Source: Tistrella mobilis KA081020-065
Lineage (GTDB): Bacteria; Pseudomonadota; Alphaproteobacteria; Tistrellales; Tistrellaceae
NCBI RefSeq assembly: GCF_000264455.2
Contig: NC_017958.1
Location: forward strand, 248,001 to 312,000
Reading direction: 5' to 3'
DNA length: 64,000 nt
Below, piece after piece: positions 1 through 64,000 of the stretch. The notes under the pieces were generated by a model. It had not been told where the DNA came from and did not search any database. It saw nothing but the letters and a program-made list of their open reading frames with translations. The translations under genes and the position numbers were made by a program. Within the stretch, counting starts at the first letter, position 1; each line of letters opens with the position of its first letter.

Positions 1-114
1 CAGGATCGACTTGCCGGCACCGGTCTCGCCGGTGAGGACGGCAAGGCCGGGGCCGAGGTCGAGATCGAGCCGGTCGATCAGAACCACGTCGCGGATCGAG
101 AGACTGGCGAGCAT
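1..114 (-). CDS. recN: DNA repair protein RecN (N-terminal fragment)
   Basis: Only the first 38 codons are inside the window; the gene continues past the left edge. The fragment begins MLASLSIRDVVLIDRLDLDL and reaches the Walker A motif GETGAGKS. This is the usual start of RecN, the SMC-like ATPase that acts at double-strand breaks. The order lpxC-bamD-recN is common in alphaproteobacteria and supports the call. The ATG complement is at 112-114. It lies 76 bases downstream of bamD on the same strand and is probably co-transcribed. Confidence 0.88.
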   Translation of the reverse strand, partial: MLASLSIRDVVLIDRLDLDLGPGLAVLTGETGAGKSIL

Positions 115-190
115 CCGGTCTTCCGTGACGATTGCGAAGGGAACGGGGGGTCGGGTGGGTGGCGAAGCGGGGTTGCGGGCGATCGCGGGA

Positions 191-1069
191 TCAGAAGACC
201 GAGTTGAAGGCGCGGCTGATCCACGACCCCTTGTCTTCCAACGGCTGAAGATTGCGGCCGGTGAGCAGGGCATAGCTGTCTTCGTACCAGTCGCTGCCCG
301 GATAGTTGTAGCCCAGCACCGCGGCAGCGGTCTGGGCCTCGCGCTCGATGCCGAGCGACAGATAGGCCTCCACCAGGCGGTGCAGAGCCTCCGGCACATG
401 GGTGGTGGTCTGATAGCGCTCGATCACCGTGCGGAAGCGGTTGATCGCGGCGATGTACATGCCGCGGGTCAGATAGTAGCGGCCGATCTCCATCTCCTTG
501 CCGGCCAGATGGTCGCGGGCAAGGTCGATCTTCAGCCGCGCGTCGCGGGCATAGGCGCTGTCGGGGAAGCGGCGTACCACCTCCTGGAAGGCCTCCAGCG
601 ACTTGCGGGTCATCTCCTGGTCGCGGCCGACATCCGAGATCCGCTCATAATGGCAGAGCCCGACCAGATAATAGGCATAGGCGACATTGGGATTGCCGGG
701 ATGCAGGTCGATGAAGCGCTGCGCGGTGGCGATCGCATCCTCGTACTGATTGGCCTGATAATAGGAATAGGCCGCCATCAGCTGCGCCTCGGTGGCCCAG
801 GTCGAATAGGGGTGCTGGCGTTCGACCTCGTCAAAGCTCTGCGCCGCCTTACGGTACTCGCCCTGATCGAGTTCGCTCGCCGCTTGGGCGTAGATCTGCT
901 CCACCGGCCGCTCGACATAGGCGGGACGGTCGTCGTCATCGCTCGAGCATGCAGCAAGTGCCGCCACGCACGCCGCCAGAATGCCGGCCCGCAGGATCCT
1001 GTGGACCCGGGTCACGGCTGTCGCCGTCCGCATCGCGATCGCCCGTTCCGTTGCGACTGCCTTCGCCAT
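191..1069 (-). CDS. bamD: Outer membrane assembly lipoprotein BamD
   Basis: BamD (ComL/YfiO) is the essential lipoprotein of the BAM complex, which inserts beta-barrel proteins into the outer membrane. The 292-residue product has a basic start, a hydrophobic stretch and a lipobox ending LAAC with the lipidated cysteine at about residue 41. TPR-like repeats follow, with typical BamD wording such as YSTWATEAQLMAAYSYY, IDLHPGNPNVAYAYYLVGL and RFPDSAYARDARLKI. The chosen ATG is preceded by GGGGAA. A second in-frame ATG at residue 13 would also leave a complete signal peptide. The gene normally sits next to lpxC; here about 1.4 kb separates them. Confidence 0.95.
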   Translation of the reverse strand: MAKAVATERAIAMRTATAVTRVHRILRAGILAACVAALAACSSDDDDRPAYVERPVEQIYAQAASELDQGEYRKAAQSFDEVERQHPYSTWATEAQLMAAYSYYQANQYEDAIATAQRFIDLHPGNPNVAYAYYLVGLCHYERISDVGRDQEMTRKSLEAFQEVVRRFPDSAYARDARLKIDLARDHLAGKEMEIGRYYLTRGMYIAAINRFRTVIERYQTTTHVPEALHRLVEAYLSLGIEREAQTAAAVLGYNYPGSDWYEDSYALLTGRNLQPLEDKGSWISRAFNSVF

Positions 1070-1193
1070 CCGTTCCCCGTCATGCTGCTCGGTGTCATGT
1101 CACGTCTCTGCCGGCCCTGGCCGGGCGGCCGCTACTATATCATTCCTGATCCGCACGAACAGAGGCGTGGCGCCCTCTCCGCATATCCGTGCC

Positions 1194-1255
1194 AGCGCCC
1201 GCGGCCCTGTAAGGCCAAGCGCCCGCGGCCATGCAAGGCCAGCGCCCGCGGCCAC
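1194..1255. repeat. Tandem repeat, 23-24 base unit, about 2.6 copies
   Basis: The core AGCGCCCGCGGCC followed by (C/A)TGNAAGGCC occurs twice in full and once in part, head to tail. The first two units differ at only a few bases. It lies upstream of bamD in DNA without a gene. No function is evident. Confidence 0.75.
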
Positions 1256-1860
1256 CCAGGATATGTGATGAGATCCCCTCATTTCGAGGCCGGAACACTT
1301 GCATTCCCTTTGGAAAGACCCGGCAACCCGATCCGTGGACGGGAACGATCCAGCCAACGACCGCCGTACAGCGATGGTGCAACATGCACAACGTCAATGG
1401 CTTCGCGCGATGTACACCCCGTTGCCGCAGGCCGTCCCGTACGGTGCGGCACCCTGGTTTCAAGTCTTGAACCCTGTCCCCTGCGCTCCGGATACGGCCG
1501 CGGCGCGGCATTTGAAGTCCGTCGGCAGCTGACTCAAGAAACGCCATGCTCACATCCCGAGAAATGGCCCAACATCCGATATTTACCATTTCTTCACCAC
1601 GCCAAGGATTTCTGAGTTCATTCTACAAAATCCTTAATTCGTGTCGATATATTCCCATAAACCCGACGACGATCCAATAATTACACTATTGCGTTTTGCA
1701 AATCGTCACAAAAGAAGCCAGATGCCATAAGCCCTGTCATTTGATGGGCAACCGAGGGTGTTATCAGTTTACGGCAGTTTCTAGCGAAAATGCCATAAAC
1801 GATTGTTTTGGTGCCCGCTATGTCTCTTAGCCCACCAAGAATGATTACTCGAAGTTCTGT

Positions 1861-1874
1861 TTGACAAAGTTGTC
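1861..1874 (+). promoter_or_regulatory. Putative -35 box overlapped by a palindrome, before the XRE gene
   Basis: TTGACA at 1861-1866 is a perfect -35. Overlapping it is GACAA-AG-TTGTC (1863-1874), a palindrome of the kind XRE-family repressors bind. The -10 would fall around CAAATA, close to the ATG at 1890. That suggests either a leaderless message or that translation starts at a later ATG (1905 or 1926). Autorepression is inferred from position only. Confidence 0.45.
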
Positions 1875-1889
1875 CATGGGACCGCAAAT

Positions 1890-2372
1890 ATGAGCAACAA
1901 AAACATGCATAGAGACGCCTGCGCTATGGGGGAACTGGCTAGACGTGTCGACAATTTCGTCGGGGAGCGGATCCGGCTGCGGCGGACGCTGCTTGGCATG
2001 ACCCAGGAACACCTGGCGGCAGCTCTCGATATTTCGTACCAGCAGGTGCAGAAATACGAAACCGGGCTCAATCGTGTGAGTGCGGGCCGCCTTTACGAAA
2101 TCTCGACCAAACTTGGCGTACCGGTCGCCTTCTTTTTCGACGGTCTGGAAGAGATTGCCGACAGCATCGATCCGGATGCGCCGAAAGAGCATGGCGGCAA
2201 GAACCGCTCGACCATCGAACTCGTCCGGTATTTCACCGACATCACCGACCAGACCTTGCGGACGGCCATCATCCGTCTGATCAAGGCCCTGGCCGAAGGC
2301 AATGGTCAGCGGGGCGAACGCTCGGACGACCTGGACATGACCGATCTTATGGATGACGACCGGCCGCATTGA
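1890..2372 (+). CDS. XRE-family helix-turn-helix regulator
   Basis: The 160-residue protein has a classic XRE DNA-binding domain at about residues 20-75 (IRLRRTLLGMTQEHLAAALD, then SYQQVQKYETGLNRVSAGRL). The C-terminal half is helical and acidic, with no recognisable ligand domain. Family members are cytoplasmic repressors or activators. It is the only plus-strand gene in the first 29 kb and interrupts the usual lpxC-bamD pairing. The DNA upstream is much richer in A/T than its surroundings, which suggests acquisition. ATGs at 1905 and 1926 are alternative starts and fit the promoter position better. The target is unknown; autoregulation is likely. Confidence 0.82.
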   Translation: MSNKNMHRDACAMGELARRVDNFVGERIRLRRTLLGMTQEHLAAALDISYQQVQKYETGLNRVSAGRLYEISTKLGVPVAFFFDGLEEIADSIDPDAPKEHGGKNRSTIELVRYFTDITDQTLRTAIIRLIKALAEGNGQRGERSDDLDMTDLMDDDRPH

Positions 2373-2397
2373 GCGCCGGTTCGCCATCCGACGATAC

Positions 2398-2438
2398 ATC
2401 AAAGGCCCGCATCGTATCTCACGATGCGGGCCTTTGAT
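2398..2438 (+). terminator. Perfect 18-bp hairpin between convergent genes
   Basis: An 18-base arm (2398-2415) and its exact complement (2421-2438) are separated by the loop ATCTC. The stem contains AAAGGCCCGC and its mirror GCGGGCCTTT, so each strand ends in a short T-rich tail. It lies between the stop of the plus-strand XRE gene and the stop of minus-strand lpxC, where a bidirectional terminator is expected. Confidence 0.85.
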
Positions 2439-2467
2439 CGTTTCCGGCTGACGCCGCGGCGGCCGGT

Positions 2468-3433
2468 TCAGGCGGCCTCGACCGCCCGTGCCGTATCGAC
2501 CTCATGGCAGCTGGTGTAGCGCCAGGCGGTCGGGTCGGCAAAAAGCGCATGCAGCAGGGCATTGTTCACGCCATGGCCCGGGGCCATGCCTTCGAACCGC
2601 GCCAGCAGAGGCGCACCGGCAAGGTAGAGGTCGCCCACGGCGTCCAGCGCCTTGTGGCGCACGAATTCGTCGGCGTAGCGCAGGCCTTCAGGGTTCAGCA
2701 CCCGATCGCCTTCGACCACCACCGCATTGTCGAGCGAGCCGCCGCGGCCGAGACCGGCTGCGCGCATCTGCTCCACCTCGTGGGCGAAGCCGAAGGTGCG
2801 GGCCGCCGCCAGCTCCGACGAGAAGCCCCGGGCGGTGAGGTCGATCACGATCCGCTCGCGCCCGATCACCGGGTTGGCGAAATCGATGGTGACGTCCAGG
2901 GTCCAGCGATCGGCCGGCAGCAGACGCACCACCGAATTGCCCTGCACCAGCTCCACCGGCTTCAGCACTTCGATGAAGCGCCGGGCAGCCGGCTGCTCGA
3001 TCATGCCGGCCCGCTCGATGACCTGGATGAAGGGGCGCGAGCTGCCGTCCATCACCGGCACTTCCGGACCGTCGATGTCGATGATCAGATTGTCGATGCC
3101 CATGGCGGCCAGCGCCGCCATCAGATGCTCCACGGTCGATACCGTCGCCGCCGGCCGGTCGCCGGTGGCGGGCACGCCCAGCATGCTGCACAACCGGGTG
3201 TTCACGATCGTGTCGTGGCGGGCAGGCACCACCACGCCGCCCATATCGGTGCGGCGAAAGACGATGCCGGTATCGGCGGCGGCCGGGCGCAGCACCATTT
3301 CCACCGGCGCACCACTGTGAAGGCCGACGCCGCTGCACCGCATCGGCACGGCCAGCGTCCGCTGGCGCACCACGCCCTGCGGCGCGGTGGTGCGGAGGAA
3401 ATCGGCGCTGTCGCGGATGTCGTTCAGGTACAC
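2468..3433 (-). CDS. lpxC: UDP-3-O-acyl-N-acetylglucosamine deacetylase LpxC
   Basis: LpxC is the zinc amidase that commits UDP-acyl-GlcNAc to lipid A synthesis. The GTG start at 3433 has GGAG eight bases upstream and gives 321 residues, the normal length. The zinc ligands are visible: H103 in STVEHLMAAL, and H260 and D264 in DEFVRHKALDAVGD. The catalytic H287 lies in APGHGVNN. The frame stays open further upstream, but that part is GC-rich and not LpxC-like. It follows ftsZ after a 352-base gap that has its own terminator and promoter, so it can be expressed apart from the dcw operon. Confidence 0.96.
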   Translation of the reverse strand: MYLNDIRDSADFLRTTAPQGVVRQRTLAVPMRCSGVGLHSGAPVEMVLRPAAADTGIVFRRTDMGGVVVPARHDTIVNTRLCSMLGVPATGDRPAATVSTVEHLMAALAAMGIDNLIIDIDGPEVPVMDGSSRPFIQVIERAGMIEQPAARRFIEVLKPVELVQGNSVVRLLPADRWTLDVTIDFANPVIGRERIVIDLTARGFSSELAAARTFGFAHEVEQMRAAGLGRGGSLDNAVVVEGDRVLNPEGLRYADEFVRHKALDAVGDLYLAGAPLLARFEGMAPGHGVNNALLHALFADPTAWRYTSCHEVDTARAVEAA

Positions 3434-3485
3434 GGGCTTTGCTCCGTTGCGGTCACGTCCGGATCGGGTGCGATCCGTCAGTGAA

Positions 3486-3514
3486 CAGGTAGCAAGCCCG
3501 GCGTCCAGGCTCAA
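3486..3514 (-). promoter_or_regulatory. Putative lpxC promoter
   Basis: On the minus strand TTGAGC (3509-3514) and TACCTG (3486-3491) are separated by exactly 17 bases, a reasonable sigma-70-type pair. It would start transcription about 45 bases before the lpxC GTG. Confidence 0.5.
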
Positions 3515-3522
3515 ATCACTCT

Positions 3523-3541
3523 TTGTTACCGATTGTAACAA
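3523..3541. promoter_or_regulatory. Palindrome TTGTTAC-N5-GTAACAA upstream of lpxC
   Basis: Seven-base arms match exactly around a five-base centre. It lies just upstream of the putative lpxC -35 box, a natural place for a regulator to bind. The protein is unknown. Confidence 0.4.
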
Positions 3542-3556
3542 CACCCCTGCATGAAA

Positions 3557-3591
3557 GCGCCGGCCCGTGCCGCAAGGGCACGAGCCGGCGC
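3557..3591 (-). terminator. Hairpin after ftsZ, probable dcw operon terminator
   Basis: GCGCCGGC and GCCGGCGC flank an inner CGTGCC/GGGCACG stem with a GCAA-type loop. On the minus strand the hairpin is followed by TTTCAT. It lies about 195 bases beyond the ftsZ stop. Confidence 0.6.
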
Positions 3592-3785
3592 CCGCCTGCG
3601 CGATGCCGAGCGACCGGACGCGCAAGAGCGTTCGCAACCACCCGCCCCGCCGGCGGAGGCTGCCGGGGCGGGGGGCTAGGGGTGGTGCGTTCATGTCGGC
3701 GGGACCGGCTGCACGCATGATTGAGCGCGCGCAGCCCCGGCGTCCCCCTTGGTGTCGTCGTCGATCCGCGGCGTCGCCGCAGCCG

Positions 3786-5351
3786 TCAGTTCGCCTGACG
3801 GCGCAGGAAGGCCGGGATTTCCAGCAGGTCGTTCTCCTCGTCGGCCGGCTGCTGACGCGCGGTGGCACCGCCATCGACATGGTCGAGCCGCGGCGCACGC
3901 CGCGGCTCTTCCGCCGCCGGACGGGCAGTCGCCTCGCTCTCGCGGCGATGGGCGCCGGTCATACGCTGCAGGAACGAGAACTTGCGCGGCGCCGCCTCGG
4001 TCGCCGGGCGGTCATCGACCACCGCCCGCGCGGGCTGCTGCTCCACCGCACGCGGAGCCGGCTCCAGCGCCAGCGGCTCTTCAGCCGCCTCGATGCGGGT
4101 GGGCTGACGCTCGGGCGCACGCACCGGCTCGGGCGCGATGAAGCTGCCGTCCTCGACCTCGCCGCGGGGCATCTGCGGCTGGGCGCTGCGGCCCCCCTCG
4201 CTGCGGGCGGTGGTGACCACCGGCGCCGGGTTCTCGACCACGGTCCGGCGGGCACCGCCCGACGCCGCCATCTGCGGCGCCTGCTGCATGGCGGCCGCCT
4301 GCTGGCTCTCGTTACGGGCCTGCGACTGGCCGCGAGCGGCAGCTTCCGCCTCCTGCTCGCGACGGGCGCGCTGGCGGGCGACCTCTTCGGCGTCGATGCC
4401 GGTGGCGACCACCGACACGCGCACCGTGCCTTCCAGGCTGGGATCGAAGGTCGAACCGAAGATGATATGCGCCTCGGGATCGACTTCCTCGCGGATGCGG
4501 TTGGCGGCCTCGTCGACCTCGTACAGGGTCATGTCGCCGCCGCCGGTGATGTTGATCAGCACGCCGCGCGCACCCTTCATCGACACGTCGTCGAGCAGCG
4601 GGTTCGAGATCGCGGCCTCGGCGGCCTCGATCGCGCGGTTGTCGCCACCGGCCTCGCCGGTGCCCATCATCGCCTTGCCCATCTCGCTCATCACGGTCCG
4701 GATGTCGGCGAAGTCCAGGTTGATCAGGCCGGGCATGACCATCAGGTCGGTCACGCCGCGCACGCCGGCATAAAGCACGTCGTCGGCCATCTTGAAGGCG
4801 TCGGCGAAGGTCGTGCGCTCGTTGGCGACCCGGAACAGGTTCTGGTTCGGGATCACGATCAGGGTGTCGACATACTTCTGCAGCTCGTCGATGCCCGAAT
4901 CGGCCAGCCGCATGCGGCGGGTGCCCTCGAAGTGGAAGGGCTTGGTGACCACGCCGACGGTCAGGATGCCCTTCTCACGCGCGATCTGGGCGATGACCGG
5001 CGCCGCACCGGTGCCGGTGCCGCCGCCCATGCCGGCGGTGACGAACACCATGTGGCTGCCGTCCAGATATTCGGAGATTTCCTCCATCGTCTCCTGGGCG
5101 GCGGCGCGGCCGACCTCGGGACGCGCACCCGCGCCCAGGCCGTGGGTGATCATCTGGCCAAGCTGGATGCGGCGTTCGGCCTGGCTCTGGTTCAGCGCCT
5201 GCGCATCGGTGTTGCAGACGATGAACTCCACGCCTTCCAGCTGGGCGTTGATCATGTTGTTGACGGCGTTGCCGCCGGCGCCGCCCACACCGACCACGGT
5301 GATCCGCGGGGTCAGCTGCATGCTGTCGGGGATGCTGAGATTAAGGGACAT
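3786..5351 (-). CDS. ftsZ: Cell division protein FtsZ
   Basis: FtsZ is the tubulin-like GTPase that forms the division ring. The ATG at 5351 has AGGAGG nine bases upstream and gives 521 residues. The GTP-binding signature GGGTGTG is at about residues 109-115, and the N-terminal glycine-rich [13 protein letters not shown] is intact. Residues from about 320 form a long Gln/Ala/Pro/Arg-rich linker, as in many alphaproteobacterial FtsZs. The protein ends with the conserved peptide [12 protein letters not shown], which binds FtsA and other partners. It is the last division gene of the cluster, 80 bases after ftsA. Confidence 0.98.
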
Positions 5352-5431
5352 GACGTGTTGCCTCCTGGTCGCTCGGACTTGGATCCGCCCCCGCCGCGAT
5401 CGCCGACACGGGGACGGGAAACTTCGGGTCT

Positions 5432-6667
5432 TCAGAAATTCGACTTCAGCCAGCGGCCCAGCCGGCCGAAAGTGCCGCGGCCGGCATCGGGCCCGGCATC
5501 GCGCTCGCCCACCTCGCCCCAATCCGCCACGGCATGGGCGATCAGGCCGGTGACGACCGAGAAGCCGGCGCCGCCGGACTGTTCCAGCTCTCCCGAGGCC
5601 GCGATCGGCCGGCCCAGCCGGACCTGACGGCCCAGCACCCGGCCCGCCAGTTCGCGCAGCCCCTGAAGCTGCGACGCCCCGCCGGTCAGCACCACGCGCT
5701 TGGCACCCACCTCGGCAAGGCCGCTCTTTTCAAGGCGCTCGCGGATCAGCTCCAGCGTCTCCTCCACCCGGGGGCGGACGATGTTCACCAGCAGCGAGCG
5801 CGGGACGTTCTGCACGCCGTCGGGTTCACCCACCCGCGGCAGCTCGATCAGTTCGCGGGCATCCGACGGGGTCGCGATCGCAGAGCCATACAGCGTCTTC
5901 ATCCGCTCGGCATGGACCAGCGGCGTCTCCAGCACCTGGGCGATGTCGCGGGTGACGTGCAGCCCGCCGACGCCGAAACCGTCGACATGGATCAGGCTGC
6001 CGTTGAAGAACACCGCCATGGTGGTGGTACCGCCCCCCATGTCGACGACGGTGGTGCCCATATTGCGCTCGTCCTCCACCAGGCAGGCGAGGCCGGCGGC
6101 GAAGGGCGAGGCGACCACCGCCTCGATCTCCAGATGGCAGCGGGCGATGCACAGCTCCAGATTGCGCCACGGGCTCGACTGGGCGGTCACGACATGCATG
6201 CTCACACCCAGCCGCTCGCCATACATGCCGCGCGGATCGCGGATGCCGCCAGCATCGTCGATCGAATGATCGACCGGCAGGGCATGCATCACGGCCCGGT
6301 CGTCGCCCAGGAACATGCGCCGGCCTTCGGCATAGATCCGGCGGATATCCGCATCGGCCACCGCATGGCCGGCGATTTCGACCTCCAGATCGATCAGATG
6401 GCTGGACATCACGGTCGAGGGCAGCGCCACCACCACCCGCTCGATGGTTTCACCCGCCATCTGCTCGGCCGCATGGACCGCCGCCAGGATCGAGGCCTCG
6501 GCCTGGACCATGTCGACGATCATCCCGGCGCGCAGACCGCGCGCCGCCTGATGGCCGATGCCGCGGACGCGCCAGCGGCCATGGCCGTCACCCTCGGCGA
6601 TGAAGCACACCACTTTGGTGGTGCCGATGTCGAGTGCCGCAATCAGGCCGCCGCGCCCCTTCGCCAT
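5432..6667 (-). CDS. ftsA: Cell division protein FtsA
   Basis: FtsA is the actin-like ATPase that tethers FtsZ to the membrane. From the ATG at 6667, with AAGGTGGG upstream, the product is 411 residues. Phosphate-binding motifs of the actin/Hsp70 fold are clear: [15 protein letters not shown] near the start and [14 protein letters not shown] in the middle. The adenosine motif [13 protein letters not shown] lies near the end. The last residues ([11 protein letters not shown]) resemble the amphipathic membrane-targeting helix. An earlier ATG twelve codons upstream is less likely because it has no good ribosome site. Confidence 0.97.
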
Positions 6668-6781
6668 GTTTTCCCACCTTCCCGCTTGTGCGATGCACAC
6701 TGAGTGGCCCCAGGGGCCGTTCGCAGTCGTCGTTATCGTTGCCGTCGTCGTCGTCTTCGCCGTCGGGCATCCGGCCCGGGG

Positions 6782-7726
6782 TCAGGCATCGAGCCCCGGG
6801 CCGGTCGCGGCCGCGCCCGGCGGCCGCTTGACCTCGGGCTTCATCCGTTCGGTCAGCGCCGCCGCATCGGTCAGACGGACGGCGAACTGACCGGCGATCC
6901 TGAGATCGACCGAGGTGATCGCCTTTTCGAGGATGCCGTGATCGCGCTCCACCTCGGCCAGCCGCTTCCAGGCCTCGACGGCACCGCGGGCCGGCAGGCG
7001 CACCACCACGCCGTCCTTCAGATGCACGTCCCAGCGCCGGCCGCCGACCCGGACCCCCGCCACGAAACGGTCGGCCAGATCGGGGGCGGTTTCGACCAGG
7101 TCCAGCAGCTGCGCCACCAGCTGCGGTGCATCGTCGCCCACCACCACCGGCAGATAGGCGAAGCGGCCGACATCCACGCCTTCGATCAGCGCGCCCTTGC
7201 GGTCGACCAGGATATGGCCGTCGCCGACCTGCCAGAGGGCGGCGGCCTGACGCTCGCGGATGCGGACGTAAAGCGTGTCCGGCCAGCGCCGTTCTATCGA
7301 GGCGCGCTCGACCCAGGGCAGCTGCTCCAGCCTGAGGCGCATCTGGTCCAGGTCCAGCGCCAGCATCGGCGTGCCCTGGTCAACAGCCATTGCCCCAAGT
7401 ACCTGTCCGGGCTTCGTTTCGTACCGCCCTTCCAGATAGATTTCCTTCACGGCCAGCCCCAGATGGCCGGCCTGAATCACCGCGAAATCATGGGCGCCGT
7501 CGGCCGCCGCCCCGGCGGTGCCGGACGACCACAGCCACCAGCCGGCGCCGCCGACCAGCGCCAGCACCCCCAGCCTGCGCCCCCAGATGGCCGCGGGCCT
7601 GAGCCATTTCGGCCGACGCCGGCGGCGGCGCAAAGCTTCCGCCAGGGCGGCGGCTTCCTCCGCCCCTTCGAAGCCATGGGTGGTGACCCGCTTGACGCGG
7701 ATGTCTTCGGTGCTCAGGCGTCGCAT
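6782..7726 (-). CDS. ftsQ: Cell division protein FtsQ
   Basis: FtsQ is a bitopic membrane protein that links early and late divisome parts through the FtsQLB complex. The 314-residue product has a long basic cytoplasmic N-terminus (about 60 residues, with a run of arginines), one membrane segment (LGVLALVGGAGWWLWS), then a POTRA domain (VKEIYLEGRYETKPGQVLGA and WVERASIERRWPDTLYVRI) and the FtsQ domain. The ATG at 7726 lies inside the end of ddl (13 bases shared), which suggests translational coupling. The frame remains open upstream of this ATG only as antisense-like read-through of ddl. Confidence 0.95.
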   Translation of the reverse strand: MRRLSTEDIRVKRVTTHGFEGAEEAAALAEALRRRRRRPKWLRPAAIWGRRLGVLALVGGAGWWLWSSGTAGAAADGAHDFAVIQAGHLGLAVKEIYLEGRYETKPGQVLGAMAVDQGTPMLALDLDQMRLRLEQLPWVERASIERRWPDTLYVRIRERQAAALWQVGDGHILVDRKGALIEGVDVGRFAYLPVVVGDDAPQLVAQLLDLVETAPDLADRFVAGVRVGGRRWDVHLKDGVVVRLPARGAVEAWKRLAEVERDHGILEKAITSVDLRIAGQFAVRLTDAAALTERMKPEVKRPPGAAATGPGLDA

Positions 7727-8628
7727 GCAGCGTGCTCCACCATCCATCTGACCAAAGGCCCGAACGCGATCCCCACGGCGGCGGCCTGCTCGGGTACCAG
7801 CGACAGCGGCGTCATGCCCGGCTGGGTGTTCACCTCCAGCAGGATCAGCCCCTCGGTGCCGGGTTTGGTATCGTCCCAGCGCAGATCCGCGCGGCTGACA
7901 CCGCGGCAGCCGAGCGCCCGATGGGCCGCCTCGGCAATCTCTTTCGCCCGCACGGCCAGGTCCTCGGGCACGGGTGCGGGCACCAGATGCACGGCGCGGC
8001 CGTCGGTGTACTTGGCCTCGTAGTCGTAGAAGTTCTGCACCGGCCGGATCTCGGTCAGCCCCAGCGCCCTGCCGTCCATCACGCCGACCGTCAGCTCGCG
8101 GCCGGGGATGTAACGCTCCACCAGCACCACGGGACCGTGGGTCCAGCTGCGGTTGCCGAGCGGGGTCTCGCTTTCGTCGCGCACGATCCGCACGCCGACG
8201 CTCGACCCCTCCTGGGCGGGCTTCAGCACATAGGGCACCGCCATCGGATGCTCGCGGCCGATCTCGTCGATATGCATCACCCGATCCTCGGCCACCGGCA
8301 GGCCGGCGGCGGCGTAGAGCCGCTTGGCGACCGGCTTGTCCATGGCGATGGCGGATGCCAGCAGGCCGGAATGGGTATAAGGCAGCCGCATCAGGTTCAT
8401 CACGCCCTGCACGCAGCCATCCTCGCCGAAGCGGCCATGCAGGGCGTTGAACACCACATCGGGGCGGATCTCGGCCAGCTTCGCACCAAGGTCGGCACCG
8501 GCATCGATCTCGGTCACCCGATAGCCCTCGCCGCGCAGCGCCTCGGCACAGGCGCGGCCGCTGGTCAGCGAAACCTCGCGTTCCGCCGACATGCCGCCCA
8601 TCAGTACCGCCACATGCTGCGTGGTCAT
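7714..8628 (-). CDS. ddl: D-alanine--D-alanine ligase
   Basis: An ATP-grasp enzyme that makes the D-Ala-D-Ala dipeptide added by MurF. The 304-residue protein has the family start [19 protein letters not shown], the central [11 protein letters not shown], the lid-region [14 protein letters not shown] and the metal/substrate end [19 protein letters not shown]. It overlaps murB by four bases (ATGA) and ftsQ by thirteen. The position inside dcw identifies it as the DdlB type. Confidence 0.97.
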
Positions 8629-9635
8629 GCCTTGCTCCCGCTCTCGTCCGTGGTTGCCCCCGGCACCGCACCGGCCGGACGGCCGATGCGGCGGATTTCC
8701 CAGGTCAGTTCAATGCCCGAAGCGGCCCGCACCCGCGCGCGCACCTCCTCGCCCAAGGCCTCGATCTCGGCGGCGGTGGCGCCGCCGGTGTTGATCAGGA
8801 AGTTGCAGTGCCGTTCCGAGACCTGGGCGGCGCCGATCTGCAATCCGCGGCAGCCGGCCCGGTCGATCAGCTCCCAGGCCTTGGCCCCTTCCGGGTTGCG
8901 GAAGGTGCTGCCGCCGGTACGGGACCGGACCGGCTGGCTTTCCTCGCGCTGCGCCCGGATCTCGTCCATCCGCGCGCGGATCGCCGCCGGATCGCCCGGC
9001 CGGCCGCGCAGACGCGCACCGGTGAAGATCCAGTCCGCAGGTGCCGCCGAGTGGCGATAGCCAAGGCCCAGCGCCGCGGCCGGCACCTCGTGGATGCGCC
9101 CGGCCCGGTCGACCGCGGTGGCCGAGACCAGGACATCGGCGATCTCGGCACCATAGGCCCCGGCATTCATCCGCAGCGCGCCGCCGATGGTGCCCGGAAT
9201 GCCCGACAGGAATTCAAGCCCGGCGAGCCCCGCCCGCTGGGCGATCTCGGCCACGTTCACATCCAGCGCCCCGGCACCGGCGATCACCTCGGTGCCGTCG
9301 ACCTCCATGTCGACGAAGCCCCGGCCAAGCCTGACCACGACACCGGCCACACCGCCATCGCGCACCAGCAGGTTGGAGCCGACACCGATCACCGTCACCG
9401 GCACATCGGCCGGCAGGGCGGCCAGGAAATCGGCCAGATCCTGCACGCCGGCCGGCTTGAACAGCGCCTCGGCCGGGCCGCCGACCCGGAACCAGGTCAC
9501 CCGGTCCAGCATCGCGCCATGGCTGATCCGCCCGCGCACCGCCGGCAGGCGGCCGGCCAGCGGCAGGGCGGCGGCACCGCCCTCCCCGTCGGCGGCGGCG
9601 TGCCGGATGGTCTGCGTCAGGGCGGCATCGGTCAT
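8625..9635 (-). CDS. murB: UDP-N-acetylenolpyruvoylglucosamine reductase MurB
   Basis: This FAD enzyme reduces enolpyruvyl-UDP-GlcNAc to UDP-MurNAc with NADPH. From the ATG at 9635 it has 336 residues. FAD-binding motifs are present ([34 protein letters not shown]), as are the catalytic serine motif GSTFRNP and the C-terminal [14 protein letters not shown]. The frame is open further upstream within murC, but the ATG that overlaps the murC stop by one base is the sensible start. The protein is type I-like in length. Confidence 0.96.
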
Positions 9636-11059
9636 CACGCGCCGGCCTCCCCTTCGGCAGCAGCCAGTTCGCGCGGCAGTTTTTCGGCCCAGGCGGTGAT
9701 GTTGCCGGCGCCCAGGCACACGACCATGTCGCCACTCGACACCAGCGGCTTCACCACGGCGGCCAGCGTCTCCGGCCCGTCCAGCGCCACCACATGGCGA
9801 TGGCCGCGGGCACGCAGCCCCTCGATCAGGGCGTCACGGTCGATGCCCTCGATCGGGGTCTCGCCCGCCGCATAGACATCGGCCACCACCACGGTGTCGG
9901 CGTCGTTGAAGCAGGTGCAGAATTCCTCGAACAGGCTCATCAGCCGGCTGTAGCGGTGCGGCTGGACCACCGCCACCACCTTGTGGTCCCGGGCGACGCC
10001 GCGGGCGGCGCGCAGCACCGCCGCGATCTCCACCGGGTGGTGGCCGTAATCGTCGATCACCCGCACGCCGTTCGCCTCGCCGGTGACGGTGAAGCGGCGC
10101 TTCACACCCGCAAAGCCGGCCAGCGCCTTGCGCACCGCCTCGTCGGGAATGCCCAGCTCGTCGGCGACGGCGATCGCCGACAGCGCGTTCTGGACATTGT
10201 GCGGGCCGTGCATGGCCAGATGCAGATCGGCGACCCGCCGTTCCGACCCCGCCCGCCGGTCGCGGATGACCGCGGTGAAGCGGGCGCCGTCGACGTCGTG
10301 GCGCACGTCCACCGCCCGGATATCGGCCTGCGGGTTGAAGCCGTAGGTCACGATCCGGCGGTCCTGGATCTGGCCGATCAGGGCCTGAACCTCGGCATGG
10401 TCGCTGCACAGCACCGCCAGACCGTAGAACGGGATGTTCTCGACAAAGGTCCGGAAGGCTTCGCGCACCGCGGCGAAGCTGCGGTAGTGGTCCAGATGCT
10501 CGGGGTCGATATTGGTGACGATGGCGATCGTCGCCGGCAGCTTCAGGAAGCTGCCGTCGCTTTCATCCGCCTCCACCACCATCCACTCGCCCTCGCCCGG
10601 GCGGGCATTGGTGCCATAGGCGTTGATGATGCCGCCATTGATCACGGTGGGGTCGATGTCGCCCGCATCCAGCACCGCCGCCACCAGAGAGGTGGTGGTG
10701 GTCTTGCCATGGGTGCCGCCCACCGCCACCGCGGATTTGAGCCGCATCAGCTCTGCCAGCATCTCAGCGCGGCGCACCACCGGCAGGAAGCGCCGGCGCG
10801 CCTCGACCAGTTCCGGATTGTCCTGGCGGATCGCCGAGGAGACGACGACCACCGCGGCATTGGCGATGTTCTCCGCCGCATGGCCGATGGCGACGCGCAC
10901 GCCCTTCGCGCGCAGCCGCCGGACATTCGCGTTCTCTGCGATGTCGCTGCCCTGCACGTCGTAGCCGAGGCCCTGAAGGATCTCGGCGATGCCCGACATG
11001 CCGATGCCGCCGATGCCGACGAAATGCAGCGTGCCGATGGTGAGCGGAATGCGCCTCAT
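9635..11059 (-). CDS. murC: UDP-N-acetylmuramate--L-alanine ligase MurC
   Basis: MurC adds L-alanine to UDP-MurNAc, using ATP. The 474-residue protein shows the UDP-binding loop [14 protein letters not shown] (about 14-27), the ATP P-loop [12 protein letters not shown] (113-124), and the Mur-ligase [15 protein letters not shown] and [10 protein letters not shown] motifs. It starts in an ATGA overlap with murG and runs into murB by one base. Its place and length are standard. Confidence 0.97.
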
Positions 11060-12279
11060 GCGGTCTCCTCGCGCCCGCCGAACGGCAGCGCGCCGCCCGT
11101 CGGGGTCTGGTTGGTCGCGGCGGCCCGAAGGCCACCCTCGGTATCGGCCGGCAGCGCCCGGCCTTCGGCCAGGGCCTCGACCAGATCGGCAAGCCTGGAT
11201 GCGGCATCGGCCCGGCCGACGCCCAGCGCCGCCTCTGCCATGCGCGCCAGCCGGGCGGGGTCTTCCGCCAGATCGGCGATCACCCGGGCAAGCGCCTCGG
11301 GCGTTGCCGCAGGCTGGGCCATGGCGATCGCGGCGCCGGCATCGACCAGGGCGCGGGCATTGGCGGTCTGGTGGTCGTCGATCGCCCCCGGCAGCGGCAC
11401 CAGCAGCGACGGCCGGCCGGCGGCCGCCAGTTCGGCGACGGTGGAGGCACCGGACCGCGCCACCACCAGATGGGCCGCGGCCAGCCGCGCCGGCATGTCG
11501 GCGAAGAAGGGCGCCAGTTCGACCGCGGCGAAGCCCTGACCGGCCAACGCCGCCTCGGCCCCGGCCATGTCCTCGGGCCGGATCTGGATCACCAGCCGGG
11601 TGCGGGCCTTCAGCGCCGCCGGCAGCAGGGCGGCTGCCCTGGGCAGGGTGGTGCCCAGAAAGCGTGCGCCCTGGCTGCCGCCGGTCGAAAACAACACGAA
11701 TTCCGCGTCCGCCGCCGGGGCGGCATAGGGCATGTCGGCCACCGCCGCCACCTCGGCCCGCACCGGATTGCCGGTCACCCGCACCCGCGGGCGCGCCGCA
11801 TCGGGCACCGCCTTGGTGTCCGCCACCGACAGCGCCAGCAGCCGCGCCTTGCGGCCGAGCAGACGGTTGGCACGGCCCAGCACCGCATTCTGTTCATGCA
11901 AACCCACCGGCAACCCGGCGAGCAGCGCCGCCAGCGTCGCCGGCAGGGCGGCGTAAGATCCGAAGCCGATCACGGCGGCCGGCGCCAGACGGCGCATCAG
12001 GCCGCGGGCCCTGGCCACACCGCGCAGCAGCTCGATAGCGCCCCTGATCCGCCGCCCCATCCCCATGCCGGACACGCCGCCCGCGGGCAGCGCATGCACA
12101 TCCACGCCCTCGGGCATGCGGACATGGGCGACGCCCCGGGCGTCGGTCGCGAAATCGACCGTCCAGCCGCGCCGGATCAGCTCGGCCGCGAGTGCCCGGG
12201 CCGGGAAGACATGGCCGCCGGTGCCGCCGGTGGTGACGACGATGCGGCCGCGGGTCTGAACGGTGCGGAGAGCGGTCAT
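11056..12279 (-). CDS. murG: Lipid II glycosyltransferase MurG
   Basis: MurG moves GlcNAc onto lipid I to give lipid II on the cytoplasmic face of the membrane. The 407-residue product has the N-terminal [16 protein letters not shown] loop, the acceptor-side [14 protein letters not shown], and the donor-binding [12 protein letters not shown] and [18 protein letters not shown] followed by DDHQTANA. The ATG at 12279 shares ATGA with the ftsW stop. It is slightly longer than many MurGs because of a C-terminal tail of about 40 residues. Confidence 0.96.
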
Positions 12280-13397
12280 CGCGTGCCCTCCAGATAGCGG
12301 CGGCGGGTCAGCGCCAGCATCATGCCGAGCCCGGCTGCGGTTGCGACCAGCGACGAGCCACCATAAGAGATCAGCGGCAGGGTCATGCCGGTGGTCGGCA
12401 TCAGATGGACCGCGACGCCCATATTGATGAAGGCCTGCAGACCGAAGCTGCCGAGCAGGCCCGAGACCGCCAGCACGACGAACAGGTCGCGTTCCTGCAT
12501 CATCCGCATATAGCCGCGCAGGATGATGCCGCCGAAGGCCGCGATCATCAGCAGGCAGGCCAGCGCACCGAATTCCTCGGCGGTGACCGCGAAGATGAAG
12601 TCGGTATGGGCGTCGGGCAGCACCGCCTTGACCAGGCCCTCGCCCGGGCCGCGGCCGATCAGCCCGCCATTCTGGATCGCCGAAAGCGAGGTCATGATCT
12701 GGTAGTTGTCGCCGCTCGACGGGTCGAGGAAGCGGTCGATGCGGCTGGCCACATGGTCGAGCATCAGATAGCCGCCGACCAGGCCGGCCAGGCCGCCGCC
12801 GACCACCAGCGCCACCAGGATCCAGGGCAGGCCGGCGACGAAGACCTGTACCGACCAGGTGCCGAGCACCAGCATGGTCATGCCGAAATCGGGCTGGGCG
12901 ACGATGAAACCGACCACCCCCACCAGCATGGCGACCGTGACCAGATAGCCGGTCAGATTGCGCCGCACCCGCGCATCGGCCAGCGCCCAGGCGGTGGTGA
13001 TGCAGAAGAAGGGCCGCACGAATTCCGAGGGCTGGATCGCGATCGGGCCGGCGCCGATCCACTGGCGCGCGCCCTTGATCTCGGTGCCGACCACCGGCAC
13101 CAGGGCCAGCAGCAGCAGAAAGACGGCGAAGCAGATGCCACCGACCGATTTCACCTGATCGGGGCTGAGCAGCGACAGGCCGATCATCACCAGCACCGCC
13201 GGGATCACGAACAGCGCCTGACGGATGACGAAATGATAGGTCGGCGCGCCGATGCGGTTGGCGACGGCGGGCGAGGCCGCCATGGTCAACACGATGCCGG
13301 CGAGCACCAGCAGCAGGATCAGCAGCAGGGCGACCCGGTCGACGGTCCACCACCAGCGGGCGACGAGGCTGGTATCGGTGCGGGCGAAGGCGATCAT
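12276..13397 (-). CDS. ftsW: Septal peptidoglycan polymerase FtsW
   Basis: FtsW is the SEDS glycosyltransferase that polymerises lipid II with FtsI at the septum. The 373-residue protein has about ten membrane segments and the SEDS signatures ARQWIGAGPIAIQPSEF, QPDFGMTMLVLG, GGLIGRGPGEG and HTDFIFAVTAEEFG. It ends with GMTLPLISYGGSSL. The ATG at 13397 lies in an ATGA overlap with murD; upstream open frame is murD antisense-like and was not used. Confidence 0.96.
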   Translation of the reverse strand: MIAFARTDTSLVARWWWTVDRVALLLILLLVLAGIVLTMAASPAVANRIGAPTYHFVIRQALFVIPAVLVMIGLSLLSPDQVKSVGGICFAVFLLLLALVPVVGTEIKGARQWIGAGPIAIQPSEFVRPFFCITTAWALADARVRRNLTGYLVTVAMLVGVVGFIVAQPDFGMTMLVLGTWSVQVFVAGLPWILVALVVGGGLAGLVGGYLMLDHVASRIDRFLDPSSGDNYQIMTSLSAIQNGGLIGRGPGEGLVKAVLPDAHTDFIFAVTAEEFGALACLLMIAAFGGIILRGYMRMMQERDLFVVLAVSGLLGSFGLQAFINMGVAVHLMPTTGMTLPLISYGGSSLVATAAGLGMMLALTRRRYLEGTR

Positions 13398-14860
13398 GAC
13401 CGTCCCTCCAGCCGGGCGGCGACCGCGGCACGGAACACGTCGCCGCGATGCTCGAAACTCTTGAACTGGTCGAAAGAGGCACAGGCCGGCGACAGCAGCA
13501 GCGCCGTGCCCTCCCCCGCCTGGGCGTCTGCGGCGATATCGGCCAGCGCCTGATCCAGCGCCGCCTCCAGCGTGCCGCTGGCCGTCCACCGCACCTCGTC
13601 TCCCAGCGTGCGCGAGAAGCCTTCGGCGGCCTCGCCGATCAGATAGGCATGGGCGACGCGGTCGAACCACGGCCGGAGCGATGCGATACCGCCCGCCTTG
13701 GCGACCCCGCCCGCAATCCAGTAGATCCGCCGGAAGGCATCCAGCGCCGGGCGGGTGGCCTCGGCATTGGTCGCCTTGCTGTCGTTGACGATCGCGACCG
13801 GGCCGATATGGCCCACCGTCTCCAGCCGATGTGCCAGGCCCGGATAGCTGCGGATGCCGGCGGAGATGTCGTCGGGGGCAAGGCCGAGCGCCCGGGCGGC
13901 GGCATAGGCGGCGGCGGCGTTCTGGCCGTTATGGCGGCCGCGCAGCGTGTCGATGCCGGCCAGGTTCATCACCGGCCGGGCGCCGCCGTTCAGGTCGTCG
14001 ATGAGCCGGAAATCCTCGTCGACCCAGACACCGCCGGCCACCGGGCGGGTGGCGGCGATCGGGATCACCCGCAGCCGGCCTTCGGCGGCGAGTGCATCGA
14101 AGACCTCGATCGACGGGCCGTCGTCGCAGCCGATCACCGCGGTGGCGCCGGCCGGCTGCTGATCGAACAGCCGGCGCTTGGCCGCGACATAGCCGGCGAA
14201 ATCGCCATGGCGGTCGATATGATCGGGGCTGAGGTTCAGCAGCACGCCGACATCGGCCGCAAACCGGCTGGTCAGGTCCAGCTGATAGGACGACAGCTCC
14301 AGCACGTAAAGGTCAGCCGCACCCAGCGCCGGCAGGGCCAGCGGCGCGATGCCGAGATTGCCGCCGACCGCCGCACGCGCCGGTGCGCCCTCGGCGGTGG
14401 TGCCGGCGATCCGGCCGATGATATGGCCCAGAAGCGCGGTCGTGGTCGACTTGCCGTTGGTGCCGGTGATGGCGGCATAGCGCGCCTCCCCGCAGGCGGC
14501 AAACAGCAGGTCGACATCGCCGGTGATCGCGACATGGGCGGCCCGCGCCCGACGCACGGTCTCGTGCGGGCGGGGGAAGTGCAGCGGCAGGCCGGGGGCG
14601 GCCACCAGCAGGTCGACCGCCTTCCAGTCGATGGCATCCGGCGCCAGCACCTCGGCCCCGGCCTCGGCACCGGCCGTACGGGCTGGCTGGTTGTCGTCCC
14701 AGGCGATGACCCGGGCACCGCCGGCCTTCAGCGCCCGGATGGTGGCGAGCCCCGACCGCGCAAGCCCCGCCACGACCACGCACCGCCCCGCAACGCCGGG
14801 CACGACCGGGGTCGGCAGCGTGGCATCGGGGATCAGGGTTGAGATCGGGTTCGGGCTCAT
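13394..14860 (-). CDS. murD: UDP-N-acetylmuramoylalanine--D-glutamate ligase MurD
   Basis: MurD adds D-glutamate to UDP-MurNAc-L-Ala. The 488-residue protein has the UDP-binding start GRCVVVAGLARSGLATIRAL, the P-loop AAITGTNGKSTTTAL (about 129-143), NLSPDHIDRHGDFAGYVAAK and the late SKATNAEATRPAL and LLSPACASFDQF motifs. It begins 17 bases after mraY and ends in an ATGA overlap with ftsW. Confidence 0.97.
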   Translation of the reverse strand: MSPNPISTLIPDATLPTPVVPGVAGRCVVVAGLARSGLATIRALKAGGARVIAWDDNQPARTAGAEAGAEVLAPDAIDWKAVDLLVAAPGLPLHFPRPHETVRRARAAHVAITGDVDLLFAACGEARYAAITGTNGKSTTTALLGHIIGRIAGTTAEGAPARAAVGGNLGIAPLALPALGAADLYVLELSSYQLDLTSRFAADVGVLLNLSPDHIDRHGDFAGYVAAKRRLFDQQPAGATAVIGCDDGPSIEVFDALAAEGRLRVIPIAATRPVAGGVWVDEDFRLIDDLNGGARPVMNLAGIDTLRGRHNGQNAAAAYAAARALGLAPDDISAGIRSYPGLAHRLETVGHIGPVAIVNDSKATNAEATRPALDAFRRIYWIAGGVAKAGGIASLRPWFDRVAHAYLIGEAAEGFSRTLGDEVRWTASGTLEAALDQALADIAADAQAGEGTALLLSPACASFDQFKSFEHRGDVFRAAVAARLEGRS

Positions 14861-14877
14861 GGGACGGGCTCGCCTCT

Positions 14878-15966
14878 TCAGCGCAGCTTGAGGGTGGACA
14901 GGCCGACAAGGGCCAGGACGAAGGCGATGATCCAGAAGCGGATCACGATGGTGCTCTCGGCCCAGCCCTTCTTCTCGAAGTGATGGTGCAACGGCGCCAT
15001 GCGGAAGACGCGCTTGCCGGTCAGCTTGAACGAGGCGACCTGGACCATCACCGAGACGGTCTCCAGCACGAACAGCCCGCCGATCACGGCCAGTACCAGT
15101 TCATGCTTGGTCACCACGCTGATCGCCCCCAGCGCACCACCCAGCGACAGCGAGCCGGTATCGCCCATGAACACCATGGCCGGCGGCGCGTTGAACCAGA
15201 GGAAGCCGAGGCCGGCGCCCACCAGGGCGCCGCAGAGCACCGTCAGCTCACCCGTGCCGGGGACGTAGTGAACCTGCAGGTATTCGGCATAGATCGCATT
15301 GCCGACCAGATAGGCGATGAAGGCGAAGCTCGACGCCGCAATCATCACCGGCACGATGGCCAGGCCGTCGAGCCCGTCGGTGAGGTTCACCGCATTGCTC
15401 GACCCGATCATCACGAACACCGCGAAAGGCACGTACAGCAGGCCCAGATCCAGCAACACGTTCTTCACGAACGGGATGGCAAGACCCGAGGCCTGATCGT
15501 CGAGGGCGATGTACTGCACCCAGACCGCGGCGGCGACGCCGATCAGGGTCTGAAGCAGCAGCTTCGCCTTGCCGGGCAGGCCCTTGGGGTTGCGCCGGAC
15601 GACCTTCAGGTAGTCGTCGGCGAAGCCGATCAGGCCGAAGCCCAGCGTCACCATCAGCACGATCCAGACATAGGCGCTGGTCAGGTCCGCCCAGAGCAGG
15701 GTGGAGAGGCCGGCGCCGGTCAGGATCAGCACGCCGCCCATGGTGGGGGTGCCGCGCTTTTCGATCAGATGCCGCTCGGGGCCGTCGCTGCGGATCGGCT
15801 GACCCTCGCGCTGCTTGCGACGCAGCCAGCGGATCAGACTGGGGCCGAGCACGAAGCTGATCAGCAGCGCCGTGATCAAAGCGCCGCCCGTCCGGAACGT
15901 CAGGTACCGGAAGACGTTCAGGAAGCTCAGATCGCTCGAAAGCGGATAGAGCAGATTGAAAAGCAT
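14878..15966 (-). CDS. mraY: Phospho-MurNAc-pentapeptide transferase MraY
   Basis: MraY transfers phospho-MurNAc-pentapeptide to undecaprenyl phosphate, giving lipid I. The 362-residue protein has about ten membrane segments and the catalytic motifs [21 protein letters not shown] and [13 protein letters not shown]. The first residues [20 protein letters not shown] are typical of Gram-negative MraY. A 53-base gap separates it from murF. Confidence 0.98.
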
Positions 15967-16019
15967 GCGTGCTCCAAAACCGTGTCGGCCACCGGCAGCC
16001 CTGCCGGTGCCGCGGCCCG

Positions 16020-17477
16020 TTAACCCTTGTCCGTATCCGTGTCCGCAGGCCGGGCACCCGCAGCCTTCAGGGCCGCGATCACCCGTTCCATGCGCATGCC
16101 GCGCGACCCCTTGACCAGCACCACATCCCCCGGAGCGACGCCCCGGACGACGGCAGGTGCCAGATCTTCCGCCGTGTCGGCATGGCCGCCCCGACGATCG
16201 GGATCGAGCCCATCGTGGAGATGCACCATGGCCGGCCCGGCGGTGTAGACGACCGCCACCCCCGCGTCAACGAGGGGAGCTGTGAGTTCTCGATGAAGAC
16301 GCTCGGCGTGATCGCCCAGCTCCAGCATGTCGCCCAGAACCACCACCAGCCGGCCGCCTTCGGCCCGGGCCAGATCGGCCCCGAGCGCGATCGCCGCCCG
16401 CATCGATTCCGGGTTGGCGTTGTAGGTTTCGTCGATCACCAGCAGCCCGCCGCCGGCGGTGGGCATGCGGATCTGGGTGCCGCGGCCTTCGGGCGCTTCC
16501 AGCGCCGCCAGCGCCGCCGCCCCCGGGCCCGGCTCCAGCCCCAGCCCGTGCAGCACGCCCAGCACCGCCAGCGCGTTCTCCACCCAATGGGCCCCGGGCA
16601 CGCCGATCACGAAATCCACCGGCCGGCCGGCGACCTCGGCCGCGACCGCCGTGCCGCCACCCGCCGGCGTCGCCTTGATCAGGCGGATCATGGCGCGCTG
16701 GGCGCCGTGGCGGCTGGCGGCGAAATCGACGATGCGGGTCGCGGGATGGCCCAGCAGCACCGCCGCGGCCAGCCGGTCGAAATGCCGGTTGTCGCGGTTC
16801 AGCACCGCCACGCCGTCGGCTTCCAGCCCGTTGAAGATCTCGGCCTTGGCGTCGGCGATCTCTTCCTCGTTGCGGAAATTGCCGAGATGCGCCGGCGCCA
16901 CCTTGGTGACCAGCGCCACATGCGGCCGGGCGAGGCGCGAGAGCGCGTCGATCTCGCCCGGATGGTTCATGCCCAGCTCCAGCACCGCATAATCGGCATC
17001 GGCCGGCATCCGCGCCAGCGACAGCGGCACGCCCCAATGATTGTTGAAGCTGCGCAGGCTTTGATGGACCACCCCATAGGCGCCGAGCGCGCGGGCGATG
17101 GCGCCACGGGTGCCGGTCTTGCCGACACTGCCGGTCACCGCCACCACCCGGCCGCCGAAACGGGCCCGGGCTGCTGCACCCAGCGCCTGCAGGGCGGCCA
17201 TGGTGTCACCCACCCGGATCAGTCTTGCGGCCGCATCGGCGGGCAGATCTTCGGGCACCCGGTGGACCAGGGCCGCGGCCGCGCCATTGGCCAGCGCCGC
17301 CGCCAGATAGTCGTGGCCATCATTGCTGTCGCCCAGAAGCGCCACGAACAGATCGCCGGGCCGCACCTCCCGGCTGTCGATCGCGACACCCGAGATGGCG
17401 GCATCGACACCCGAAACGGAACCACCGGTTGCCGTCGCCACCGCTTCGATGGTCCAGAGAGGCCGCGTGACGTTCAT
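16020..17477 (-). CDS. murF: UDP-MurNAc-tripeptide--D-Ala-D-Ala ligase MurF
   Basis: MurF adds the Ddl product to complete the pentapeptide precursor. The 485-residue protein has the P-loop [15 protein letters not shown] (about 114-128), [13 protein letters not shown] and the C-terminal [14 protein letters not shown]. It starts in an ATGA overlap with murE. Length and order are as expected for the cluster. Confidence 0.97.
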
Positions 17478-18946
17478 GCCGCCCCTCCCCCGATCACGGT
17501 CCCACCATGAGCATGAAGCGCCGCGCGCGCGACCTCGCGATCGTCGAAGGGCAGCACCCGGTCGCCGATCTTCTGGCCGGTCTCGTGGCCCTTGCCGGCG
17601 ATCACCAGCACGTCGCCGGCCCCAAGGCCGGCAATCGCGGCATCGATCGCCGCCGCCCGGTCGCCGATCTCGACCAGGCCGGGACCGGCCGCCAGAATCT
17701 CGGCGCGGATCGCGGCCGGGTCCTCGCTGCGCGGATTGTCGTCGGTGACGATGGCGTGGTCGGCCTCGCGCAGTGCGATCTTCCCCATCGCCGGCCGCTT
17801 GGTGCGGTCGCGATCGCCGCCGCAGCCGAACACCGTCACCACCCGGTCGTGGGCATGGGGGCGCACCGCCTTCAGCACCGTCTCCAGCGCATCGGGGGTA
17901 TGGGCATAGTCGACCAGAACCGGCGCGCCGGCGGCGCTGGTGCCGACCTGCTCCATCCGGCCGGGCACCGCCTTCAGATAAGGCAGCGCCGCCACCACCG
18001 CCTCGGGCGATGCGCCGCAGCCGATGGCGAGCCCCATGGCGGCCAGCACGTTGTGCGCCTGGAAGCTGCCGGTCAGCCCCAAGCCGAATTCGTGGCGCTG
18101 GCCGCGATATTCGATCGCCACATGCAGGCCGCCACCGGTCATCGGCTCCACCGAGACCAGGCGCAGCACCCGGGCCTTGCGGCCGTAATCGATCACCGCC
18201 AGCGGCCGCTTCAGCGCCGCGCGGACAAAATGGTCGTAATGGCTGCTGTCGGCATTGATCACCGCATAGCCGGCCGGCGCCGCGATCTCGGCGAACAGCT
18301 TCAGCTTGGCGTCGCGATAGGCCTCGATCGTGCCGTGATAGTCCAGATGATCATGAGTGAGGTTGGTGAAGGCGACCGCGACCGGCGCGATCCCGTCCAG
18401 CCGGTGCTGATCCAGCCCATGGCTGGAGGCTTCCATCGCCAGATGCCCCACCCCGGCCCGCGCCGCCTGATCCAGCAGGCGATGCAGGGCCACCGGGTCG
18501 ACCGTGGTCAGCCCCGGCGCCGCCAGATCGCCCGGCCCGTCATAGCCGAGCGTGCCGAGGCTGGCGGCGGCCAATCCCAGCCGCACCCAGATCTGGCGGG
18601 TGAACGAGACCACAGAGCTTTTGCCGTTGGTGCCCGTGACAGCCGCGATCACGCCCGGCCGCTTCGGATAGAAGCGGCTGGCCATCCGCGCCAGCGCGCC
18701 ACGCACTTCCGGGGTTTCGACCAGTGCAACACCCGCCGGCACCACCGTACCTGTGGGCGCGAGCACCGCGACGGCCCCCGCCGCCACGGCTTCGGGAATG
18801 AAGTCACGGCCGTCACGCACCGTGCCCGGAACGGCGGCAAAGAGCATGCCCGGCCGCACGGCGCGGCTGTCGGCGGTGATGCCCGTGATCCGGGTATCAC
18901 CGCCGATCGCGGTCGCATCGCGGTCGATCAGCTCAATAAGCCGCAT
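17474..18946 (-). CDS. murE: UDP-MurNAc-dipeptide--meso-diaminopimelate ligase MurE
   Basis: MurE adds the third stem residue. The 490-residue protein has the P-loop VTGTNGKSSVVSF (about 103-115), THDHLDYHGT, and the sequence DDNPRSEDP near residue 400. The DNPR motif is known to mark meso-diaminopimelate specificity, so the stem peptide should carry meso-DAP. It overlaps ftsI by 14 bases and murF by four. Confidence 0.97.
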   Translation of the reverse strand: MRLIELIDRDATAIGGDTRITGITADSRAVRPGMLFAAVPGTVRDGRDFIPEAVAAGAVAVLAPTGTVVPAGVALVETPEVRGALARMASRFYPKRPGVIAAVTGTNGKSSVVSFTRQIWVRLGLAAASLGTLGYDGPGDLAAPGLTTVDPVALHRLLDQAARAGVGHLAMEASSHGLDQHRLDGIAPVAVAFTNLTHDHLDYHGTIEAYRDAKLKLFAEIAAPAGYAVINADSSHYDHFVRAALKRPLAVIDYGRKARVLRLVSVEPMTGGGLHVAIEYRGQRHEFGLGLTGSFQAHNVLAAMGLAIGCGASPEAVVAALPYLKAVPGRMEQVGTSAAGAPVLVDYAHTPDALETVLKAVRPHAHDRVVTVFGCGGDRDRTKRPAMGKIALREADHAIVTDDNPRSEDPAAIRAEILAAGPGLVEIGDRAAAIDAAIAGLGAGDVLVIAGKGHETGQKIGDRVLPFDDREVARAALHAHGGTVIGGGAA

Positions 18947-20828
18947 TCGTCACCTCGGTATCCGACTGGGGAAGATCGGCGGTGACGGAGGTTTCGTCCT
19001 CGTCGCCCACCAGCGCATAGCGCAGCTCGTTGTCGCGGTTCTGCGGCAGCACCGGCATCGGGTTGGGGCTGCCATCGGCCGACATCGGCCGCACGCCCAG
19101 GATCGGCGCGATCCGGCGGATCAGTTCACCCGCCGTCGGGGCGGCGTTCCAGCCCGAGGTCGAATAGCCATAGGTCTTGGGCGTGGGCTTGGGCTCGTCG
19201 AGCGTGACCAGCACCACATAGCGCGGATCCTGCATCGGGAAGCCGCCCAGGAACGAGGTCAGCAGCGCCTTGCGCCGATAGCCGCCGGCGCCGGCCTTTT
19301 CGGCCGTGCCGGTCTTGCCGCCAACCAGATAGCCCGGCACCTGCGCCTTCTTGGCGGTGCCGTCCTGGACCACGCTGACCATCATCTTGCGCACCTGGGC
19401 GGTGACCTGCTCGTTGATGATCTGCTCGCGCACCACACGCTCGCCCGGCTGATGTTTGATCAGCGTCGCCGGCACCTTGTAGCCGCCATTCATCAGCACC
19501 GCCATGCCGCCCACGGCCTGAAGCGGGCTGACCGCCGCACCATGGCCGAAGCCGATGGTCATCACGTTGACCTCGCGCCACGGATGGGGTGCCTGAGGCA
19601 GGCCCACTTCCGGCAGCTCGATCCGGGCCGGGGTCAGGAAGCCGAAGCGGCGCATATAGTCCTGCTGCCGGGTGGCGCCCACCGCCAGCGCCATCTTGGC
19701 GGCGCCGATATTGGACGAATAGAGCATGATCTCGGGCACGCTCAGCCAGCGCCGCTCGGGATGGAAGTCGCGGATGGTGAAGCGGCCGATCTTGATCGGG
19801 TCGGTCGCGTCATAGCCGCCGTCGATCTTGACCACGCCCGCATCCAGCGCCTCGGCGGCGGTGAAGGCCTTGAAGATCGAGCCCATTTCATAGACGCCGA
19901 GCGTCGCCCGGTTGAACATCGCCGGGTCTTGGGGATTGACCGGCGCATTCGGGTCGAAATCGGGCAGCGACACCATGGCCAGGATCTCGCCATTGCGCGC
20001 ATCCATCACGATGCCGGTCGCACCGATCGTCTGGAATTCCTGCATCGCATCGCGCAGCACGTCACGCAGCGCCTGCTGAACGCGGATGTCGAGCGAGGTG
20101 ACCAGCGGCCCGCGGCCGGTTTCGGCGCGTTCCCGCAGCGTGCGGTCCAGCCCCTGCTCCAGCCCGCCGCGGCCGGTGTTGTCGATATTGGTGAAGCCGA
20201 TGACATGAGAGGTCAGCCGCCCCTGGGGATAGATCCGGCGCTGCTCGCGCTGAAAATAGAGCCCGGGGATGCCGAGGGCGTTGATCTCGTATTGCTGTTC
20301 AGGCTTCAGACCGCGCTGGATCCAGACGAAACGCCGGTCGCCCGACAGCTGGGCGATCAGATCGGTCTGGTTCAGATGCGGCAGCACCGTGCGCAGCTTG
20401 ACCGCCGACTCCACCGGATCCAGCACCAGCTTGGGATCGGCATAGAGCGAGGCGGTGATCAGGTTGGAGGCCAGCAGCACCCCGTTGCGGTCGGTGATGT
20501 CGGCGCGGTCCAGCACCAGCTGCGGCGGCGGCGCGCCACGGGCGACCCGGGGCTCGCCGCCTTCATGCAGCACGCCCACCGCGATCAGCTTGATCGAGAG
20601 CGCGATGAAGGCGAGCGCGAAGAAGGCCGCGGTGAACAGCACGCGGTTGCGCCCCGTTTCCAGCGCCTGCTTCACATTGCCGTCGAGCTTGACCGCCCGG
20701 GCGACGCCAAGCCGCACCCGGCGGGCGCGCGGCAGCGGCACGCGCGGCTTGCGCGGGGCCTCGGGCGCCGTGTTCTCAGGGCGGCCGCGATCGTCGCGGC
20801 GGGGACCGAAGCGGTCGTCGCGGGTCAT
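18933..20828 (-). CDS. ftsI: Septal transpeptidase FtsI (PBP3)
   Basis: FtsI crosslinks septal peptidoglycan and works with FtsW. The 631-residue protein has a basic, proline-rich cytoplasmic leader of about 60 residues, one membrane segment (63-87), a pedestal domain, and the penicillin-binding active site: SIFK with the nucleophile at S317, then SSN in YSSNIGAAK, then KTGTAEK. The ATG at 20828 shares ATGA with the ftsL stop. The C-terminal 50 residues after the transpeptidase fold are acidic. Confidence 0.97.
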   Translation of the reverse strand: MTRDDRFGPRRDDRGRPENTAPEAPRKPRVPLPRARRVRLGVARAVKLDGNVKQALETGRNRVLFTAAFFALAFIALSIKLIAVGVLHEGGEPRVARGAPPPQLVLDRADITDRNGVLLASNLITASLYADPKLVLDPVESAVKLRTVLPHLNQTDLIAQLSGDRRFVWIQRGLKPEQQYEINALGIPGLYFQREQRRIYPQGRLTSHVIGFTNIDNTGRGGLEQGLDRTLRERAETGRGPLVTSLDIRVQQALRDVLRDAMQEFQTIGATGIVMDARNGEILAMVSLPDFDPNAPVNPQDPAMFNRATLGVYEMGSIFKAFTAAEALDAGVVKIDGGYDATDPIKIGRFTIRDFHPERRWLSVPEIMLYSSNIGAAKMALAVGATRQQDYMRRFGFLTPARIELPEVGLPQAPHPWREVNVMTIGFGHGAAVSPLQAVGGMAVLMNGGYKVPATLIKHQPGERVVREQIINEQVTAQVRKMMVSVVQDGTAKKAQVPGYLVGGKTGTAEKAGAGGYRRKALLTSFLGGFPMQDPRYVVLVTLDEPKPTPKTYGYSTSGWNAAPTAGELIRRIAPILGVRPMSADGSPNPMPVLPQNRDNELRYALVGDEDETSVTADLPQSDTEVTNAAY

Positions 20829-21292
20829 CGCGCACCCCCTGTCAACACCACGCCGCCCTGATCGAGAACACTGTCCACGGCCGCATCGATGGAGGATCGC
20901 GGCGCCGGCTGTGCGGCAGCGACGGTCGTATTGCGCGGCGCCGGCACATGATCGACCAGCGGCCACGAGGCCGGCGGCGTACCGGGCTTGGATTTCGGCC
21001 GGGGCTCGGTCTCGGCGCGCGGCAGCGGCAGAGAGGCCAGGCTCACCAGCTGGCGCCCCTCGAGCGGCTTGATCTCCAGATATTCACCCGCCAGCCGCTC
21101 CAGCCGCTCGGGATTGTTCAGATAGGCCCATTCGGCCTTGAGCACGTGGATCGCCTCCTGCTCGCGCAGCAACTCGGCATTGCGCGCGACATAGGCATCC
21201 TCCAGGCTCGCGACCCGGTATTTCACCCAGAACAGACCGGCCGCGATCGCGGCGGTGCAGCCCAGAAGCAGGACGGTGCCGGGACGGATCAT
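20825..21292 (-). CDS. ftsL: Cell division protein FtsL
   Basis: A small bitopic protein of the FtsQLB complex. The 155-residue product has one membrane segment right at the start ([17 protein letters not shown]), a heptad-like periplasmic coiled coil ([20 protein letters not shown]) and the conserved [19 protein letters not shown] Pro/Ala-rich tail of about 60 residues follows, longer than in E. coli FtsL. Sequence conservation in this family is low, so the call also rests on position between rsmH and ftsI. Confidence 0.88.
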
Positions 21293-22293
21293 CGGGCAGG
21301 CTCCCTGAACAGGCCCTGGGCATCGGCGGGGGCATCCCAGGCGGCGGCATCGGTGCGCCGGGCGGCACGCAGCTTGGCGGAGCGGGCCCGCGGATTGGCG
21401 GCGGTCTCGGCCTCGCCCGCAATGATCGGCCGCGTGCCGGCAATGGCGAAGCTGGGGGCCGTGCGGTCGCGGTCGGCCACGATCGCGACATGGCGCGACG
21501 GGTTGGCGCCGCGGCCGGCCCGCGCGGTCAGGAACCGCTTCACCAGCCGGTCTTCCAGGCTGTGGAAGGTGACCGCCGCCAGACGGCCGCCGGGCTTCAG
21601 CCGGCGCTCGGCCGCCACCAGCCCGCGCAGGATCTCGCCCAGCTCGTCGTTCACATGGATGCGGATCGCCTGGAAGCTGCGGGTCGCCGGGTCGATCTGG
21701 TCGCGGCCGCGCGGCGGCAGGGCGGAACGCACCGCCTCGGCCAGCGCCGCCGTGGTCTCGAACGGCCGGCCGCGGGTGATCGCCCGCGCCACCCGGCGCG
21801 AGGCCCGCTCCTCGCCATAGATCCAGATCACGTCGGCGATCTCGCGCTCTTCGGCTGTGTTCACGAAATCGGCGGCGCTCATGCCCGCCCGCTCCATGCG
21901 CATGTCGAGCGGCCCGTCATGGCGGAAGGAAAAGCCGCGCTCCGCCTGATCCAGCTGCATGGACGACACGCCGAAGTCGAAGGCGACCACGTCGACCATC
22001 GGCTCGCCTGCGGCATCGAGCAGCGCTTCCATGTCGCCGAACCGGCCCTGCAGAAAGCGGAAGCGGCCGCCGCTCTCGGCTTCCAGCGCCCGGCCCGCCT
22101 CGGCCGCGGTCGGGTCGCGATCAATGCCGTAGACCCGGGCGGCGCCGGCCGCCAGATAGCCGCGGGAATAGCCGCCGGCCCCGAAGGTCGCATCGACCAC
22201 CACCGCGCCCTCGACGGGGGCGGAGGCGGCCAGCACCTCGGGCAGCAGCACGGAAACATGGGGAGCGGTGGTCGCGGACATGGACATGATCAT
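21289..22293 (-). CDS. rsmH: 16S rRNA m4C1402 methyltransferase RsmH
   Basis: RsmH (MraW) methylates N4 of C1402 in 16S rRNA. The 334-residue protein has the opening [12 protein letters not shown], the SAM-binding [36 protein letters not shown] and the family motif [13 protein letters not shown]. The start at 22293 forms an ATGA overlap with mraZ; ATGs two and four codons later are also possible. An open frame further upstream is mraZ shadow. Confidence 0.96.
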
Positions 22294-22811
22294 GCGCCCT
22301 CCCCGCCTTCGGAGGGTTCGACGGAGGCGGCCGGGGCCGGCCGGCCGATCGCAGGCGCGCGCGTGGGATCGAGCCGCAGCCGGCCACGATTGGCCAGCGC
22401 CAGCTCGCGCGCCGCCGCCTGGTGCTCGGCGAAACGCTCCGGCTGCCACAGCTCGAAGGTACGGCCCTTGCCCACGAAGATCACCTTGTCTTCCAGCCCC
22501 GCGATCTCCATCAGCCGCTTCGACAGCACCACACGACCTTCGGTATCGAAGGGCAGCTGCTGGCATTCGGCGAGGATGGCGGTCGCGAAGGCGTCACGCT
22601 CTTCCGAGAACGGATCGAACGTCTCGATACTTTCCGACAATTGAAGGATACGATCGTAGCCAGAGGCTTCGACCGCCGGGTTGATGAACGACGGATAGGC
22701 GACGATACCCTTGAACTCCTGGTTGCCAAGAGCAGCACGGAACTGAGGGGGCACCGACACGCGAGCCTTCTTGTCGATCGGCTTTTCGAATGTCGACAGG
22801 AACAGCGCCAC
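22290..22811 (-). CDS. mraZ: Transcriptional regulator MraZ
   Basis: MraZ is the AbrB-like regulator that binds its own promoter at the head of the dcw cluster. The GTG start at 22811 has GAGGAG eight bases upstream and gives 173 residues. Two MraZ repeats are visible: [20 protein letters not shown] with DR-like turn residues, and [18 protein letters not shown] followed by [15 protein letters not shown] Pro/Ala-rich tail of about 30 residues extends past the usual end. The operator expected for it is present upstream. Confidence 0.95.
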
Positions 22812-23016
22812 CCGGCGAACTCCTCGAGACCACTCTGCTCCGGAGGGACCGGAGCCCTGCTGGCGTTGCCCTCCATGGCTGGCCGGTCCGATCGCCGGGG
22901 GCGATCTTTCAGGCCAGGCCCCGAAATCTGGACCAGGACTTTCCGAAGCGGACCCCTCTGCCCTGGTGCCCGTTTCCGCCCGCCGCTCTGGAACGGCCCG
23001 TCGCTCTGGAACGAAT

Positions 23017-23051
23017 TGGGAGGAGATGGGCAAACCTGGGAATTTTTGGAT
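23017..23051 (+). promoter_or_regulatory. MraZ operator: phased TGGGN boxes next to the promoter
   Basis: TGGGA (23017), TGGGC (23027), TGGGA (23037) and a degenerate TGGAT (23047) occur at exact 10-base spacing. Three TGGGN repeats with 5-base gaps are the known MraZ operator in E. coli. These boxes begin about ten bases downstream of the predicted -10, where MraZ would control the operon. Confidence 0.8.
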
Positions 23052-23061
23052 CCTTGAGCCG

Positions 23062-23090
23062 AAGGTATCGAATGGCCCTTAGGGGGTCAA
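23062..23090 (-). promoter_or_regulatory. Predicted mraZ (dcw operon) promoter
   Basis: On the minus strand TTGACC (23085-23090) and TACCTT (23062-23067) are separated by 17 bases. This is a good sigma-70-type promoter and is directly followed by the MraZ boxes. Confidence 0.72.
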
Positions 23091-23215
23091 GCGGACATTC
23101 CGCTGGAAGTCCTTGAAAATTCTTCGATGAAACAGATGCTTGGCAAATGCTGCGCACATATATCAGGAACAGGGCCCAGGGCCTTGAAATCACGGGACAG
23201 TGTTCGAGTGACCGT

Positions 23216-23230
23216 GAACAAAACGTGAAC
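23216..23230. promoter_or_regulatory. LexA-like SOS box GAAC-N7-GAAC
   Basis: GAAC-AAAACGT-GAAC matches the alphaproteobacterial LexA site, which reads GTTC-N7-GTTC on the other strand. The A-run in the spacer also matches typical sites. It lies 126 bases upstream of the mraZ -35 box. Confidence 0.5.
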
Positions 23231-23294
23231 TTATGAATCCTTGCAGGATGCAACAGTGGCAGCATCGCCAAGCATATGTCGGGAGAGCACCCTG

Positions 23295-23339
23295 TCCCAG
23301 ATTTTCCCAAAAATGATTCAGCCATCCCATCCCTGCCCA
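23295..23339 (-). promoter_or_regulatory. Upstream cluster of phased TGGGN boxes
   Basis: On the minus strand TGGGN occurs with starts at relative positions 0, 10, 30 and 40 (plus-strand TCCCA or GCCCA at 23335, 23325, 23305 and 23295). The slot at 20 is not a match. The register and motif equal the promoter-proximal MraZ operator, so this may be a second binding site. Confidence 0.6.
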
Positions 23340-23384
23340 AGGCCGGGACCGATGGCCGAGTGTGCGCGCCCGCGTGCGCACATA

Positions 23385-23399
23385 TGGGAGAGGATGGGA
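23385..23399 (+). promoter_or_regulatory. Third TGGGA pair, 10-base spacing
   Basis: TGGGA at 23385 and 23395 lie just beyond the 3' end of rnpB. Two boxes alone are weaker evidence, but motif and spacing equal the other clusters. Confidence 0.4.
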
Positions 23400-23406
23400 T
23401 AAGGGG

Positions 23407-23838
<432 letters not shown>

Positions 23839-23847
23839 CCCGGCGCC

Positions 23848-23876
23848 ACCATGCAGCAGCGCCCCCGGCCGGTCAA
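23848..23876 (-). promoter_or_regulatory. rnpB promoter
   Basis: TTGACC (23871-23876) and CATGGT (23848-23853) on the minus strand are 17 bases apart. Transcription would begin a few bases before helix P1 of the RNase P RNA. Confidence 0.7.
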
Positions 23877-23887
23877 GAACAGGCTGC

Positions 23888-24679
23888 TCAGTCTGCGCGC
23901 GGATCCCGGGCGAACAGCTGCTCCACCGCGAAGATCATCTGGGCGGTATCGGGCCCGCAGATGCCGCCGGCCAGCCCCAGGAAGCGCGACTGGAAGGCAT
24001 GGACCACCGATCGGGTGACCAGATCATAGATGCCGTCGACCTGGATCCGGTAGCCGATCGCCGCCAGCGCCCGCTGGATGTCGGTGACGGCCTGGCCGGT
24101 ATCGCCTTCGCCGAGCGTCAGGCCCATCTCCCCCGGCACCGGCCGATTGGCCGGCATCAATGCCAGCCCCTTCGCCGCCAGCCGGTACCAGTCGAACCGC
24201 TCGCCCGGATCGTATTTGCGCGCGGGTGCGATGTCGGAATGCCCCACCACCCGGGCCGGCGCGATGTCGTGACGGGCCAGAATGCCGCCCAGCAGCGCCT
24301 CCACCGCCTGCATCTGTGGCTCCGGGAAGTCGCGATAGCCCCATTCATGGCCGGGATTGACGATTTCAATGCCGATCGAGACGTCGTTCAGCCGCTCGCG
24401 CCCGCGCCACCACGACACGCCGGCATGCCAGGCGCGGCGGTCTTCCGGCACCATGCGGGTGATGCGGCCGTCCTCTTCCACCACCCAATGGGCGCTGACC
24501 CGCGAGGCCGGGTCGGCCAGCCAGTCGATGGCGACCTCGGCCGTGGGCATGCCGGTATAGTGCAGCACCACCATGTCGGGCCGCGCCCCGTCGGGCCGCG
24601 CATCGTGATTGGGCGAGGGCCGGTCGGCCAGCGGGAAGCGGGCGAGTTCGGGAAAATGGTCGGCGATTTGGGCAGACAT
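23888..24679 (-). CDS. N-acetylmuramoyl-L-alanine amidase, AmpD type
   Basis: A zinc amidase of the Amidase_2 family with a C-terminal peptidoglycan-binding domain. From the ATG at 24679 it has 263 residues. Zinc-ligand regions are visible as VVLHYTGMPTAEVAIDWL and GHSDIAPARKYDPG, with the central SIGIEIVNPGHEWGY. Residues from about 185 form a PG_binding_1 domain (GDTGQAVTDIQRALAAIGY, then DGIYDLVTRSVVHAFQ). There is no signal peptide, so recycling of cytoplasmic anhydro-muropeptides is the likely job, as for AmpD. The gene sits immediately upstream of rnpB. Confidence 0.88.
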   Translation of the reverse strand: MSAQIADHFPELARFPLADRPSPNHDARPDGARPDMVVLHYTGMPTAEVAIDWLADPASRVSAHWVVEEDGRITRMVPEDRRAWHAGVSWWRGRERLNDVSIGIEIVNPGHEWGYRDFPEPQMQAVEALLGGILARHDIAPARVVGHSDIAPARKYDPGERFDWYRLAAKGLALMPANRPVPGEMGLTLGEGDTGQAVTDIQRALAAIGYRIQVDGIYDLVTRSVVHAFQSRFLGLAGGICGPDTAQMIFAVEQLFARDPRAD

Positions 24680-24701
24680 GGGACGGAACCCCCGATCGGG
24701 A

Positions 24702-25634
24702 TCAGCGCAGCCGCCTGAGCGGCCCCGGCAGACGACGAAGCTGGACCACGGCAACCCCGGAGACGATGAACACCCCGCCCACCATCTCCATAAGCCCCAT
24801 GGTCTCGCCCATCAGCAGCACGCCGGCAAGCACGCCGCAAACCGGCACCAGCAGCATGTAGATCGTGACCTGGCCCACGGAATAGCGGCCGAGCAGGAAA
24901 TACCAGGCGCCATAGGCGATCAGCGAGGCGCCGCCCAGGATATAGGCCAGCGCCACCACCGTCGCCCAGTCCAGATTGGCCAGCGCATCCCTCTGCCCGT
25001 CTTCGAACAGGAAGGACAGGATCAGCAGCGGCCCGACACAGAACGGGCCGAGCCAGGCATTCAGCATCTGCGGCGACAGCGCCCCATGCCGGCCCAGCTG
25101 CTTGATCTGGACATTGGCATAGGCCCAGAGCCCGCCGGCCATCAGCCCCACCGCCAGCCCGTCGAGCTGGGTCAGCACCTTGGGATCGCCCGCCACCAGC
25201 ACCACCCCGATCATGCCCAGCACCAGACCCGCGATGTGGCGCTTCGTCAGCTTCTCTCCCAACACCGCCCAGGCACAGACCGCGGCGAAGGGCACCTCGA
25301 TCTGGATCGCGACCGACATGGTCGAGGCATCGACGCCCAGCGACAGCGCCACGAACATCAGCCCGAAATGCCCGACGCCGAGCGTCAGACCGATGCCCGC
25401 CAGCAAAGGCAGCTGGCTGCGCCGCGGCCAGGGCAGGAAGGGCGCCAGAATCAGGAACAGCACGCCGAAGCGCAGCGCCACCAGAAACAGCGGCGGCACG
25501 GTCGCGGTCGCGATTTTGACCGCGACGAAATTGCCGCCCCAGATCGCCACCACCAGCAGCGCCAGCAGCACATGGCCGGGCGTCATCGGCGTGATGGCCG
25601 GTGCCGGAACCGGCGCGGAGGCGGCGCGGCTCAC
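24702..25634 (-). CDS. DMT-superfamily (EamA) transporter
   Basis: The 310-residue protein has ten predicted membrane segments in two EamA halves. Typical stretches are LLVVAIWGGNFVAVKI and the late AYGAWYFLLGRYSVGQVTIYMLLVPVCGVLAG. Such proteins export amino acids or small metabolites; the substrate cannot be read from the sequence. It resembles the YedA/EamA subgroup. Its start overlaps the stop of the ABC-F gene by four bases (ATGA), so the two are translationally linked. Confidence 0.85.
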   Translation of the reverse strand: MSRAASAPVPAPAITPMTPGHVLLALLVVAIWGGNFVAVKIATATVPPLFLVALRFGVLFLILAPFLPWPRRSQLPLLAGIGLTLGVGHFGLMFVALSLGVDASTMSVAIQIEVPFAAVCAWAVLGEKLTKRHIAGLVLGMIGVVLVAGDPKVLTQLDGLAVGLMAGGLWAYANVQIKQLGRHGALSPQMLNAWLGPFCVGPLLILSFLFEDGQRDALANLDWATVVALAYILGGASLIAYGAWYFLLGRYSVGQVTIYMLLVPVCGVLAGVLLMGETMGLMEMVGGVFIVSGVAVVQLRRLPGPLRRLR

Positions 25635-27499
25635 GGCCGGGCCTTCGCGGCGGCGATCGCCTCGCGCTTCTCTTCCAGTTCCAGCCAGCGCTCCTCGGCC
25701 GCATCCAGCTCGGCCCGCGCGGCGGCGGTGCGTTCGGCAGCCGCCTGGGCGGCGGCGGGATCGCGGGCATAGAGGCCGGGATCGGCCATCGTCTCGGCCA
25801 GTTTCGCGATCTCGGCTTCCAGTTTCTCCATGGTCTTCGGCAGCAGGTCCAGCTCTCGCGCTTCCTTGAAGGTGAGCTTCTGCGGCGCCTGGGCGCGGGG
25901 CTTCTCCTGGGGTTTCGCCTCGGCCCTGCGGGCCGCCGCCTCCACCCGTCCGGCCTCGCGCGCCGCCTCGGCGGCCTTGCGGCGCTGGGTGTCGGCATCA
26001 CTCCAGCCGCCGGCATATTCGGTGATCACGCCATCGCCATCGACCGCAATCACCGAGGTCGCCAGCCGGTCGAGGAAGGCACGGTCATGGCTGATCAGCA
26101 GCACCGTGCCGTCATACTGGTCGAGCACGTCTTCAAGCAGCTCCAGCGTGTCGAGGTCGAGATCATTGGTCGGCTCGTCCATGACCAGCAGGTTGCAGGG
26201 CTTCAGGAACAGCTTGGCCAGCAGCAGGCGGTTGCGCTCGCCGCCCGACAGCGCCTTGACCTTCTGCCGGGCCTGGCCCTCGTCGAACAGGAAGTCGCGC
26301 AGATAGGCCACCACATGGCGCGGCTGGCCGCGCACCACCACCTGGTCGCCGCCGCCATCGGCCAGCGTGTCCCAGAGCGTCGCCTCGGGATCGAGTGCGG
26401 CGCGGTGCTGGTCGAAATAGGCGATCTCCAGATTGGTGCCGAGCCGCACCTCGCCCTGATCGGGCTGAAGCTCGCCGATCAGCATCTTGACCAGCGTGGT
26501 CTTGCCGGCGCCGTTGCGGCCGATGATGCCCACCCGGGCGCCGCGCATGATCCGGGTCGAAAACCCGTCGGCCACCGTGATCGGCCCCGAGGGCGTATCG
26601 AAATGCTTGACCAGGTTCTCGGCCTCGATCACCAGCCGGCCGCTGGTATCGGCGGTGGCGACCGCGATGCCGGCACGGGCGCGGGTGCGCTCGATATCCT
26701 GGCGTTCGGTCGCAAGCGTTGCACGCAGTTCGTGCACGGCGCGGGCGCGGCGCTCGTTGCGCTTGCGCCGGGCGGTCAGCCCTTCGTTCAGCCACAGGGT
26801 CTCGCGGGCCAGCTTGTCCGCCATCTTGGCCAGACGCTGATCCTCTTCGGCGCGCAGATCCTCGATCTGGGTCTCGAAGGCCTGATAGCCCATGTCGTAG
26901 CGGGTCAGCCGGCGCCGGTAGAGCCAGGCGACCGATCCGGCCACCCGCTCCAGAAAGGCGCGGTCATGGCTGATCACCACCAGCCCGCCGCGGAAGCGCT
27001 GCAGCTCGCCTTCCAGCCATTCGATGGTCGGCAGGTCCATATGGTTGGTGGGCTCGTCCAGCATCAGCAGCTCGGGCTCGATGGCCAGCGCCCGCGCCAG
27101 CGCCGCCCGGCGCCGGGTGCCGCCCGACAGCTCGCTCATCTGCCGTTCGGGATCCAGCGACAGCGGCACCGCCACCTGGTCGACCCGGTAATGCCGGTCG
27201 CCCTGCCCCGCCTCGACCAGCCCCTCTTCTATATAGGCCCGCACGGTGGTGCCGGCGGGGGTCTGCGGATCCTGGGCCATATAGGCGGCGCGCAGGCCCG
27301 GCCGCCGGGCGATCTCGCCGCCATCTGGCTCGATCAACCCGCCCATGATCCGGAGCATGGTCGACTTGCCGGCACCGTTGCGCCCGACCAGCGCGATCCG
27401 GTCGCCGGCCGAGACGGCGATGGTCGCCTCCTCGATCAGGTCGCCGCCACCACCCAGGGTGACGCGGATGCCGGTGAGAGAGATGAGCGGTGCGGACAT
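25631..27499 (-). CDS. uup: ABC-F family ATPase, Uup-like
   Basis: A soluble protein of 622 residues with two ATP-binding domains. The first has GRNGAGKST, LSGGTRRR and MLDEPTNHMD. The second has GRNGAGKTT, LSGGERNR and VMDEPTNDLD. The linker between them is helical and charged. The C-terminal 100 residues form a coiled coil (KLTFKEARELDLLPKTMEKLEAEIA), as in Uup, which helps ribosome and DNA-related processes. The ATG at 27499 starts MSAPLISLTGIRV; open frame further upstream is not family-like. The gene symbol is by subfamily resemblance. Confidence 0.9.
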   Translation of the reverse strand: MSAPLISLTGIRVTLGGGGDLIEEATIAVSAGDRIALVGRNGAGKSTMLRIMGGLIEPDGGEIARRPGLRAAYMAQDPQTPAGTTVRAYIEEGLVEAGQGDRHYRVDQVAVPLSLDPERQMSELSGGTRRRAALARALAIEPELLMLDEPTNHMDLPTIEWLEGELQRFRGGLVVISHDRAFLERVAGSVAWLYRRRLTRYDMGYQAFETQIEDLRAEEDQRLAKMADKLARETLWLNEGLTARRKRNERRARAVHELRATLATERQDIERTRARAGIAVATADTSGRLVIEAENLVKHFDTPSGPITVADGFSTRIMRGARVGIIGRNGAGKTTLVKMLIGELQPDQGEVRLGTNLEIAYFDQHRAALDPEATLWDTLADGGGDQVVVRGQPRHVVAYLRDFLFDEGQARQKVKALSGGERNRLLLAKLFLKPCNLLVMDEPTNDLDLDTLELLEDVLDQYDGTVLLISHDRAFLDRLATSVIAVDGDGVITEYAGGWSDADTQRRKAAEAAREAGRVEAAARRAEAKPQEKPRAQAPQKLTFKEARELDLLPKTMEKLEAEIAKLAETMADPGLYARDPAAAQAAAERTAAARAELDAAEERWLELEEKREAIAAAKARP

Positions 27500-27685
27500 G
27501 GGATGACGGACTTCCGGACGAAGGACGGGGATCGCGGCATGGCCGCTGGAGATGCGTGGCGAGGCGGCCGCAGGATGCGACGGACGCCCCGCCGGTTCAA
27601 GGCCCGCCTGCGCATGCCGCGCCTGCAAGCCTGTTCGCCGGCCGAAAGTGTCTCTGAAGGAATTGCGAGGCGATGCAGGGGCGGC

Positions 27686-28723
27686 TCAGAACCGCCGGAG
27701 GGGACCACCATGCCGGCTGGACCAGACGGCCCTGCCCTCGGGCTCGTACAGACAGAGATTGCCGTCATCCTGCATGACCAGCGTGCGTCCCGGTCGGTTC
27801 AGGTCGATGGCAGGGTCGTGAAGCGCCATGATCGGGACCGCCTGATCGTCATAGATCACCAGATTGCCGTCATCCTGGACAGCCAGTGCGCCCGGCCTGC
27901 GGGTATTGGACCAGCTTCCCGAGGCCCATTCGACGTCCTGCCGGATAGGTTTGTCACGCCGGTACACCACCGCATGGCAATCCTCCTGGAAGACGAAATC
28001 GTAATCGCCATCGGGAGAACACAGGCTCTCACCCGGCAGCAGCGCCTGACCGGCGACCAGACGATCGGATCGCCCGAAACGGTACCAGCCGGCACCCGGA
28101 TCGGCCTTGAACAGATCTGCACCATATTGCTGGCGTGTGATCAGATTCCGCCCCACGATCCAGGAGTAGTCCGTATTGGTATGGAACATGGCCCGGCGGC
28201 TGAACGAGGCATCGGTGATGAACAGGCTGATGGTGGATCCGCCGGTGACGTTCGCCCAGCCCGTCGGCCCCAGATAGGAGAGCGGGTTCCAAAGCCCGGT
28301 GTCCAGGACCCTGACCGACTGTTTGGGGGCGATCCTGAGGGCGTTTTCGTCGAAGAAGGTCTTCACCGTCGCGATCTCCGCCGCCGCCTTGTTGCGACGT
28401 TCTCGCTCCTGGATCGTCAGATTGGTGCCCTTGACCCATTTATAGGCCTGGCTGCCGGCGGAGGCCACCTCGCGCAGCGGGGCCGAGACCCGCCAGATGG
28501 TCTGCAGCAGCGAGACCAACCTTTGCAGCCGGCTCAGATTGTTGACGGCAGTGGCGGCCGTCGCCGCGCCGGCACCTGCGCCGAGCCCGGCTGTCGCCAC
28601 GGTGATCAGCACCCCCATCGCGACGCCGCTCAGGATTTCGCCGAAGACGTAATCCTTATTGGGCGACACGATCACGTATATCGGCTCGTCCAGCGTGTTG
28701 GTGATGTGGATCGCATGTGCCAT
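27686..28723 (-). CDS. Lectin-repeat protein with a hydrophobic N-terminal module
   Basis: The 345-residue protein ends in a bulb-type (monocot mannose-binding) lectin domain. Three copies of the QxDxNxVxY carbohydrate motif are seen: QEDCHAVVY (about 246-254, degenerate), QDDGNLVIY (283-291) and QDDGNLCLY (318-326). The N-terminal half begins HAIHITNTLDEPIYVIV, a beta-rich stretch, then a Gly/Ala-rich hydrophobic segment (28-60) and a charged helical part; I do not recognise it. There is no cleavable signal peptide. AAGGA lies before the ATG. Roles such as sugar binding, contact toxin or bacteriocin are possible but unproved. It is flanked by an AT-richer promoter region. Confidence 0.72.
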   Translation of the reverse strand: MAHAIHITNTLDEPIYVIVSPNKDYVFGEILSGVAMGVLITVATAGLGAGAGAATAATAVNNLSRLQRLVSLLQTIWRVSAPLREVASAGSQAYKWVKGTNLTIQERERRNKAAAEIATVKTFFDENALRIAPKQSVRVLDTGLWNPLSYLGPTGWANVTGGSTISLFITDASFSRRAMFHTNTDYSWIVGRNLITRQQYGADLFKADPGAGWYRFGRSDRLVAGQALLPGESLCSPDGDYDFVFQEDCHAVVYRRDKPIRQDVEWASGSWSNTRRPGALAVQDDGNLVIYDDQAVPIMALHDPAIDLNRPGRTLVMQDDGNLCLYEPEGRAVWSSRHGGPLRRF

Positions 28724-28847
28724 GACACGTCCTTTTCCGGAAAATACATAGAGAATCCCGCGGCCTCCGCCACCGATTTCCGGAAGTTTACGGCACGTCA
28801 CGTGAGAGTGCGAGATAGTATCATTCTATTGAATTGTTCGCGTGGCG

Positions 28848-29594
28848 TTACCGCGCCCCGCGCAGCCTCAGGATCCGGTCATAGGCCTCGTTGATCGCCG
28901 CGATCTTGCGGGTGGCGATCTGGATCATCTCTTCGGGCAGGCCTTCGGCCACCAGGCGATCGGGGTGGTGTTCGCGGGCGAGGCGGCGATAGGCGGCCTT
29001 CACCTCGTCCATCGGGGCGTCACGCGAAATGCCCAGAATGGCATAGGGGTCGGCATCGCCGCCGGGTTCGATGCCGCGTATGGCCAGCAGCCGGTCGAGC
29101 ACGGCGCGGTCCAGGCCGAACAGCCGGGCGACCTCGGTCAGGAAGCGGCGTTCGGCCTCGCCAACCGAACCATCGGCACGGGCGATCTCCAGCAGGGCGT
29201 CAAGCAGTTCTTCCAGCACCGCCGGGCGGTCGTGGAACAGGGCCGCGATCTGGCGGGCATAGGGTTCGAAGCCCTCGGCATCCTTTTTCGCCTCGTCGAA
29301 GATCTGGGCGACCCGGCCGACCTCGTGCTCCGGCACCGTGAAGACCCGGCGGAAGGCGGCGATCTCGTCGCGGGTGACCCGGCCGTCGGCCTTGGCCATC
29401 TTGGCGCCCAGCACGATTACCGCGATCGCGAAGGCCTGTTCGCGATGGGCGCGGTCCAGCGGCAGGGCCGTGGCTTCGCCGGCCTCGTTATAGCGATCCA
29501 CCGCGTGCCCCATCACGGCACCGACCAGCGCGCCGATCGGGCCGCCCATGGCGAAACCCGCCGCCCCACCGACGACCTTGCCCCAGAAACTCAT
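28848..29594 (-). CDS. DjlA-like co-chaperone (TerB and J domains)
   Basis: The 248-residue protein has a glycine-rich hydrophobic N-terminus (GKVVGGAAGFAMGGPIGALVGAVMG), a TerB-like helical domain (about 55-170, with acidic ADGRVTRDE and ADGSVGEAE turns) and a C-terminal J domain (DPYAILGISRDAPMDEVKAAYRRLAREHHPDR). The HPD motif required to stimulate DnaK is present in EHHPDR. This is the layout of DjlA, a membrane-anchored DnaK partner. The ATG at 29594 is chosen because MSFWGK is the usual family start. Confidence 0.9.
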   Translation of the reverse strand: MSFWGKVVGGAAGFAMGGPIGALVGAVMGHAVDRYNEAGEATALPLDRAHREQAFAIAVIVLGAKMAKADGRVTRDEIAAFRRVFTVPEHEVGRVAQIFDEAKKDAEGFEPYARQIAALFHDRPAVLEELLDALLEIARADGSVGEAERRFLTEVARLFGLDRAVLDRLLAIRGIEPGGDADPYAILGISRDAPMDEVKAAYRRLAREHHPDRLVAEGLPEEMIQIATRKIAAINEAYDRILRLRGAR

Positions 29595-29976
29595 CTGCGC
29601 CGGACCCCCGCGCCCTCTGCTGCGGCCACAGCGCGGCCCTGCTGCCGCGTTGCACCATGGGGTGGAGCAAACACCAATCGGCCCGCGCACGCAAGGACAC
29701 CCTGAGCCCCGCCCGACGATCATCCGGCAGGCCGGGGGCAGATCGTTTCGCCAAACGGTTTCATCCGAAAAAGATGAGACATTTTGCCGACGATTTATTG
29801 ACATTTTATCGCTGAGACGCGATCGTTTCCGGGACGGGCGCTGCCGGGGAGGCGGCGCCGTCGGATCCGAACCGGCCGGGTGCCCCCGCGCATCCCCAGA
29901 GCCGAACGGATCGGGGTTTTACGGCAACACATGACGCGCCGGCGGCCGCCGGCCGCGTGAGGGGAGACGAGCAGAG
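29595..29976. other. Divergent intergenic region djlA-like / TRAP operon, 382 bases
   Basis: No gene is supported. A small palindrome CGTTT-CGCC-AAACG (29744-29757) and a TTGACA (29808-29813) lie in the AT-richer middle; no strong -10 follows at 17 bases. The palindrome is a candidate site for the MarR-like regulator at the end of the TRAP operon. The leader in front of the TRAP genes is GC-rich. GAGGGGAGACGAGCAG precedes the first ATG. Confidence 0.5.
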
Positions 29977-30957
29977 ATGTTCAGGACGTGGATCGGTGCG
30001 GCGCTGGTCGCCGGCATGGTCGGTTTCGGTGGTGCCGCGGCACAGGCGGCGGAAGCCTGGGACATGCCGATGGCCTATCCCGACGGCAACTTCCACACCA
30101 GGCTTGGCCGCGAATTCGCCGAGAAGGTGAAGGCCGACACCAATGGCGAGGTGGTGATCACCGTCCATGGCGGCGGCTCGCTGTTCAAGGGCGACGAAAT
30201 CAAGCGCGCGGTCCAGCGCGGCACCGCGCCGATCGGCGAGCGGCTGATCTCGGCCCTGTCGAATGAGGACCCGCTCTTTGCGCTCGACGCCGTGCCCTTC
30301 CTCGCCACCGATTACGATCAGGCCTGGAAGCTCTATCAGGTGTCCAAGCCGGCGCTGACCGAGCGTCTGGCGAAAGAGAACCTGCACTTCCTCTATGCCA
30401 TCGCCTGGCCGCCGCAGGGCATCTACGCCAACAAGGCGATCGAGAGCGCGGCCGACATGAAGGGCCTGAAGTTCCGCACCTACAACGCCACCATGGCCCG
30501 CCTGGCCGAGCTGCTGCAGATGGTGCCGACCCAGATCGAGGCGGCGGAGCTGTCGCAGGCGCTGGCCACCGGCACGGTCGAGGCGATGATCACCTCGGGC
30601 GCCACCGGCGTCGACAGCCAGGTGTGGGAGCAGGTGAAGTACTTCTACGACGTGCAGGCCTGGCTGCCCAAGAACATGGTGTTCGTGAACAAGCGCGCCT
30701 GGGACAAGCTGGACCCGAAGGTGCAGGAGGCGATCACCAAGGCCGCCGCCGAGATCGAGGCCAAGGGCTGGAAGATGAGCGAAGAGCTGGCTCAGGGCTA
30801 CCTGAAGACCCTGGCCGAGCACGGCATGACCGTGTCCAAGCCCTCTGCTGCACTGGCCTCGGACATGGCCGCCATCGGCGAGAAGATGACCGGCGAATGG
30901 GAAGCGGGTGCCGGCGACGCCGGCAAGAAGATCATCGCCGACTACCGCGCGAAGTGA
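29977..30957 (+). CDS. TRAP transporter substrate-binding protein (DctP)
   Basis: A periplasmic solute receptor of 326 residues with a Sec signal peptide cleaved near AAAQAAEAW. Family features include GKxFRTYN-type wording (MKGLKFRTYNATMARLAELL), where the arginine binds the substrate carboxylate, and QALATGTVEAMITSG. It is the first gene of an operon with DctQ and DctM homologues and a 5-oxoprolinase-type enzyme. The context suggests 5-oxoproline (pyroglutamate) or a similar acid as ligand; related DctP proteins are known to bind pyroglutamate. Confidence 0.93.
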   Translation: MFRTWIGAALVAGMVGFGGAAAQAAEAWDMPMAYPDGNFHTRLGREFAEKVKADTNGEVVITVHGGGSLFKGDEIKRAVQRGTAPIGERLISALSNEDPLFALDAVPFLATDYDQAWKLYQVSKPALTERLAKENLHFLYAIAWPPQGIYANKAIESAADMKGLKFRTYNATMARLAELLQMVPTQIEAAELSQALATGTVEAMITSGATGVDSQVWEQVKYFYDVQAWLPKNMVFVNKRAWDKLDPKVQEAITKAAAEIEAKGWKMSEELAQGYLKTLAEHGMTVSKPSAALASDMAAIGEKMTGEWEAGAGDAGKKIIADYRAK

Positions 30958-31098
30958 TCCTGCCGCCTGCGTGACCGGATGGAGGTGCGGGGTGATCCCG
31001 CCCCCGCCTCCGCCCCGCCCGCTGCGGAAGACGGCCGCCTCCCCCCGCCGGCCCGTCCCCGACCCGACGCCCGACGCCCGACGACGGTGGAGGCCCCA

Positions 31099-31656
31099 AT
31101 GGCCCTCTCACGACCGGCCCATTCCGGGTTGGCCCTCTCGCGACTGCTCGACCGGATCTACGATGCCGCAGGCGTGCTCGCCGGCGTTGCGATGATCGCG
31201 ATCGTCCTTATCATCCTGGCGCAGGTGGGTGCCCGCCTCGCCGCCTACCCCTTGCGCGGCGGTGCGCAGTTCGCAGGCTACGCCATGGCCGCCGCCACTT
31301 TTCTGGCGCTGCCCCATGCCTTCCGGCGCCACGCCCATATCCGCATCACCATCCTGCTCCAGGCCCTGCCGGATCGCGCCCGCCTCGTCCTCGACGTGAT
31401 GGGGCTGACGGTCGCGACCGTGATCGGCTTCTGGTTCGCCTGGTGGTCTTACGACCTCGCCTATATCTCGTGGGAAATCGGCGAGATTTCGCAGGGCGAC
31501 GTCGCGGTGGCGATGTGGATCCCACAGATCGTCATGGTCGTGGGCGGCGCGCTCTTCGCCCTTTCCCTGCTGCACACACTGATCGAGACGCTCGTCACCG
31601 GCCGGCCCTTCGTTCCCGAAGGCGAGACCGGGCTGGACGCGGCCGCGGATCGCTGA
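31099..31656 (+). CDS. TRAP transporter small permease (DctQ)
   Basis: The 185-residue protein has four membrane segments, the DctQ layout, with AGVAMIAIVLIILAQVGARL first and IPQIVMVVGGALFALSLL last. FRRHAHIRI is a common cytoplasmic-loop signature. The ATG at 31099 follows GTGGAGG by a few bases; open frame upstream is low-complexity GC-rich sequence. It pairs with DctM to form the membrane transporter. Confidence 0.9.
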   Translation: MALSRPAHSGLALSRLLDRIYDAAGVLAGVAMIAIVLIILAQVGARLAAYPLRGGAQFAGYAMAAATFLALPHAFRRHAHIRITILLQALPDRARLVLDVMGLTVATVIGFWFAWWSYDLAYISWEIGEISQGDVAVAMWIPQIVMVVGGALFALSLLHTLIETLVTGRPFVPEGETGLDAAADR

Positions 31657-31672
31657 GACGGGACCTCGACCG

Positions 31673-32986
31673 ATGATGGACCAGACCTATCAGCTGATCG
31701 TGCTGCTCGTGGCCCTGCTCGCCTTGCTCGGCGGTGGCATCTGGGTGGGGCTCTCGCTCATGGGCGTCGCCTATATCGCCATGGCGCTGTTCAGCCCGCG
31801 GCCGATCGGCGAGGCGATGGCGATCAATGTCTGGACGGCCTCGTCCGGCTGGACCCTGACCGCCCTGCCGCTTTTCGTGTGGATGGGCGAGATCCTGTTC
31901 CGCACGAAGCTGTCCGAGAACCTGTTCAAGGGCCTGAGCCCCTGGATGCGCCCGCTGCCCGGCCGGCTGCTGCACGTCAACATCCTGGGCTGCGCGCTGT
32001 TCGCGGCGATTTCCGGCTCGTCGGCCGCCACCACCGCCACGGTCGGCCGGATGGCGCTGCCCGAGATGAGGCGCCGCGGCTATCCTGAAAAGATGATGAT
32101 CGGCACGCTGGCCGGCGGCGGCACGCTGGGCCTGCTGATCCCGCCCTCGATCATCCTGATCGTCTATGGCGTCGCGGCCGAAGTGTCGATCGCCAAGCTG
32201 TTCATGGCCGGTATCCTGCCCGGCATCGTGCTCGCCAGCCTGTTCATGGGCTATATCGTGGTCTGGTCGCTGCTCCACCCCGACCAGATCCCCGCCGATG
32301 ACGAGGCGCCGGGCTGGGGCCAGAAGTTCCGGGCCCTCGGCGAACTGCTGCCGGTGGTGGGGCTGATCGCCTTCGTGCTGGGCTCGATCTATACCGGCAT
32401 CGCAACCGCCACCGAGGCCGCGGCCTTCGGCGTGATCGGCTCCTTCGCCGTCGCCGCGATCGGCCGGGATCTCACCTGGGCCAATTTCTCGGCCAGCCTG
32501 ATGGGTGCCGTGCGCACCTCGTGCATGATTTCGCTGATCCTGGCCGGCTCCGCCTTCCTGACGCTCGCCATGGGCTTCACCGGCATCCCGCGGGCGCTGG
32601 CCGATCTGATCGCGAGCTTCAACCTCTCGCCCCTTCAACTGATCGTGGCGCTGGCGCTGTTCTATATCGTGCTCGGCTGCTTCCTCGACGGCATCTCGGC
32701 GGTGGTGCTGACCATGGCCGTGGTCATGCCGATGATCACCCAGGCCGGCATCGACCTGATCTGGTTCGGCGTCTTCATCGTGATCGTGGTGGAAACCGCC
32801 CAGATCACCCCGCCGGTCGGCTTCAACCTCTTCGTGCTCCAGGGCATGACCGGACGCAGCATCACCTATGTCGCCCGGGTCGCCGCACCCATGTTCGCGG
32901 TGATGGTGGTGATGCTGATCCTGATCACGCTGGTGCCTGAAATCGTCACCCTTCTGCCCGGCGGCATGGTGCGGGGCGCGGGCTGA
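31673..32986 (+). CDS. TRAP transporter large permease (DctM)
   Basis: The 437-residue ion-driven permease has about twelve membrane segments. The family motifs are plain: [39 protein letters not shown], and the late [19 protein letters not shown] and [16 protein letters not shown]. It follows dctQ by 16 bases. Its job is uptake of the solute handed over by the binding protein, probably with sodium. Confidence 0.95.
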
Positions 32987-33062
32987 CGCCCGCCCCTTAC
33001 CCCTGCCCCGGCACGACCTTCCGTCCTCAACCCACCCCCGCGCATCGGATCGAGTTTCAACG

Positions 33063-36000
33063 ATGACCGCTTCCGCTCCCCTCACCCGCGACGCCTGGCA
33101 GTTCTGGATCGATCGCGGCGGCACCTTCACCGACGTGGTGGCCCGCGCCCCCGGGGGCACGGTGCACACGATGAAACTGCTGTCCGAAAACCCCGAGCGC
33201 TATGACGACGCAGCGCTCGCAGCGATCCGCGCCTTCCTGGAAGTCGAGGCCGGCGCCGCCATCCCGGCCGAGCGGATCGCCGCGGTGAAGATGGGCACCA
33301 CCGTCGCCACCAATGCGCTGCTGGAACGCAAGGGCGAGCGCACGGCGCTGGTCATCACCCGCGGCTTCCGCGACGCCCTGCGCATCGGCTATCAGAACCG
33401 CCCCGACATCTTCGCCCGCGAGATCACCCGCCCCGAACTGCTGTACGAGCGCGTGGTCGAGGTGAACGAACGTGTCGCCGCCGACGGCCGGGTGCTGGAG
33501 GCGCTGGACGAGGCCGCGGCCGAAGCCGCCCTGCGCGAGGTTTACGAGACCGGCATCCGCGCGGTCGCGATCGTGCTGATGCACGGCTATCGCTGGCATG
33601 ATCACGAACTGGCGCTGAAGGCGCTGGCGGCGAAGGTCGGCTTCACCCAGATTTCGGTCAGCCACGAGGCGAGCCCGCTGATGAAGCTGGTCGGGCGCGG
33701 CGACACCACGGTGGTCGATGCCTATCTGACCCCGATCCTGCGCCGCTATGTCGACAAGGTGGCAGGCGCGCTGGGCGGCGCGCCGCTGATGTTCATGCGC
33801 TCCAATGGCGGCCTCACCGATGCCGATCTGTTCCAGGGCAAGGACAGCATCCTGTCGGGCCCGGCGGGTGGCGTGGTCGGTGCGGTGCGCACCGCCGCCA
33901 TGGCCGGCTTCGACAAGCTGATCGGCTTCGACATGGGCGGCACCTCGACCGACGTGATGCATTTCGCGGGCGAGTATGAACGCGCCTTCGACACCGTGGT
34001 CGCCGGGGTGCGCATGCGCGCGCCGATGATGCGCATCCACACGGTGGCGGCGGGCGGCGGCTCGATCCTGGGCTTCGACGGCGCCCGCTTCCGGGTCGGC
34101 CCCGACAGCGCCGGCGCCAATCCCGGCCCCGCCTGCTATCGCCGCGGCGGCCCGCTGGCGGTGACCGACTGCAATGTGATGGTCGGCAAGGTCCGGCCGG
34201 AATACTTCCCGAAGATCTTCGGCCCCGAGGGCGACCAGCCGCTGGATGCGGACGCGGTGCGCGCGGCTTTCGAGACGCTGGCCGACCGGATCGAAGCCGC
34301 GACCGGCGAGCGCCGGCCGCCCGAGGCGATCGCCGACGGCTTCCTGAAGATCGCGGTCGACAACATGGCCAATGCGATCAAGCAGATTTCGGTCCAGCGC
34401 GGCTATGACGTCTCGTCCTATGTGCTCGCCTGCTTCGGCGGCGCCGGCGGCCAGCATGCCTGCCTGGTGGCCGATGCGCTGGGCATGACCCGGGTCTTCG
34501 TCCATCCGCTGGCCGGCGTGCTTTCGGCCTATGGCATGGGCCTGGCCGACATCCGGGCGATGCGCGAGCGCGCGGTGGAACAGGAGGTATCGGAGGCGAC
34601 CATCGCCGAGCTCGATGCCCTGCTGGCCGATCTCGCCGCCGAGACCACGGCCGAGCTGACCGGCCAGTCGATGCCGGAAGAGCGCATCACCGTCGCCTGC
34701 CGGCTGCATGTGAAATATCGCGGCAGCGACAGCACCATCTCGGTCGATCATGGCAGCGCCGACGAGATCGTCGCGCGGTTCGAAGACGCCCATCGCCAGC
34801 GCTTCGGCTTCGTGATGTCGGGCAAGCCGCTGGTGGTCGAGGCGGTCGAGGTGGAGGCGATCGGCGCCACCGACCAGCCCGAGGATCCGGTGCTGCCCGC
34901 CGCCCCGGCCGGCCACGCCCTCGGCACCATGGCCACCACCCGCTTCTATTCCGACGGCGAGTGGCACGAGGCGCCGGTCTATGACCGCGAGGTCATGCAG
35001 CCGGGCGACCGGGTGCAGGGCCCCGCGATCGTGATCGAGGCGACCGCCACCACCGTGGTCGAACACGGCTGGGCGGCCGAGCTGAACGAGCGCGGCCATC
35101 TGATCCTGACCCGCGTCATCCCCCGGCCCAAGCGGGTCGCGATCGGCACCGATGCCGATCCGGTGATGCTGGAGATCTTCAACAATCTGTTCATGTCGAT
35201 CGCCGAACAGATGGGCGCCACGCTCGAAAACACCGCCCATTCGGTGAACATCAAGGAGCGGCTGGACTTCTCCTGCGCGATCTTCGAAAGCGACGGCGCG
35301 CTGGTCGCCAATGCCCCGCATATGCCGGTGCATCTGGGCTCGATGGGCGAAAGCGTGCGGGCGGTGATCCGCAAGCATGGCAGCGCCATGAAGCCGGGCG
35401 ACGTCTTCGTGCTGAACGCGCCCTATAACGGCGGCACCCATCTGCCCGACATCACCGTCATCACCCCGGTCTTCGCCGAGGATGCGGCGGCGGGCGACGA
35501 GCCGCTGTTCTTCGTGGCCTCGCGCGGCCACCACGCCGATATCGGCGGCAAGACCCCGGGTTCCATGCCCGCCGACAGCCGCCATATCGACGAGGAAGGC
35601 GTGCTGATCGACGGCATCCGCCTGGTCGATCAGGGCCGGCTGCTGGAAGCAGAGATGCGCGACCTGCTGTCGTCGGGCAGCTATCCCTCGCGCAACCCGG
35701 ATCAGAACATGGCCGATCTCAAGGCCCAGATCGCGGCCTGCGAGAAGGGCGTGACCGAGATCCGCCGCATGGTCCGCCAGTTCGGTCTGGACGTCGTGAA
35801 GGCCTATACCATCCATGTCCGCAAGAACGCCGAAGAGGCTGTGCGGCGCGCGATCGCGAAGCTCGACGGCGGCAGCTTCGCCTACGAGATGGATGACGGC
35901 GCGGTGGTGAAGGTGACCATCACCATCGACCGCGAGGCCCGGGAGGCGGTGGTCGATTTCGAGGGCACCTCCGCCCAGCGCGACAACAACTTCAACGCGC

Positions 36001-36704
36001 CCTCGGCCGTCTGCCGGGCCGCGGTGCTCTACAGTTTCCGCACCCTGGTCGACGACAAGATCCCGATGAATGACGGCTGCCTGGAGCCGATCCGCCTGCG
36101 CATCCCCGAAGGCTCGATGCTGAACCCGCTCTATCCGGCGGCGGTGGTGGCCGGCAATGTGGAAACCTCTCAGGTCGTGACCGATGCGATCTATGGGGCG
36201 CTCGGCGTGCAGGCGGCCGCCCAGGGCACGATGAACAACCTCACCTTCGGCAATGCCCGCCACCAGTATTACGAAACCATCTGCGGTGGTTCCGGCGCCG
36301 GCCCGGATTACGACGGCACCGATGCGGTCCACACCCATATGACCAATTCGCGCCTGACCGATCCGGAGGTGCTGGAATGGCGCTTCCCGGTGGTGCTCGA
36401 AGCCTTCGAGATCCGCGCGGGTTCGGGCGGGGCCGGCCGGCATCATGGCGGCAACGGCGCCCGCCGCCGGTTGCGCTTCGAGGAAGAGATGACCGTCTCG
36501 CTGCTGTCGAACCGCCGCCGGGTGCCGCCCTTCGGCCTTGCGGGTGGCGCCGATGGTGCGCCGGGCCGCAACTGGGTGGAACGCACCGATGGCAGCCGCG
36601 AAGAGTTCGGGGCCTGTGCCACGGTCGAGATGACGCCCGGCGACGTGTTCGTGATCGAAACGCCCGGCGGCGGCGGCTATGGTGAGCCGCCCCAGGACAG
36701 ATGA
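33063..36704 (+). CDS. 5-oxoprolinase-type hydantoinase (fused A and B domains)
   Basis: The 1213-residue protein joins the two halves that are separate HyuA and HyuB proteins in other bacteria. The N-terminal part has the phosphate-binding [31 protein letters not shown] and [13 protein letters not shown]. The last of these is characteristic of ATP-dependent 5-oxoprolinase (OplAH), which opens pyroglutamate to glutamate. [11 protein letters not shown] marks the second ATPase motif. The HyuB half starts near residue 695 ([20 protein letters not shown]) and includes [12 protein letters not shown]. The preceding TRAP genes should supply the substrate. N-methylhydantoinase or acetone-carboxylase-like activity cannot be excluded. 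Confidence 0.9.
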
Positions 36705-36714
36705 GACCCTCCCC

Positions 36715-37302
36715 ATGACGACATCCGGCACCAGCAAGGCGGCCCCCCGGGCCGCCACCCTCCCCGATCCCGCCCTTCCCGCCGCATCGCGGCCGGGGGG
36801 CGGGCGCGGGATCGTGAACTCCGCCCATCTGGTCTCCGACAAGAGCCCCGAACTTTCGGAGTTCGAATTCGGCCTGATCATCGCCGCCCACGGCTTCCAG
36901 CGCTGGATGACCCGGTGTATGGGGGCGGCCGGTCTGCGGGATCTGGGCCAGCTCGACGTGCTGGTGCTGCACACCGTCAACCACCGCGCCCGGCTGAAGA
37001 AGCTGGCCGATATCTGCTTCGTGCTGAACATCGAAGACAGCCACACCGTCGCCTACAGCCTGAAGAAGCTGCAGAAAGCAGGGCTGGTCTCGGCCGCCCG
37101 CAAGGGCAAGGAAGCGCTTTATGCCACCACCCCCGCGGGCGAGCAGGCCTGCCTGACCTATCGCGAGGTGCGGGAGCGCTGCCTGATCGACTCGCTCCAC
37201 TCCCTCGGCCTCTCCAATCAGGAGATCGGGGACCTGGCCCAGCGCCTGCGCGCCCTGTCGGGCCTCTACGATCAGGCGGCCCGGGCGGCGACGTCGCTCT
37301 GA
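36715..37302 (+). CDS. MarR-like winged-helix regulator
   Basis: The 195-residue product has a low-complexity N-terminus of about 45 residues, then a winged-helix domain. Wording such as LGQLDVLVLHTVNHRARLKKLADIC, NIEDSHTVAYSLKKLQKAGLV and KGKEALYATTPAGEQ fits the predicted-MarR (YxaD-type) family that often accompanies hydantoinase or TRAP operons. It begins 10 bases after the oxoprolinase stop and probably controls this operon. The ATG at 36715 is used; an upstream GTG inside the enzyme gene is less likely. Confidence 0.8.
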   Translation: MTTSGTSKAAPRAATLPDPALPAASRPGGGRGIVNSAHLVSDKSPELSEFEFGLIIAAHGFQRWMTRCMGAAGLRDLGQLDVLVLHTVNHRARLKKLADICFVLNIEDSHTVAYSLKKLQKAGLVSAARKGKEALYATTPAGEQACLTYREVRERCLIDSLHSLGLSNQEIGDLAQRLRALSGLYDQAARAATSL

Positions 37303-37446
37303 CCGGGCGGGACCACCGGTGGTATCGGCTGGTGGTCCTTTTACACCATATGAATGAAAAATATCACGAAACTATCTACCAAAAAGACAAAACACGTCCG
37401 TTCTGGCACGATGCACGTCGAGGTTCTGCCGTGGTGGACGATGTGA
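37303..37446. other. AT-rich leader before the DUF4365 cassette
   Basis: The sequence changes abruptly from GC-rich to A/T-rich just after the MarR gene (around 37335-37395). It probably carries the promoter of the three-gene cassette downstream. No clear -35/-10 pair could be fixed by eye. The change marks a likely acquisition boundary. Confidence 0.5.
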
Positions 37447-37947
37447 ATGAGCGACGCCCTGCTGTCATCGACGGATCGAGAAGAGGCTCTTTCTCGCGCT
37501 TATGTCTCAGCAATCGCCGCAGGTGCCGGATACACGGTAGCGGTCCAGGATTTCGATCGGGACGGCATCGACCTTCAGATCAAGGCTGGTGGCGCCATGC
37601 TCCCCTCCCTGGATCTTCAGCTCAAGGCGACGATTGACCTGCGCGAGGGGGCCGACGGCGACTTCCGCTACGCACTGCGCAAACGAAATTACGACCTGCT
37701 GCGTTGCCCAACCCTCGTCCCCCGCATCCTCCTTGTCCTGGCCCTGCCGGAAGATGAAGGAGACTGGCTGTCCGTGAGCGAAGAACAGCTTATACTTCGC
37801 AGATGCGCCTATTGGGTGAGCCTGAAGAATGCGACGGCCGTCGAAAATACGACAGCCGTGACGGTTACCATCCCTCGGACGAACCGTTTAGACGTCGGGG
37901 AATTGAAGCGTCTGATGGAGATGGCCAGGACCGGAGTCGTAGGATGA
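37447..37947 (+). CDS. DUF4365-type protein with nuclease-like residues
   Basis: The 166-residue protein opens with a helix ([19 protein letters not shown]), then FDRDGIDLQIKAGG and LDLQLKAT. A glutamate in the first helix, D42 in DGID and Q58-x-K60 in LQLK follow the PD-(D/E)xK nuclease pattern seen in DUF4365, a family common in genomic islands and defence loci. The end is LysArg-rich and not informative. It shares ATGA with the next gene, so the two are co-translated. Nuclease activity is inferred from the residue pattern only. Confidence 0.7.
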   Translation: MSDALLSSTDREEALSRAYVSAIAAGAGYTVAVQDFDRDGIDLQIKAGGAMLPSLDLQLKATIDLREGADGDFRYALRKRNYDLLRCPTLVPRILLVLALPEDEGDWLSVSEEQLILRRCAYWVSLKNATAVENTTAVTVTIPRTNRLDVGELKRLMEMARTGVVG

Positions 37948-39074
37948 AGGTGCAGATTCTCGACACCGAAGCTTTGAGAGCGATCTCCCCCCAGGCCCTC
38001 GCGGCCTATGTCCGTAGCGAAGGCTGGAGTCGTGCTGCGGCCTATGGTTTGCATGGCGACGTCTATACCGCCCCGGGCAGGCCGGACATCATCCTCCCCC
38101 GCAGCGAGCATCTGGCCGACTATGCGGGGCACATGACCCGTCTGATCCGCATCTTCTCGGAGATGACGGGCTATGACGATCTCACCACCTATCGCGAACT
38201 GTCGGAAGCCGACCGGGATGTCATACGTATCCGGTCGGTGGGGCTGAGCGAGGATGGAACACTTCCGCTCGATCGCGGCGTCCGGATGATCGAAAAAGCG
38301 CGGGATCTGGTACTGGCGGCCGCCTGTGCCACGCGCTCGCCGCAAGCTCTCTATCGTGCCGGCGCAAACCGCGAGGCCGCAGACTACATCAAGCGGGTCA
38401 AGCTGGGGCAGACCGAGCATGGCAGCTATGTCCTTACCTTGCTCGCACCGGTTCCACCCCGGCTGACACCCCCGCAACCGCTGCTCGACGAGACCTGGGA
38501 CACCCCCGAAGAAGAACCGGTCGAACGTCAGGTTACACAGCGATTGATGGCAGCCCTCATAGCGTCGCGATCCGCAGTTGAGCGTAGCACGCGCGGCGAT
38601 GCCGAAGCCTTTGAGCAGGCGATCGGCGACGGGGTGAGCGCCAATCTCTGTGAAGCGCTTGCAGGCCTCATCGACCAGTCGGAACGGTTGGACATCCGCC
38701 TGACCTGGGCACGGACCCGCCCCGTGCCTGAAATCCACCGAGATGTCAGCTTCTCAAAGACAGATGCAGGCGTCCTGTCCGAGGCTGCCCGGATCTTCAG
38801 GCTTCGTGCACCGGTGCCTGATGTAACTCTTCATGCCACTGTGCATCAACTGAAACGAGACCAGGACGATATCGACGGGGTGGTGACACTAAAGGCAGTC
38901 ATCGAGGACGCGCTACGGTCAGTCACCGTGGTTCTCGATCCGGCAAACTACCGGCTGGCGGTGCGGGCACATGAGAACCAGACGCCCATCGTCGTCACCG
39001 GGGACCTGGAACGAAGCGGTCAGCGTTGGCGGCTTATCAACCCCAAGGTGAAGGCAGTGAGCCCGGAAAAGTGA
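37944..39074 (+). CDS. Unknown 376-residue protein in the DUF4365 cassette
   Basis: I do not recognise this protein. It is soluble, acidic overall, and has no signal peptide or membrane segment. The N-terminal half is helical. The part from about residue 180 (EEEPVERQVTQRLMAALIASRSAVERS) may be a helical linker. The C-terminal 60 residues (VVTLKAVIEDALRSVTVVLD, then VVTGDLERSGQRWRLINP) read like a small beta-barrel, possibly OB-like. The ATG overlaps the stop of the DUF4365 gene (ATGA), and a toxin-binding-domain gene starts 13 bases after its stop. Codon use is somewhat less GC-biased than in nearby core genes. Confidence 0.65.
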   Translation: MKVQILDTEALRAISPQALAAYVRSEGWSRAAAYGLHGDVYTAPGRPDIILPRSEHLADYAGHMTRLIRIFSEMTGYDDLTTYRELSEADRDVIRIRSVGLSEDGTLPLDRGVRMIEKARDLVLAAACATRSPQALYRAGANREAADYIKRVKLGQTEHGSYVLTLLAPVPPRLTPPQPLLDETWDTPEEEPVERQVTQRLMAALIASRSAVERSTRGDAEAFEQAIGDGVSANLCEALAGLIDQSERLDIRLTWARTRPVPEIHRDVSFSKTDAGVLSEAARIFRLRAPVPDVTLHATVHQLKRDQDDIDGVVTLKAVIEDALRSVTVVLDPANYRLAVRAHENQTPIVVTGDLERSGQRWRLINPKVKAVSPEK

Positions 39075-39087
39075 ACGGAGCGCCCGA

Positions 39088-39303
39088 TTGGAACCAACCG
39101 CGCATGTCCGGATCCGGCACTCGGGCCGGATCCTTGCCCGGGCGGCCGAGGTCTTCGGCAGCCGCGAGGGGGCCGAACGCTGGCTTCAGACACCGTCCCC
39201 GGCACTTGACCGGCACCGGCCGATCGATCTGCTCAGGACCCGGCGCGGGCGAACACTGGTAGAGACCCTGCTCGTTCGGCTCGATTATGGGGTTTATGTC
39301 TGA
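39088..39303 (+). CDS. Stand-alone MbcA/ParS/Xre toxin-binding domain (DUF2384)
   Basis: The 71-residue product matches the C-terminal half of Xre/MbcA/ParS antitoxins: ARAAEVFGSREGAERWLQTP, PALDRHRPIDLLRT and a final VETLLVRLDYGVYV. In complete antitoxins this domain holds a RES-type toxin and follows a DNA-binding domain, which is missing here. The only usable start is TTG at 39088, with GGAG nine bases upstream; the frame is closed by a stop at 39058. No RES toxin gene lies nearby. It could be an antitoxin remnant or a true small partner of the two preceding proteins. Confidence 0.7.
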   Translation: MEPTAHVRIRHSGRILARAAEVFGSREGAERWLQTPSPALDRHRPIDLLRTRRGRTLVETLLVRLDYGVYV

Positions 39304-39429
39304 CCGGGACGGCAATCGATCCACGGGCCCCCTCTGTAGGTCCCGCCTTAATACCAGCCCTGCGCCCACCCGTCTTGACAGGCCCATCTCGTTCTGAGAC
39401 GTAATGCCCCGGTACGTTCTCAAAACAAG

Positions 39430-40308
39430 ATGATCCCGTCCGCTATGGATCTCGTCTCCCTCGACATCTTCCGCACCGTTGCCGAAGAGGGCAGCGTCAC
39501 CGGCGCCGCCCGGCGGCTGGATCGGGTGCAGTCCAACGTCACCACGCGGCTGCGCCAGCTGGAAGCCGATCTGGGGGTGGCGTTGTTCAGCCGCGACGGC
39601 CGGCGCATGACGCTCACCCATGAAGGCCGGGTGCTGCTGGACTATGCCCATCGCCTGCAATCGCTGGTGGCAGAGGCCCGCGCGGCGCTGGCGCCGGGGA
39701 CGGAACGGCTGCGGCTCGGCACCATGGAAAGCACGGCGGCGAGCCGGCTGCCCGGGCCGCTGGCGCGCTTCCGGGCCGTGCGGCCCGATGCCGTGATCGA
39801 GCTGGTAACCGGCGCCACCGACACGCTGGTCGACGATGTGCTGGGCCACCGGCTGGATTGTGCGCTGGTCGCCCGGCCGCCGGTACAGCTGGCGACCGAC
39901 GATCCCCTGCCCCATCCGGAGCTGAGCGAACGCGCGGTCGTGACCGAAGAGCTGCTGGTGGTGGGGCCTGGCGGTGCGGACGACGACCGGCCGCCCGCCG
40001 CGCTCGCGGTGCTGGAGCCCGGCTGCACCTATCGCCGGATCGCCGAAAGCCTGCTGGTCCGGCCGGCGGCCGCCCGGGGCCGGACGATACGGGTGCAGCA
40101 GCTGAATTCCTATCACGCGGTCATGGCCTGCGTGGCCGCCGGCACCGCGTCGGGCGTGATGCCACGTTCGGTCTTCGATCTGCTGAAGGCACCCGAGGGC
40201 GTGCGGATCCAGAGCCTGGGGCCGGTAGAGACGGTGCTGGTCGCGCGGCGCGACTATCGCAGCGCCGGCTTCGAAACGCTGGCCGCCCTGCTGGCCGGGG
40301 TCGCCTGA
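39430..40308 (+). CDS. LysR-family transcriptional regulator
   Basis: The 292-residue protein has the LysR N-terminal helix-turn-helix (DLVSLDIFRTVAEEGSVTGAARRLDRVQSNVTTRLRQLE) and a periplasmic-binding-protein-like effector domain. ACVAAGTASGVMPRSV near the end is typical. It ends in a TGATG overlap with the HPP gene, so both are in one unit. The effector is unknown. CysB/GltC-type relatives exist, but nothing here decides between subgroups. Confidence 0.9.
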   Translation: MIPSAMDLVSLDIFRTVAEEGSVTGAARRLDRVQSNVTTRLRQLEADLGVALFSRDGRRMTLTHEGRVLLDYAHRLQSLVAEARAALAPGTERLRLGTMESTAASRLPGPLARFRAVRPDAVIELVTGATDTLVDDVLGHRLDCALVARPPVQLATDDPLPHPELSERAVVTEELLVVGPGGADDDRPPAALAVLEPGCTYRRIAESLLVRPAAARGRTIRVQQLNSYHAVMACVAAGTASGVMPRSVFDLLKAPEGVRIQSLGPVETVLVARRDYRSAGFETLAALLAGVA

Positions 40309-41105
40309 TGACCACATCCCCCCGCATGTCGTCGTCATCCCGCCGCAGCCGTGGCCTGAAGCGCCGCCTGAAGGCGCGCCGGCGCCTGGCCGCGCGGATC
40401 TTCACCCCCATCCTGCCCGGTGCCACCGTCCGCGCGCGGGCGATCGGCGCCATGGGCGCGCTGACGGCGGTTGCCGTCACCAGCCTGGTCGCCCATTGGA
40501 TCCTGGGGCCGGGCTGGCATCTGCCGGTGCTGGTCGCCCCGACCGGCGCCTCGGCGGTGCTGCTCTTCGTGCTGCCGTCCAGCCCGATGGCACAGCCCTG
40601 GCCGATCGTCGGCGGCACGGTGATCTCGGCCCTGGTCGGCATCGCCACCGCCCGACTGGTGCCAGATGCGACACTCGCCGCCGGGCTCGCGGTCGCTGCT
40701 GCGATCGGCATGATGTCGGTGCTGCGCTGCCTGCACCCGCCGGGCGGCGCGGTCGCCCTGTCGGCCGTGCTGGGCGGCCCCACGATCACCGAAACCGGTT
40801 TTGCCTATGCCTTCGTGCCGCTGGGGCTGAATGCGCTGATCCTGGTGGCGACCGGCTTCCTGTTCCATCGCCTGTCGGGCCAGTACTGGCCGCTTCGCGC
40901 CACGCAGCCGGCCAGCCAGCCGGTCGGCGCCCGGCGTTTCACCTCGGAAGACATAGCCGGTGCGGTCGAGGACATGGGCACCGCGGTCGACATCAGCCGC
41001 GAGGATCTGGAAACCCTGATCCGCCGCATCGAGGCCCGCGCCGCCAGTCGCCTCGCCCGCGAAAGCCGCACCCGCCGCCACCATCATCGCCACCGGCCGT
41101 CCTGA
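40308..41105 (+). CDS. HPP-family membrane protein
   Basis: The 265-residue protein has four to five membrane segments and the HPP signature in RCLHPPGGAVALSAVLGG. Other family wording includes LVAPTGASAVLLFVLPSSPMAQPW. Some plant and cyanobacterial HPP proteins carry nitrite across membranes, but the general function is unsettled. The N-terminus is strongly basic; the C-terminal tail is charged and rich in His/Arg (RRHHHRHRPS). No CBS domains follow, unlike longer HPP proteins. It is translationally coupled to the LysR gene. Confidence 0.85.
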   Translation: MTTSPRMSSSSRRSRGLKRRLKARRRLAARIFTPILPGATVRARAIGAMGALTAVAVTSLVAHWILGPGWHLPVLVAPTGASAVLLFVLPSSPMAQPWPIVGGTVISALVGIATARLVPDATLAAGLAVAAAIGMMSVLRCLHPPGGAVALSAVLGGPTITETGFAYAFVPLGLNALILVATGFLFHRLSGQYWPLRATQPASQPVGARRFTSEDIAGAVEDMGTAVDISREDLETLIRRIEARAASRLARESRTRRHHHRHRPS

Positions 41106-41166
41106 TATAAGAGGGGCGGCCCGACGCCCTGCGGTGCCTGCCGGGCAGGCGGCAAATCCTTGCAAT

Positions 41167-41220
41167 CACAGCCGATCACCAGTGGCGGCCGGCCGGGCGC
41201 CGCCCTTGGGATCGGCTGTG
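41167..41220. terminator. Long rod-like hairpin after the HPP gene
   Basis: CACAGCCGATC (41167-41177) pairs exactly with GATCGGCTGTG (41210-41220). A second stem GGCGGC/GCCGCC lies inside. There is no T-run, so it may be a structured leader or an insulator instead of a simple terminator. Confidence 0.5.
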
Positions 41221-41246
41221 CGGCTGCCCTCCCGCCAAATCTCTCC

Positions 41247-41266
41247 GTAGACTATTGTCTACTATT
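41247..41266 (+). promoter_or_regulatory. Operator palindrome TAGAC-N4-GTCTA, copy 1
   Basis: GTAGAC-TATT-GTCTACTATT lies 143 bases upstream of the PPDK-like gene. A near-identical 20-mer stands between the XRE-cupin regulator and the oxidoreductase operon (44133-44152). A TACAAT at 41270-41275 could be the -10, so the palindrome would cover the -35 region, as for a repressor. Confidence 0.7.
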
Positions 41267-41408
41267 ATGTACAATCATAAGGCGTGTGTTTATCTACCTA
41301 AAAGGGCTTTATGCAGGGGTTTAAGAACCGTGCGTGGAGACATGGCGCGAACCTCGGGCATGCACCTTGCTCTGTACAAAATCTGTCAACAGGCTGATCG
41401 AGGTCGTC

Positions 41409-43367
41409 ATGGCGACGCTGAGCAAATTTGATTTCAAGGAATTACTGACCGGAATAAGTACCCGTGCCCGGAGACCGGAGGACATCCTGTCCGGCATCCG
41501 CGCCGCCGATCTTGAAGGCGTCATCTTCCCGCGCTTTTCCGACGACGAGTACACGCCCTTCGCCTCGGGCGAGGCCATCCATGATGGCGATCATTCGGGC
41601 TATCTGGTGCTCCACCGGAGCACCGCACAGCAGATCTCCGACGGGGCCGGCGACAGTTCCGACGCGCCCGACTACATCTACTCGGTCGCCGAAGGGGACA
41701 TCGACGATTTCGCGGCGATCAAGGGCGCCGCGGGCTTTTTCACCAACCATCCGGGCAAGACCACATTCTCTCCGGTGCAATCCGTATCGGAGGGAAAGTC
41801 GACGATCATCGCCGCAAATATCGACTATCACGAAAGCGATGAGCCCGTTGACCTTCATTTCCAGACGAAGAGCGGCGGTTCCCGCATCGTCAGAACCAGA
41901 AAGCGCTGGATCTCGACGGTCGATATCGACGGTCGCGAAGCCCGGGTCTATGAAGGCGACATGGTGGCGATGTCGGGATCACGGGGCCTGGTCTTCGCGG
42001 GCGCACGTGTGGTCGCACCGTCCCGGATCGATACCCTCTACAACCTGCTGACCGACGCCTATCTGGCGGCCGAGACCGAATTCGGGCCGGCCTCTGCCTG
42101 GGAACGCCTCTCCGACACGGCGTTCTTTGCCGCCCATCGCGAAGAGATCCGGGAGATCGTCGCGTCGGATGAGTTCAGAGGCTTCCAGTCGCTCATCGGC
42201 TTCTGTCATGCCCAGTCGCCTTTGCGGGTCTATGTGAACGTTCACAAAACCGCCTGCGTGGTCCGGGCCCGGCTGCTCGCCTCGACGCTGACCTTCGACG
42301 GGACGGGCTTGTCGATCGATTGCAACGAGGCAGCACTGGGGGTCGGCCTGTTGCGTGACGAAAGGATGTGGATCGATCCGTCGGATATCGACATCCTGCG
42401 CATTCTGTTCCTGGGCGACGACTGCACGACCAAAGAGCATTACGATCGCATCGTCCGCCAGTACGAGCGCCGGCACGGGGACCGCTACTACTCGATCTTC
42501 TCCGCCCGGCCGGGCGCGATCTGCGTCGTCAGAACCCTTTGCATGCCGTTCAGCAAGTTCCTGCCCGACAATTTCGACATTGCGGATTTTGCGGCGCGGC
42601 ACGGTCTCGATCCTGCCAAGACGCAAAGCGCCTTTCGCCGGCTGAGCGGAGAGCGGGAGGTCTATCACGGATGCCGCGGCATCCGCCTGTTCTCGATCCG
42701 CCCGGATCTGGCGCGTCTGTGGCTGCGGACCGTGCTGGGTGCGCTGGCGCGCGCAAATGCCGACGGCGCAGCGGTGAAGGTCCGGTTCCTCCTCGCCACG
42801 CTCACGCTTCCCGACGAGGCATCCCGCTTCATCGTGACGCTCGAAGAGGTCGCGTCTTCGATCTTCGGAAGCGTGAAGGCCGCCCCGATCGAAGGTGCGA
42901 CGACCATGCTGGAGACCGGTGGCGCCTTCATCTGCCTGGAAAGCATCCTGAGGCAACGCGGCCACGAGCTGGGGATGGTCGGCGGCCTGATCGGGTCGAA
43001 CGACTTCACGACCGCCTGCCTCAACATGAATCGCAGTGATGCGCCGCGCCACCTGATCCCCGGCTATGTCGAACAGGGCTTTTTTGCATCCAGCCCGTTC
43101 ACCCATGTCCAGGTGTCGGTGGTGGGACGGGCGATGCATGAAGCGCTGCAGCGCTCCACCCGCCTTGCCCTGGAGCTGGACCAGCAGTTCATCTGGGGGC
43201 TTGCGGGCGAGTTGACCACCGACTGGCATTCCGTCCAGTGGCTGGCGCGGTTCCTCGCCCCGGCCGGCCTGACCTATCTGTCGACCAGCCCTGAAACCAT
43301 CATCGCAGCACTGCTCGCCTCTGCCGCAACCCGGTATCAGCGGCCGGAGGTCAGTCGCGCCGCCTGA
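41409..43367 (+). CDS. PPDK-like pseudoenzyme (swivel and PEP-binding domains only)
   Basis: The 652-residue protein aligns by eye with the C-terminal two thirds of pyruvate phosphate dikinase. Residues about 50-185 match the swivelling domain (GAAGFFTNHPGKTTFS against GILTARGGMTSHA; VDIDGREARVYEGD against the closing ITIDGSTGEVY). About 300-640 matches the PEP-binding barrel (VGLLRDERMW, YHGCRGIRL, GATTMLETGGAF, IGSNDFTT). Metal and PEP residues E502, N531-D532, R375 and R423 appear kept. The phospho-carrying histidine is Phe120 and the catalytic cysteine is Ala599 (GLAGELTTDWHSV against GICGEHGGDPSSV). The ATP-grasp domain is absent. It is therefore probably not a dikinase. It is the first gene after operator copy 1. 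Confidence 0.72.
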   Translation: MATLSKFDFKELLTGISTRARRPEDILSGIRAADLEGVIFPRFSDDEYTPFASGEAIHDGDHSGYLVLHRSTAQQISDGAGDSSDAPDYIYSVAEGDIDDFAAIKGAAGFFTNHPGKTTFSPVQSVSEGKSTIIAANIDYHESDEPVDLHFQTKSGGSRIVRTRKRWISTVDIDGREARVYEGDMVAMSGSRGLVFAGARVVAPSRIDTLYNLLTDAYLAAETEFGPASAWERLSDTAFFAAHREEIREIVASDEFRGFQSLIGFCHAQSPLRVYVNVHKTACVVRARLLASTLTFDGTGLSIDCNEAALGVGLLRDERMWIDPSDIDILRILFLGDDCTTKEHYDRIVRQYERRHGDRYYSIFSARPGAICVVRTLCMPFSKFLPDNFDIADFAARHGLDPAKTQSAFRRLSGEREVYHGCRGIRLFSIRPDLARLWLRTVLGALARANADGAAVKVRFLLATLTLPDEASRFIVTLEEVASSIFGSVKAAPIEGATTMLETGGAFICLESILRQRGHELGMVGGLIGSNDFTTACLNMNRSDAPRHLIPGYVEQGFFASSPFTHVQVSVVGRAMHEALQRSTRLALELDQQFIWGLAGELTTDWHSVQWLARFLAPAGLTYLSTSPETIIAALLASAATRYQRPEVSRAA

Positions 43368-43383
43368 ACGCAGCGCAGCGGCT

Positions 43384-43421
43384 CAGGTCCCGGTCAGGCG
43401 ATTTCAGCTGATCGGGACCTG
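43384..43421. terminator. Hairpin between convergent genes
   Basis: CAGGTCCCG (43384-43392) pairs with CGGGACCTG (43413-43421), with further pairing inside (TCAG/CTGA). It separates the PPDK-like gene from the XRE-cupin gene on the opposite strand. No T-run is present. Confidence 0.55.
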
Positions 43422-43458
43422 TTCCCGCGTCCGGTGCCGACGCGGCATCTTTGGCCGG

Positions 43459-44040
43459 TCAGGTGATCGACTTGACGTATTTCGTGCCATCGATCACGAG
43501 AAGCCAGGAAACCGCTTCCGTCGTGTCGTTGACCATTTCATGGGTGCAATCGGCATCGAAGAAAAGACTATCGCCTGTTTTCATAGTGATCTTCCGGTCG
43601 TTCAGGTGGACGCTCAATTGGCCCGCCAGAACGAAGATGTATTCGTGAATGCCTTTCTTATGCGGCGAAAAGGGGCCCGTGCGCCCGCCGGGCCCGAGTT
43701 CATTATGGACGACGTCAACCCCACGCCCTGGAAAAATGGGCGAAAGAGCACGGCGGACGAAGCCACGTGCGCTGTCGTGAAGGACAGGCTGCGCATCGGC
43801 GGGCAGATATATGATGCTGCTTACGTCGTCTTTGCTCAGCAGGTCTGAAATTCCGACTTCGAGGGCTTCGGCAAGCTTGCCGAGCGTCGTGGCCGAAACC
43901 CCGCCGTCACCACGCTCGATCTTCGAAATCATCGCCTTGCTGACCGAGGATGCCGCGGCGAGCGCCGACATCGACAGCCCGCGCAACTGACGGATTGCCC
44001 TGAGGTTTTTACCAATATCTTCAGCCGATTGCTGTGCCAT
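43459..44040 (-). CDS. XRE-cupin transcriptional regulator
   Basis: The 193-residue protein has an N-terminal XRE helix-turn-helix (IGKNLRAIRQLRGLSMSALAAASSVSKAMISKIERGDGG in pieces over residues 9-47) and a C-terminal cupin (about 120-185: KKGIHEYIFVLAGQLSVHLND, GDSLFFDADCTHEMVN). Such regulators sense small metabolites through the cupin. The ATG at 44040 is chosen; open frame upstream is unlike the family and would cover the operator. The gene is divergent from the oxidoreductase operon and convergent with the PPDK-like gene, and both those units carry the same palindrome. Confidence 0.88.
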   Translation of the reverse strand: MAQQSAEDIGKNLRAIRQLRGLSMSALAAASSVSKAMISKIERGDGGVSATTLGKLAEALEVGISDLLSKDDVSSIIYLPADAQPVLHDSARGFVRRALSPIFPGRGVDVVHNELGPGGRTGPFSPHKKGIHEYIFVLAGQLSVHLNDRKITMKTGDSLFFDADCTHEMVNDTTEAVSWLLVIDGTKYVKSIT

Positions 44041-44132
44041 CGCCTCTCCGCTGCGCCGCCTGCGCCTCTGCATGCCGGAACCGTGTCGCAACTCTACCAA
44101 AATTCCGCCGGCCCTCCCGACCTGACGAATCG

Positions 44133-44152
44133 GTAGACATATGTCTACTATT
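44133..44152 (+). promoter_or_regulatory. Operator palindrome TAGAC-N4-GTCTA, copy 2
   Basis: GTAGAC-ATAT-GTCTACTATT lies 38 bases upstream of the Tat-signal gene and 92 bases upstream of the divergent XRE-cupin gene. It differs from copy 1 in three central bases only. It should serve as the operator of the XRE-cupin protein for both directions. This assignment is inferred. Confidence 0.72.
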
Positions 44153-44190
44153 CTAATACGGTTCAACCATTGAGGGATTGGAGGTGGGCG

Positions 44191-44955
44191 ATGTTGCCAG
44201 ATGAACCGCAAGGCCTCAGCCGGAGATCATTGCTGACCGGCGCCGGCGCGCTTGGTGTGGGCGTGGGTGTGGTTGCAGCAGCGCCGGACGCCATCCTTGT
44301 CCGGCAGGCCGGCGCCGAAGAAGGCAGCCCCCCGGCAACGGCGCCGGGACAGGCTGCACAGCCCGACGCCGTCGCCGGATATCAGAGTCTCGGCATCGAA
44401 GAGGCCGCGATCGTGGAAGCGCTGGTCGCCCATATGTGGCCGGCCGACGATCTGTCGCCGGATGGTGTTGCCTTGGGCATCGCCGTCTTCATCGATCGCC
44501 AGCTGGCGGGCGCCTATGGCCAGGGTGATCGCCTGTATCTGAGCGGCCCGTTCAGGCAGGGCAAACCGGAACACGGCTACCAGCTTGCCTGCACCCCCGA
44601 AGCCTACCTGAAGGCCGGGTTGCGTCATCTTGCGGAGATATCCGACCGGCGCTACGCCGCGCCCCCGGATCGCCTGACGCCGGATCAACTGGAGGCGCTT
44701 CTCCACGACATATCCGAGACGCCGCCCGAGCCCGCCGCTTTCGATCTGAAGGCGTGGTTCAACGAGCTGTTCTACCCGCTCTTCGTTCGGGGCGCCTTCG
44801 CCGATCCGATCTATGGCGGAAACCGCGACAAGCAGGCCTGGCGGATGATCGGCTATCCTGGCCTGCCGGCCACCTACACCACCGACATGGTGACATGGCG
44901 CGGCCGCCGGCATCCGGCATCGGACACGCCCATGTCGATTCAGGATTTCTCCTGA
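44191..44955 (+). CDS. Gluconate 2-dehydrogenase subunit 3-like protein with Tat signal
   Basis: The 254-residue protein begins with a twin-arginine signal (LSRRSLLTGAGALGVGVGVV, residues 9-28) followed by a Thr/Ala/Pro linker. The mature part matches the small subunit of FAD gluconate dehydrogenases (EEAAIVEALVAHMWPADDLSPDGV, then YGGNRDKQAWRMIGYPG). This subunit escorts the folded flavoprotein through the Tat system and assists electron transfer. GGAGG lies six bases before the ATG. It opens an operon with the GMC flavoprotein and a c-type cytochrome. Confidence 0.88.
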   Translation: MLPDEPQGLSRRSLLTGAGALGVGVGVVAAAPDAILVRQAGAEEGSPPATAPGQAAQPDAVAGYQSLGIEEAAIVEALVAHMWPADDLSPDGVALGIAVFIDRQLAGAYGQGDRLYLSGPFRQGKPEHGYQLACTPEAYLKAGLRHLAEISDRRYAAPPDRLTPDQLEALLHDISETPPEPAAFDLKAWFNELFYPLFVRGAFADPIYGGNRDKQAWRMIGYPGLPATYTTDMVTWRGRRHPASDTPMSIQDFS

Positions 44956-45015
44956 GACCGGGAGCGCCGTTCAGGCGCCCGGGCCCACCCCCGAAATGGT
45001 TTCAGCGAGGCAGCA

Positions 45016-46779
45016 ATGGCGACGCGACTGCCTGAGAAAGAGATCGTGGTGATCGGCGGCGGCCTGACGGCGGGTCTGGTTGCCCGCAGGCTGGTGCCGG
45101 CCGGTCGAGAGGTGCTCGTCCTGGAACGCGGCCCGGACTGGTCGGGGTCGGCGGTCGGAGAGCTGCCGCATCAGCGGGACGAGTTGCGCTGGTCGACCTA
45201 TCGCGGCATGACCCGCCGCGAAAACGTCGAGACCTACACCCTGCGCCACAGCCCGGACGAGGAGGCGCTGCCGATGCGGCAGGTGCTGTCCTTCCTGCCC
45301 GGCTTCGGCGTGGGCGGGGCCGCGCAGCACTGGAACGGCCAGACCTGGCGCTTTTCCGAGTCCGATTATGTCCTGAGACAGCATCTGACGGAGCGCTATG
45401 GCGCAAAATCCATTCCGGATGGGATGACGATCCAGGATTGGGGGCTCACCTACCGCGATCTCCAGCCCTATTACGAGGAATTCGAAGCGCTTTTCGGCAT
45501 TGCCGGCAAGGCGGGCAATCTGAAGGGCGTCAGGCAGGCGGGCGGCAATCCCTTCGAACCCTGGCGCGCCACGGAATATCCGCTTCCCCCGCTGGAGATG
45601 TCGGAAGCCTCGCAGATCTTCAAGGACGCGACCGGGCAGCTGGGCTATGAGGCGTTTCCGCTGCCGGCTGCCAATGCCAGCCGCCCATACCGGAACCCGG
45701 ACGGGATGCAGCTGGGGCAATGCCAGTATTGCGGCCATTGCGAACGCTTCACCTGCGAAGCGAACGCGAAGGCCACGCCGGCCTCTCTGCTCTTCCCGCT
45801 CGTCCGGTCCCGCCCGAATTTTGAGCTGCGCGCCGGTGCGGAGGTCATTCGTCTCAACACGACCGCCGACGGAATGCGCCTTGAGAGCGTGAGCTATGTC
45901 GACGTGGCGACGGGACAGGAATTCATCCAGCCCGGCGCGCTCTTCGTTCTGTGCAGCTACACGCTGAGCAATGTCCGCCTGCTTCTTCTGTCGAAGATCG
46001 GCACGCCCTATGATCCGGCCACCCGCACCGGTACGGTCGGGAAGAATTATTGTTATCAGGTGACATCCGGCCTGAACATGTTCTTCCCGGACAGATACAT
46101 AAACCCCTTCATGGGGGCCGGGGCGCTGGGTTTCGTCATCGACGACTTCAACAACGACAATTTCGATCACACCGGCCTGGGGTTCCATGGCGGCGGATAC
46201 ATCTCCGCAACCCAGACGAACGGCCGCCCGATCGATACGAGACGCCTGCCGCCCGGCACGCCCCGCTGGGGATCGGCTTGGAAGAAGGCGAATGCCGACT
46301 GGTATCTGCGGTCCATGAGCATTTCGCTGCACGGCTCCAACTACGCCAATGCCCGGAATTACATGGATCTGGACCCGGATTACAAAGATCAATGGGGCCG
46401 GCCGCTTCTGCGGATCACCTTCGATTTCGACGAGAACGATGCGCGGATGTGCCGGTTCGCCAATGGCAGGATGGAAGAGATTGCCGCCGCAGCCGGTGCG
46501 AAGATCATCAGCAAGCCGAACGTCCGCAAGAGCCCCTACGATACCCGCCAGTATCAGTCGACGCACAACACCGGCGGCACGATCATGGGTGCAGACCCCA
46601 CCTCTTCCGTCGTCTCGCCTCATCTTCAGAGCTGGGATGTGGAGAACCTGTTCATCTCGGGGGCGAGCGTGTTCCCGCAGAATTCGGGCTACAACCCGAC
46701 CGGACCCGTGGGCGCGCTCGGCCTGAGACTGGCCGGGGATCTTCTGTCATATCTGTCTGATCCGAGGCGGCTCGGATGA
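45016..46779 (+). CDS. GMC oxidoreductase (gluconate 2-dehydrogenase large-subunit type)
   Basis: The FAD-containing catalytic subunit, 587 residues. The dinucleotide-binding start is VVIGGGLTAGLVARRLV; ASVFPQNSGYNPTGPVGALGLRLA is the C-terminal GMC motif. The active-site pair is probably H517 (STHNTGGT) and N560 (GYNPTG). A cysteine cluster CQYCGHCERFTC, about residues 236-247, resembles the Fe-S ligand region reported for fructose- and glucose-dehydrogenase large subunits. It has no own signal, as expected if it rides with the Tat subunit. The substrate (sugar acid, keto acid or other alcohol) cannot be named. Confidence 0.88.
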   Translation: MATRLPEKEIVVIGGGLTAGLVARRLVPAGREVLVLERGPDWSGSAVGELPHQRDELRWSTYRGMTRRENVETYTLRHSPDEEALPMRQVLSFLPGFGVGGAAQHWNGQTWRFSESDYVLRQHLTERYGAKSIPDGMTIQDWGLTYRDLQPYYEEFEALFGIAGKAGNLKGVRQAGGNPFEPWRATEYPLPPLEMSEASQIFKDATGQLGYEAFPLPAANASRPYRNPDGMQLGQCQYCGHCERFTCEANAKATPASLLFPLVRSRPNFELRAGAEVIRLNTTADGMRLESVSYVDVATGQEFIQPGALFVLCSYTLSNVRLLLLSKIGTPYDPATRTGTVGKNYCYQVTSGLNMFFPDRYINPFMGAGALGFVIDDFNNDNFDHTGLGFHGGGYISATQTNGRPIDTRRLPPGTPRWGSAWKKANADWYLRSMSISLHGSNYANARNYMDLDPDYKDQWGRPLLRITFDFDENDARMCRFANGRMEEIAAAAGAKIISKPNVRKSPYDTRQYQSTHNTGGTIMGADPTSSVVSPHLQSWDVENLFISGASVFPQNSGYNPTGPVGALGLRLAGDLLSYLSDPRRLG

Positions 46780-47147
46780 AGATGATCGGCAGGGTCGTCC
46801 TGGGTCTGGTGTCGGTTCTGGCCGCCACTGCCCCCACCAGGGCCGATCCGGAACGGGGGCAGACGCTCTTCGCCGCATGCGCCGCCTGTCATGAGACGGG
46901 CCCCGCCAGCAGCCGGCGGGCCCCGAGCCTGAAGGGCATCATCGGGCGACCCGCCGGAAGCCTGGCTGATTTCCGGTACAGCCGGGCAATGAGCCAGAGC
47001 GGAATTGTCTGGACCGACGAGACGATTCGCAAATTCATTCAGTCGCCTCAAGGCTTTATCCCGGGAAACAGGATGCCGTTCTCCGGAATACCATCCGAAG
47101 CCGACAGGGCGGATATCGTCGATTACCTGAAGAGTATTTCAGGCTAG
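46776..47147 (+). CDS. Periplasmic c-type cytochrome
   Basis: The 123-residue protein has a Sec signal peptide ending near TRADPE and one haem site CAACH (35-39). The sixth ligand is probably M100 in PGNRMPFSG. The fold is a class I monohaem cytochrome. It starts inside the stop of the GMC gene (ATGA overlap) and presumably takes electrons from the flavoprotein to the respiratory chain. Confidence 0.92.
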   Translation: MKMIGRVVLGLVSVLAATAPTRADPERGQTLFAACAACHETGPASSRRAPSLKGIIGRPAGSLADFRYSRAMSQSGIVWTDETIRKFIQSPQGFIPGNRMPFSGIPSEADRADIVDYLKSISG

Positions 47148-47208
47148 AGCAGGCCCCGCTCAGGTGGGATCTACAGGCATCGTTGTTGGTGGCACAGGAG
47201 ACTCCGGC

Positions 47209-48135
47209 ATGCGTATCCTCATCCTTGGAGCCGGCGGAATCGGCGGCTATTTCGGCGGCCGGCTGGCCTCGTCCGGGGTCGACGTTCAGTTCCTGGTCAG
47301 GCCGTCGCGCGCGGAGGTTCTGGCGCGGAACGGGCTGGTGATCAAAAGCCCTCTGGGCGACCTCCGGATGCCCGTCAAAACGATGACGGCGGCGACGGAG
47401 CCGGTCGATGCGGTGCTGCTGGCCTGCAAGGCCTATGACCTGACCGAGGCGATGGAGGCGGTGGCACCGGCCACCGGCCCCTCGACCCTGATCCTGCCGC
47501 TTCTGAACGGTATCCGCCAACTTGATCTGCTCGATGCCCGCTTCGGCCGGAAACACGTGCTGGGCGGGCTATGCCACATTGGTGCGATGGTGAACCCGGC
47601 CGGCGAGATCCTGCATCTCAACACGCTGCAGCGCTTCGTCTTCGGCCCCCGGATGCCAGACCAGACGGATGCGGCGGAGCGGCTGTTCACGGCGGTAAGG
47701 CCCGGCGGCTTCGAGCCGGTGCTGAGCCCCGCCATCACGCAGGAGATGTGGGAGAAGTTCACCTTCCTCGCCACCTATGCCGGCATGACGACCCTGATGC
47801 GTGCGCCGATCGGCGCCATCATGGCCGCGCAGGACGGCGAGGCGATCATGCGCGAGATGCTGGACGAGTGCCTGGCGACGGCAGCCGCCGGCGGTCACCG
47901 CCCGCGCGAAGAGGCCATGACGCAGATGATTTCGTCCCTGACCGAGCGCGGTTCGGCGGGCACGGCGTCGATGTTCCGCGACATGGCGCGCAACGGCCGG
48001 ACAGAACACGAGCACGTGATCGGCGACATGCTCGCACGCGCCAGGACAGCCGGCGTGCCGGCGCCGCTGCTCCGCCTCAGCCTTGCGAATATGCAGGCCT
48101 ACGAGGCGCAGCGTTCCGCCACGGCCGCCGGATGA
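47209..48135 (+). CDS. 2-dehydropantoate 2-reductase-like protein
   Basis: The 308-residue protein has the NADPH Rossmann start MRILILGAGGIGGYFGGRLA, ACKAYDL, LPLLNGIRQ and EMWEKFTFLATYAG, as in the ketopantoate reductase (PanE/ApbA) family. Many paralogues of this family act on other 2-keto acids. Here the place directly after a periplasmic dehydrogenase suggests a catabolic keto acid substrate, not pantothenate synthesis; this is inference. AGGAG precedes the ATG at 47209, and the stop shares ATGA with the exporter gene. Confidence 0.85.
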   Translation: MRILILGAGGIGGYFGGRLASSGVDVQFLVRPSRAEVLARNGLVIKSPLGDLRMPVKTMTAATEPVDAVLLACKAYDLTEAMEAVAPATGPSTLILPLLNGIRQLDLLDARFGRKHVLGGLCHIGAMVNPAGEILHLNTLQRFVFGPRMPDQTDAAERLFTAVRPGGFEPVLSPAITQEMWEKFTFLATYAGMTTLMRAPIGAIMAAQDGEAIMREMLDECLATAAAGGHRPREEAMTQMISSLTERGSAGTASMFRDMARNGRTEHEHVIGDMLARARTAGVPAPLLRLSLANMQAYEAQRSATAAG

Positions 48136-48998
48136 TGCCGGCACGTCCAACCGCCTGGCTCAACGGTCTGGTCGGCGTGGTGATCTTCAGCGGCTCCCTG
48201 CCCGCCACGCGCCTGGCGCTTCAGGGGTTCGATCCGCTGTTCCTGACCTATGCGCGGGCCACGATCGCCGCCATGGCGGGCGCCGTCGCACTTGTCCTGC
48301 TGAAACAGACGCGGCCGCAGAGGGAGGAAATCCCCGGTCTGGTCCTGGTCGCGGCCGGCGTGGTCATCGGCTTTCCGCTGCTGACCGCCCTGGCGCTCGA
48401 GCACATCACCGCGGCGCGCGGCCTGCTCTATATCGCCCTCTTGCCGGTGATGACGGCGCTTTTCGCGGTGATCCGTGCGGGCGAGAGGCCACGTCCGCCC
48501 TTCTGGCTGTTCTCGCTTGCCGCCAGCCTGCTGGTCATGGCCTTCGCCGCATCGACCGGGCGCGTCGCCGGCACGCTGCCGGGGGATCTCATGATGCTCG
48601 CGGCCATCGTCCTCTGCGGGCTCGGCTATGCGGAAGGCGGCCGCCTCTCGCGGCGGCTCGGCGGCTGGCAGGTCATCAGCTGGGCTCTTCTGATGACGCT
48701 GCCGGTGATGCTGCCTCTGGCACTCTACGCCTGGCCGGAAGATCCGACGACGGTCGCCCCTCCGGCGGTTCTGGCGCTGTTTTATGTCGGCCTGTTCAGC
48801 ATGCTGATCGGGTTCATCTTCTGGTATCGCGGCCTCGCCCAGGGCGGCATCGCCAGCGTCGGGCAGCTGCAATTCCTTCAGCCCTTTCTGGGCCTGGCTC
48901 TGGCCGCGGCAATCCTCGGCGAGCCGATCGGCTGGTCTCTTCTGGTCGTCATGATCCTGGTGATCAGCTGCGTCGCCGCCGCACGGCGTTTCGCCTGA
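48132..48998 (+). CDS. DMT-superfamily (EamA) transporter
   Basis: The 288-residue protein has ten membrane segments in two EamA repeats, with PATRLALQGFDPLFLTYARATIAA in the first and FWYRGLAQGGIASVGQLQFLQP in the second, both common in this family. It is translationally coupled to the ketopantoate-reductase-like gene. It probably moves a metabolite of the same pathway. The substrate is unknown. Confidence 0.85.
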   Translation: MMPARPTAWLNGLVGVVIFSGSLPATRLALQGFDPLFLTYARATIAAMAGAVALVLLKQTRPQREEIPGLVLVAAGVVIGFPLLTALALEHITAARGLLYIALLPVMTALFAVIRAGERPRPPFWLFSLAASLLVMAFAASTGRVAGTLPGDLMMLAAIVLCGLGYAEGGRLSRRLGGWQVISWALLMTLPVMLPLALYAWPEDPTTVAPPAVLALFYVGLFSMLIGFIFWYRGLAQGGIASVGQLQFLQPFLGLALAAAILGEPIGWSLLVVMILVISCVAAARRFA

Positions 48999-49004
48999 CC
49001 GGCC

Positions 49005-49379
49005 TCATCCCTGCGGATGGTCATCCATCCGGTTCCGGGCCTTCAGCTTGTGGCCGACCTCGACGATGGCATCCAGGGCCGGCAGCAGTTCGGTGCCGAG
49101 CGGCGTCAGGCTGTATTCCACCGAAGGCGGTGTCGTTGGCTGAATGGTGCGCCTGATCACGCCACGGCCTTCCAGTTCCCGAAGCCGCTGCGACAGCACT
49201 TTCGCCGAAATCGGCGGAATATCGAGGCGCAATTCATTGAAACGCCGCGGGCCCGCCCGCAGGTGCCAGATCACGTTCGGTGCCCAGGCCCCGGCAATGA
49301 CCGCCATGCATTCAGTCAGGGCGCAGGTCACCGGCGGGCGCGTACTTCGGTTCTTGCGGAGTTTCAGGCTCATCTGCAC
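49005..49379 (-). CDS. HxlR-family transcriptional regulator
   Basis: The 124-residue winged-helix protein has the HxlR signature: CALTECMAVIAGAWAPNVIWHLRAG, RFNELRLDIPPISAKVLSQRLRELE and VEYSLTPLG. A cysteine at about residue 19 lies where redox-sensing members have theirs. HxlR-type regulators such as HypR, YodB and QorR respond to disulfide stress, quinones or aldehydes. The gene is divergent from the GST operon, which it most likely controls. Confidence 0.88.
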   Translation of the reverse strand: MQMSLKLRKNRSTRPPVTCALTECMAVIAGAWAPNVIWHLRAGPRRFNELRLDIPPISAKVLSQRLRELEGRGVIRRTIQPTTPPSVEYSLTPLGTELLPALDAIVEVGHKLKARNRMDDHPQG

Positions 49380-49502
49380 GACCAGGCTACTGCGGGGAAA
49401 CCGGGATATTCAGTAACCAATAGAAACCTGCTTGGCAAGGGTAACCTGTCCCCATAGGGTCGGGTCGGTCCTGCAATCGGGCCTGCAACCTGGGAGGTTT
49501 CC
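49380..49502. promoter_or_regulatory. Divergent HxlR / GST promoter region
   Basis: The 123 bases hold the sequence GTAACC twice, about 29 bases apart (in AGTAACCAAT and GGGTAACCTG), in the AT-richer part. They could be regulator half-sites. GGGAGG lies just before the GST ATG. No clear -35/-10 could be fixed. Confidence 0.35.
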
Positions 49503-50117
49503 ATGCGGCTCTACTACAAACCCGGCGCGTGTTCGCTGTCGTCGCGGATCGTGCTCACCGAGATCGGCCTGGCCTTTGAGACCATTCGCGTCGATACCGA
49601 AACCGGGGACGACTATCGGGCCATCAATCCCAAGGGCTATGTGCCGGCTCTTGAACTGGAAGGCGGCGTCGTTCTCACCGAAAACCCGGCGATCCTTCAG
49701 TTTCTTGCCGACGCCCATCCCGAAGCGGGCCTGGTACCTGCCTCTGGCGGTCTGGAGCGTGCGCGCCTTCAGGAATGGCTGAACTTTACCTCGTCCGAGC
49801 TGCACAAGGCCTTCAGCCCCTATTTCAGGGGCCAGCCGCTGACCGGGGCGGAAAGAGAACAGGTCGAAGACCGCCTGGCGCGACGCATCGCCGACGTGGA
49901 ACGCGGCCTCGGCGATGGCCGGACCTACATACTCGGCGATCGCTTCACCGTGGCCGATGCCTATCTGTTCGTCGTCCTGAACTGGTCGGGTTTCATCGGG
50001 CTCGATCTCACCCGCTGGCCGGCCGTCGCAGCCTACAGGGCACGCATTGCAGCGCGGTCCTCCGTTCGCGAGGCCATGCGCCAGGAAGGACTGATCACCA
50101 GCGAGGCGGCAGAATGA
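49503..50117 (+). CDS. Glutathione S-transferase
   Basis: The 204-residue protein has a thioredoxin-like N-terminal domain (MRLYYKPGACSLSSRIVLTE; the Cys at residue 10 is that of beta-class bacterial GSTs), NPKGYVPALEL with the cis-Pro, and LTENPAILQFLAD, which binds the gamma-glutamyl part of glutathione. The C-terminal helical domain has FTVADAYLFVVLNW. It starts a three-gene set opposite an HxlR regulator. Detoxification of an electrophile is the likely job. Confidence 0.93.
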   Translation: MRLYYKPGACSLSSRIVLTEIGLAFETIRVDTETGDDYRAINPKGYVPALELEGGVVLTENPAILQFLADAHPEAGLVPASGGLERARLQEWLNFTSSELHKAFSPYFRGQPLTGAEREQVEDRLARRIADVERGLGDGRTYILGDRFTVADAYLFVVLNWSGFIGLDLTRWPAVAAYRARIAARSSVREAMRQEGLITSEAAE

Positions 50118-50491
50118 CCCGCGCCCTGAACGACATCGGCGACGTCATCCAGGACTATTTCGACGCGCTCCATTTCTGCGACGTCGACAAACTTCAGCGC
50201 GTCTTTCACCCGAAGGCGATCTATGCAACCGCCGACGAGACGCCGCTGCTCTACCGCACCATGGTCGAATACATACCGGTGGTGGCCGCCCGGCAGTCGC
50301 CGGCCTCGCGCAATGAGCCGCGGCGCGACCATATCGACGCCATCGATCTCGCCGGCGAAAACACCGCCGTCGTCCGGGTCCGCTGCTCGATCGGTCCGCG
50401 CGATTTCGTCGATTTCCTGACCCTGGTGCGCACCGAGGGTGAGTGGCGGATCATCGCCAAAGTCTTCCAGATCATCGAACGCCCGTCATAA
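50114..50491 (+). CDS. NTF2-like (putative lumazine-binding) protein
   Basis: A small alpha+beta cone-fold protein of 125 residues. Its wording (VIQDYFDALHFCDVDKLQRVFHP, FVDFLTLVRTEGEWRIIAKVF) matches the putative lumazine-binding subgroup of NTF2/SnoaL-like proteins. Members bind or isomerise small hydrophobic ligands. It overlaps the GST stop (ATGA) and precedes a tautomerase. The ligand is unknown. Confidence 0.83.
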   Translation: MTRALNDIGDVIQDYFDALHFCDVDKLQRVFHPKAIYATADETPLLYRTMVEYIPVVAARQSPASRNEPRRDHIDAIDLAGENTAVVRVRCSIGPRDFVDFLTLVRTEGEWRIIAKVFQIIERPS

Positions 50492-50503
50492 GGAGTGGCA
50501 GAC

Positions 50504-50710
50504 ATGCCGTATGTAAACATAAAGATCACGCGCGAGGGCGCGACGCCGGCACAGAAGGCTGAACTCATCCGGGGCGTGACCAACCTTCTGGCGGACGTGC
50601 TGGACAAGAACCCTGCGGTAACCTTCGTCGTCATCGACGAGGTCGAGATGGAGGATTGGGGCGTCGGCGGCCTTCCCGTCGCCGAGTACCGCAAGACTCT
50701 CGAAACGTGA
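50504..50710 (+). CDS. 4-oxalocrotonate tautomerase-family protein
   Basis: The 68-residue protein starts MPYVNIKITREG, so Pro1 becomes the catalytic base after Met removal. The usual family features follow: KAELIRGVTNLLADVLDKNP and VVIDEVEMEDWGVGG. Members isomerise unsaturated keto acids or handle halogenated acids. The ATG at 50504 has AGGAG upstream; a GTG nine bases earlier is less likely because it would bury the proline. Confidence 0.93.
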   Translation: MPYVNIKITREGATPAQKAELIRGVTNLLADVLDKNPAVTFVVIDEVEMEDWGVGGLPVAEYRKTLET

Positions 50711-50753
50711 TCGGCCCTCGAAACGTGATCGGTACGTGCCGATGAGCGCCCCC

Positions 50754-50810
50754 AGCCGCCATTGAGGCGGCGGCCAAGGGCGCGTCAGCGCCCGCCCGGC
50801 GAGGGGCTAA
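50754..50810 (+). repeat. Structured intergenic repeat, copy A
   Basis: AGCCGCCATTGAGGCGGCGG, then CCAAGG, a variable hairpin GGGCGC-GTCA-GCGCCC and CGCCCGGCGAGGGGCTAA. The first part folds as GCCGCC-ATTGA-GGCGGC. It lies between the convergent tautomerase and flavoprotein reductase genes. Confidence 0.85.
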
Positions 50811-50824
50811 AAAACGACTCTCGA

Positions 50825-50861
50825 ACGGCGCCCCCACGGGGGCAGCCAATGGGGGCGCCGT
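50825..50861. terminator. Hairpin between convergent genes
   Basis: ACGGCGCCCCCA (50825-50836) pairs exactly with TGGGGGCGCCGT (50850-50861). It directly precedes the stop of the minus-strand reductase gene and follows repeat copy A. Confidence 0.6.
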
Positions 50862-50869
50862 CCGATGCT

Positions 50870-52150
50870 TCAGGCCGGAACCGCCACCGTCCCGGTCTGA
50901 AGCGTCTTGAGCGGCCGCGCCGGGTCGGCGAGCGCGGCCGGATCGAGGATCGGGGCCAGGGCGTCCGCCTGGGCCTGGATCAGGCCGCGGCCCTGGGCGA
51001 AATCGAGTGGTGCATTGACGCAGTCGATCGCCACCACCCGGCCGTCGCGGAGATAAACGGCCGAGAAACTGCCGCTCTCGGGCCGGCCGCGCAGGATTTC
51101 GGTGTCATGGCCCGGCGCGATGCCGATGGTCTGCAGCTTGATGTCGTATTGCGACGACCAGAAGCGCGGCACGGCATCGTAGGGCTGGTCGCCGCCGAGC
51201 ATGGCGCCGGCCACCACGCGCGCCTGATCGACCGCGTTCTGCACGCATTCGAGCCGCACCCGGCGGCCGCCGGCGAAGCGGTTGACATGGGCCGCGCAGT
51301 CACCCAGTGCCCAGACATCGGGCAGGCCGGTCCGGCAGAGGCCGTCGACCGCCACGCCGCCCGCTGCTTCGGCCCCGGTGGTGGCGCCGGCGGCGGCGAG
51401 CGCCGAAACCTCGGGCACCAGGCCGATACCGACGATCACCAGATCCGCCGGCAGACAGTCACCATCCGACAGGACCACGCCAGCGACCCGGCCGGCGGCA
51501 TCACCGGTCAGCGCCTCGACGCCCACACCTGTGCGGATCTCGACACCGGCATCCCGGTGGCGCGCCTCGATGGCGGCGGCGATGTTGCGGCCCGACACCC
51601 GGGCCAGAACGCGGTCGGCGGCTTCGACCACCGTCACCCGATGGCCCTGGCCGACCAGCGCCGCGGCGGCTTCCAGGCCGACATAGCCGGCGCCGACCAC
51701 CACCACTCGCGGGCGGCCCGAGAGATCGGCACGCAGCCGGTCGGCATCGGCCAGGCTGCGGATGGTGTGAATGCCGGACAGGTCCGATCCCGGGCAGGTC
51801 AGCCGACGGGCGGTACCGCCGGTCGCCCAGGCGAGCCGGCCATAGCCGATGCGGCGGCCATCGGCCGTGAACAGCCGGTGTGCGGCCGGGTCCAGATCGG
51901 TGATCCGGGTGCCGGGCACGCGGGTGATGTTGCGCTCCGCCCAGAAGCCGTCGGGCCGCAGCCGGATATCGGCGGCAAGGGCGGCACCGGTCAGATAATC
52001 CTTGGTCAGCGACGGCCGGTCGTAAGGGGCTTCGTGCTCAGCGCTGATCAGACCGATCGTGCCGTCGAAACCGCCCTGGCGGAGGCTGATGGCGAGCTGG
52101 GCCCCGGCATGGCCGGCGCCTGCGATGGCGATGTCGAATGTCCAGGTCAT
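50870..52150 (-). CDS. FAD-dependent rubredoxin/ferredoxin reductase
   Basis: The 426-residue protein has the FAD-binding start DIAIAGAGHAGAQLAISLRQGG, APYDRPSLTKDYL, the NADH-binding VVVVGAGYVGLEAAAAL and the second FAD motif VWALGDCAAH. This is the oxygenase-coupled ferredoxin reductase family. The adjacent rubredoxin and AurF-type oxygenase genes suggest it passes electrons from NAD(P)H to that rubredoxin. The ATG at 52150 is the natural start; open frame upstream is not related. Confidence 0.93.
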   Translation of the reverse strand: MTWTFDIAIAGAGHAGAQLAISLRQGGFDGTIGLISAEHEAPYDRPSLTKDYLTGAALAADIRLRPDGFWAERNITRVPGTRITDLDPAAHRLFTADGRRIGYGRLAWATGGTARRLTCPGSDLSGIHTIRSLADADRLRADLSGRPRVVVVGAGYVGLEAAAALVGQGHRVTVVEAADRVLARVSGRNIAAAIEARHRDAGVEIRTGVGVEALTGDAAGRVAGVVLSDGDCLPADLVIVGIGLVPEVSALAAAGATTGAEAAGGVAVDGLCRTGLPDVWALGDCAAHVNRFAGGRRVRLECVQNAVDQARVVAGAMLGGDQPYDAVPRFWSSQYDIKLQTIGIAPGHDTEILRGRPESGSFSAVYLRDGRVVAIDCVNAPLDFAQGRGLIQAQADALAPILDPAALADPARPLKTLQTGTVAVPA

Positions 52151-52250
52151 CGTCCTGCTCCCGGGGGGAAACGGAAAGGCCGGCCGGGGGCTGCGTGCGG
52201 GGGTACGCAGCACCCCGGCCGGCGGCAGCGGGATCGCGAACCGGTGCGCC

Positions 52251-52454
52251 TCAGGCGTCGAGCGGTTCGAAATCCTCGCGACCCGCCCCGCAATCGGGGC
52301 AGGACCAGTCGTCATCCAGGTCTTCGAGGCGGGTGCCGGGCGGAATGCCATGGGCCGGCGACCCGGTCGCCTCGTCGTAGACATAGGTGCAGAGCAGGCA
52401 CTTCCAGGCCTTGCCGGCGGGGGCGCCGGCCTCGGCCTCGATCTTGGCGGTCAT
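52251..52454 (-). CDS. Rubredoxin
   Basis: The 67-residue protein has the two iron-binding pairs CLLC and CPDC, with YVYDEATGSPAHGIPPGT between them, a textbook rubredoxin. It has a short extra N-terminal tail of about 15 residues. A GTG two codons earlier could also start it. It lies between the reductase and the AurF-type gene and should shuttle single electrons to the di-iron enzyme. Confidence 0.96.
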   Translation of the reverse strand: MTAKIEAEAGAPAGKAWKCLLCTYVYDEATGSPAHGIPPGTRLEDLDDDWSCPDCGAGREDFEPLDA

Positions 52455-52508
52455 GGGCACGGAGAGGATTCCCGATTTGTGTCGGATGTGGTGAGCAAAG
52501 GCCCGGCG

Positions 52509-53498
52509 TCAGATCGCAATACCCATAGCCGTGAAGCTGTTGCGGCCGGCATCGGTCGAGAGAATGCCCACCTCGTGCGACAGGCCGACGATGCCGGTAT
52601 AGTCCAGCCGCTCGCGGGCGGCGGCATTCAGCGGGCGGCAGTCCGCGACGATGGTCGCGGCACCCGGCACACGCAGCTGCTCCAGCACCGACGACCAGAT
52701 GTCGAGTTCGAGATCGGCGAACCATTCGATCGGCTTGGGCAGCACGCTGGCGAAGAAGGCCTGCTCGCGCGGGCTCAGCGCCGGGTAGAAGGTCTTGGTC
52801 ATCAGGGTGAAGATCTTCGAATGCGCCAGCTCGTCATGGCGATGGGCGGCCACGGTCGCCATGTTCATCGGCTGGATCTCGGTGCAATCCGAGAGCTGAT
52901 GCAGATAGTCGCTGACGAAGATCTCGGAGACGACCGAGGTTGCCAGATGCACCAGAATCTTCTGCCAGTCTTCCGACTGGACAGCCTTTTCGCGGTTCAT
53001 CATGGTGACCAGGTTGAAGCCGGGGATCTTCAGGTCTTCCAGGCCCCGCTGTGCGCGGGTCAGCCGGTTGGCATTGGCGACCAGCAGCAGGTGATAGGCT
53101 TCGTCGACCAGGGTTTCGCAGACGATCTGGCGGCTGGTCTCGTCGGTCAGGCCGGGGATGCGGCCGTCCAGCGCGTCATAGCAGGAGGGCGAGACGATCG
53201 CGCTTTCGATGGCGACGGTCTTCTCATTGTAGATGATCCAGCCGGCCGACAGGATCTTCGACTTCAGCTCGGGCGCCAGCCGCTGGTAGAGCGGGTGGGC
53301 GTGGAAGGGCAGCAGCTCTTCGAGGAAGTCCGGCCGGGCCGGATCGAAGGCGAGATCGACCGCATCGCGGCGCACCTTGGCGCGCTTGATCCAGCCGTCG
53401 CCGATGCGCTGCAGCAGCGCCTTGACTTCCGACTGCTCGTGCTGATGCGCGGCGTCAGTGCCGCCGGGGGCGATGGCGGGGGCGCTCATCGTCGTCAT
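52509..53498 (-). CDS. AurF-type di-iron oxygenase
   Basis: The 329-residue protein matches the AurF (p-aminobenzoate N-oxygenase) family. All seven iron ligands can be placed with AurF spacing: E98, E133, H136 (in DEAYH), E192, H219, E223 and H226 (in HRHDELAHS). In AurF such a centre turns an aryl amine into a nitro group. Some relatives have other roles, so the substrate is open. The ATG at 53498 has GGAGAG upstream; an ATG seven codons earlier is possible. Rubredoxin and its reductase follow in the same direction and supply electrons. Confidence 0.88.
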   Translation of the reverse strand: MTTMSAPAIAPGGTDAAHQHEQSEVKALLQRIGDGWIKRAKVRRDAVDLAFDPARPDFLEELLPFHAHPLYQRLAPELKSKILSAGWIIYNEKTVAIESAIVSPSCYDALDGRIPGLTDETSRQIVCETLVDEAYHLLLVANANRLTRAQRGLEDLKIPGFNLVTMMNREKAVQSEDWQKILVHLATSVVSEIFVSDYLHQLSDCTEIQPMNMATVAAHRHDELAHSKIFTLMTKTFYPALSPREQAFFASVLPKPIEWFADLELDIWSSVLEQLRVPGAATIVADCRPLNAAARERLDYTGIVGLSHEVGILSTDAGRNSFTAMGIAI

Positions 53499-53689
53499 GA
53501 CAGGGCTCTCCGAAAACATGTGCGAAGGGACAGGGTCACTGGTCCGCGCACCCGTGGCTCAAAGCGGGTGGCGGCATCCATCTCTCTCGGTCGATCTTCG
53601 AACGACGGCGTCTCGTCCGGCGGGGTCGCGCGGCGGGCCGTTCTCCTTGGTGCTGGCGCGGGTCCATGGCGGCCCGCATCTCATTTTTT

Positions 53690-53723
53690 GGCCTATGTCA
53701 TTATTAGTAACGGCCTGTGCCAT
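53690..53723 (+). promoter_or_regulatory. Direct repeats 22 bases apart before the AurF-type gene
   Basis: GGCCTATGTCAT (53690-53701) and GGCCTGTGCCAT (53712-53723) match at 10 of 12 positions. The start-to-start distance of 22 bases is two helical turns, a typical layout for a tandem-bound regulator. Confidence 0.45.
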
Positions 53724-53893
53724 AAACTAGCGATCTGACTTTATTCTGTCCAGCCCAAACACAACCATTGGTAAAAGAATCCTGAGAAATTTTCATGTCT
53801 GATTGGGATCGTTTTCTTTTCAACTCAGCTGCATAGGTCAGGTGATCTGGCTTAGTGCAACACGCCATGGTTGCGGTTTCACATAACTGTCAT

Positions 53894-53925
53894 GAAAAAA
53901 GCCGCCCGGTTGTCGCCGGGCGGCT
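53894..53925 (-). terminator. Rho-independent terminator of glyA
   Basis: On the minus strand GCCGCCCGG pairs with CCGGGCGGC and is followed by a run of six T. It lies about 80 bases beyond the glyA stop. Confidence 0.88.
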
Positions 53926-54001
53926 CCAGTGGCGTCGCGGGTGAGGCTCGATCCCCCGCAACGTGGGAGTGGACGACAGACGGGTGCTGAAAAAAGCGGT
54001 A

Positions 54002-55294
54002 TCAGGCCGCCGGCAGCGGGAAACGGGCGCAAAGGGCATCGACTTCGGCGCGGACCGCGGCTGCGGTCGCGGCATCCAGCCCGCCATTGTCGCGCAGCGC
54101 CCCCAGAACCTGCAGGATCAGCCGGCCCACGGTTTCGAACTCGGCCGGCCCGAAGCCGCGGGTGGTGCAGGCCGGGCTGCCCAGACGAATGCCCGAGGTC
54201 ACCATGGGCGTGGCGGTGTCGAAGGGCACGGCGTTCTTGTTGGCGGTCAGCCCCACCTCTTCCATCGCCTCGACCGCGGCTTTGCCGGTCAGCGCGAAGG
54301 GTCTGAGATCGACCAGCACCAGATGGCAATCGGTGCCGCCGGTCACCAGCCGCAGGCCGCCTGCATCCAGCGTGCGGGCAAGCGCTGCGGCATTGCCGAC
54401 GACGTCGTGGATATAGGCGCGATAGTCGGGCTGCAGGGCCTCGTGGAAGGCGACGGCCTTGGCAGCGATGACATGCATCAGCGGCCCGCCCTGGACGCCG
54501 GGGAACACCGCCTTGTCGATGCGCCGCGCGATATCCGGATCGTTGGTCAGGATGATGCCGCCGCGCGGGCCGCGCAGGGTCTTGTGGGTGGTGGAGGTCA
54601 CCACATGGGCATGCGGCACCGGATCGGGATAGAGGCCGCAGGCGATCAGCCCGGCATAATGGGCGATATCGGCCATCAGCCAGGCGCCGACCTCGTCGGC
54701 GATCGCGCGGGCGCGGGCGAAATCGATCGTCCGGGGATAGGCCGAGCCGCCCACGAAGATCAGCCGCGGCCGGGTCCGCCGGGCTTCTGCCGCCATCTGG
54801 TCCCAGTCGATGGTCTCGTCATCGGCGCGCACCTTGTAGGTGACCGCCTTGAACCAGCGCCCGGACAGGCTGACCGGCGAGCCATGGGTCAGATGCCCGC
54901 CGCAGGCGAGATCCAGCCCCATCACCGTATCGCCCGGCTCCAGCAGGGCAAACAGCACCGCCAGATTGGCATTGGCACCGGAATGCGGCTGGACATTGGC
55001 ATAGGCGGCGCCGAACAGCCGGCGAACCCGGTCGATCGCCAGCGTCTCGGCCTGATCGACCGGATCGCAGCCGCCGTAATAGCGCCGGCCGGGATAGCCC
55101 TCGGCATATTTGTTGGTCAGCACCGACCCCTGGGCCTCGCGAACCGCGCGGCTGACCAGGTTTTCCGAGGCGATCAGCTCGATCTGGCTCTGCTGACGGC
55201 GTTCCTCGGCGCGGATGGCGCGGGCGAGATCGGGATCGATGGCGGCAAGCGGCGCATCGCGATCGGGAACGGAAACAGGCGCAGTCTTCAGCAT
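54002..55294 (-). CDS. glyA: Serine hydroxymethyltransferase
   Basis: This PLP enzyme interconverts serine and glycine and charges tetrahydrofolate with a one-carbon unit. The 430-residue protein has the canonical motifs [24 protein letters not shown], the Schiff-base lysine in [13 protein letters not shown], and [18 protein letters not shown]. The folate-binding region looks normal, so a threonine-transaldolase role is unlikely. It is preceded by a cluster of structured repeats and followed by a good terminator, so it is transcribed alone or with the amidotransferase-like gene upstream. It may be a second copy in this genome, which cannot be seen here. Confidence 0.93.
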
Positions 55295-55724
55295 GGTGGC
55301 GATTTCCGAAGGCAGCGGTGGGGGGAAAGAAGCGACGACGACAGCAGAACGCGACCCGCACCAGCCACCCGGAGTGGCTGGTGCAAGCCGCCATTGAGGC
55401 GGCGGCCAAGGGGGCGGCAGCCCCCGCCCGGCGAGGGACTAACAAACCTCCGCCATTGAGGCGGCGGCCAAGGCCACGGTAGTGGCCGCCCGGCGAGAGC
55501 CAAACAGACTCCCGCTCCCGCACGCCCCCCGTGCGGGAGCAAGCCGCCATTGAGGCGGCGGCCAAGGCCACGGTAGTGGCCGCCCGGCGAGAGCCGGGCA
55601 GACTCCCGCTCCCGCACGCCCCCCGTGCGGGAGCAAGCCGCCATTGAGGCGGCGGCCAAGGCCACGGTAGTGGCCGCCCGGCGAGGGACTGACAGACTCG
55701 CCCGCCCGGCGAGGGACTAACAGC
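55295..55724. repeat. Cluster of structured intergenic repeats, copies B-E
   Basis: Four copies lie between two minus-strand genes. B spans about 55358-55443, C 55449-55507, D 55514-55607 and E 55608-55695. C, D and E recur at exactly 94 bases. D and E begin with an 11-5-11 hairpin GCTCCCGCACG-CCCCC-CGTGCGGGAGC; B begins with GCACCAGCCAC-CCGGA-GTGGCTGGTGC. Each continues with the conserved GCCGCCATTGAGGCGGC block and a second hairpin: GGGGGC-GGCA-GCCCCC in B, GGCCAC-GGTA-GTGGCC in C-E. A last partial unit (CGCCCGGCGAGGGACTAAC) ends at the amidotransferase stop. There is no gene in this stretch. Confidence 0.9.
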
Positions 55725-56426
55725 CTACGCGTCGAGATTGCGCAGCCAGGTCTCGAGGCAGGCTTCGGCGCGCGGCTTCAGGATCGGGCCCCAGTGCTCG
55801 TTGTCGGCGCGCAGCCGCGGCACGTCGACGCCGGCGGCGCCAAGCTCGATGGTGTGGCCGATCAGCCAGCGCTCGAAGCCCTCGCCGCCCGCTTCCGGGT
55901 GGAACTGGGCACCGAAGGCATTGGCACCATAAGAGAAGGCCTGCACCGGGCAGATTTCCGTGGAGGCGAGCGCCTCCGCCCCCTCGGGCAGGTCGAAGCG
56001 ATCCCCGTGCCAGTGCAGCACCGGCCCGCCCTCAAACACGTTCAGGCAGGACCGGCGGCCGGCGTCAGTCAGCGTCAGCTCCGAAAAGCCGATTTCCTTG
56101 GCAGGGCCCGGATAGACTTTCGCCCCCAGCACCCGCGCCATCAGCTGCGCGCCAAGGCAGACGCCGAAGATCGGCTTGCCACTGGCCAGGCGCCGCTCGA
56201 TCAGCTGCAGCTCTTCGGTGAGGAAGGGATATTTCTCCTCCTCATAGGCACCGATCGGCCCGCCGAGCACCACGATCAGCCCGGTGGTCAGGGGATCCAG
56301 GGTCCAGAGCTCGTCCACACCGGCATCGTAGTAGTGGACCTTGTAGCCGGCGCGTTCCAGGACCGGCCCGAAGCAGCCCAGATCCTCGAAGGCGAGGTGG
56401 CGAATGGCGACGGCGGTCTTCAGCAT
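55725..56426 (-). CDS. Class I glutamine amidotransferase-like protein
   Basis: The 233-residue protein has the amidotransferase nucleophile elbow GVCLGAQLMARVLG, FSYGANAFGAQFHPEA with the catalytic His, and a downstream glutamate in HPEAGGEGFE. GMP-synthase-like stand-alone proteins of this kind hydrolyse glutamine or gamma-glutamyl compounds. It is divergent from a MocR-type regulator across a 228-base region with a strong palindrome, so it is probably its target. Confidence 0.85.
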   Translation of the reverse strand: MLKTAVAIRHLAFEDLGCFGPVLERAGYKVHYYDAGVDELWTLDPLTTGLIVVLGGPIGAYEEEKYPFLTEELQLIERRLASGKPIFGVCLGAQLMARVLGAKVYPGPAKEIGFSELTLTDAGRRSCLNVFEGGPVLHWHGDRFDLPEGAEALASTEICPVQAFSYGANAFGAQFHPEAGGEGFERWLIGHTIELGAAGVDVPRLRADNEHWGPILKPRAEACLETWLRNLDA

Positions 56427-56445
56427 CGTTGCCTCCGATTAATGA

Positions 56446-56473
56446 CACATGCCAATATCTCATTTGGCATGTG
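56446..56473. promoter_or_regulatory. Palindrome in the amidotransferase / MocR divergent region
   Basis: CACATGCCAA (56446-56455) and TTGGCATGTG (56464-56473) are exact complements around an eight-base AT-rich centre. The site lies 19 bases upstream of the amidotransferase ATG. It is the natural binding site for the divergent MocR-type regulator. Confidence 0.65.
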
Positions 56474-56654
56474 CCGATATATCTAGCCTCTTCCTCGCCG
56501 CACTGCAACCACGACGTTCGCCCGAAATGCACGACCCGGGCAGCCTGGTTCCGCCTGCCGCGACACGCCACACCTGCCGGCCCTCTCCCCGCGTCCCTGT
56601 CGCGGCAGTCGGGACCGGCTCGCCGATTGCCCCCGAAAGCGGATGACGCCATAA

Positions 56655-58028
56655 ATGTCCGAGACACTCGGTCCGATCCGGACCCATGCCCCACTCACCG
56701 GAGTCCCTCACCCGATGCATTTCGTCACCGGCAGATCGGCGGCAGAGATCGCCGCCAGCGTCGAGCGGGCGATCCGCAGCGGCCAGGTCTCCCCCGGCGA
56801 GCAGCTGCCCTCGGTGCGCGACGTGGCCGAACGGCTGGGCGTCAATCGCAACACCGTGACTGCCGCGTACGCCCGTCTGCGTGAAGCCGGTCTCGTCACC
56901 GGAAACGGCCGCCAGGGCTCCCGCGTGGCCGCGCCGCCCTCGGTCGAGATTTACCGCAGCGAGATACCGGCCGATGTCCGCGACCTCGCCTCGGGCAATG
57001 TCGACGCGTCGCTGCTGCCCGATCTCGCCCCCTTCCTCGCCCGGCTCGACCTGCCGCCCGGTGGCTACGAGATGGTGGAGGACGATCCCGAACTGGTCGC
57101 CCATGCCCAGCGGGTGTTCCGCGCCGATGGTCTGCAGGCCGGCCGCATCGCCATCGTCTCGGGCGCCATGGACGGGCTGGAACGGGCATTGCGCGCCCAT
57201 CTGCGGCCGGGAGATCCGATCGCGATCGAGGATCCGGGCTATGTCTCGGCCCTGCTGCTGGTGCGTTCCCTGGGCCTCAGGCCCGTGCCGATGGCCCTGG
57301 ACGAAGACGGCGTGCTGCCCGAAGCGCTGGATGCCGCCCTCGCCGCCGGGGTGCGCGCGGTGGTAACCACCCCCCGCGCCCAGAACCCGACCGGCGCCTG
57401 TCTCGGCGCCGAACGGGCCGCCAGGCTGCGCGCCCTGCTCGACCGCCATCCCGAGGTGCTGGTGATCGAGGATGATCACGCGAGCGCCGTCTCGGGCGTG
57501 CCGGCCCAGACCCTCGCCCCCGCCCGCATGGCCGCCCGCCCCTGGACGGTGATCCGCTCGGTGTCGAAATTCCTGGGCCCGGATCTGCGCCTTGCCATCG
57601 TCGCCGGCGACCCGATGACCATCGCCCGCATGCAGGATCAGCAGGCGCTGGGCCCGCGCTGGGTGAGCCATATCATCCAGCGCCTGGTGCTCAGGCTGTG
57701 GACAGCCCCCGGTACCGACCAGGTGATCGAGCGGGCCGCCCGTTCCTATGGGGCCCGGCGCGAGGCCCTGGCCGCAAGGCTGGCCGATCACGGCGTCATC
57801 GCCCTCGGCCGATCGGGCCTGCATGTCTGGGTGCCCGTCCAGCGCGAAGCCGAGGTCGTCCAGGGCATGCTCGCCCGCGGCTGGTCCATCCAGGCCGGGG
57901 AAATCTTCCGCCTGCGCAGCGGCCCCGGCGTGCGTGTCGGCATCGCCGGCCTCCATCCGGGCGAAGAGGACACCGTCGCCCGGGCCCTGGCCGACAGCAT
58001 GCGGCCGGGGCGGTTGCTGTATACGTAG
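56655..58028 (+). CDS. MocR-type regulator (GntR domain fused to aminotransferase)
   Basis: The 457-residue protein has a GntR winged helix (about 25-95: IRSGQVSPGEQLPSVRDVAERLGVNRNTVTAAYARL in pieces) and an aminotransferase-like PLP domain. The PLP lysine is in RSVSKFLGPDLRLA, and TTPRAQNPTGACLG is the usual NPTG motif. MocR proteins control vitamin B6, GABA or amino acid genes and use PLP as effector. The ATG at 56655 or the one at residue 21 (MHFVTGRS) may be the start. It is divergent from the glutamine amidotransferase-like gene, which suggests a PLP- or glutamine-related pathway. Confidence 0.9.
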   Translation: MSETLGPIRTHAPLTGVPHPMHFVTGRSAAEIAASVERAIRSGQVSPGEQLPSVRDVAERLGVNRNTVTAAYARLREAGLVTGNGRQGSRVAAPPSVEIYRSEIPADVRDLASGNVDASLLPDLAPFLARLDLPPGGYEMVEDDPELVAHAQRVFRADGLQAGRIAIVSGAMDGLERALRAHLRPGDPIAIEDPGYVSALLLVRSLGLRPVPMALDEDGVLPEALDAALAAGVRAVVTTPRAQNPTGACLGAERAARLRALLDRHPEVLVIEDDHASAVSGVPAQTLAPARMAARPWTVIRSVSKFLGPDLRLAIVAGDPMTIARMQDQQALGPRWVSHIIQRLVLRLWTAPGTDQVIERAARSYGARREALAARLADHGVIALGRSGLHVWVPVQREAEVVQGMLARGWSIQAGEIFRLRSGPGVRVGIAGLHPGEEDTVARALADSMRPGRLLYT

Positions 58029-58047
58029 AGGGAGGGAGAGGTTGTTT

Positions 58048-58184
58048 TAGCCCCTCGCCGGGCGGCCACTCCCGTGGCCTTGGCCGCCGCCGAGTCTGTT
58101 AGCCCCTCGCCGGGCGGGCGCTGCCGCGCCCTTGGCCGCCGCCGCAATGGCGGCTTGCACCAGCCATCTAAGATGGCTGGTGCA
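58048..58184 (-). repeat. Structured intergenic repeats, copies F and G (inverted)
   Basis: F (58048-58093) is partial, with hairpin GGCCAC-TCCC-GTGGCC. G (58100-58184) is complete: CGCCCGGCGAGGGGCTAA on the minus strand, hairpin GGGCGC-TGCC-GCGCCC, the GCCGCC block and an 11-5-11 hairpin GCACCAGCCAT-CTAAG-ATGGCTGGTGC. They lie between the convergent MocR and cupin genes. Confidence 0.85.
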
Positions 58185-58230
58185 GCTCTATGGGAACGGC
58201 CTGAGTACTCGGTCCGGTACCCGACGTCGC

Positions 58231-58626
58231 TCAGGTGGCGCGGGGGTCCTGGGCGACGGAGTGTTCGGTGCCGGCCATGGAGGTGACCGCGAAGGTGGTG
58301 GCCTCGGGGGCCGGGGCCGGGTGGTGCCAGATGCCGGCGGGGATGACCACGAAGCCGCCCGCCTCGATCTTCACGGTTTCCGGACCGCTGTCGTGCAGCA
58401 GGGTCAGCTGGATGGCGCCGTCCAGCACCTGGACCTGCTCGTCATGGGGGTGGCGCTCCCACGGCACCTGGCCGGCATAGCGCAGCAGATAGGCCATGCA
58501 GCCATTGGCCGCGGCCAGCGGCCGCATCGCCGCCATGGCGTCTTCCGGCCTGGTATCGGGGCCGATGGTCAACAGGGGCAGATCGCCGGCGATCTTACCG
58601 ATGGCATGAACGTCCATGACACACAT
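58231..58626 (-). CDS. Small cupin-domain protein
   Basis: The 131-residue protein is a single cupin barrel. Motif 1 is seen as WERHPHDEQVQVLDGAIQL, with metal ligands H, H and E, and motif 2 as GGFVVIPAGIWHHPAPAPE with a ligand His. AGGAG lies before the ATG at 58626; another ATG three codons on is nearly as good. Such proteins bind a metal and a small acid; the substrate is unknown. A ChrR-like or quercetinase-like role cannot be decided. The promoter region upstream (about 58690-58730) is AT-richer. Confidence 0.85.
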   Translation of the reverse strand: MCVMDVHAIGKIAGDLPLLTIGPDTRPEDAMAAMRPLAAANGCMAYLLRYAGQVPWERHPHDEQVQVLDGAIQLTLLHDSGPETVKIEAGGFVVIPAGIWHHPAPAPEATTFAVTSMAGTEHSVAQDPRAT

Positions 58627-58861
58627 CTCCTCTCCTGGCGTGGCAGGGGCGCCGGTGCTTCGCCGGCAGGAGGAGATTCCACCATGGATTGAACCGTTGA
58701 GTCGATATGCGTCGTAAAAATTCATTATTTGCGCGAGGCCCCGTCTCTGCCGGGCCGGCTCTCACAGGAACGTGACCCGCCGCGAGCGGCTTCCGGCTTG
58801 CCCCGCCGGCCGATCTGCCGACATCTGTGGGGAAGCCCCATCCGCCTCAGAGACCCGCCAG

Positions 58862-59848
58862 ATGTCCTCAGCCCGCACGCCTGCCCTGCCCTGGAACGAC
58901 CCCCGCGGCCGCTTCTCGCCGATGAAGGCGCTGGTCTTCGGCCTGCTGCTGCTGCCGGGCGTGTGGATGATCTGGACCCTGGTCGCAGCCGCACCGGACA
59001 TGCCGCAGCAGCCAGGCCCCGGCATCGGGCTTCAGGGGCTGCCGGATCGGGGACTGCTGGGGCCGGGCGGGCCGGCCGGCGGCATCGACGAAGCCGGGCT
59101 CAGCGTGCCCCAGGTCAAGGAGACCCTGCTGCTGGCGGGGCTCTGGGCCGTGCGGCTGCTGACCCTGTCGCTGCTGGTCACACCGCTCAAACTCTCACTC
59201 GGCCGGCCGAAGATCGGCCAGCTCCGGCGGATGATCGGGGTCGCGGCCGGGCTCTACACGCTCACCCATTTCGGGCTCTATCTCGTCTGGATGAAGCTGG
59301 ATGTCGCGCGGATCGCGTCGGAGATCTGGCTCAGAACCTATCTCACCATCGGCTTCGTGGCCGTGCTGATCCTGGCGGCTCTGCTCGCCACCTCTACCGA
59401 CGGCATGGCGAAACGGCTGGGGGGGCGTGCCTGGAAGCGGCTGCACAAGGCGGTCTATGCCGCCGCCCTGCTCGGCGCCCTGCACTTTTTCATGCAGACC
59501 CGGCTGGAGCCGGGGGAGGCGACCATTCTGGCCGGCATTCTGGGCTGGGCCGCGCTCTGGCGGCTGGCCGATGCCCGGCGCCCCGGCTGGGTGCGGGGGG
59601 GGCCGGGCCTTGTCGGCCTCGCCCTGGCCGCGGGGCTTCTGACCGTCGGGATCGAAGCGGCCTGGTTCGCCTTCGGCACCAGCCTGGATCCCGGGCGTGT
59701 GGTGGCGGCCAATCTGATGCCCGATGTCTTCCCGCGCCCCGCCGCGGTGGTGGCGATGGCCGGGCTCGGGATCGTCGGGCTGCACCTCGCCGTCAGGCCC
59801 CGCCCCCGCGCTCAGCCTGCCCGGCCGCGCCGGAATTCGGTCGCATAG
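58862..59848 (+). CDS. MsrQ-like haem membrane protein (ferric-reductase domain)
   Basis: The 328-residue protein has six or more membrane segments. The haem-ligand region matches MsrQ/YedZ: TLSLLVTPLKLSLG, RRMIGVAAGLYTLTHFGLYLVW, RLHKAVYAAALLGALHFFMQ with conserved histidines. MsrQ feeds electrons from the quinone pool to MsrP, which repairs oxidised methionines in the periplasm. No msrP gene lies next to it here. An extra loop (about 40 residues, Pro/Gly-rich) follows the first segment. Its end overlaps the end of the convergent MFS gene by 37 bases. Confidence 0.8.
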   Translation: MSSARTPALPWNDPRGRFSPMKALVFGLLLLPGVWMIWTLVAAAPDMPQQPGPGIGLQGLPDRGLLGPGGPAGGIDEAGLSVPQVKETLLLAGLWAVRLLTLSLLVTPLKLSLGRPKIGQLRRMIGVAAGLYTLTHFGLYLVWMKLDVARIASEIWLRTYLTIGFVAVLILAALLATSTDGMAKRLGGRAWKRLHKAVYAAALLGALHFFMQTRLEPGEATILAGILGWAALWRLADARRPGWVRGGPGLVGLALAAGLLTVGIEAAWFAFGTSLDPGRVVAANLMPDVFPRPAAVVAMAGLGIVGLHLAVRPRPRAQPARPRRNSVA

Positions 59849-61038
59849 ATCAGGAGCATGGCAAGGCCCAGCCCGGCACCGGCCACGACCACGCCCACCC
59901 AGCCGCCGGCATGATAGATCACCGTGCCGAGGGCGGCGCCCGAGGCACCGGCAAAGAACATGATCGTCATATAGATGGCATTGACCCGGCCGCGGATCTC
60001 GGGCGCGGTTGAAAAGATGATCCGCTGGCCGGTGATCTGATTGGCCTGGATGGCCGCGTCCAGCACCACCGCCAGCACCGCCATGGCGATGATCGAGCCG
60101 GCCGAAACCGCCACGCCCGAGACGAGGAACGAGACCACCACCAGCACCATCGCCACCCCGGTCTGCACCCGACTGTAGCCGCGATCGGCCAGCCGGCCCG
60201 CGACCGGGGCGACCAGCGCGCCGCCGGCACCCGCCAGCGCGAACAGGCCGATCTGGTGGATGCTGAGGCCGAAACGCTCTGCCAGCATGATCGGCGCCGT
60301 GGTCCAGAACAGGTTGAAGGCCGCGAACATCAACGCCTGATAAGCGGCCCGCCGGCGCACCGCCGGCAGGCGGCGCAGCAGGCCGGGCATGGATCCCAGG
60401 ATGCGAAGATAGGCGACAAGCCCCGATCCGCTGCGGCTCCGCCCCGGCTGCCAGGCCGGCATCATCCGCCAGAGGGCGGCGCCCACCACAAGCATCAGCG
60501 CGGCCGAGGCCCAGAACACCGCCCGCCAGCCGAAGCTGCCGGCAATGAACAGGGCAGCCGGCCGCGCCAGCATGATCCCGGTCAACAGCCCGGCCATCAC
60601 CGTGCCGACCACCTGGCCGCGGCGTTCATCGGGCGCGAGTCTCGCGATGAACGGCACCAGAACCTGGGCGCCGGTGGCACAGAGGCCCACCATGAAGCAG
60701 AAGGCGAAGAGCGGCATCGCCTCGGTCGACATCGCGATGCCGACCAGGCCCAGCGTGGTCAGCACCAGCGTCGCCAGCACCAGCCGGCGGTTTTCGACCA
60801 GATCCGCGGCCGAGACCAGCAGGAACAGACCCACGCCATAGCCGATCTGGGTGATGCCGGTCAGCGAGCCGGCAAGATCGGGATCGAGCCCCAGATCCGC
60901 GCCGATCGCCGCCACCATCGGCTGGGCGTAATAGAGATTGGCGACCAGCGCACCGGTCGCCACGGCAAAAAGCGCCACGAGGGCCCCGGAGGGCCCTCGC
61001 GACACGGATGGTTCAGAGGTGGCCGCAGCCTCGCTCAC
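59812..61038 (-). CDS. MFS transporter (drug/sugar efflux type)
   Basis: The 408-residue protein has twelve predicted membrane segments and begins its core with LFAVATGALVANLYYAQPMVAAI, typical of YgaY/YtbD-type exporters. APDERRGQVVGTVMAGLLTGIML is the loop before segment five. It starts within an ATGA overlap with the aldo/keto reductase stop, so both are co-translated. The substrate is not evident; the pair may detoxify and expel a carbonyl compound. Confidence 0.9.
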   Translation of the reverse strand: MSEAAATSEPSVSRGPSGALVALFAVATGALVANLYYAQPMVAAIGADLGLDPDLAGSLTGITQIGYGVGLFLLVSAADLVENRRLVLATLVLTTLGLVGIAMSTEAMPLFAFCFMVGLCATGAQVLVPFIARLAPDERRGQVVGTVMAGLLTGIMLARPAALFIAGSFGWRAVFWASAALMLVVGAALWRMMPAWQPGRSRSGSGLVAYLRILGSMPGLLRRLPAVRRRAAYQALMFAAFNLFWTTAPIMLAERFGLSIHQIGLFALAGAGGALVAPVAGRLADRGYSRVQTGVAMVLVVVSFLVSGVAVSAGSIIAMAVLAVVLDAAIQANQITGQRIIFSTAPEIRGRVNAIYMTIMFFAGASGAALGTVIYHAGGWVGVVVAGAGLGLAMLLIYATEFRRGRAG

Positions 61039-62081
61039 CGATCGTCTCCCCGCCGCCGGGAGGCCGCGCGTCCGGTCCCCTGGCGTTCCAGCATCCAGCC
61101 CGGATATTCGGGCGGAAGCGCACTCACCGCATCCAGCCGCGCCAGATCCTCGGTCGACAGCTCGACCTCGGTCGCGGCCAGGTTGTCGTCCAGCTGCTCC
61201 ACCGTATTGGCACCGATGATCACCGACATCACCGACCGCTGATGCAGCAGCCAGGCGAGCGCGATCCGCGCCACCGACACGCCCCGCGCCGCCGCGATCT
61301 CGCGCATCACGTCGATGCAGTCGAAGGCACGGTCGCGGTTCACCGGCGGGAAGTCGAACGTCGCCCGGCGCGACCCCTCGGGGCCGTTGCCGTCACGGTC
61401 GTACTTGCCCGACAAGAGGCCGCCCGCCAGCGGGCTCCACACCATCAGACCCAGCTTTTCGGCCTCGATCAGCGGCACCAGCTCGCGTTCGAGATCGCGG
61501 CCGGCGATGGTGTAATAGGCCTGGAGCGTGGCAAAACGGCTGTAGCCGCCCCGGTCGGCGATGCCCAGCGCCTTCATGATCCGCCAGGCGGACCAGTTGG
61601 ACACGCCGACATAGCGCACATGGCCCTGGCGGACAAGGTCGTCGAGCGCCCGCACCGTCTCTTCGATCGGCGTCACCGGATCGACGCCGTGGATCTGGTA
61701 GAGGTCGATATAGTCGGTACCCAGCCGGCGCAGGCTGGCCTTGACCGCATCCATGATATGCCCGCGCGAGGCGCCGCGGTCATTGGGCCCGTCGCCCACC
61801 TGCCCCAGCACCTTGGTCGCCAGCACCATGTCGGTGCGCGGCCGGCCGGAATTGCGCATGGCATGGCCGGTGATCTCTTCCGACAGACCGCCGGAATAGA
61901 CATCGGCGGTGTCAATGAAATTGACGCCCCGATCCAGCGCCCGGGCGAGGATCGCATCTGCGCCCGCCTGATCGAGCCTGCCGATCTGGGTCCAGAAGCC
62001 GCCGCGGCCGCCGAAGGTCATGGTACCGAGGCAGAGTTCCGACACGAGCAGGCCCGTGCCGCCAAGGGTGTTGTAGCGCAT
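61035..62081 (-). CDS. Aldo/keto reductase
   Basis: The 348-residue NADPH enzyme has the family TIM barrel: MRYNTLGGTGLLVSELCLGTMTFGG, FIDTADVYSGGLSEEITG with catalytic Asp and Tyr, LATKVLGQ, LYQIHGVDP, and VSVARIALAWLLHQ plus IIGANTVEQLDDNL at the cofactor end. It resembles the YajO/IolS branch. The ATG at 62081 follows GGGGAAAG; the frame stays open far upstream, but only through antisense-like sequence. A LysR gene is divergent across 159 bases and probably regulates this reductase and the exporter. Confidence 0.93.
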   Translation of the reverse strand: MRYNTLGGTGLLVSELCLGTMTFGGRGGFWTQIGRLDQAGADAILARALDRGVNFIDTADVYSGGLSEEITGHAMRNSGRPRTDMVLATKVLGQVGDGPNDRGASRGHIMDAVKASLRRLGTDYIDLYQIHGVDPVTPIEETVRALDDLVRQGHVRYVGVSNWSAWRIMKALGIADRGGYSRFATLQAYYTIAGRDLERELVPLIEAEKLGLMVWSPLAGGLLSGKYDRDGNGPEGSRRATFDFPPVNRDRAFDCIDVMREIAAARGVSVARIALAWLLHQRSVMSVIIGANTVEQLDDNLAATEVELSTEDLARLDAVSALPPEYPGWMLERQGTGRAASRRRGDDR

Positions 62082-62240
62082 CGCTTTCCCCATTCGATCG
62101 CTGTCGTTGTCGACAAGGCCCGATATGGCACGGGGGACTGCATCGGATAACCGCCCGGATCGGTCACGCCGTGTATAGTATGACTGAACAATGGCGGTGC
62201 GATCCATCACCCCCGCTCCTGCGATCCGGACCAAACATCC

Positions 62241-63167
62241 ATGGCGAACGGCGACCCCTTCGACGGGCTGCATGAATTTCTGGCCATCGCCCGGCGCGGC
62301 AGCATCCGCGGGGCAGCTGCCGAGCTTGGCGTCACGCCGGGGGCGGTCAGCCAGGCGCTTCAGGGGCTGGAACGGCGGCTGGGCCTGCCGCTCTTCCATC
62401 GCACCACCCGGCGGATTTCGCTCACCGAGGCGGGGGAAACCCTGCTCGGGCGGCTGGGCCCCGCGGCCGACGCCATCACCGGCACCATCGACGGCCTGCG
62501 CCGGATGACGGCCGAACCCTCGGGCACGCTTCGCCTGCTCGCCCACCGGATGGCGGTGGAAACGGTGATCCACCCGCTGATCCCGGCCTTCCGCGCCGCC
62601 TGCCCCGGGGTCACGGTGGACATCACCATCGATGACGGGCTGGAAGACCAGATCGCCGGGCGCTACGACGCCCATATCGCGATCGGCGAATTCATCGACC
62701 GCGACATGATCGCGGTCAGGGTCTCGCGCCCCTTCCGCTGGCTGGTGGCGGCTTCTCCCGACTATCTGGCCCGGCGTGGCCGGCCCGAGGTGCCGGAAGA
62801 CATTGCCCGCCACGACTGCATCCGCTTCCGCCTGGCCCGCAGCCGGCGGATCTATCGCTGGGAATTCGAACGCCCCGGCCCCGACGGCACCGCCCAGGCA
62901 CTGTCGGTCGACCCGCCGGGGGACATCGTCACCAACGACACAAAGCTGGTCCGCACCTTCGCCCTGCAGGGGCTGGGGCTGGTCTACGGGTCGGAGCTGA
63001 TGCTGGCGGAGGATCTTGCCGCCGGACGGCTGGAAACGGTGCTGGATGCCTTCATGCCCGCCCGCGACGCCCTGTTCCTGTGCTATCCCCGGGCCAGCCG
63101 CAGCGACCCCAAGCTTCGCGCCTTCGTGGAGGCCTGCCAGCGGCAGCTGCGCCGCAGCGGCGGCTGA
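62241..63167 (+). CDS. LysR-family transcriptional regulator
   Basis: The 308-residue protein has the LysR helix-turn-helix (DGLHEFLAIARRGSIRGAAAELGVTPGAVSQALQGLE) and a substrate-binding domain with DITIDDGLEDQIAGRYDAHIAIGE, the usual CrgA/AaeR-type wording. FALQGLGLVYGSELMLAEDLAAGRL near the end is typical. It is divergent from the aldo/keto reductase-MFS unit. A TATAGT around 62175 could be its -10. Confidence 0.92.
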   Translation: MANGDPFDGLHEFLAIARRGSIRGAAAELGVTPGAVSQALQGLERRLGLPLFHRTTRRISLTEAGETLLGRLGPAADAITGTIDGLRRMTAEPSGTLRLLAHRMAVETVIHPLIPAFRAACPGVTVDITIDDGLEDQIAGRYDAHIAIGEFIDRDMIAVRVSRPFRWLVAASPDYLARRGRPEVPEDIARHDCIRFRLARSRRIYRWEFERPGPDGTAQALSVDPPGDIVTNDTKLVRTFALQGLGLVYGSELMLAEDLAAGRLETVLDAFMPARDALFLCYPRASRSDPKLRAFVEACQRQLRRSGG

Positions 63168-63171
63168 CCCG

Positions 63172-63839
63172 TCAGGCGGGGCGGCGTACCCCCCCGGCCC
63201 CGCCGTCCGGAACCGGTCGAGCCCGGCCATGCAGAACCCGACCATGAAATCGACCAGCACCGGCTTGTCGCGCGCATCATCCGCCACCTTGGCGAAGGGC
63301 CAGATGATCGCCTCGTCCAGCGCGCCGGTGATGCAGGCGGCGGCAAGCTCGGTGTCGAAGGGGATGAATTCACCCGCGGCGATGCCGTCCTGCAGGATCT
63401 CGGAAAACAGCAGATGGAAGCGGTGGCGGCAGTCCAGGCGCACCGCCTCGATCTCGGGCGAGACCGGCTCGGCCAGCAGGGCATGGGCCAGACGCGGCCG
63501 GCGCAGCGCGCGTTCAACATGCACCTGCACGGCGGCCGCCAGCCGCTCGCCATGCGGGCCCGGCCGGTCCGCCGCCTCGACCGAGGCGGCCAGTTCGCGC
63601 AAGGCTGCCGTCCGGAAGACCTCGGCATAAAGCGCGGTCATGGTCGGGAAATAGCGGTAGATCGTGCCTTCCGATATCCCGGCCTTCTCGGCCACCAGCC
63701 GGCTGCGCACACCCCGGAAACCGACCTCGGCGATCAGCTCTCGGGTCGCCTTCAGGATCATCATCCGCCGCTCGGCAAGGCGGCGGCGGGTCTCGGGCGT
63801 CTGTCGATAGGCCAAGGCTGGGGGCTCCGGTCCGGACAT
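63172..63839 (-). pseudogene. TetR-family regulator with an apparent frameshift at its end
   Basis: Read from the ATG at 63839 (AGGAGG just upstream), the protein has a TetR helix-turn-helix (AERRMMILKATRELIAEVGFRGVRSRLVAEKAGISEGTIYRYF in pieces) and a normal ligand domain up to VDFMVGFCMAGLDRFR. After this the frame has no stop and runs on through the antisense of the LysR gene. A run of seven C (63189-63195, G on the coding strand) lies just there; one extra base would bring in a TGA at 63172-63174 and give about 222 residues, a normal length. It is either a sequence error or a real slippage site. Function of the protein may be intact. Confidence 0.75.
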
Positions 63840-63889
63840 ATCCTCCTGCGAGCATGCACCGCCATGCACGCACTTGCCAGTGGATAAAC

Positions 63890-63907
63890 AATGAGTCCAT
63901 ACTCATT
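63890..63907. promoter_or_regulatory. TetR operator candidate AATGAGT-N4-ACTCATT
   Basis: Seven-base arms match exactly around CCAT. The site lies between the TetR gene and the divergent gene that starts at 63990. This is the normal place and type of a TetR operator for an efflux system. Confidence 0.7.
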
Positions 63908-63989
63908 TCTTAAAGGGGCCATCATCGGGTGAATGACGTCCGCACCCGTATCGACCATCCCGGTCGCCCCCGCCGGACGGAGAGCCCAG

Positions 63990-64000
63990 ATGACCGTCGA
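63990..64000 (+). CDS. Start of a gene cut by the window edge
   Basis: ATGACCGTCGA with GGAGAG nine bases upstream looks like a start (M-T-V). Being divergent from a TetR gene across an operator, it may encode a pump or enzyme controlled by that regulator. Nothing more can be read. Confidence 0.5.

Follow-up and report, generated by a model that had tools for sequence, protein, structure and literature searches.

Results

A PPDK-like gene lacking the ATP-grasp domain

Within the window (the whole 64,000-nucleotide stretch of Tistrella mobilis DNA that was analysed), the open reading frame at 41409..43367 on the forward strand encodes a protein of 652 residues which, as judged from its translation and from its Pfam, TIGR01828 and PDB matches, is related to pyruvate phosphate dikinase (PPDK) and lacks the ATP-grasp domain. 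Translation starts at the ATG at 41409, preceded by a good ribosome-binding-like GAGG (identified by eye), and the stop codon ends at 43367. The adjacent gene on the reverse strand (43459..44040, start at 44040), convergent with the PPDK-like gene, encodes an XRE-cupin regulator with both an HTH_3 and a Cupin_2 domain (Pfam). Divergent from it lies an oxidoreductase operon on the forward strand, encoding a Gluconate_2-dh3 subunit with a twin-arginine-like start (44191..44955, domain scan), a GMC oxidoreductase (45016..46779; Pfam, PDB) whose best solved relative is the fructose dehydrogenase large subunit (6.8e-32), and, from the domain scan, a cytochrome c (46776..47147), a PanE/ApbA-type reductase of the 2-dehydropantoate 2-reductase family (47164..48135) and an EamA-type transporter (48132..48998, start chosen by eye). 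The first-pass annotation likewise had the XRE-cupin gene bordering an oxidoreductase operon.

Two domains of PPDK were recognised on the forward strand: a swivelling domain, formerly that of the phospho-histidine (residues 44-201, 41538..42011), and a PEP/pyruvate-binding barrel (residues about 258-640, 42180..43328). The barrel was identified by fold comparison and by the Pfam model PEP-utilizers_C, which matched residues 306-634 with 48.4 bits, above its cut-off of 22.8 bits, and an E-value of 9.3e-13. The best NCBIfam family was TIGR01828 (pyru_phos_dikin; E=2.6e-30), although at 105 bits the protein falls far below the equivalog cut-off of 843 bits, and none of the PEP synthase or enzyme I models in NCBIfam matched at E<=1. 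All 11 PDB sequence matches below 1e-10 were PPDKs (best 2.4e-17), and no match was returned by PADLOC or PHROGs. Neither PPDK_N (the ATP-grasp domain) nor PEP-utilizers (the swivelling domain) was found by Pfam at E<=1. The swivelling domain is nevertheless present, since profile-profile comparison with hhalign related the first 205 residues to the central domains of PPDK (probability 97%, E=9.5e-11) and residues 44-201 of the predicted structure matched 2fm4, a carrier domain solved by NMR, with a Z of 14.2 and 126 residues aligned. The similarity to these two PPDK domains and the missing ATP-grasp domain, first noticed by eye, were therefore both recovered; of the two Pfam families that had been named, PEP-utilizers_C was found and PEP-utilizers was not. 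Alignment with PPDK runs from directly past the ATP-grasp domain to the end of PPDK, with 21-25% identity to 18 PPDK pieces, a beta-hairpin inserted at residues 139-171 and about 48 additional linker residues.

Replacement of the catalytic residues

In the mechanism of PPDK, a histidine carries the phosphate and a cysteine protonates the enolate. The position of the phospho-histidine is occupied by Phe120 (codon 41766..41768) in three alignments: one by MAFFT L-INS-i that included four PPDKs, a larger MAFFT alignment in which 15 of the 18 PPDK rows extend over the site, and hhalign. Likewise, the catalytic cysteine is replaced by Ala599 (43203..43205) in the phmmer alignment with maize PPDK and in both MAFFT alignments. 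A shifted substitute was found for neither residue: the closest histidine, H114, is an asparagine in the Lautropia relative described below, and there is no cysteine within 20 residues of A599 in the sequence. Both replacements had been proposed in the first-pass annotation, which also listed R375, R423, E502 and N531-D532 as kept; all of these are present in the alignment, and R316 besides. The stretch of kept metal and substrate ligands from E502 to N531-D532 is encoded at 42912..43004.

A further replacement, absent from the first-pass annotation, is that of an invariant PPDK aspartate, three residues past R375, by Cys378 (42540..42542). We take this position to be D620 in the numbering of Clostridium symbiosum PPDK, the numbers R617, D620 and C831 and the roles of these residues being likewise assumed here. 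Together, the positions of R316, R375, Cys378, E502, N531 and D532 presumably form the PEP/Mg site of PPDK.

Of 194 positions that are near-invariant in PPDK (the same in at least 94% of the PPDK rows, with 12 or more rows compared), 62 are kept, 68 (one of them residue 1) carry another residue that the family rows share and 64 are variable, the family rows representing three lineages only. The Lautropia relative keeps the pattern of the histidine loop, FT..P.[KR]T.F..VQSV.EGK.T.I, and shares YHE.DE in the inserted hairpin. Segments containing pocket residues are 67-85% identical between the two proteins (371-384, 11/14; 416-428, 11/13; 496-510, 11/15; 526-545, 17/20; 595-612, 12/18), against 23-48% for eight segments spanning residues 1-300, a small number of stray letters from the second Lautropia piece entering some of these counts. 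This contrast is partly one between domains, since barrel segments outside the pocket are also conserved, with 63% identity at 301-330 (19/30) and 70% at 613-652 (23/33), next to 33% at 511-525. Furthermore, PPDKs conserve the same regions, and high conservation therefore cannot separate catalysis from binding. We read the altered residue pattern as a pocket that has probably been relined rather than one in decay, which would fit catalysis and binding alike. A conserved Cys/His cluster was also considered as a new metal site; with 5 of 9 cysteines and 5 of 18 histidines the same in Lautropia, such a site is not claimed, because the conservation does not exceed the overall identity.

Predicted structure

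The structure was predicted by AlphaFold2 from a 23-row alignment in which 5 pieces came from the family and the other 18 were PPDK pieces taken from 20 viral-contig loci, without L042 and L043. The model had a pLDDT of 84.2 and a pTM of 0.86, and it replaced an earlier one from six sequences, the quality of which was poor (pLDDT 54.7). The 17 best Foldseek chains were all PPDKs. Overlay on PPDK by VIA-align, a comparison already suggested in the first-pass annotation, gave a Z of 34.6 with 5jvj_B and superposed 520 residues at 2.9 A, with residues 1-643 of the model lying on 336-874 of the chain, consistent with the missing ATP-grasp domain. Close fits (2.9-4.2 A) were obtained with 5jvj, 5jvl, 1vbg, 1vbh and 2r82 and loose fits (8.8-11.4 A) with 1kbl, 1dik, 5lu4 and 2x0s, and the model therefore resembles the former set. 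One of these, 5jvl, is a PPDK structure in which the catalytic histidine is reported near bound PEP (PMC5371819). The domain pose of the model may be inherited from PPDK, because 18 of the 23 alignment rows were PPDKs.

Comparison with other barrels gave Z scores of 23-25 for PEP synthase and enzyme I, above the 14.2-15.6 obtained for CitE-type lyases, malyl-CoA lyase, CLYBL and malate synthase. Pyruvate kinases score like the lyases (Z 14.2-14.7), so that fold ranking alone picks no lyase.

Relatives, rarity and selection

Two genus mates carry relatives with 98% and 95% identity, and the frames are open in all three genus genomes. A metagenome-assembled genome (MAG) labelled Nitratireductor holds the relative in two pieces (81% and 90%) with the frame broken near residue 439, a break that is either real or an assembly error, on a 35-kb contig that may be mis-binned. 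In Lautropia dentalis an IS66-like element (named by eye) splits the relative into an N-terminal piece of 33% and a C-terminal piece of 54% identity, and a further genome, G1028, has a 116-residue fragment of 54-55% identity near a contig end. Beyond the genus, every copy seen is thus broken or cut, by frameshift, IS66-like split or contig edge. Phenylalanine and alanine occupy the two sites in every copy covering them, with three lineages covering both, in addition to one fragment. One Lautropia piece entered the family alignment twice, as L004 and L016, which denote a single locus.

The family is rare. In taxon sets that overlap, matches were found in 3 of 3 genomes of its own order (1e-40), in the same three among 385 of its class (1e-30) and in 1 of 398 of its phylum, the Tistrella source itself (1e-25). 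For Lautropia the counts were 2 of 300 genomes in the order, 1 of 293 in the class (1e-21) and 2 of 74 in the family, one of the last, G1603, being an ordinary PPDK that passed the 1e-21 limit; the families of G1028 and of the MAG gave 1 of 61 and 1 of 199. A peptide-pattern scan of GTDB contigs, which requires exact eight-residue words of the PPDK-like protein, returned 2 loci. No family member was found in viral contigs, E. coli or phages, the phages giving one record of 23% identity. Plasmid matches from Embleya and Nonomuraea, covering 91-92% of the query, proved to be ordinary PPDKs with His and Cys, and the other 19 of the 21 plasmid-search records had 49-53% query cover and 23-29% identity.

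Comparison with the two genus mates gave dN/dS ratios of 0.139 and 0.082, and comparison with the two pieces of the MAG gene gave 0.082 and 0.044; against Lautropia the ratio is unreliable (dS 1.8 and 3.0). Values of 0.04-0.14 indicate purifying selection and a gene that has not decayed.

Conservation of the neighbourhood

The block 41366-48998 is collinear with a locus of the MAG, L003, at 76% DNA identity. At L003, GC3 is 0.55-0.71 for the block genes (leaving aside a pick of 0.76 that runs antisense to a block gene), compared with 0.81-0.88 in five of eight upstream ORF picks, 0.70-0.77 in the remaining three and 0.83 in one downstream. Upstream of the block there, as in conjugative elements, are genes for Peptidase_S26, DUF2840 and DUF3363, the last also matching Relaxase at a score under the cut-off.

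A DHDPS-family gene (227 bits with TIGR00674, against 206) precedes the relative in Lautropia, only 9 nt separating its stop from the start of the relative; the genome contains one other DHDPS-family match, 27% identical to the copy beside the relative. GC3 is 0.67 for the DHDPS-family gene, 0.58 and 0.60 for the two pieces of the relative and 0.81-0.89 for the neighbours. No GMC operon was found adjoining the Lautropia relative, and the Lautropia and G1028 stretches scanned had no copy, with up to two mismatches, of the palindrome described below. Without palindrome or adjoining GMC operon in the Lautropia stretch, the partners differ between lineages; a survey of homologues thus recovered the two replacements throughout and the same neighbours in the MAG, not in Lautropia. 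Within the window, the gene at 37803-39074 was considered as a partner and rejected, 37338-39128 being unmatched at the same locus in both sister genomes.

A palindrome shared by two transcription units

Pattern scanning identified a palindrome, GTAGACTATTGTCTAC, ahead of the PPDK-like gene (41247..41262) and another, GTAGACATATGTCTAC, between the regulator and the oxidoreductase operon (44133..44148). The former overlaps a sigma-70-like match (41248-41275), which is weak, two such matches being found in the region against 0.8 expected in shuffles. The common pattern, GTAGACnnnnGTCTAC, occurs in only two places in the 6.5-Mb genome, both at this locus, and shuffling the window 100 times never produced a copy. 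One sister genome (G001) has it in exactly the same two places, in the other (G002) the operon-side copy is exact and the copy before the PPDK-like gene has one mismatch, and the MAG has the reverse, exact on the PPDK-like side and with one mismatch on the operon side. The arms are constant, whereas the four central bases differ, being ATAT beside the operon and TATT, TATC or TCTC beside the PPDK-like gene. As a control, the pattern read backwards was found in 1, 1, 2, 1 and 1 places in G000, G001, G002, G745 and G744, respectively; single chance copies are therefore to be expected and the weight lies on the pairing.

The sharing of the palindrome by the PPDK-like gene and the oxidoreductase operon makes common control likely. 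The XRE-cupin regulators of Pseudomonas are described in PMC7901475 as local repressors consisting of an HTH and a cupin domain, with palindromic sites beside their own gene and mostly one or two targets there, with which they are exchanged. The candidate repressor described here compares well, its palindrome lying in two places genome-wide, both local. By analogy with that class, and from the position of its gene, the XRE-cupin protein would bind both palindromes; the control by an XRE-cupin regulator proposed in the first-pass annotation thus gains support from the palindrome shared with the operon. The PPDK-like gene probably sits in a small, horizontally mobile module under XRE-cupin control. 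A search of the mostly open-access literature did not find the target pair of a PPDK-like gene and a GMC operon under an XRE-cupin regulator.

Discussion

The protein resembles PPDK (TIGR01828; 1kbl, 1vbg, 5jvj) in the order and fold of its swivelling and PEP-binding domains, and differs from it in the missing ATP-grasp domain, the residues Phe120, Ala599 and Cys378, the hairpin at 139-171 and the linker residues (about 48). A gene that has neither the ATP half nor the reaction residues, yet is under selection and seemingly co-switched with a metabolic operon, has probably taken up a new job on a keto acid. Our best reading, to which we give a probability of about 0.6, is that the protein acts, by means other than phosphotransfer, on a keto acid or a PEP-like ligand, as part of a co-regulated module. 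Within it, an enzyme acting on the keto acid is the role we rank first, although we hold it at less than even odds.

A role in binding or sensing without chemistry, in which the protein takes up PEP or a keto acid and signals by contact or holds the metabolite, falls within the same reading and is somewhat less probable than catalysis. This alternative shares the ligand with the best reading and differs from it in the lack of catalysis. The replacement of His, Cys and the D620 equivalent with R316, R375, E502, N531 and D532 kept would suit it, as would co-regulation with a metabolic operon. However, the adjoining cupin regulator already carries a sensing domain, many PPDK-invariant positions have acquired new shared residues, more than simple loss of function requires, and the Lautropia relative stands directly behind an aldolase-family gene. 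Of the first-pass interpretation as a pseudoenzyme, the loss of the phosphotransfer residues and the keeping of the metal and carboxylate ligands are supported; inactivity is not established, as the replaced, shared residues fit a new chemistry as well as mere binding.

Quite unlikely is a subunit that pairs with a full-length PPDK or another enzyme in order to regulate or scaffold it. The PPDK fold is kept end to end past the ATP domain, and the MAG and the genome itself each hold a separate PPDK, that of the latter with His and Cys (C4:944595). The latter gene, however, is some 650 kb from the PPDK-like gene and has no palindrome, and the Lautropia genome has no other match to the PPDK-like query at E<=1e-5.

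Phosphotransfer in any form, or decay, is very improbable. PMC12167813 describes two-part dikinases (HpeHI, CreHI, PpsAB) with the ATP-grasp half on another polypeptide and, in HpeH, another domain resembling the rifampin-binding domain of RPH. Relatives without an ATP-grasp domain in the same polypeptide therefore exist, and the protein could in principle be such a half, as in HpeHI or phenylphosphate synthase, served by an ATP-grasp protein from another gene. These enzymes use the conserved histidine and need the ATP-grasp partner (PMC12167813); here the histidine is Phe120, and no PPDK_N partner was found among the neighbouring proteins scanned (Pfam, E<=1 for the region of the PPDK-like protein), so that this reading is close to refuted. 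Least probable of all is a decayed, functionless PPDK gene, for although the copies outside the genus are frameshifted, IS66-like-split or cut by a contig edge, the dN/dS of 0.04-0.14, the open frames in three genus genomes and the occurrence of the same replacements in a relative of no more than 33-54% identity speak against it.

PPDK has been remodelled elsewhere. VadK (Rv1127c), a PPDK-derived histidine kinase described in PMC13400623, has likewise shed a domain and taken on a new role. It is the mirror image of the present protein, its ATP-binding and histidine domains being kept and the pyruvate/PEP domain absent (PMC13400623). No PPDK relative with both residues replaced was recognised in our search of the literature, mostly open-access.

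Returning to the best reading, the protein can no longer perform the two-step phosphotransfer of PPDK, as it has no ATP-binding domain, phosphate-carrying histidine or enolate-protonating cysteine, and it retains, probably in a relined form, the barrel to which Mg2+ and PEP/pyruvate bind in PPDK. Malyl-CoA lyase, CLYBL and malate synthase have the same barrel and handle enolates without phosphotransfer. CitE-type lyases and these enzymes share a same-superfamily barrel with the PPDK-like protein, which adds the swivelling domain and for which no membership of their families was found at sequence level. Of the acidic residues that would bind the metal in such a barrel, E502 and D532 are kept. 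The likeliest job may be the binding of a 2-keto acid with Mg2+ for enolate chemistry other than phosphotransfer, such as an aldol or lyase reaction, decarboxylation or tautomerisation. Keto-acid metabolism is suggested by the neighbours, a DHDPS-family gene in one lineage and, in the other, the GMC dehydrogenase together with the PanE-type reductase. The loss of both the D620 equivalent and the cysteine weakens a plain pyruvate-enolate mechanism. With the swivelling domain retained and Phe120 in place of its histidine, this domain may serve as a lid over the barrel. The second transcription unit would supply a three-part GMC dehydrogenase, probably periplasmic, the PanE-type reductase and the EamA transporter, and the XRE-cupin repressor would switch both units via the shared palindrome. 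Taken as a whole, a scenario that we regard as speculative is that a PPDK ancestor gave rise to an enzyme without phosphotransfer, in which the barrel uses Mg2+ and new pocket residues to form or cleave a C-C bond in a keto acid, or to decarboxylate it, the swivelling domain has become a mobile lid bearing Phe120, and the gene travels with its XRE-cupin switch as a small metabolic module.

The scaffold of PPDK thus seems to be separable from phosphotransfer, both residues and the ATP half having been dropped and the pocket relined under selection. If this reading is true, it would call for caution in annotating PPDK-like genes of such a type as PPDK.

Genomic surroundings of the module and its relatives

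In the MAG labelled Nitratireductor, the module of PPDK-like, XRE-cupin regulator and GMC oxidoreductase genes adjoins genes for DUF3363, an S26 peptidase, DUF2840 and a cytosine methylase (742–7247 of its locus), and these neighbours are suggestive of an integrative conjugative element. The PPDK-like relative in Lautropia dentalis is interrupted by an IS66-like element (4509–9137 of that locus), and in genome G1028 a contig end lies 172 bases from the start of the 116-residue fragment of the family. An ordinary PPDK with both His and Cys present (locus L024, genome G1603) lies near a frame that, judged by eye, resembles the DHDPS family, an arrangement reminiscent of the Lautropia relative with its DHDPS neighbour.

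Other features of the window

A PADLOC search matched 37803–39074 strongly to the phage-defence candidate PDC-M02B (1e-136). This gene looks strain-specific by sequence comparison, since 37338–39128 had no match at the same locus in either of the two sister Tistrella genomes. Stretches of ~50–60 bases are repeated across 55386–58155, where a palindrome with GGCCAC arms occurs at 55472, 55566 and 55660 (spacing 94 bases) and again at 58064; Rfam gave no match within this region.

A class A RNase P RNA was observed at 23404–23837 on the reverse strand, carried by contig C4 (1.13 Mb) of the five-contig genome. If C4 is a separate replicon and holds the sole copy of this RNA, the replicon would be indispensable.
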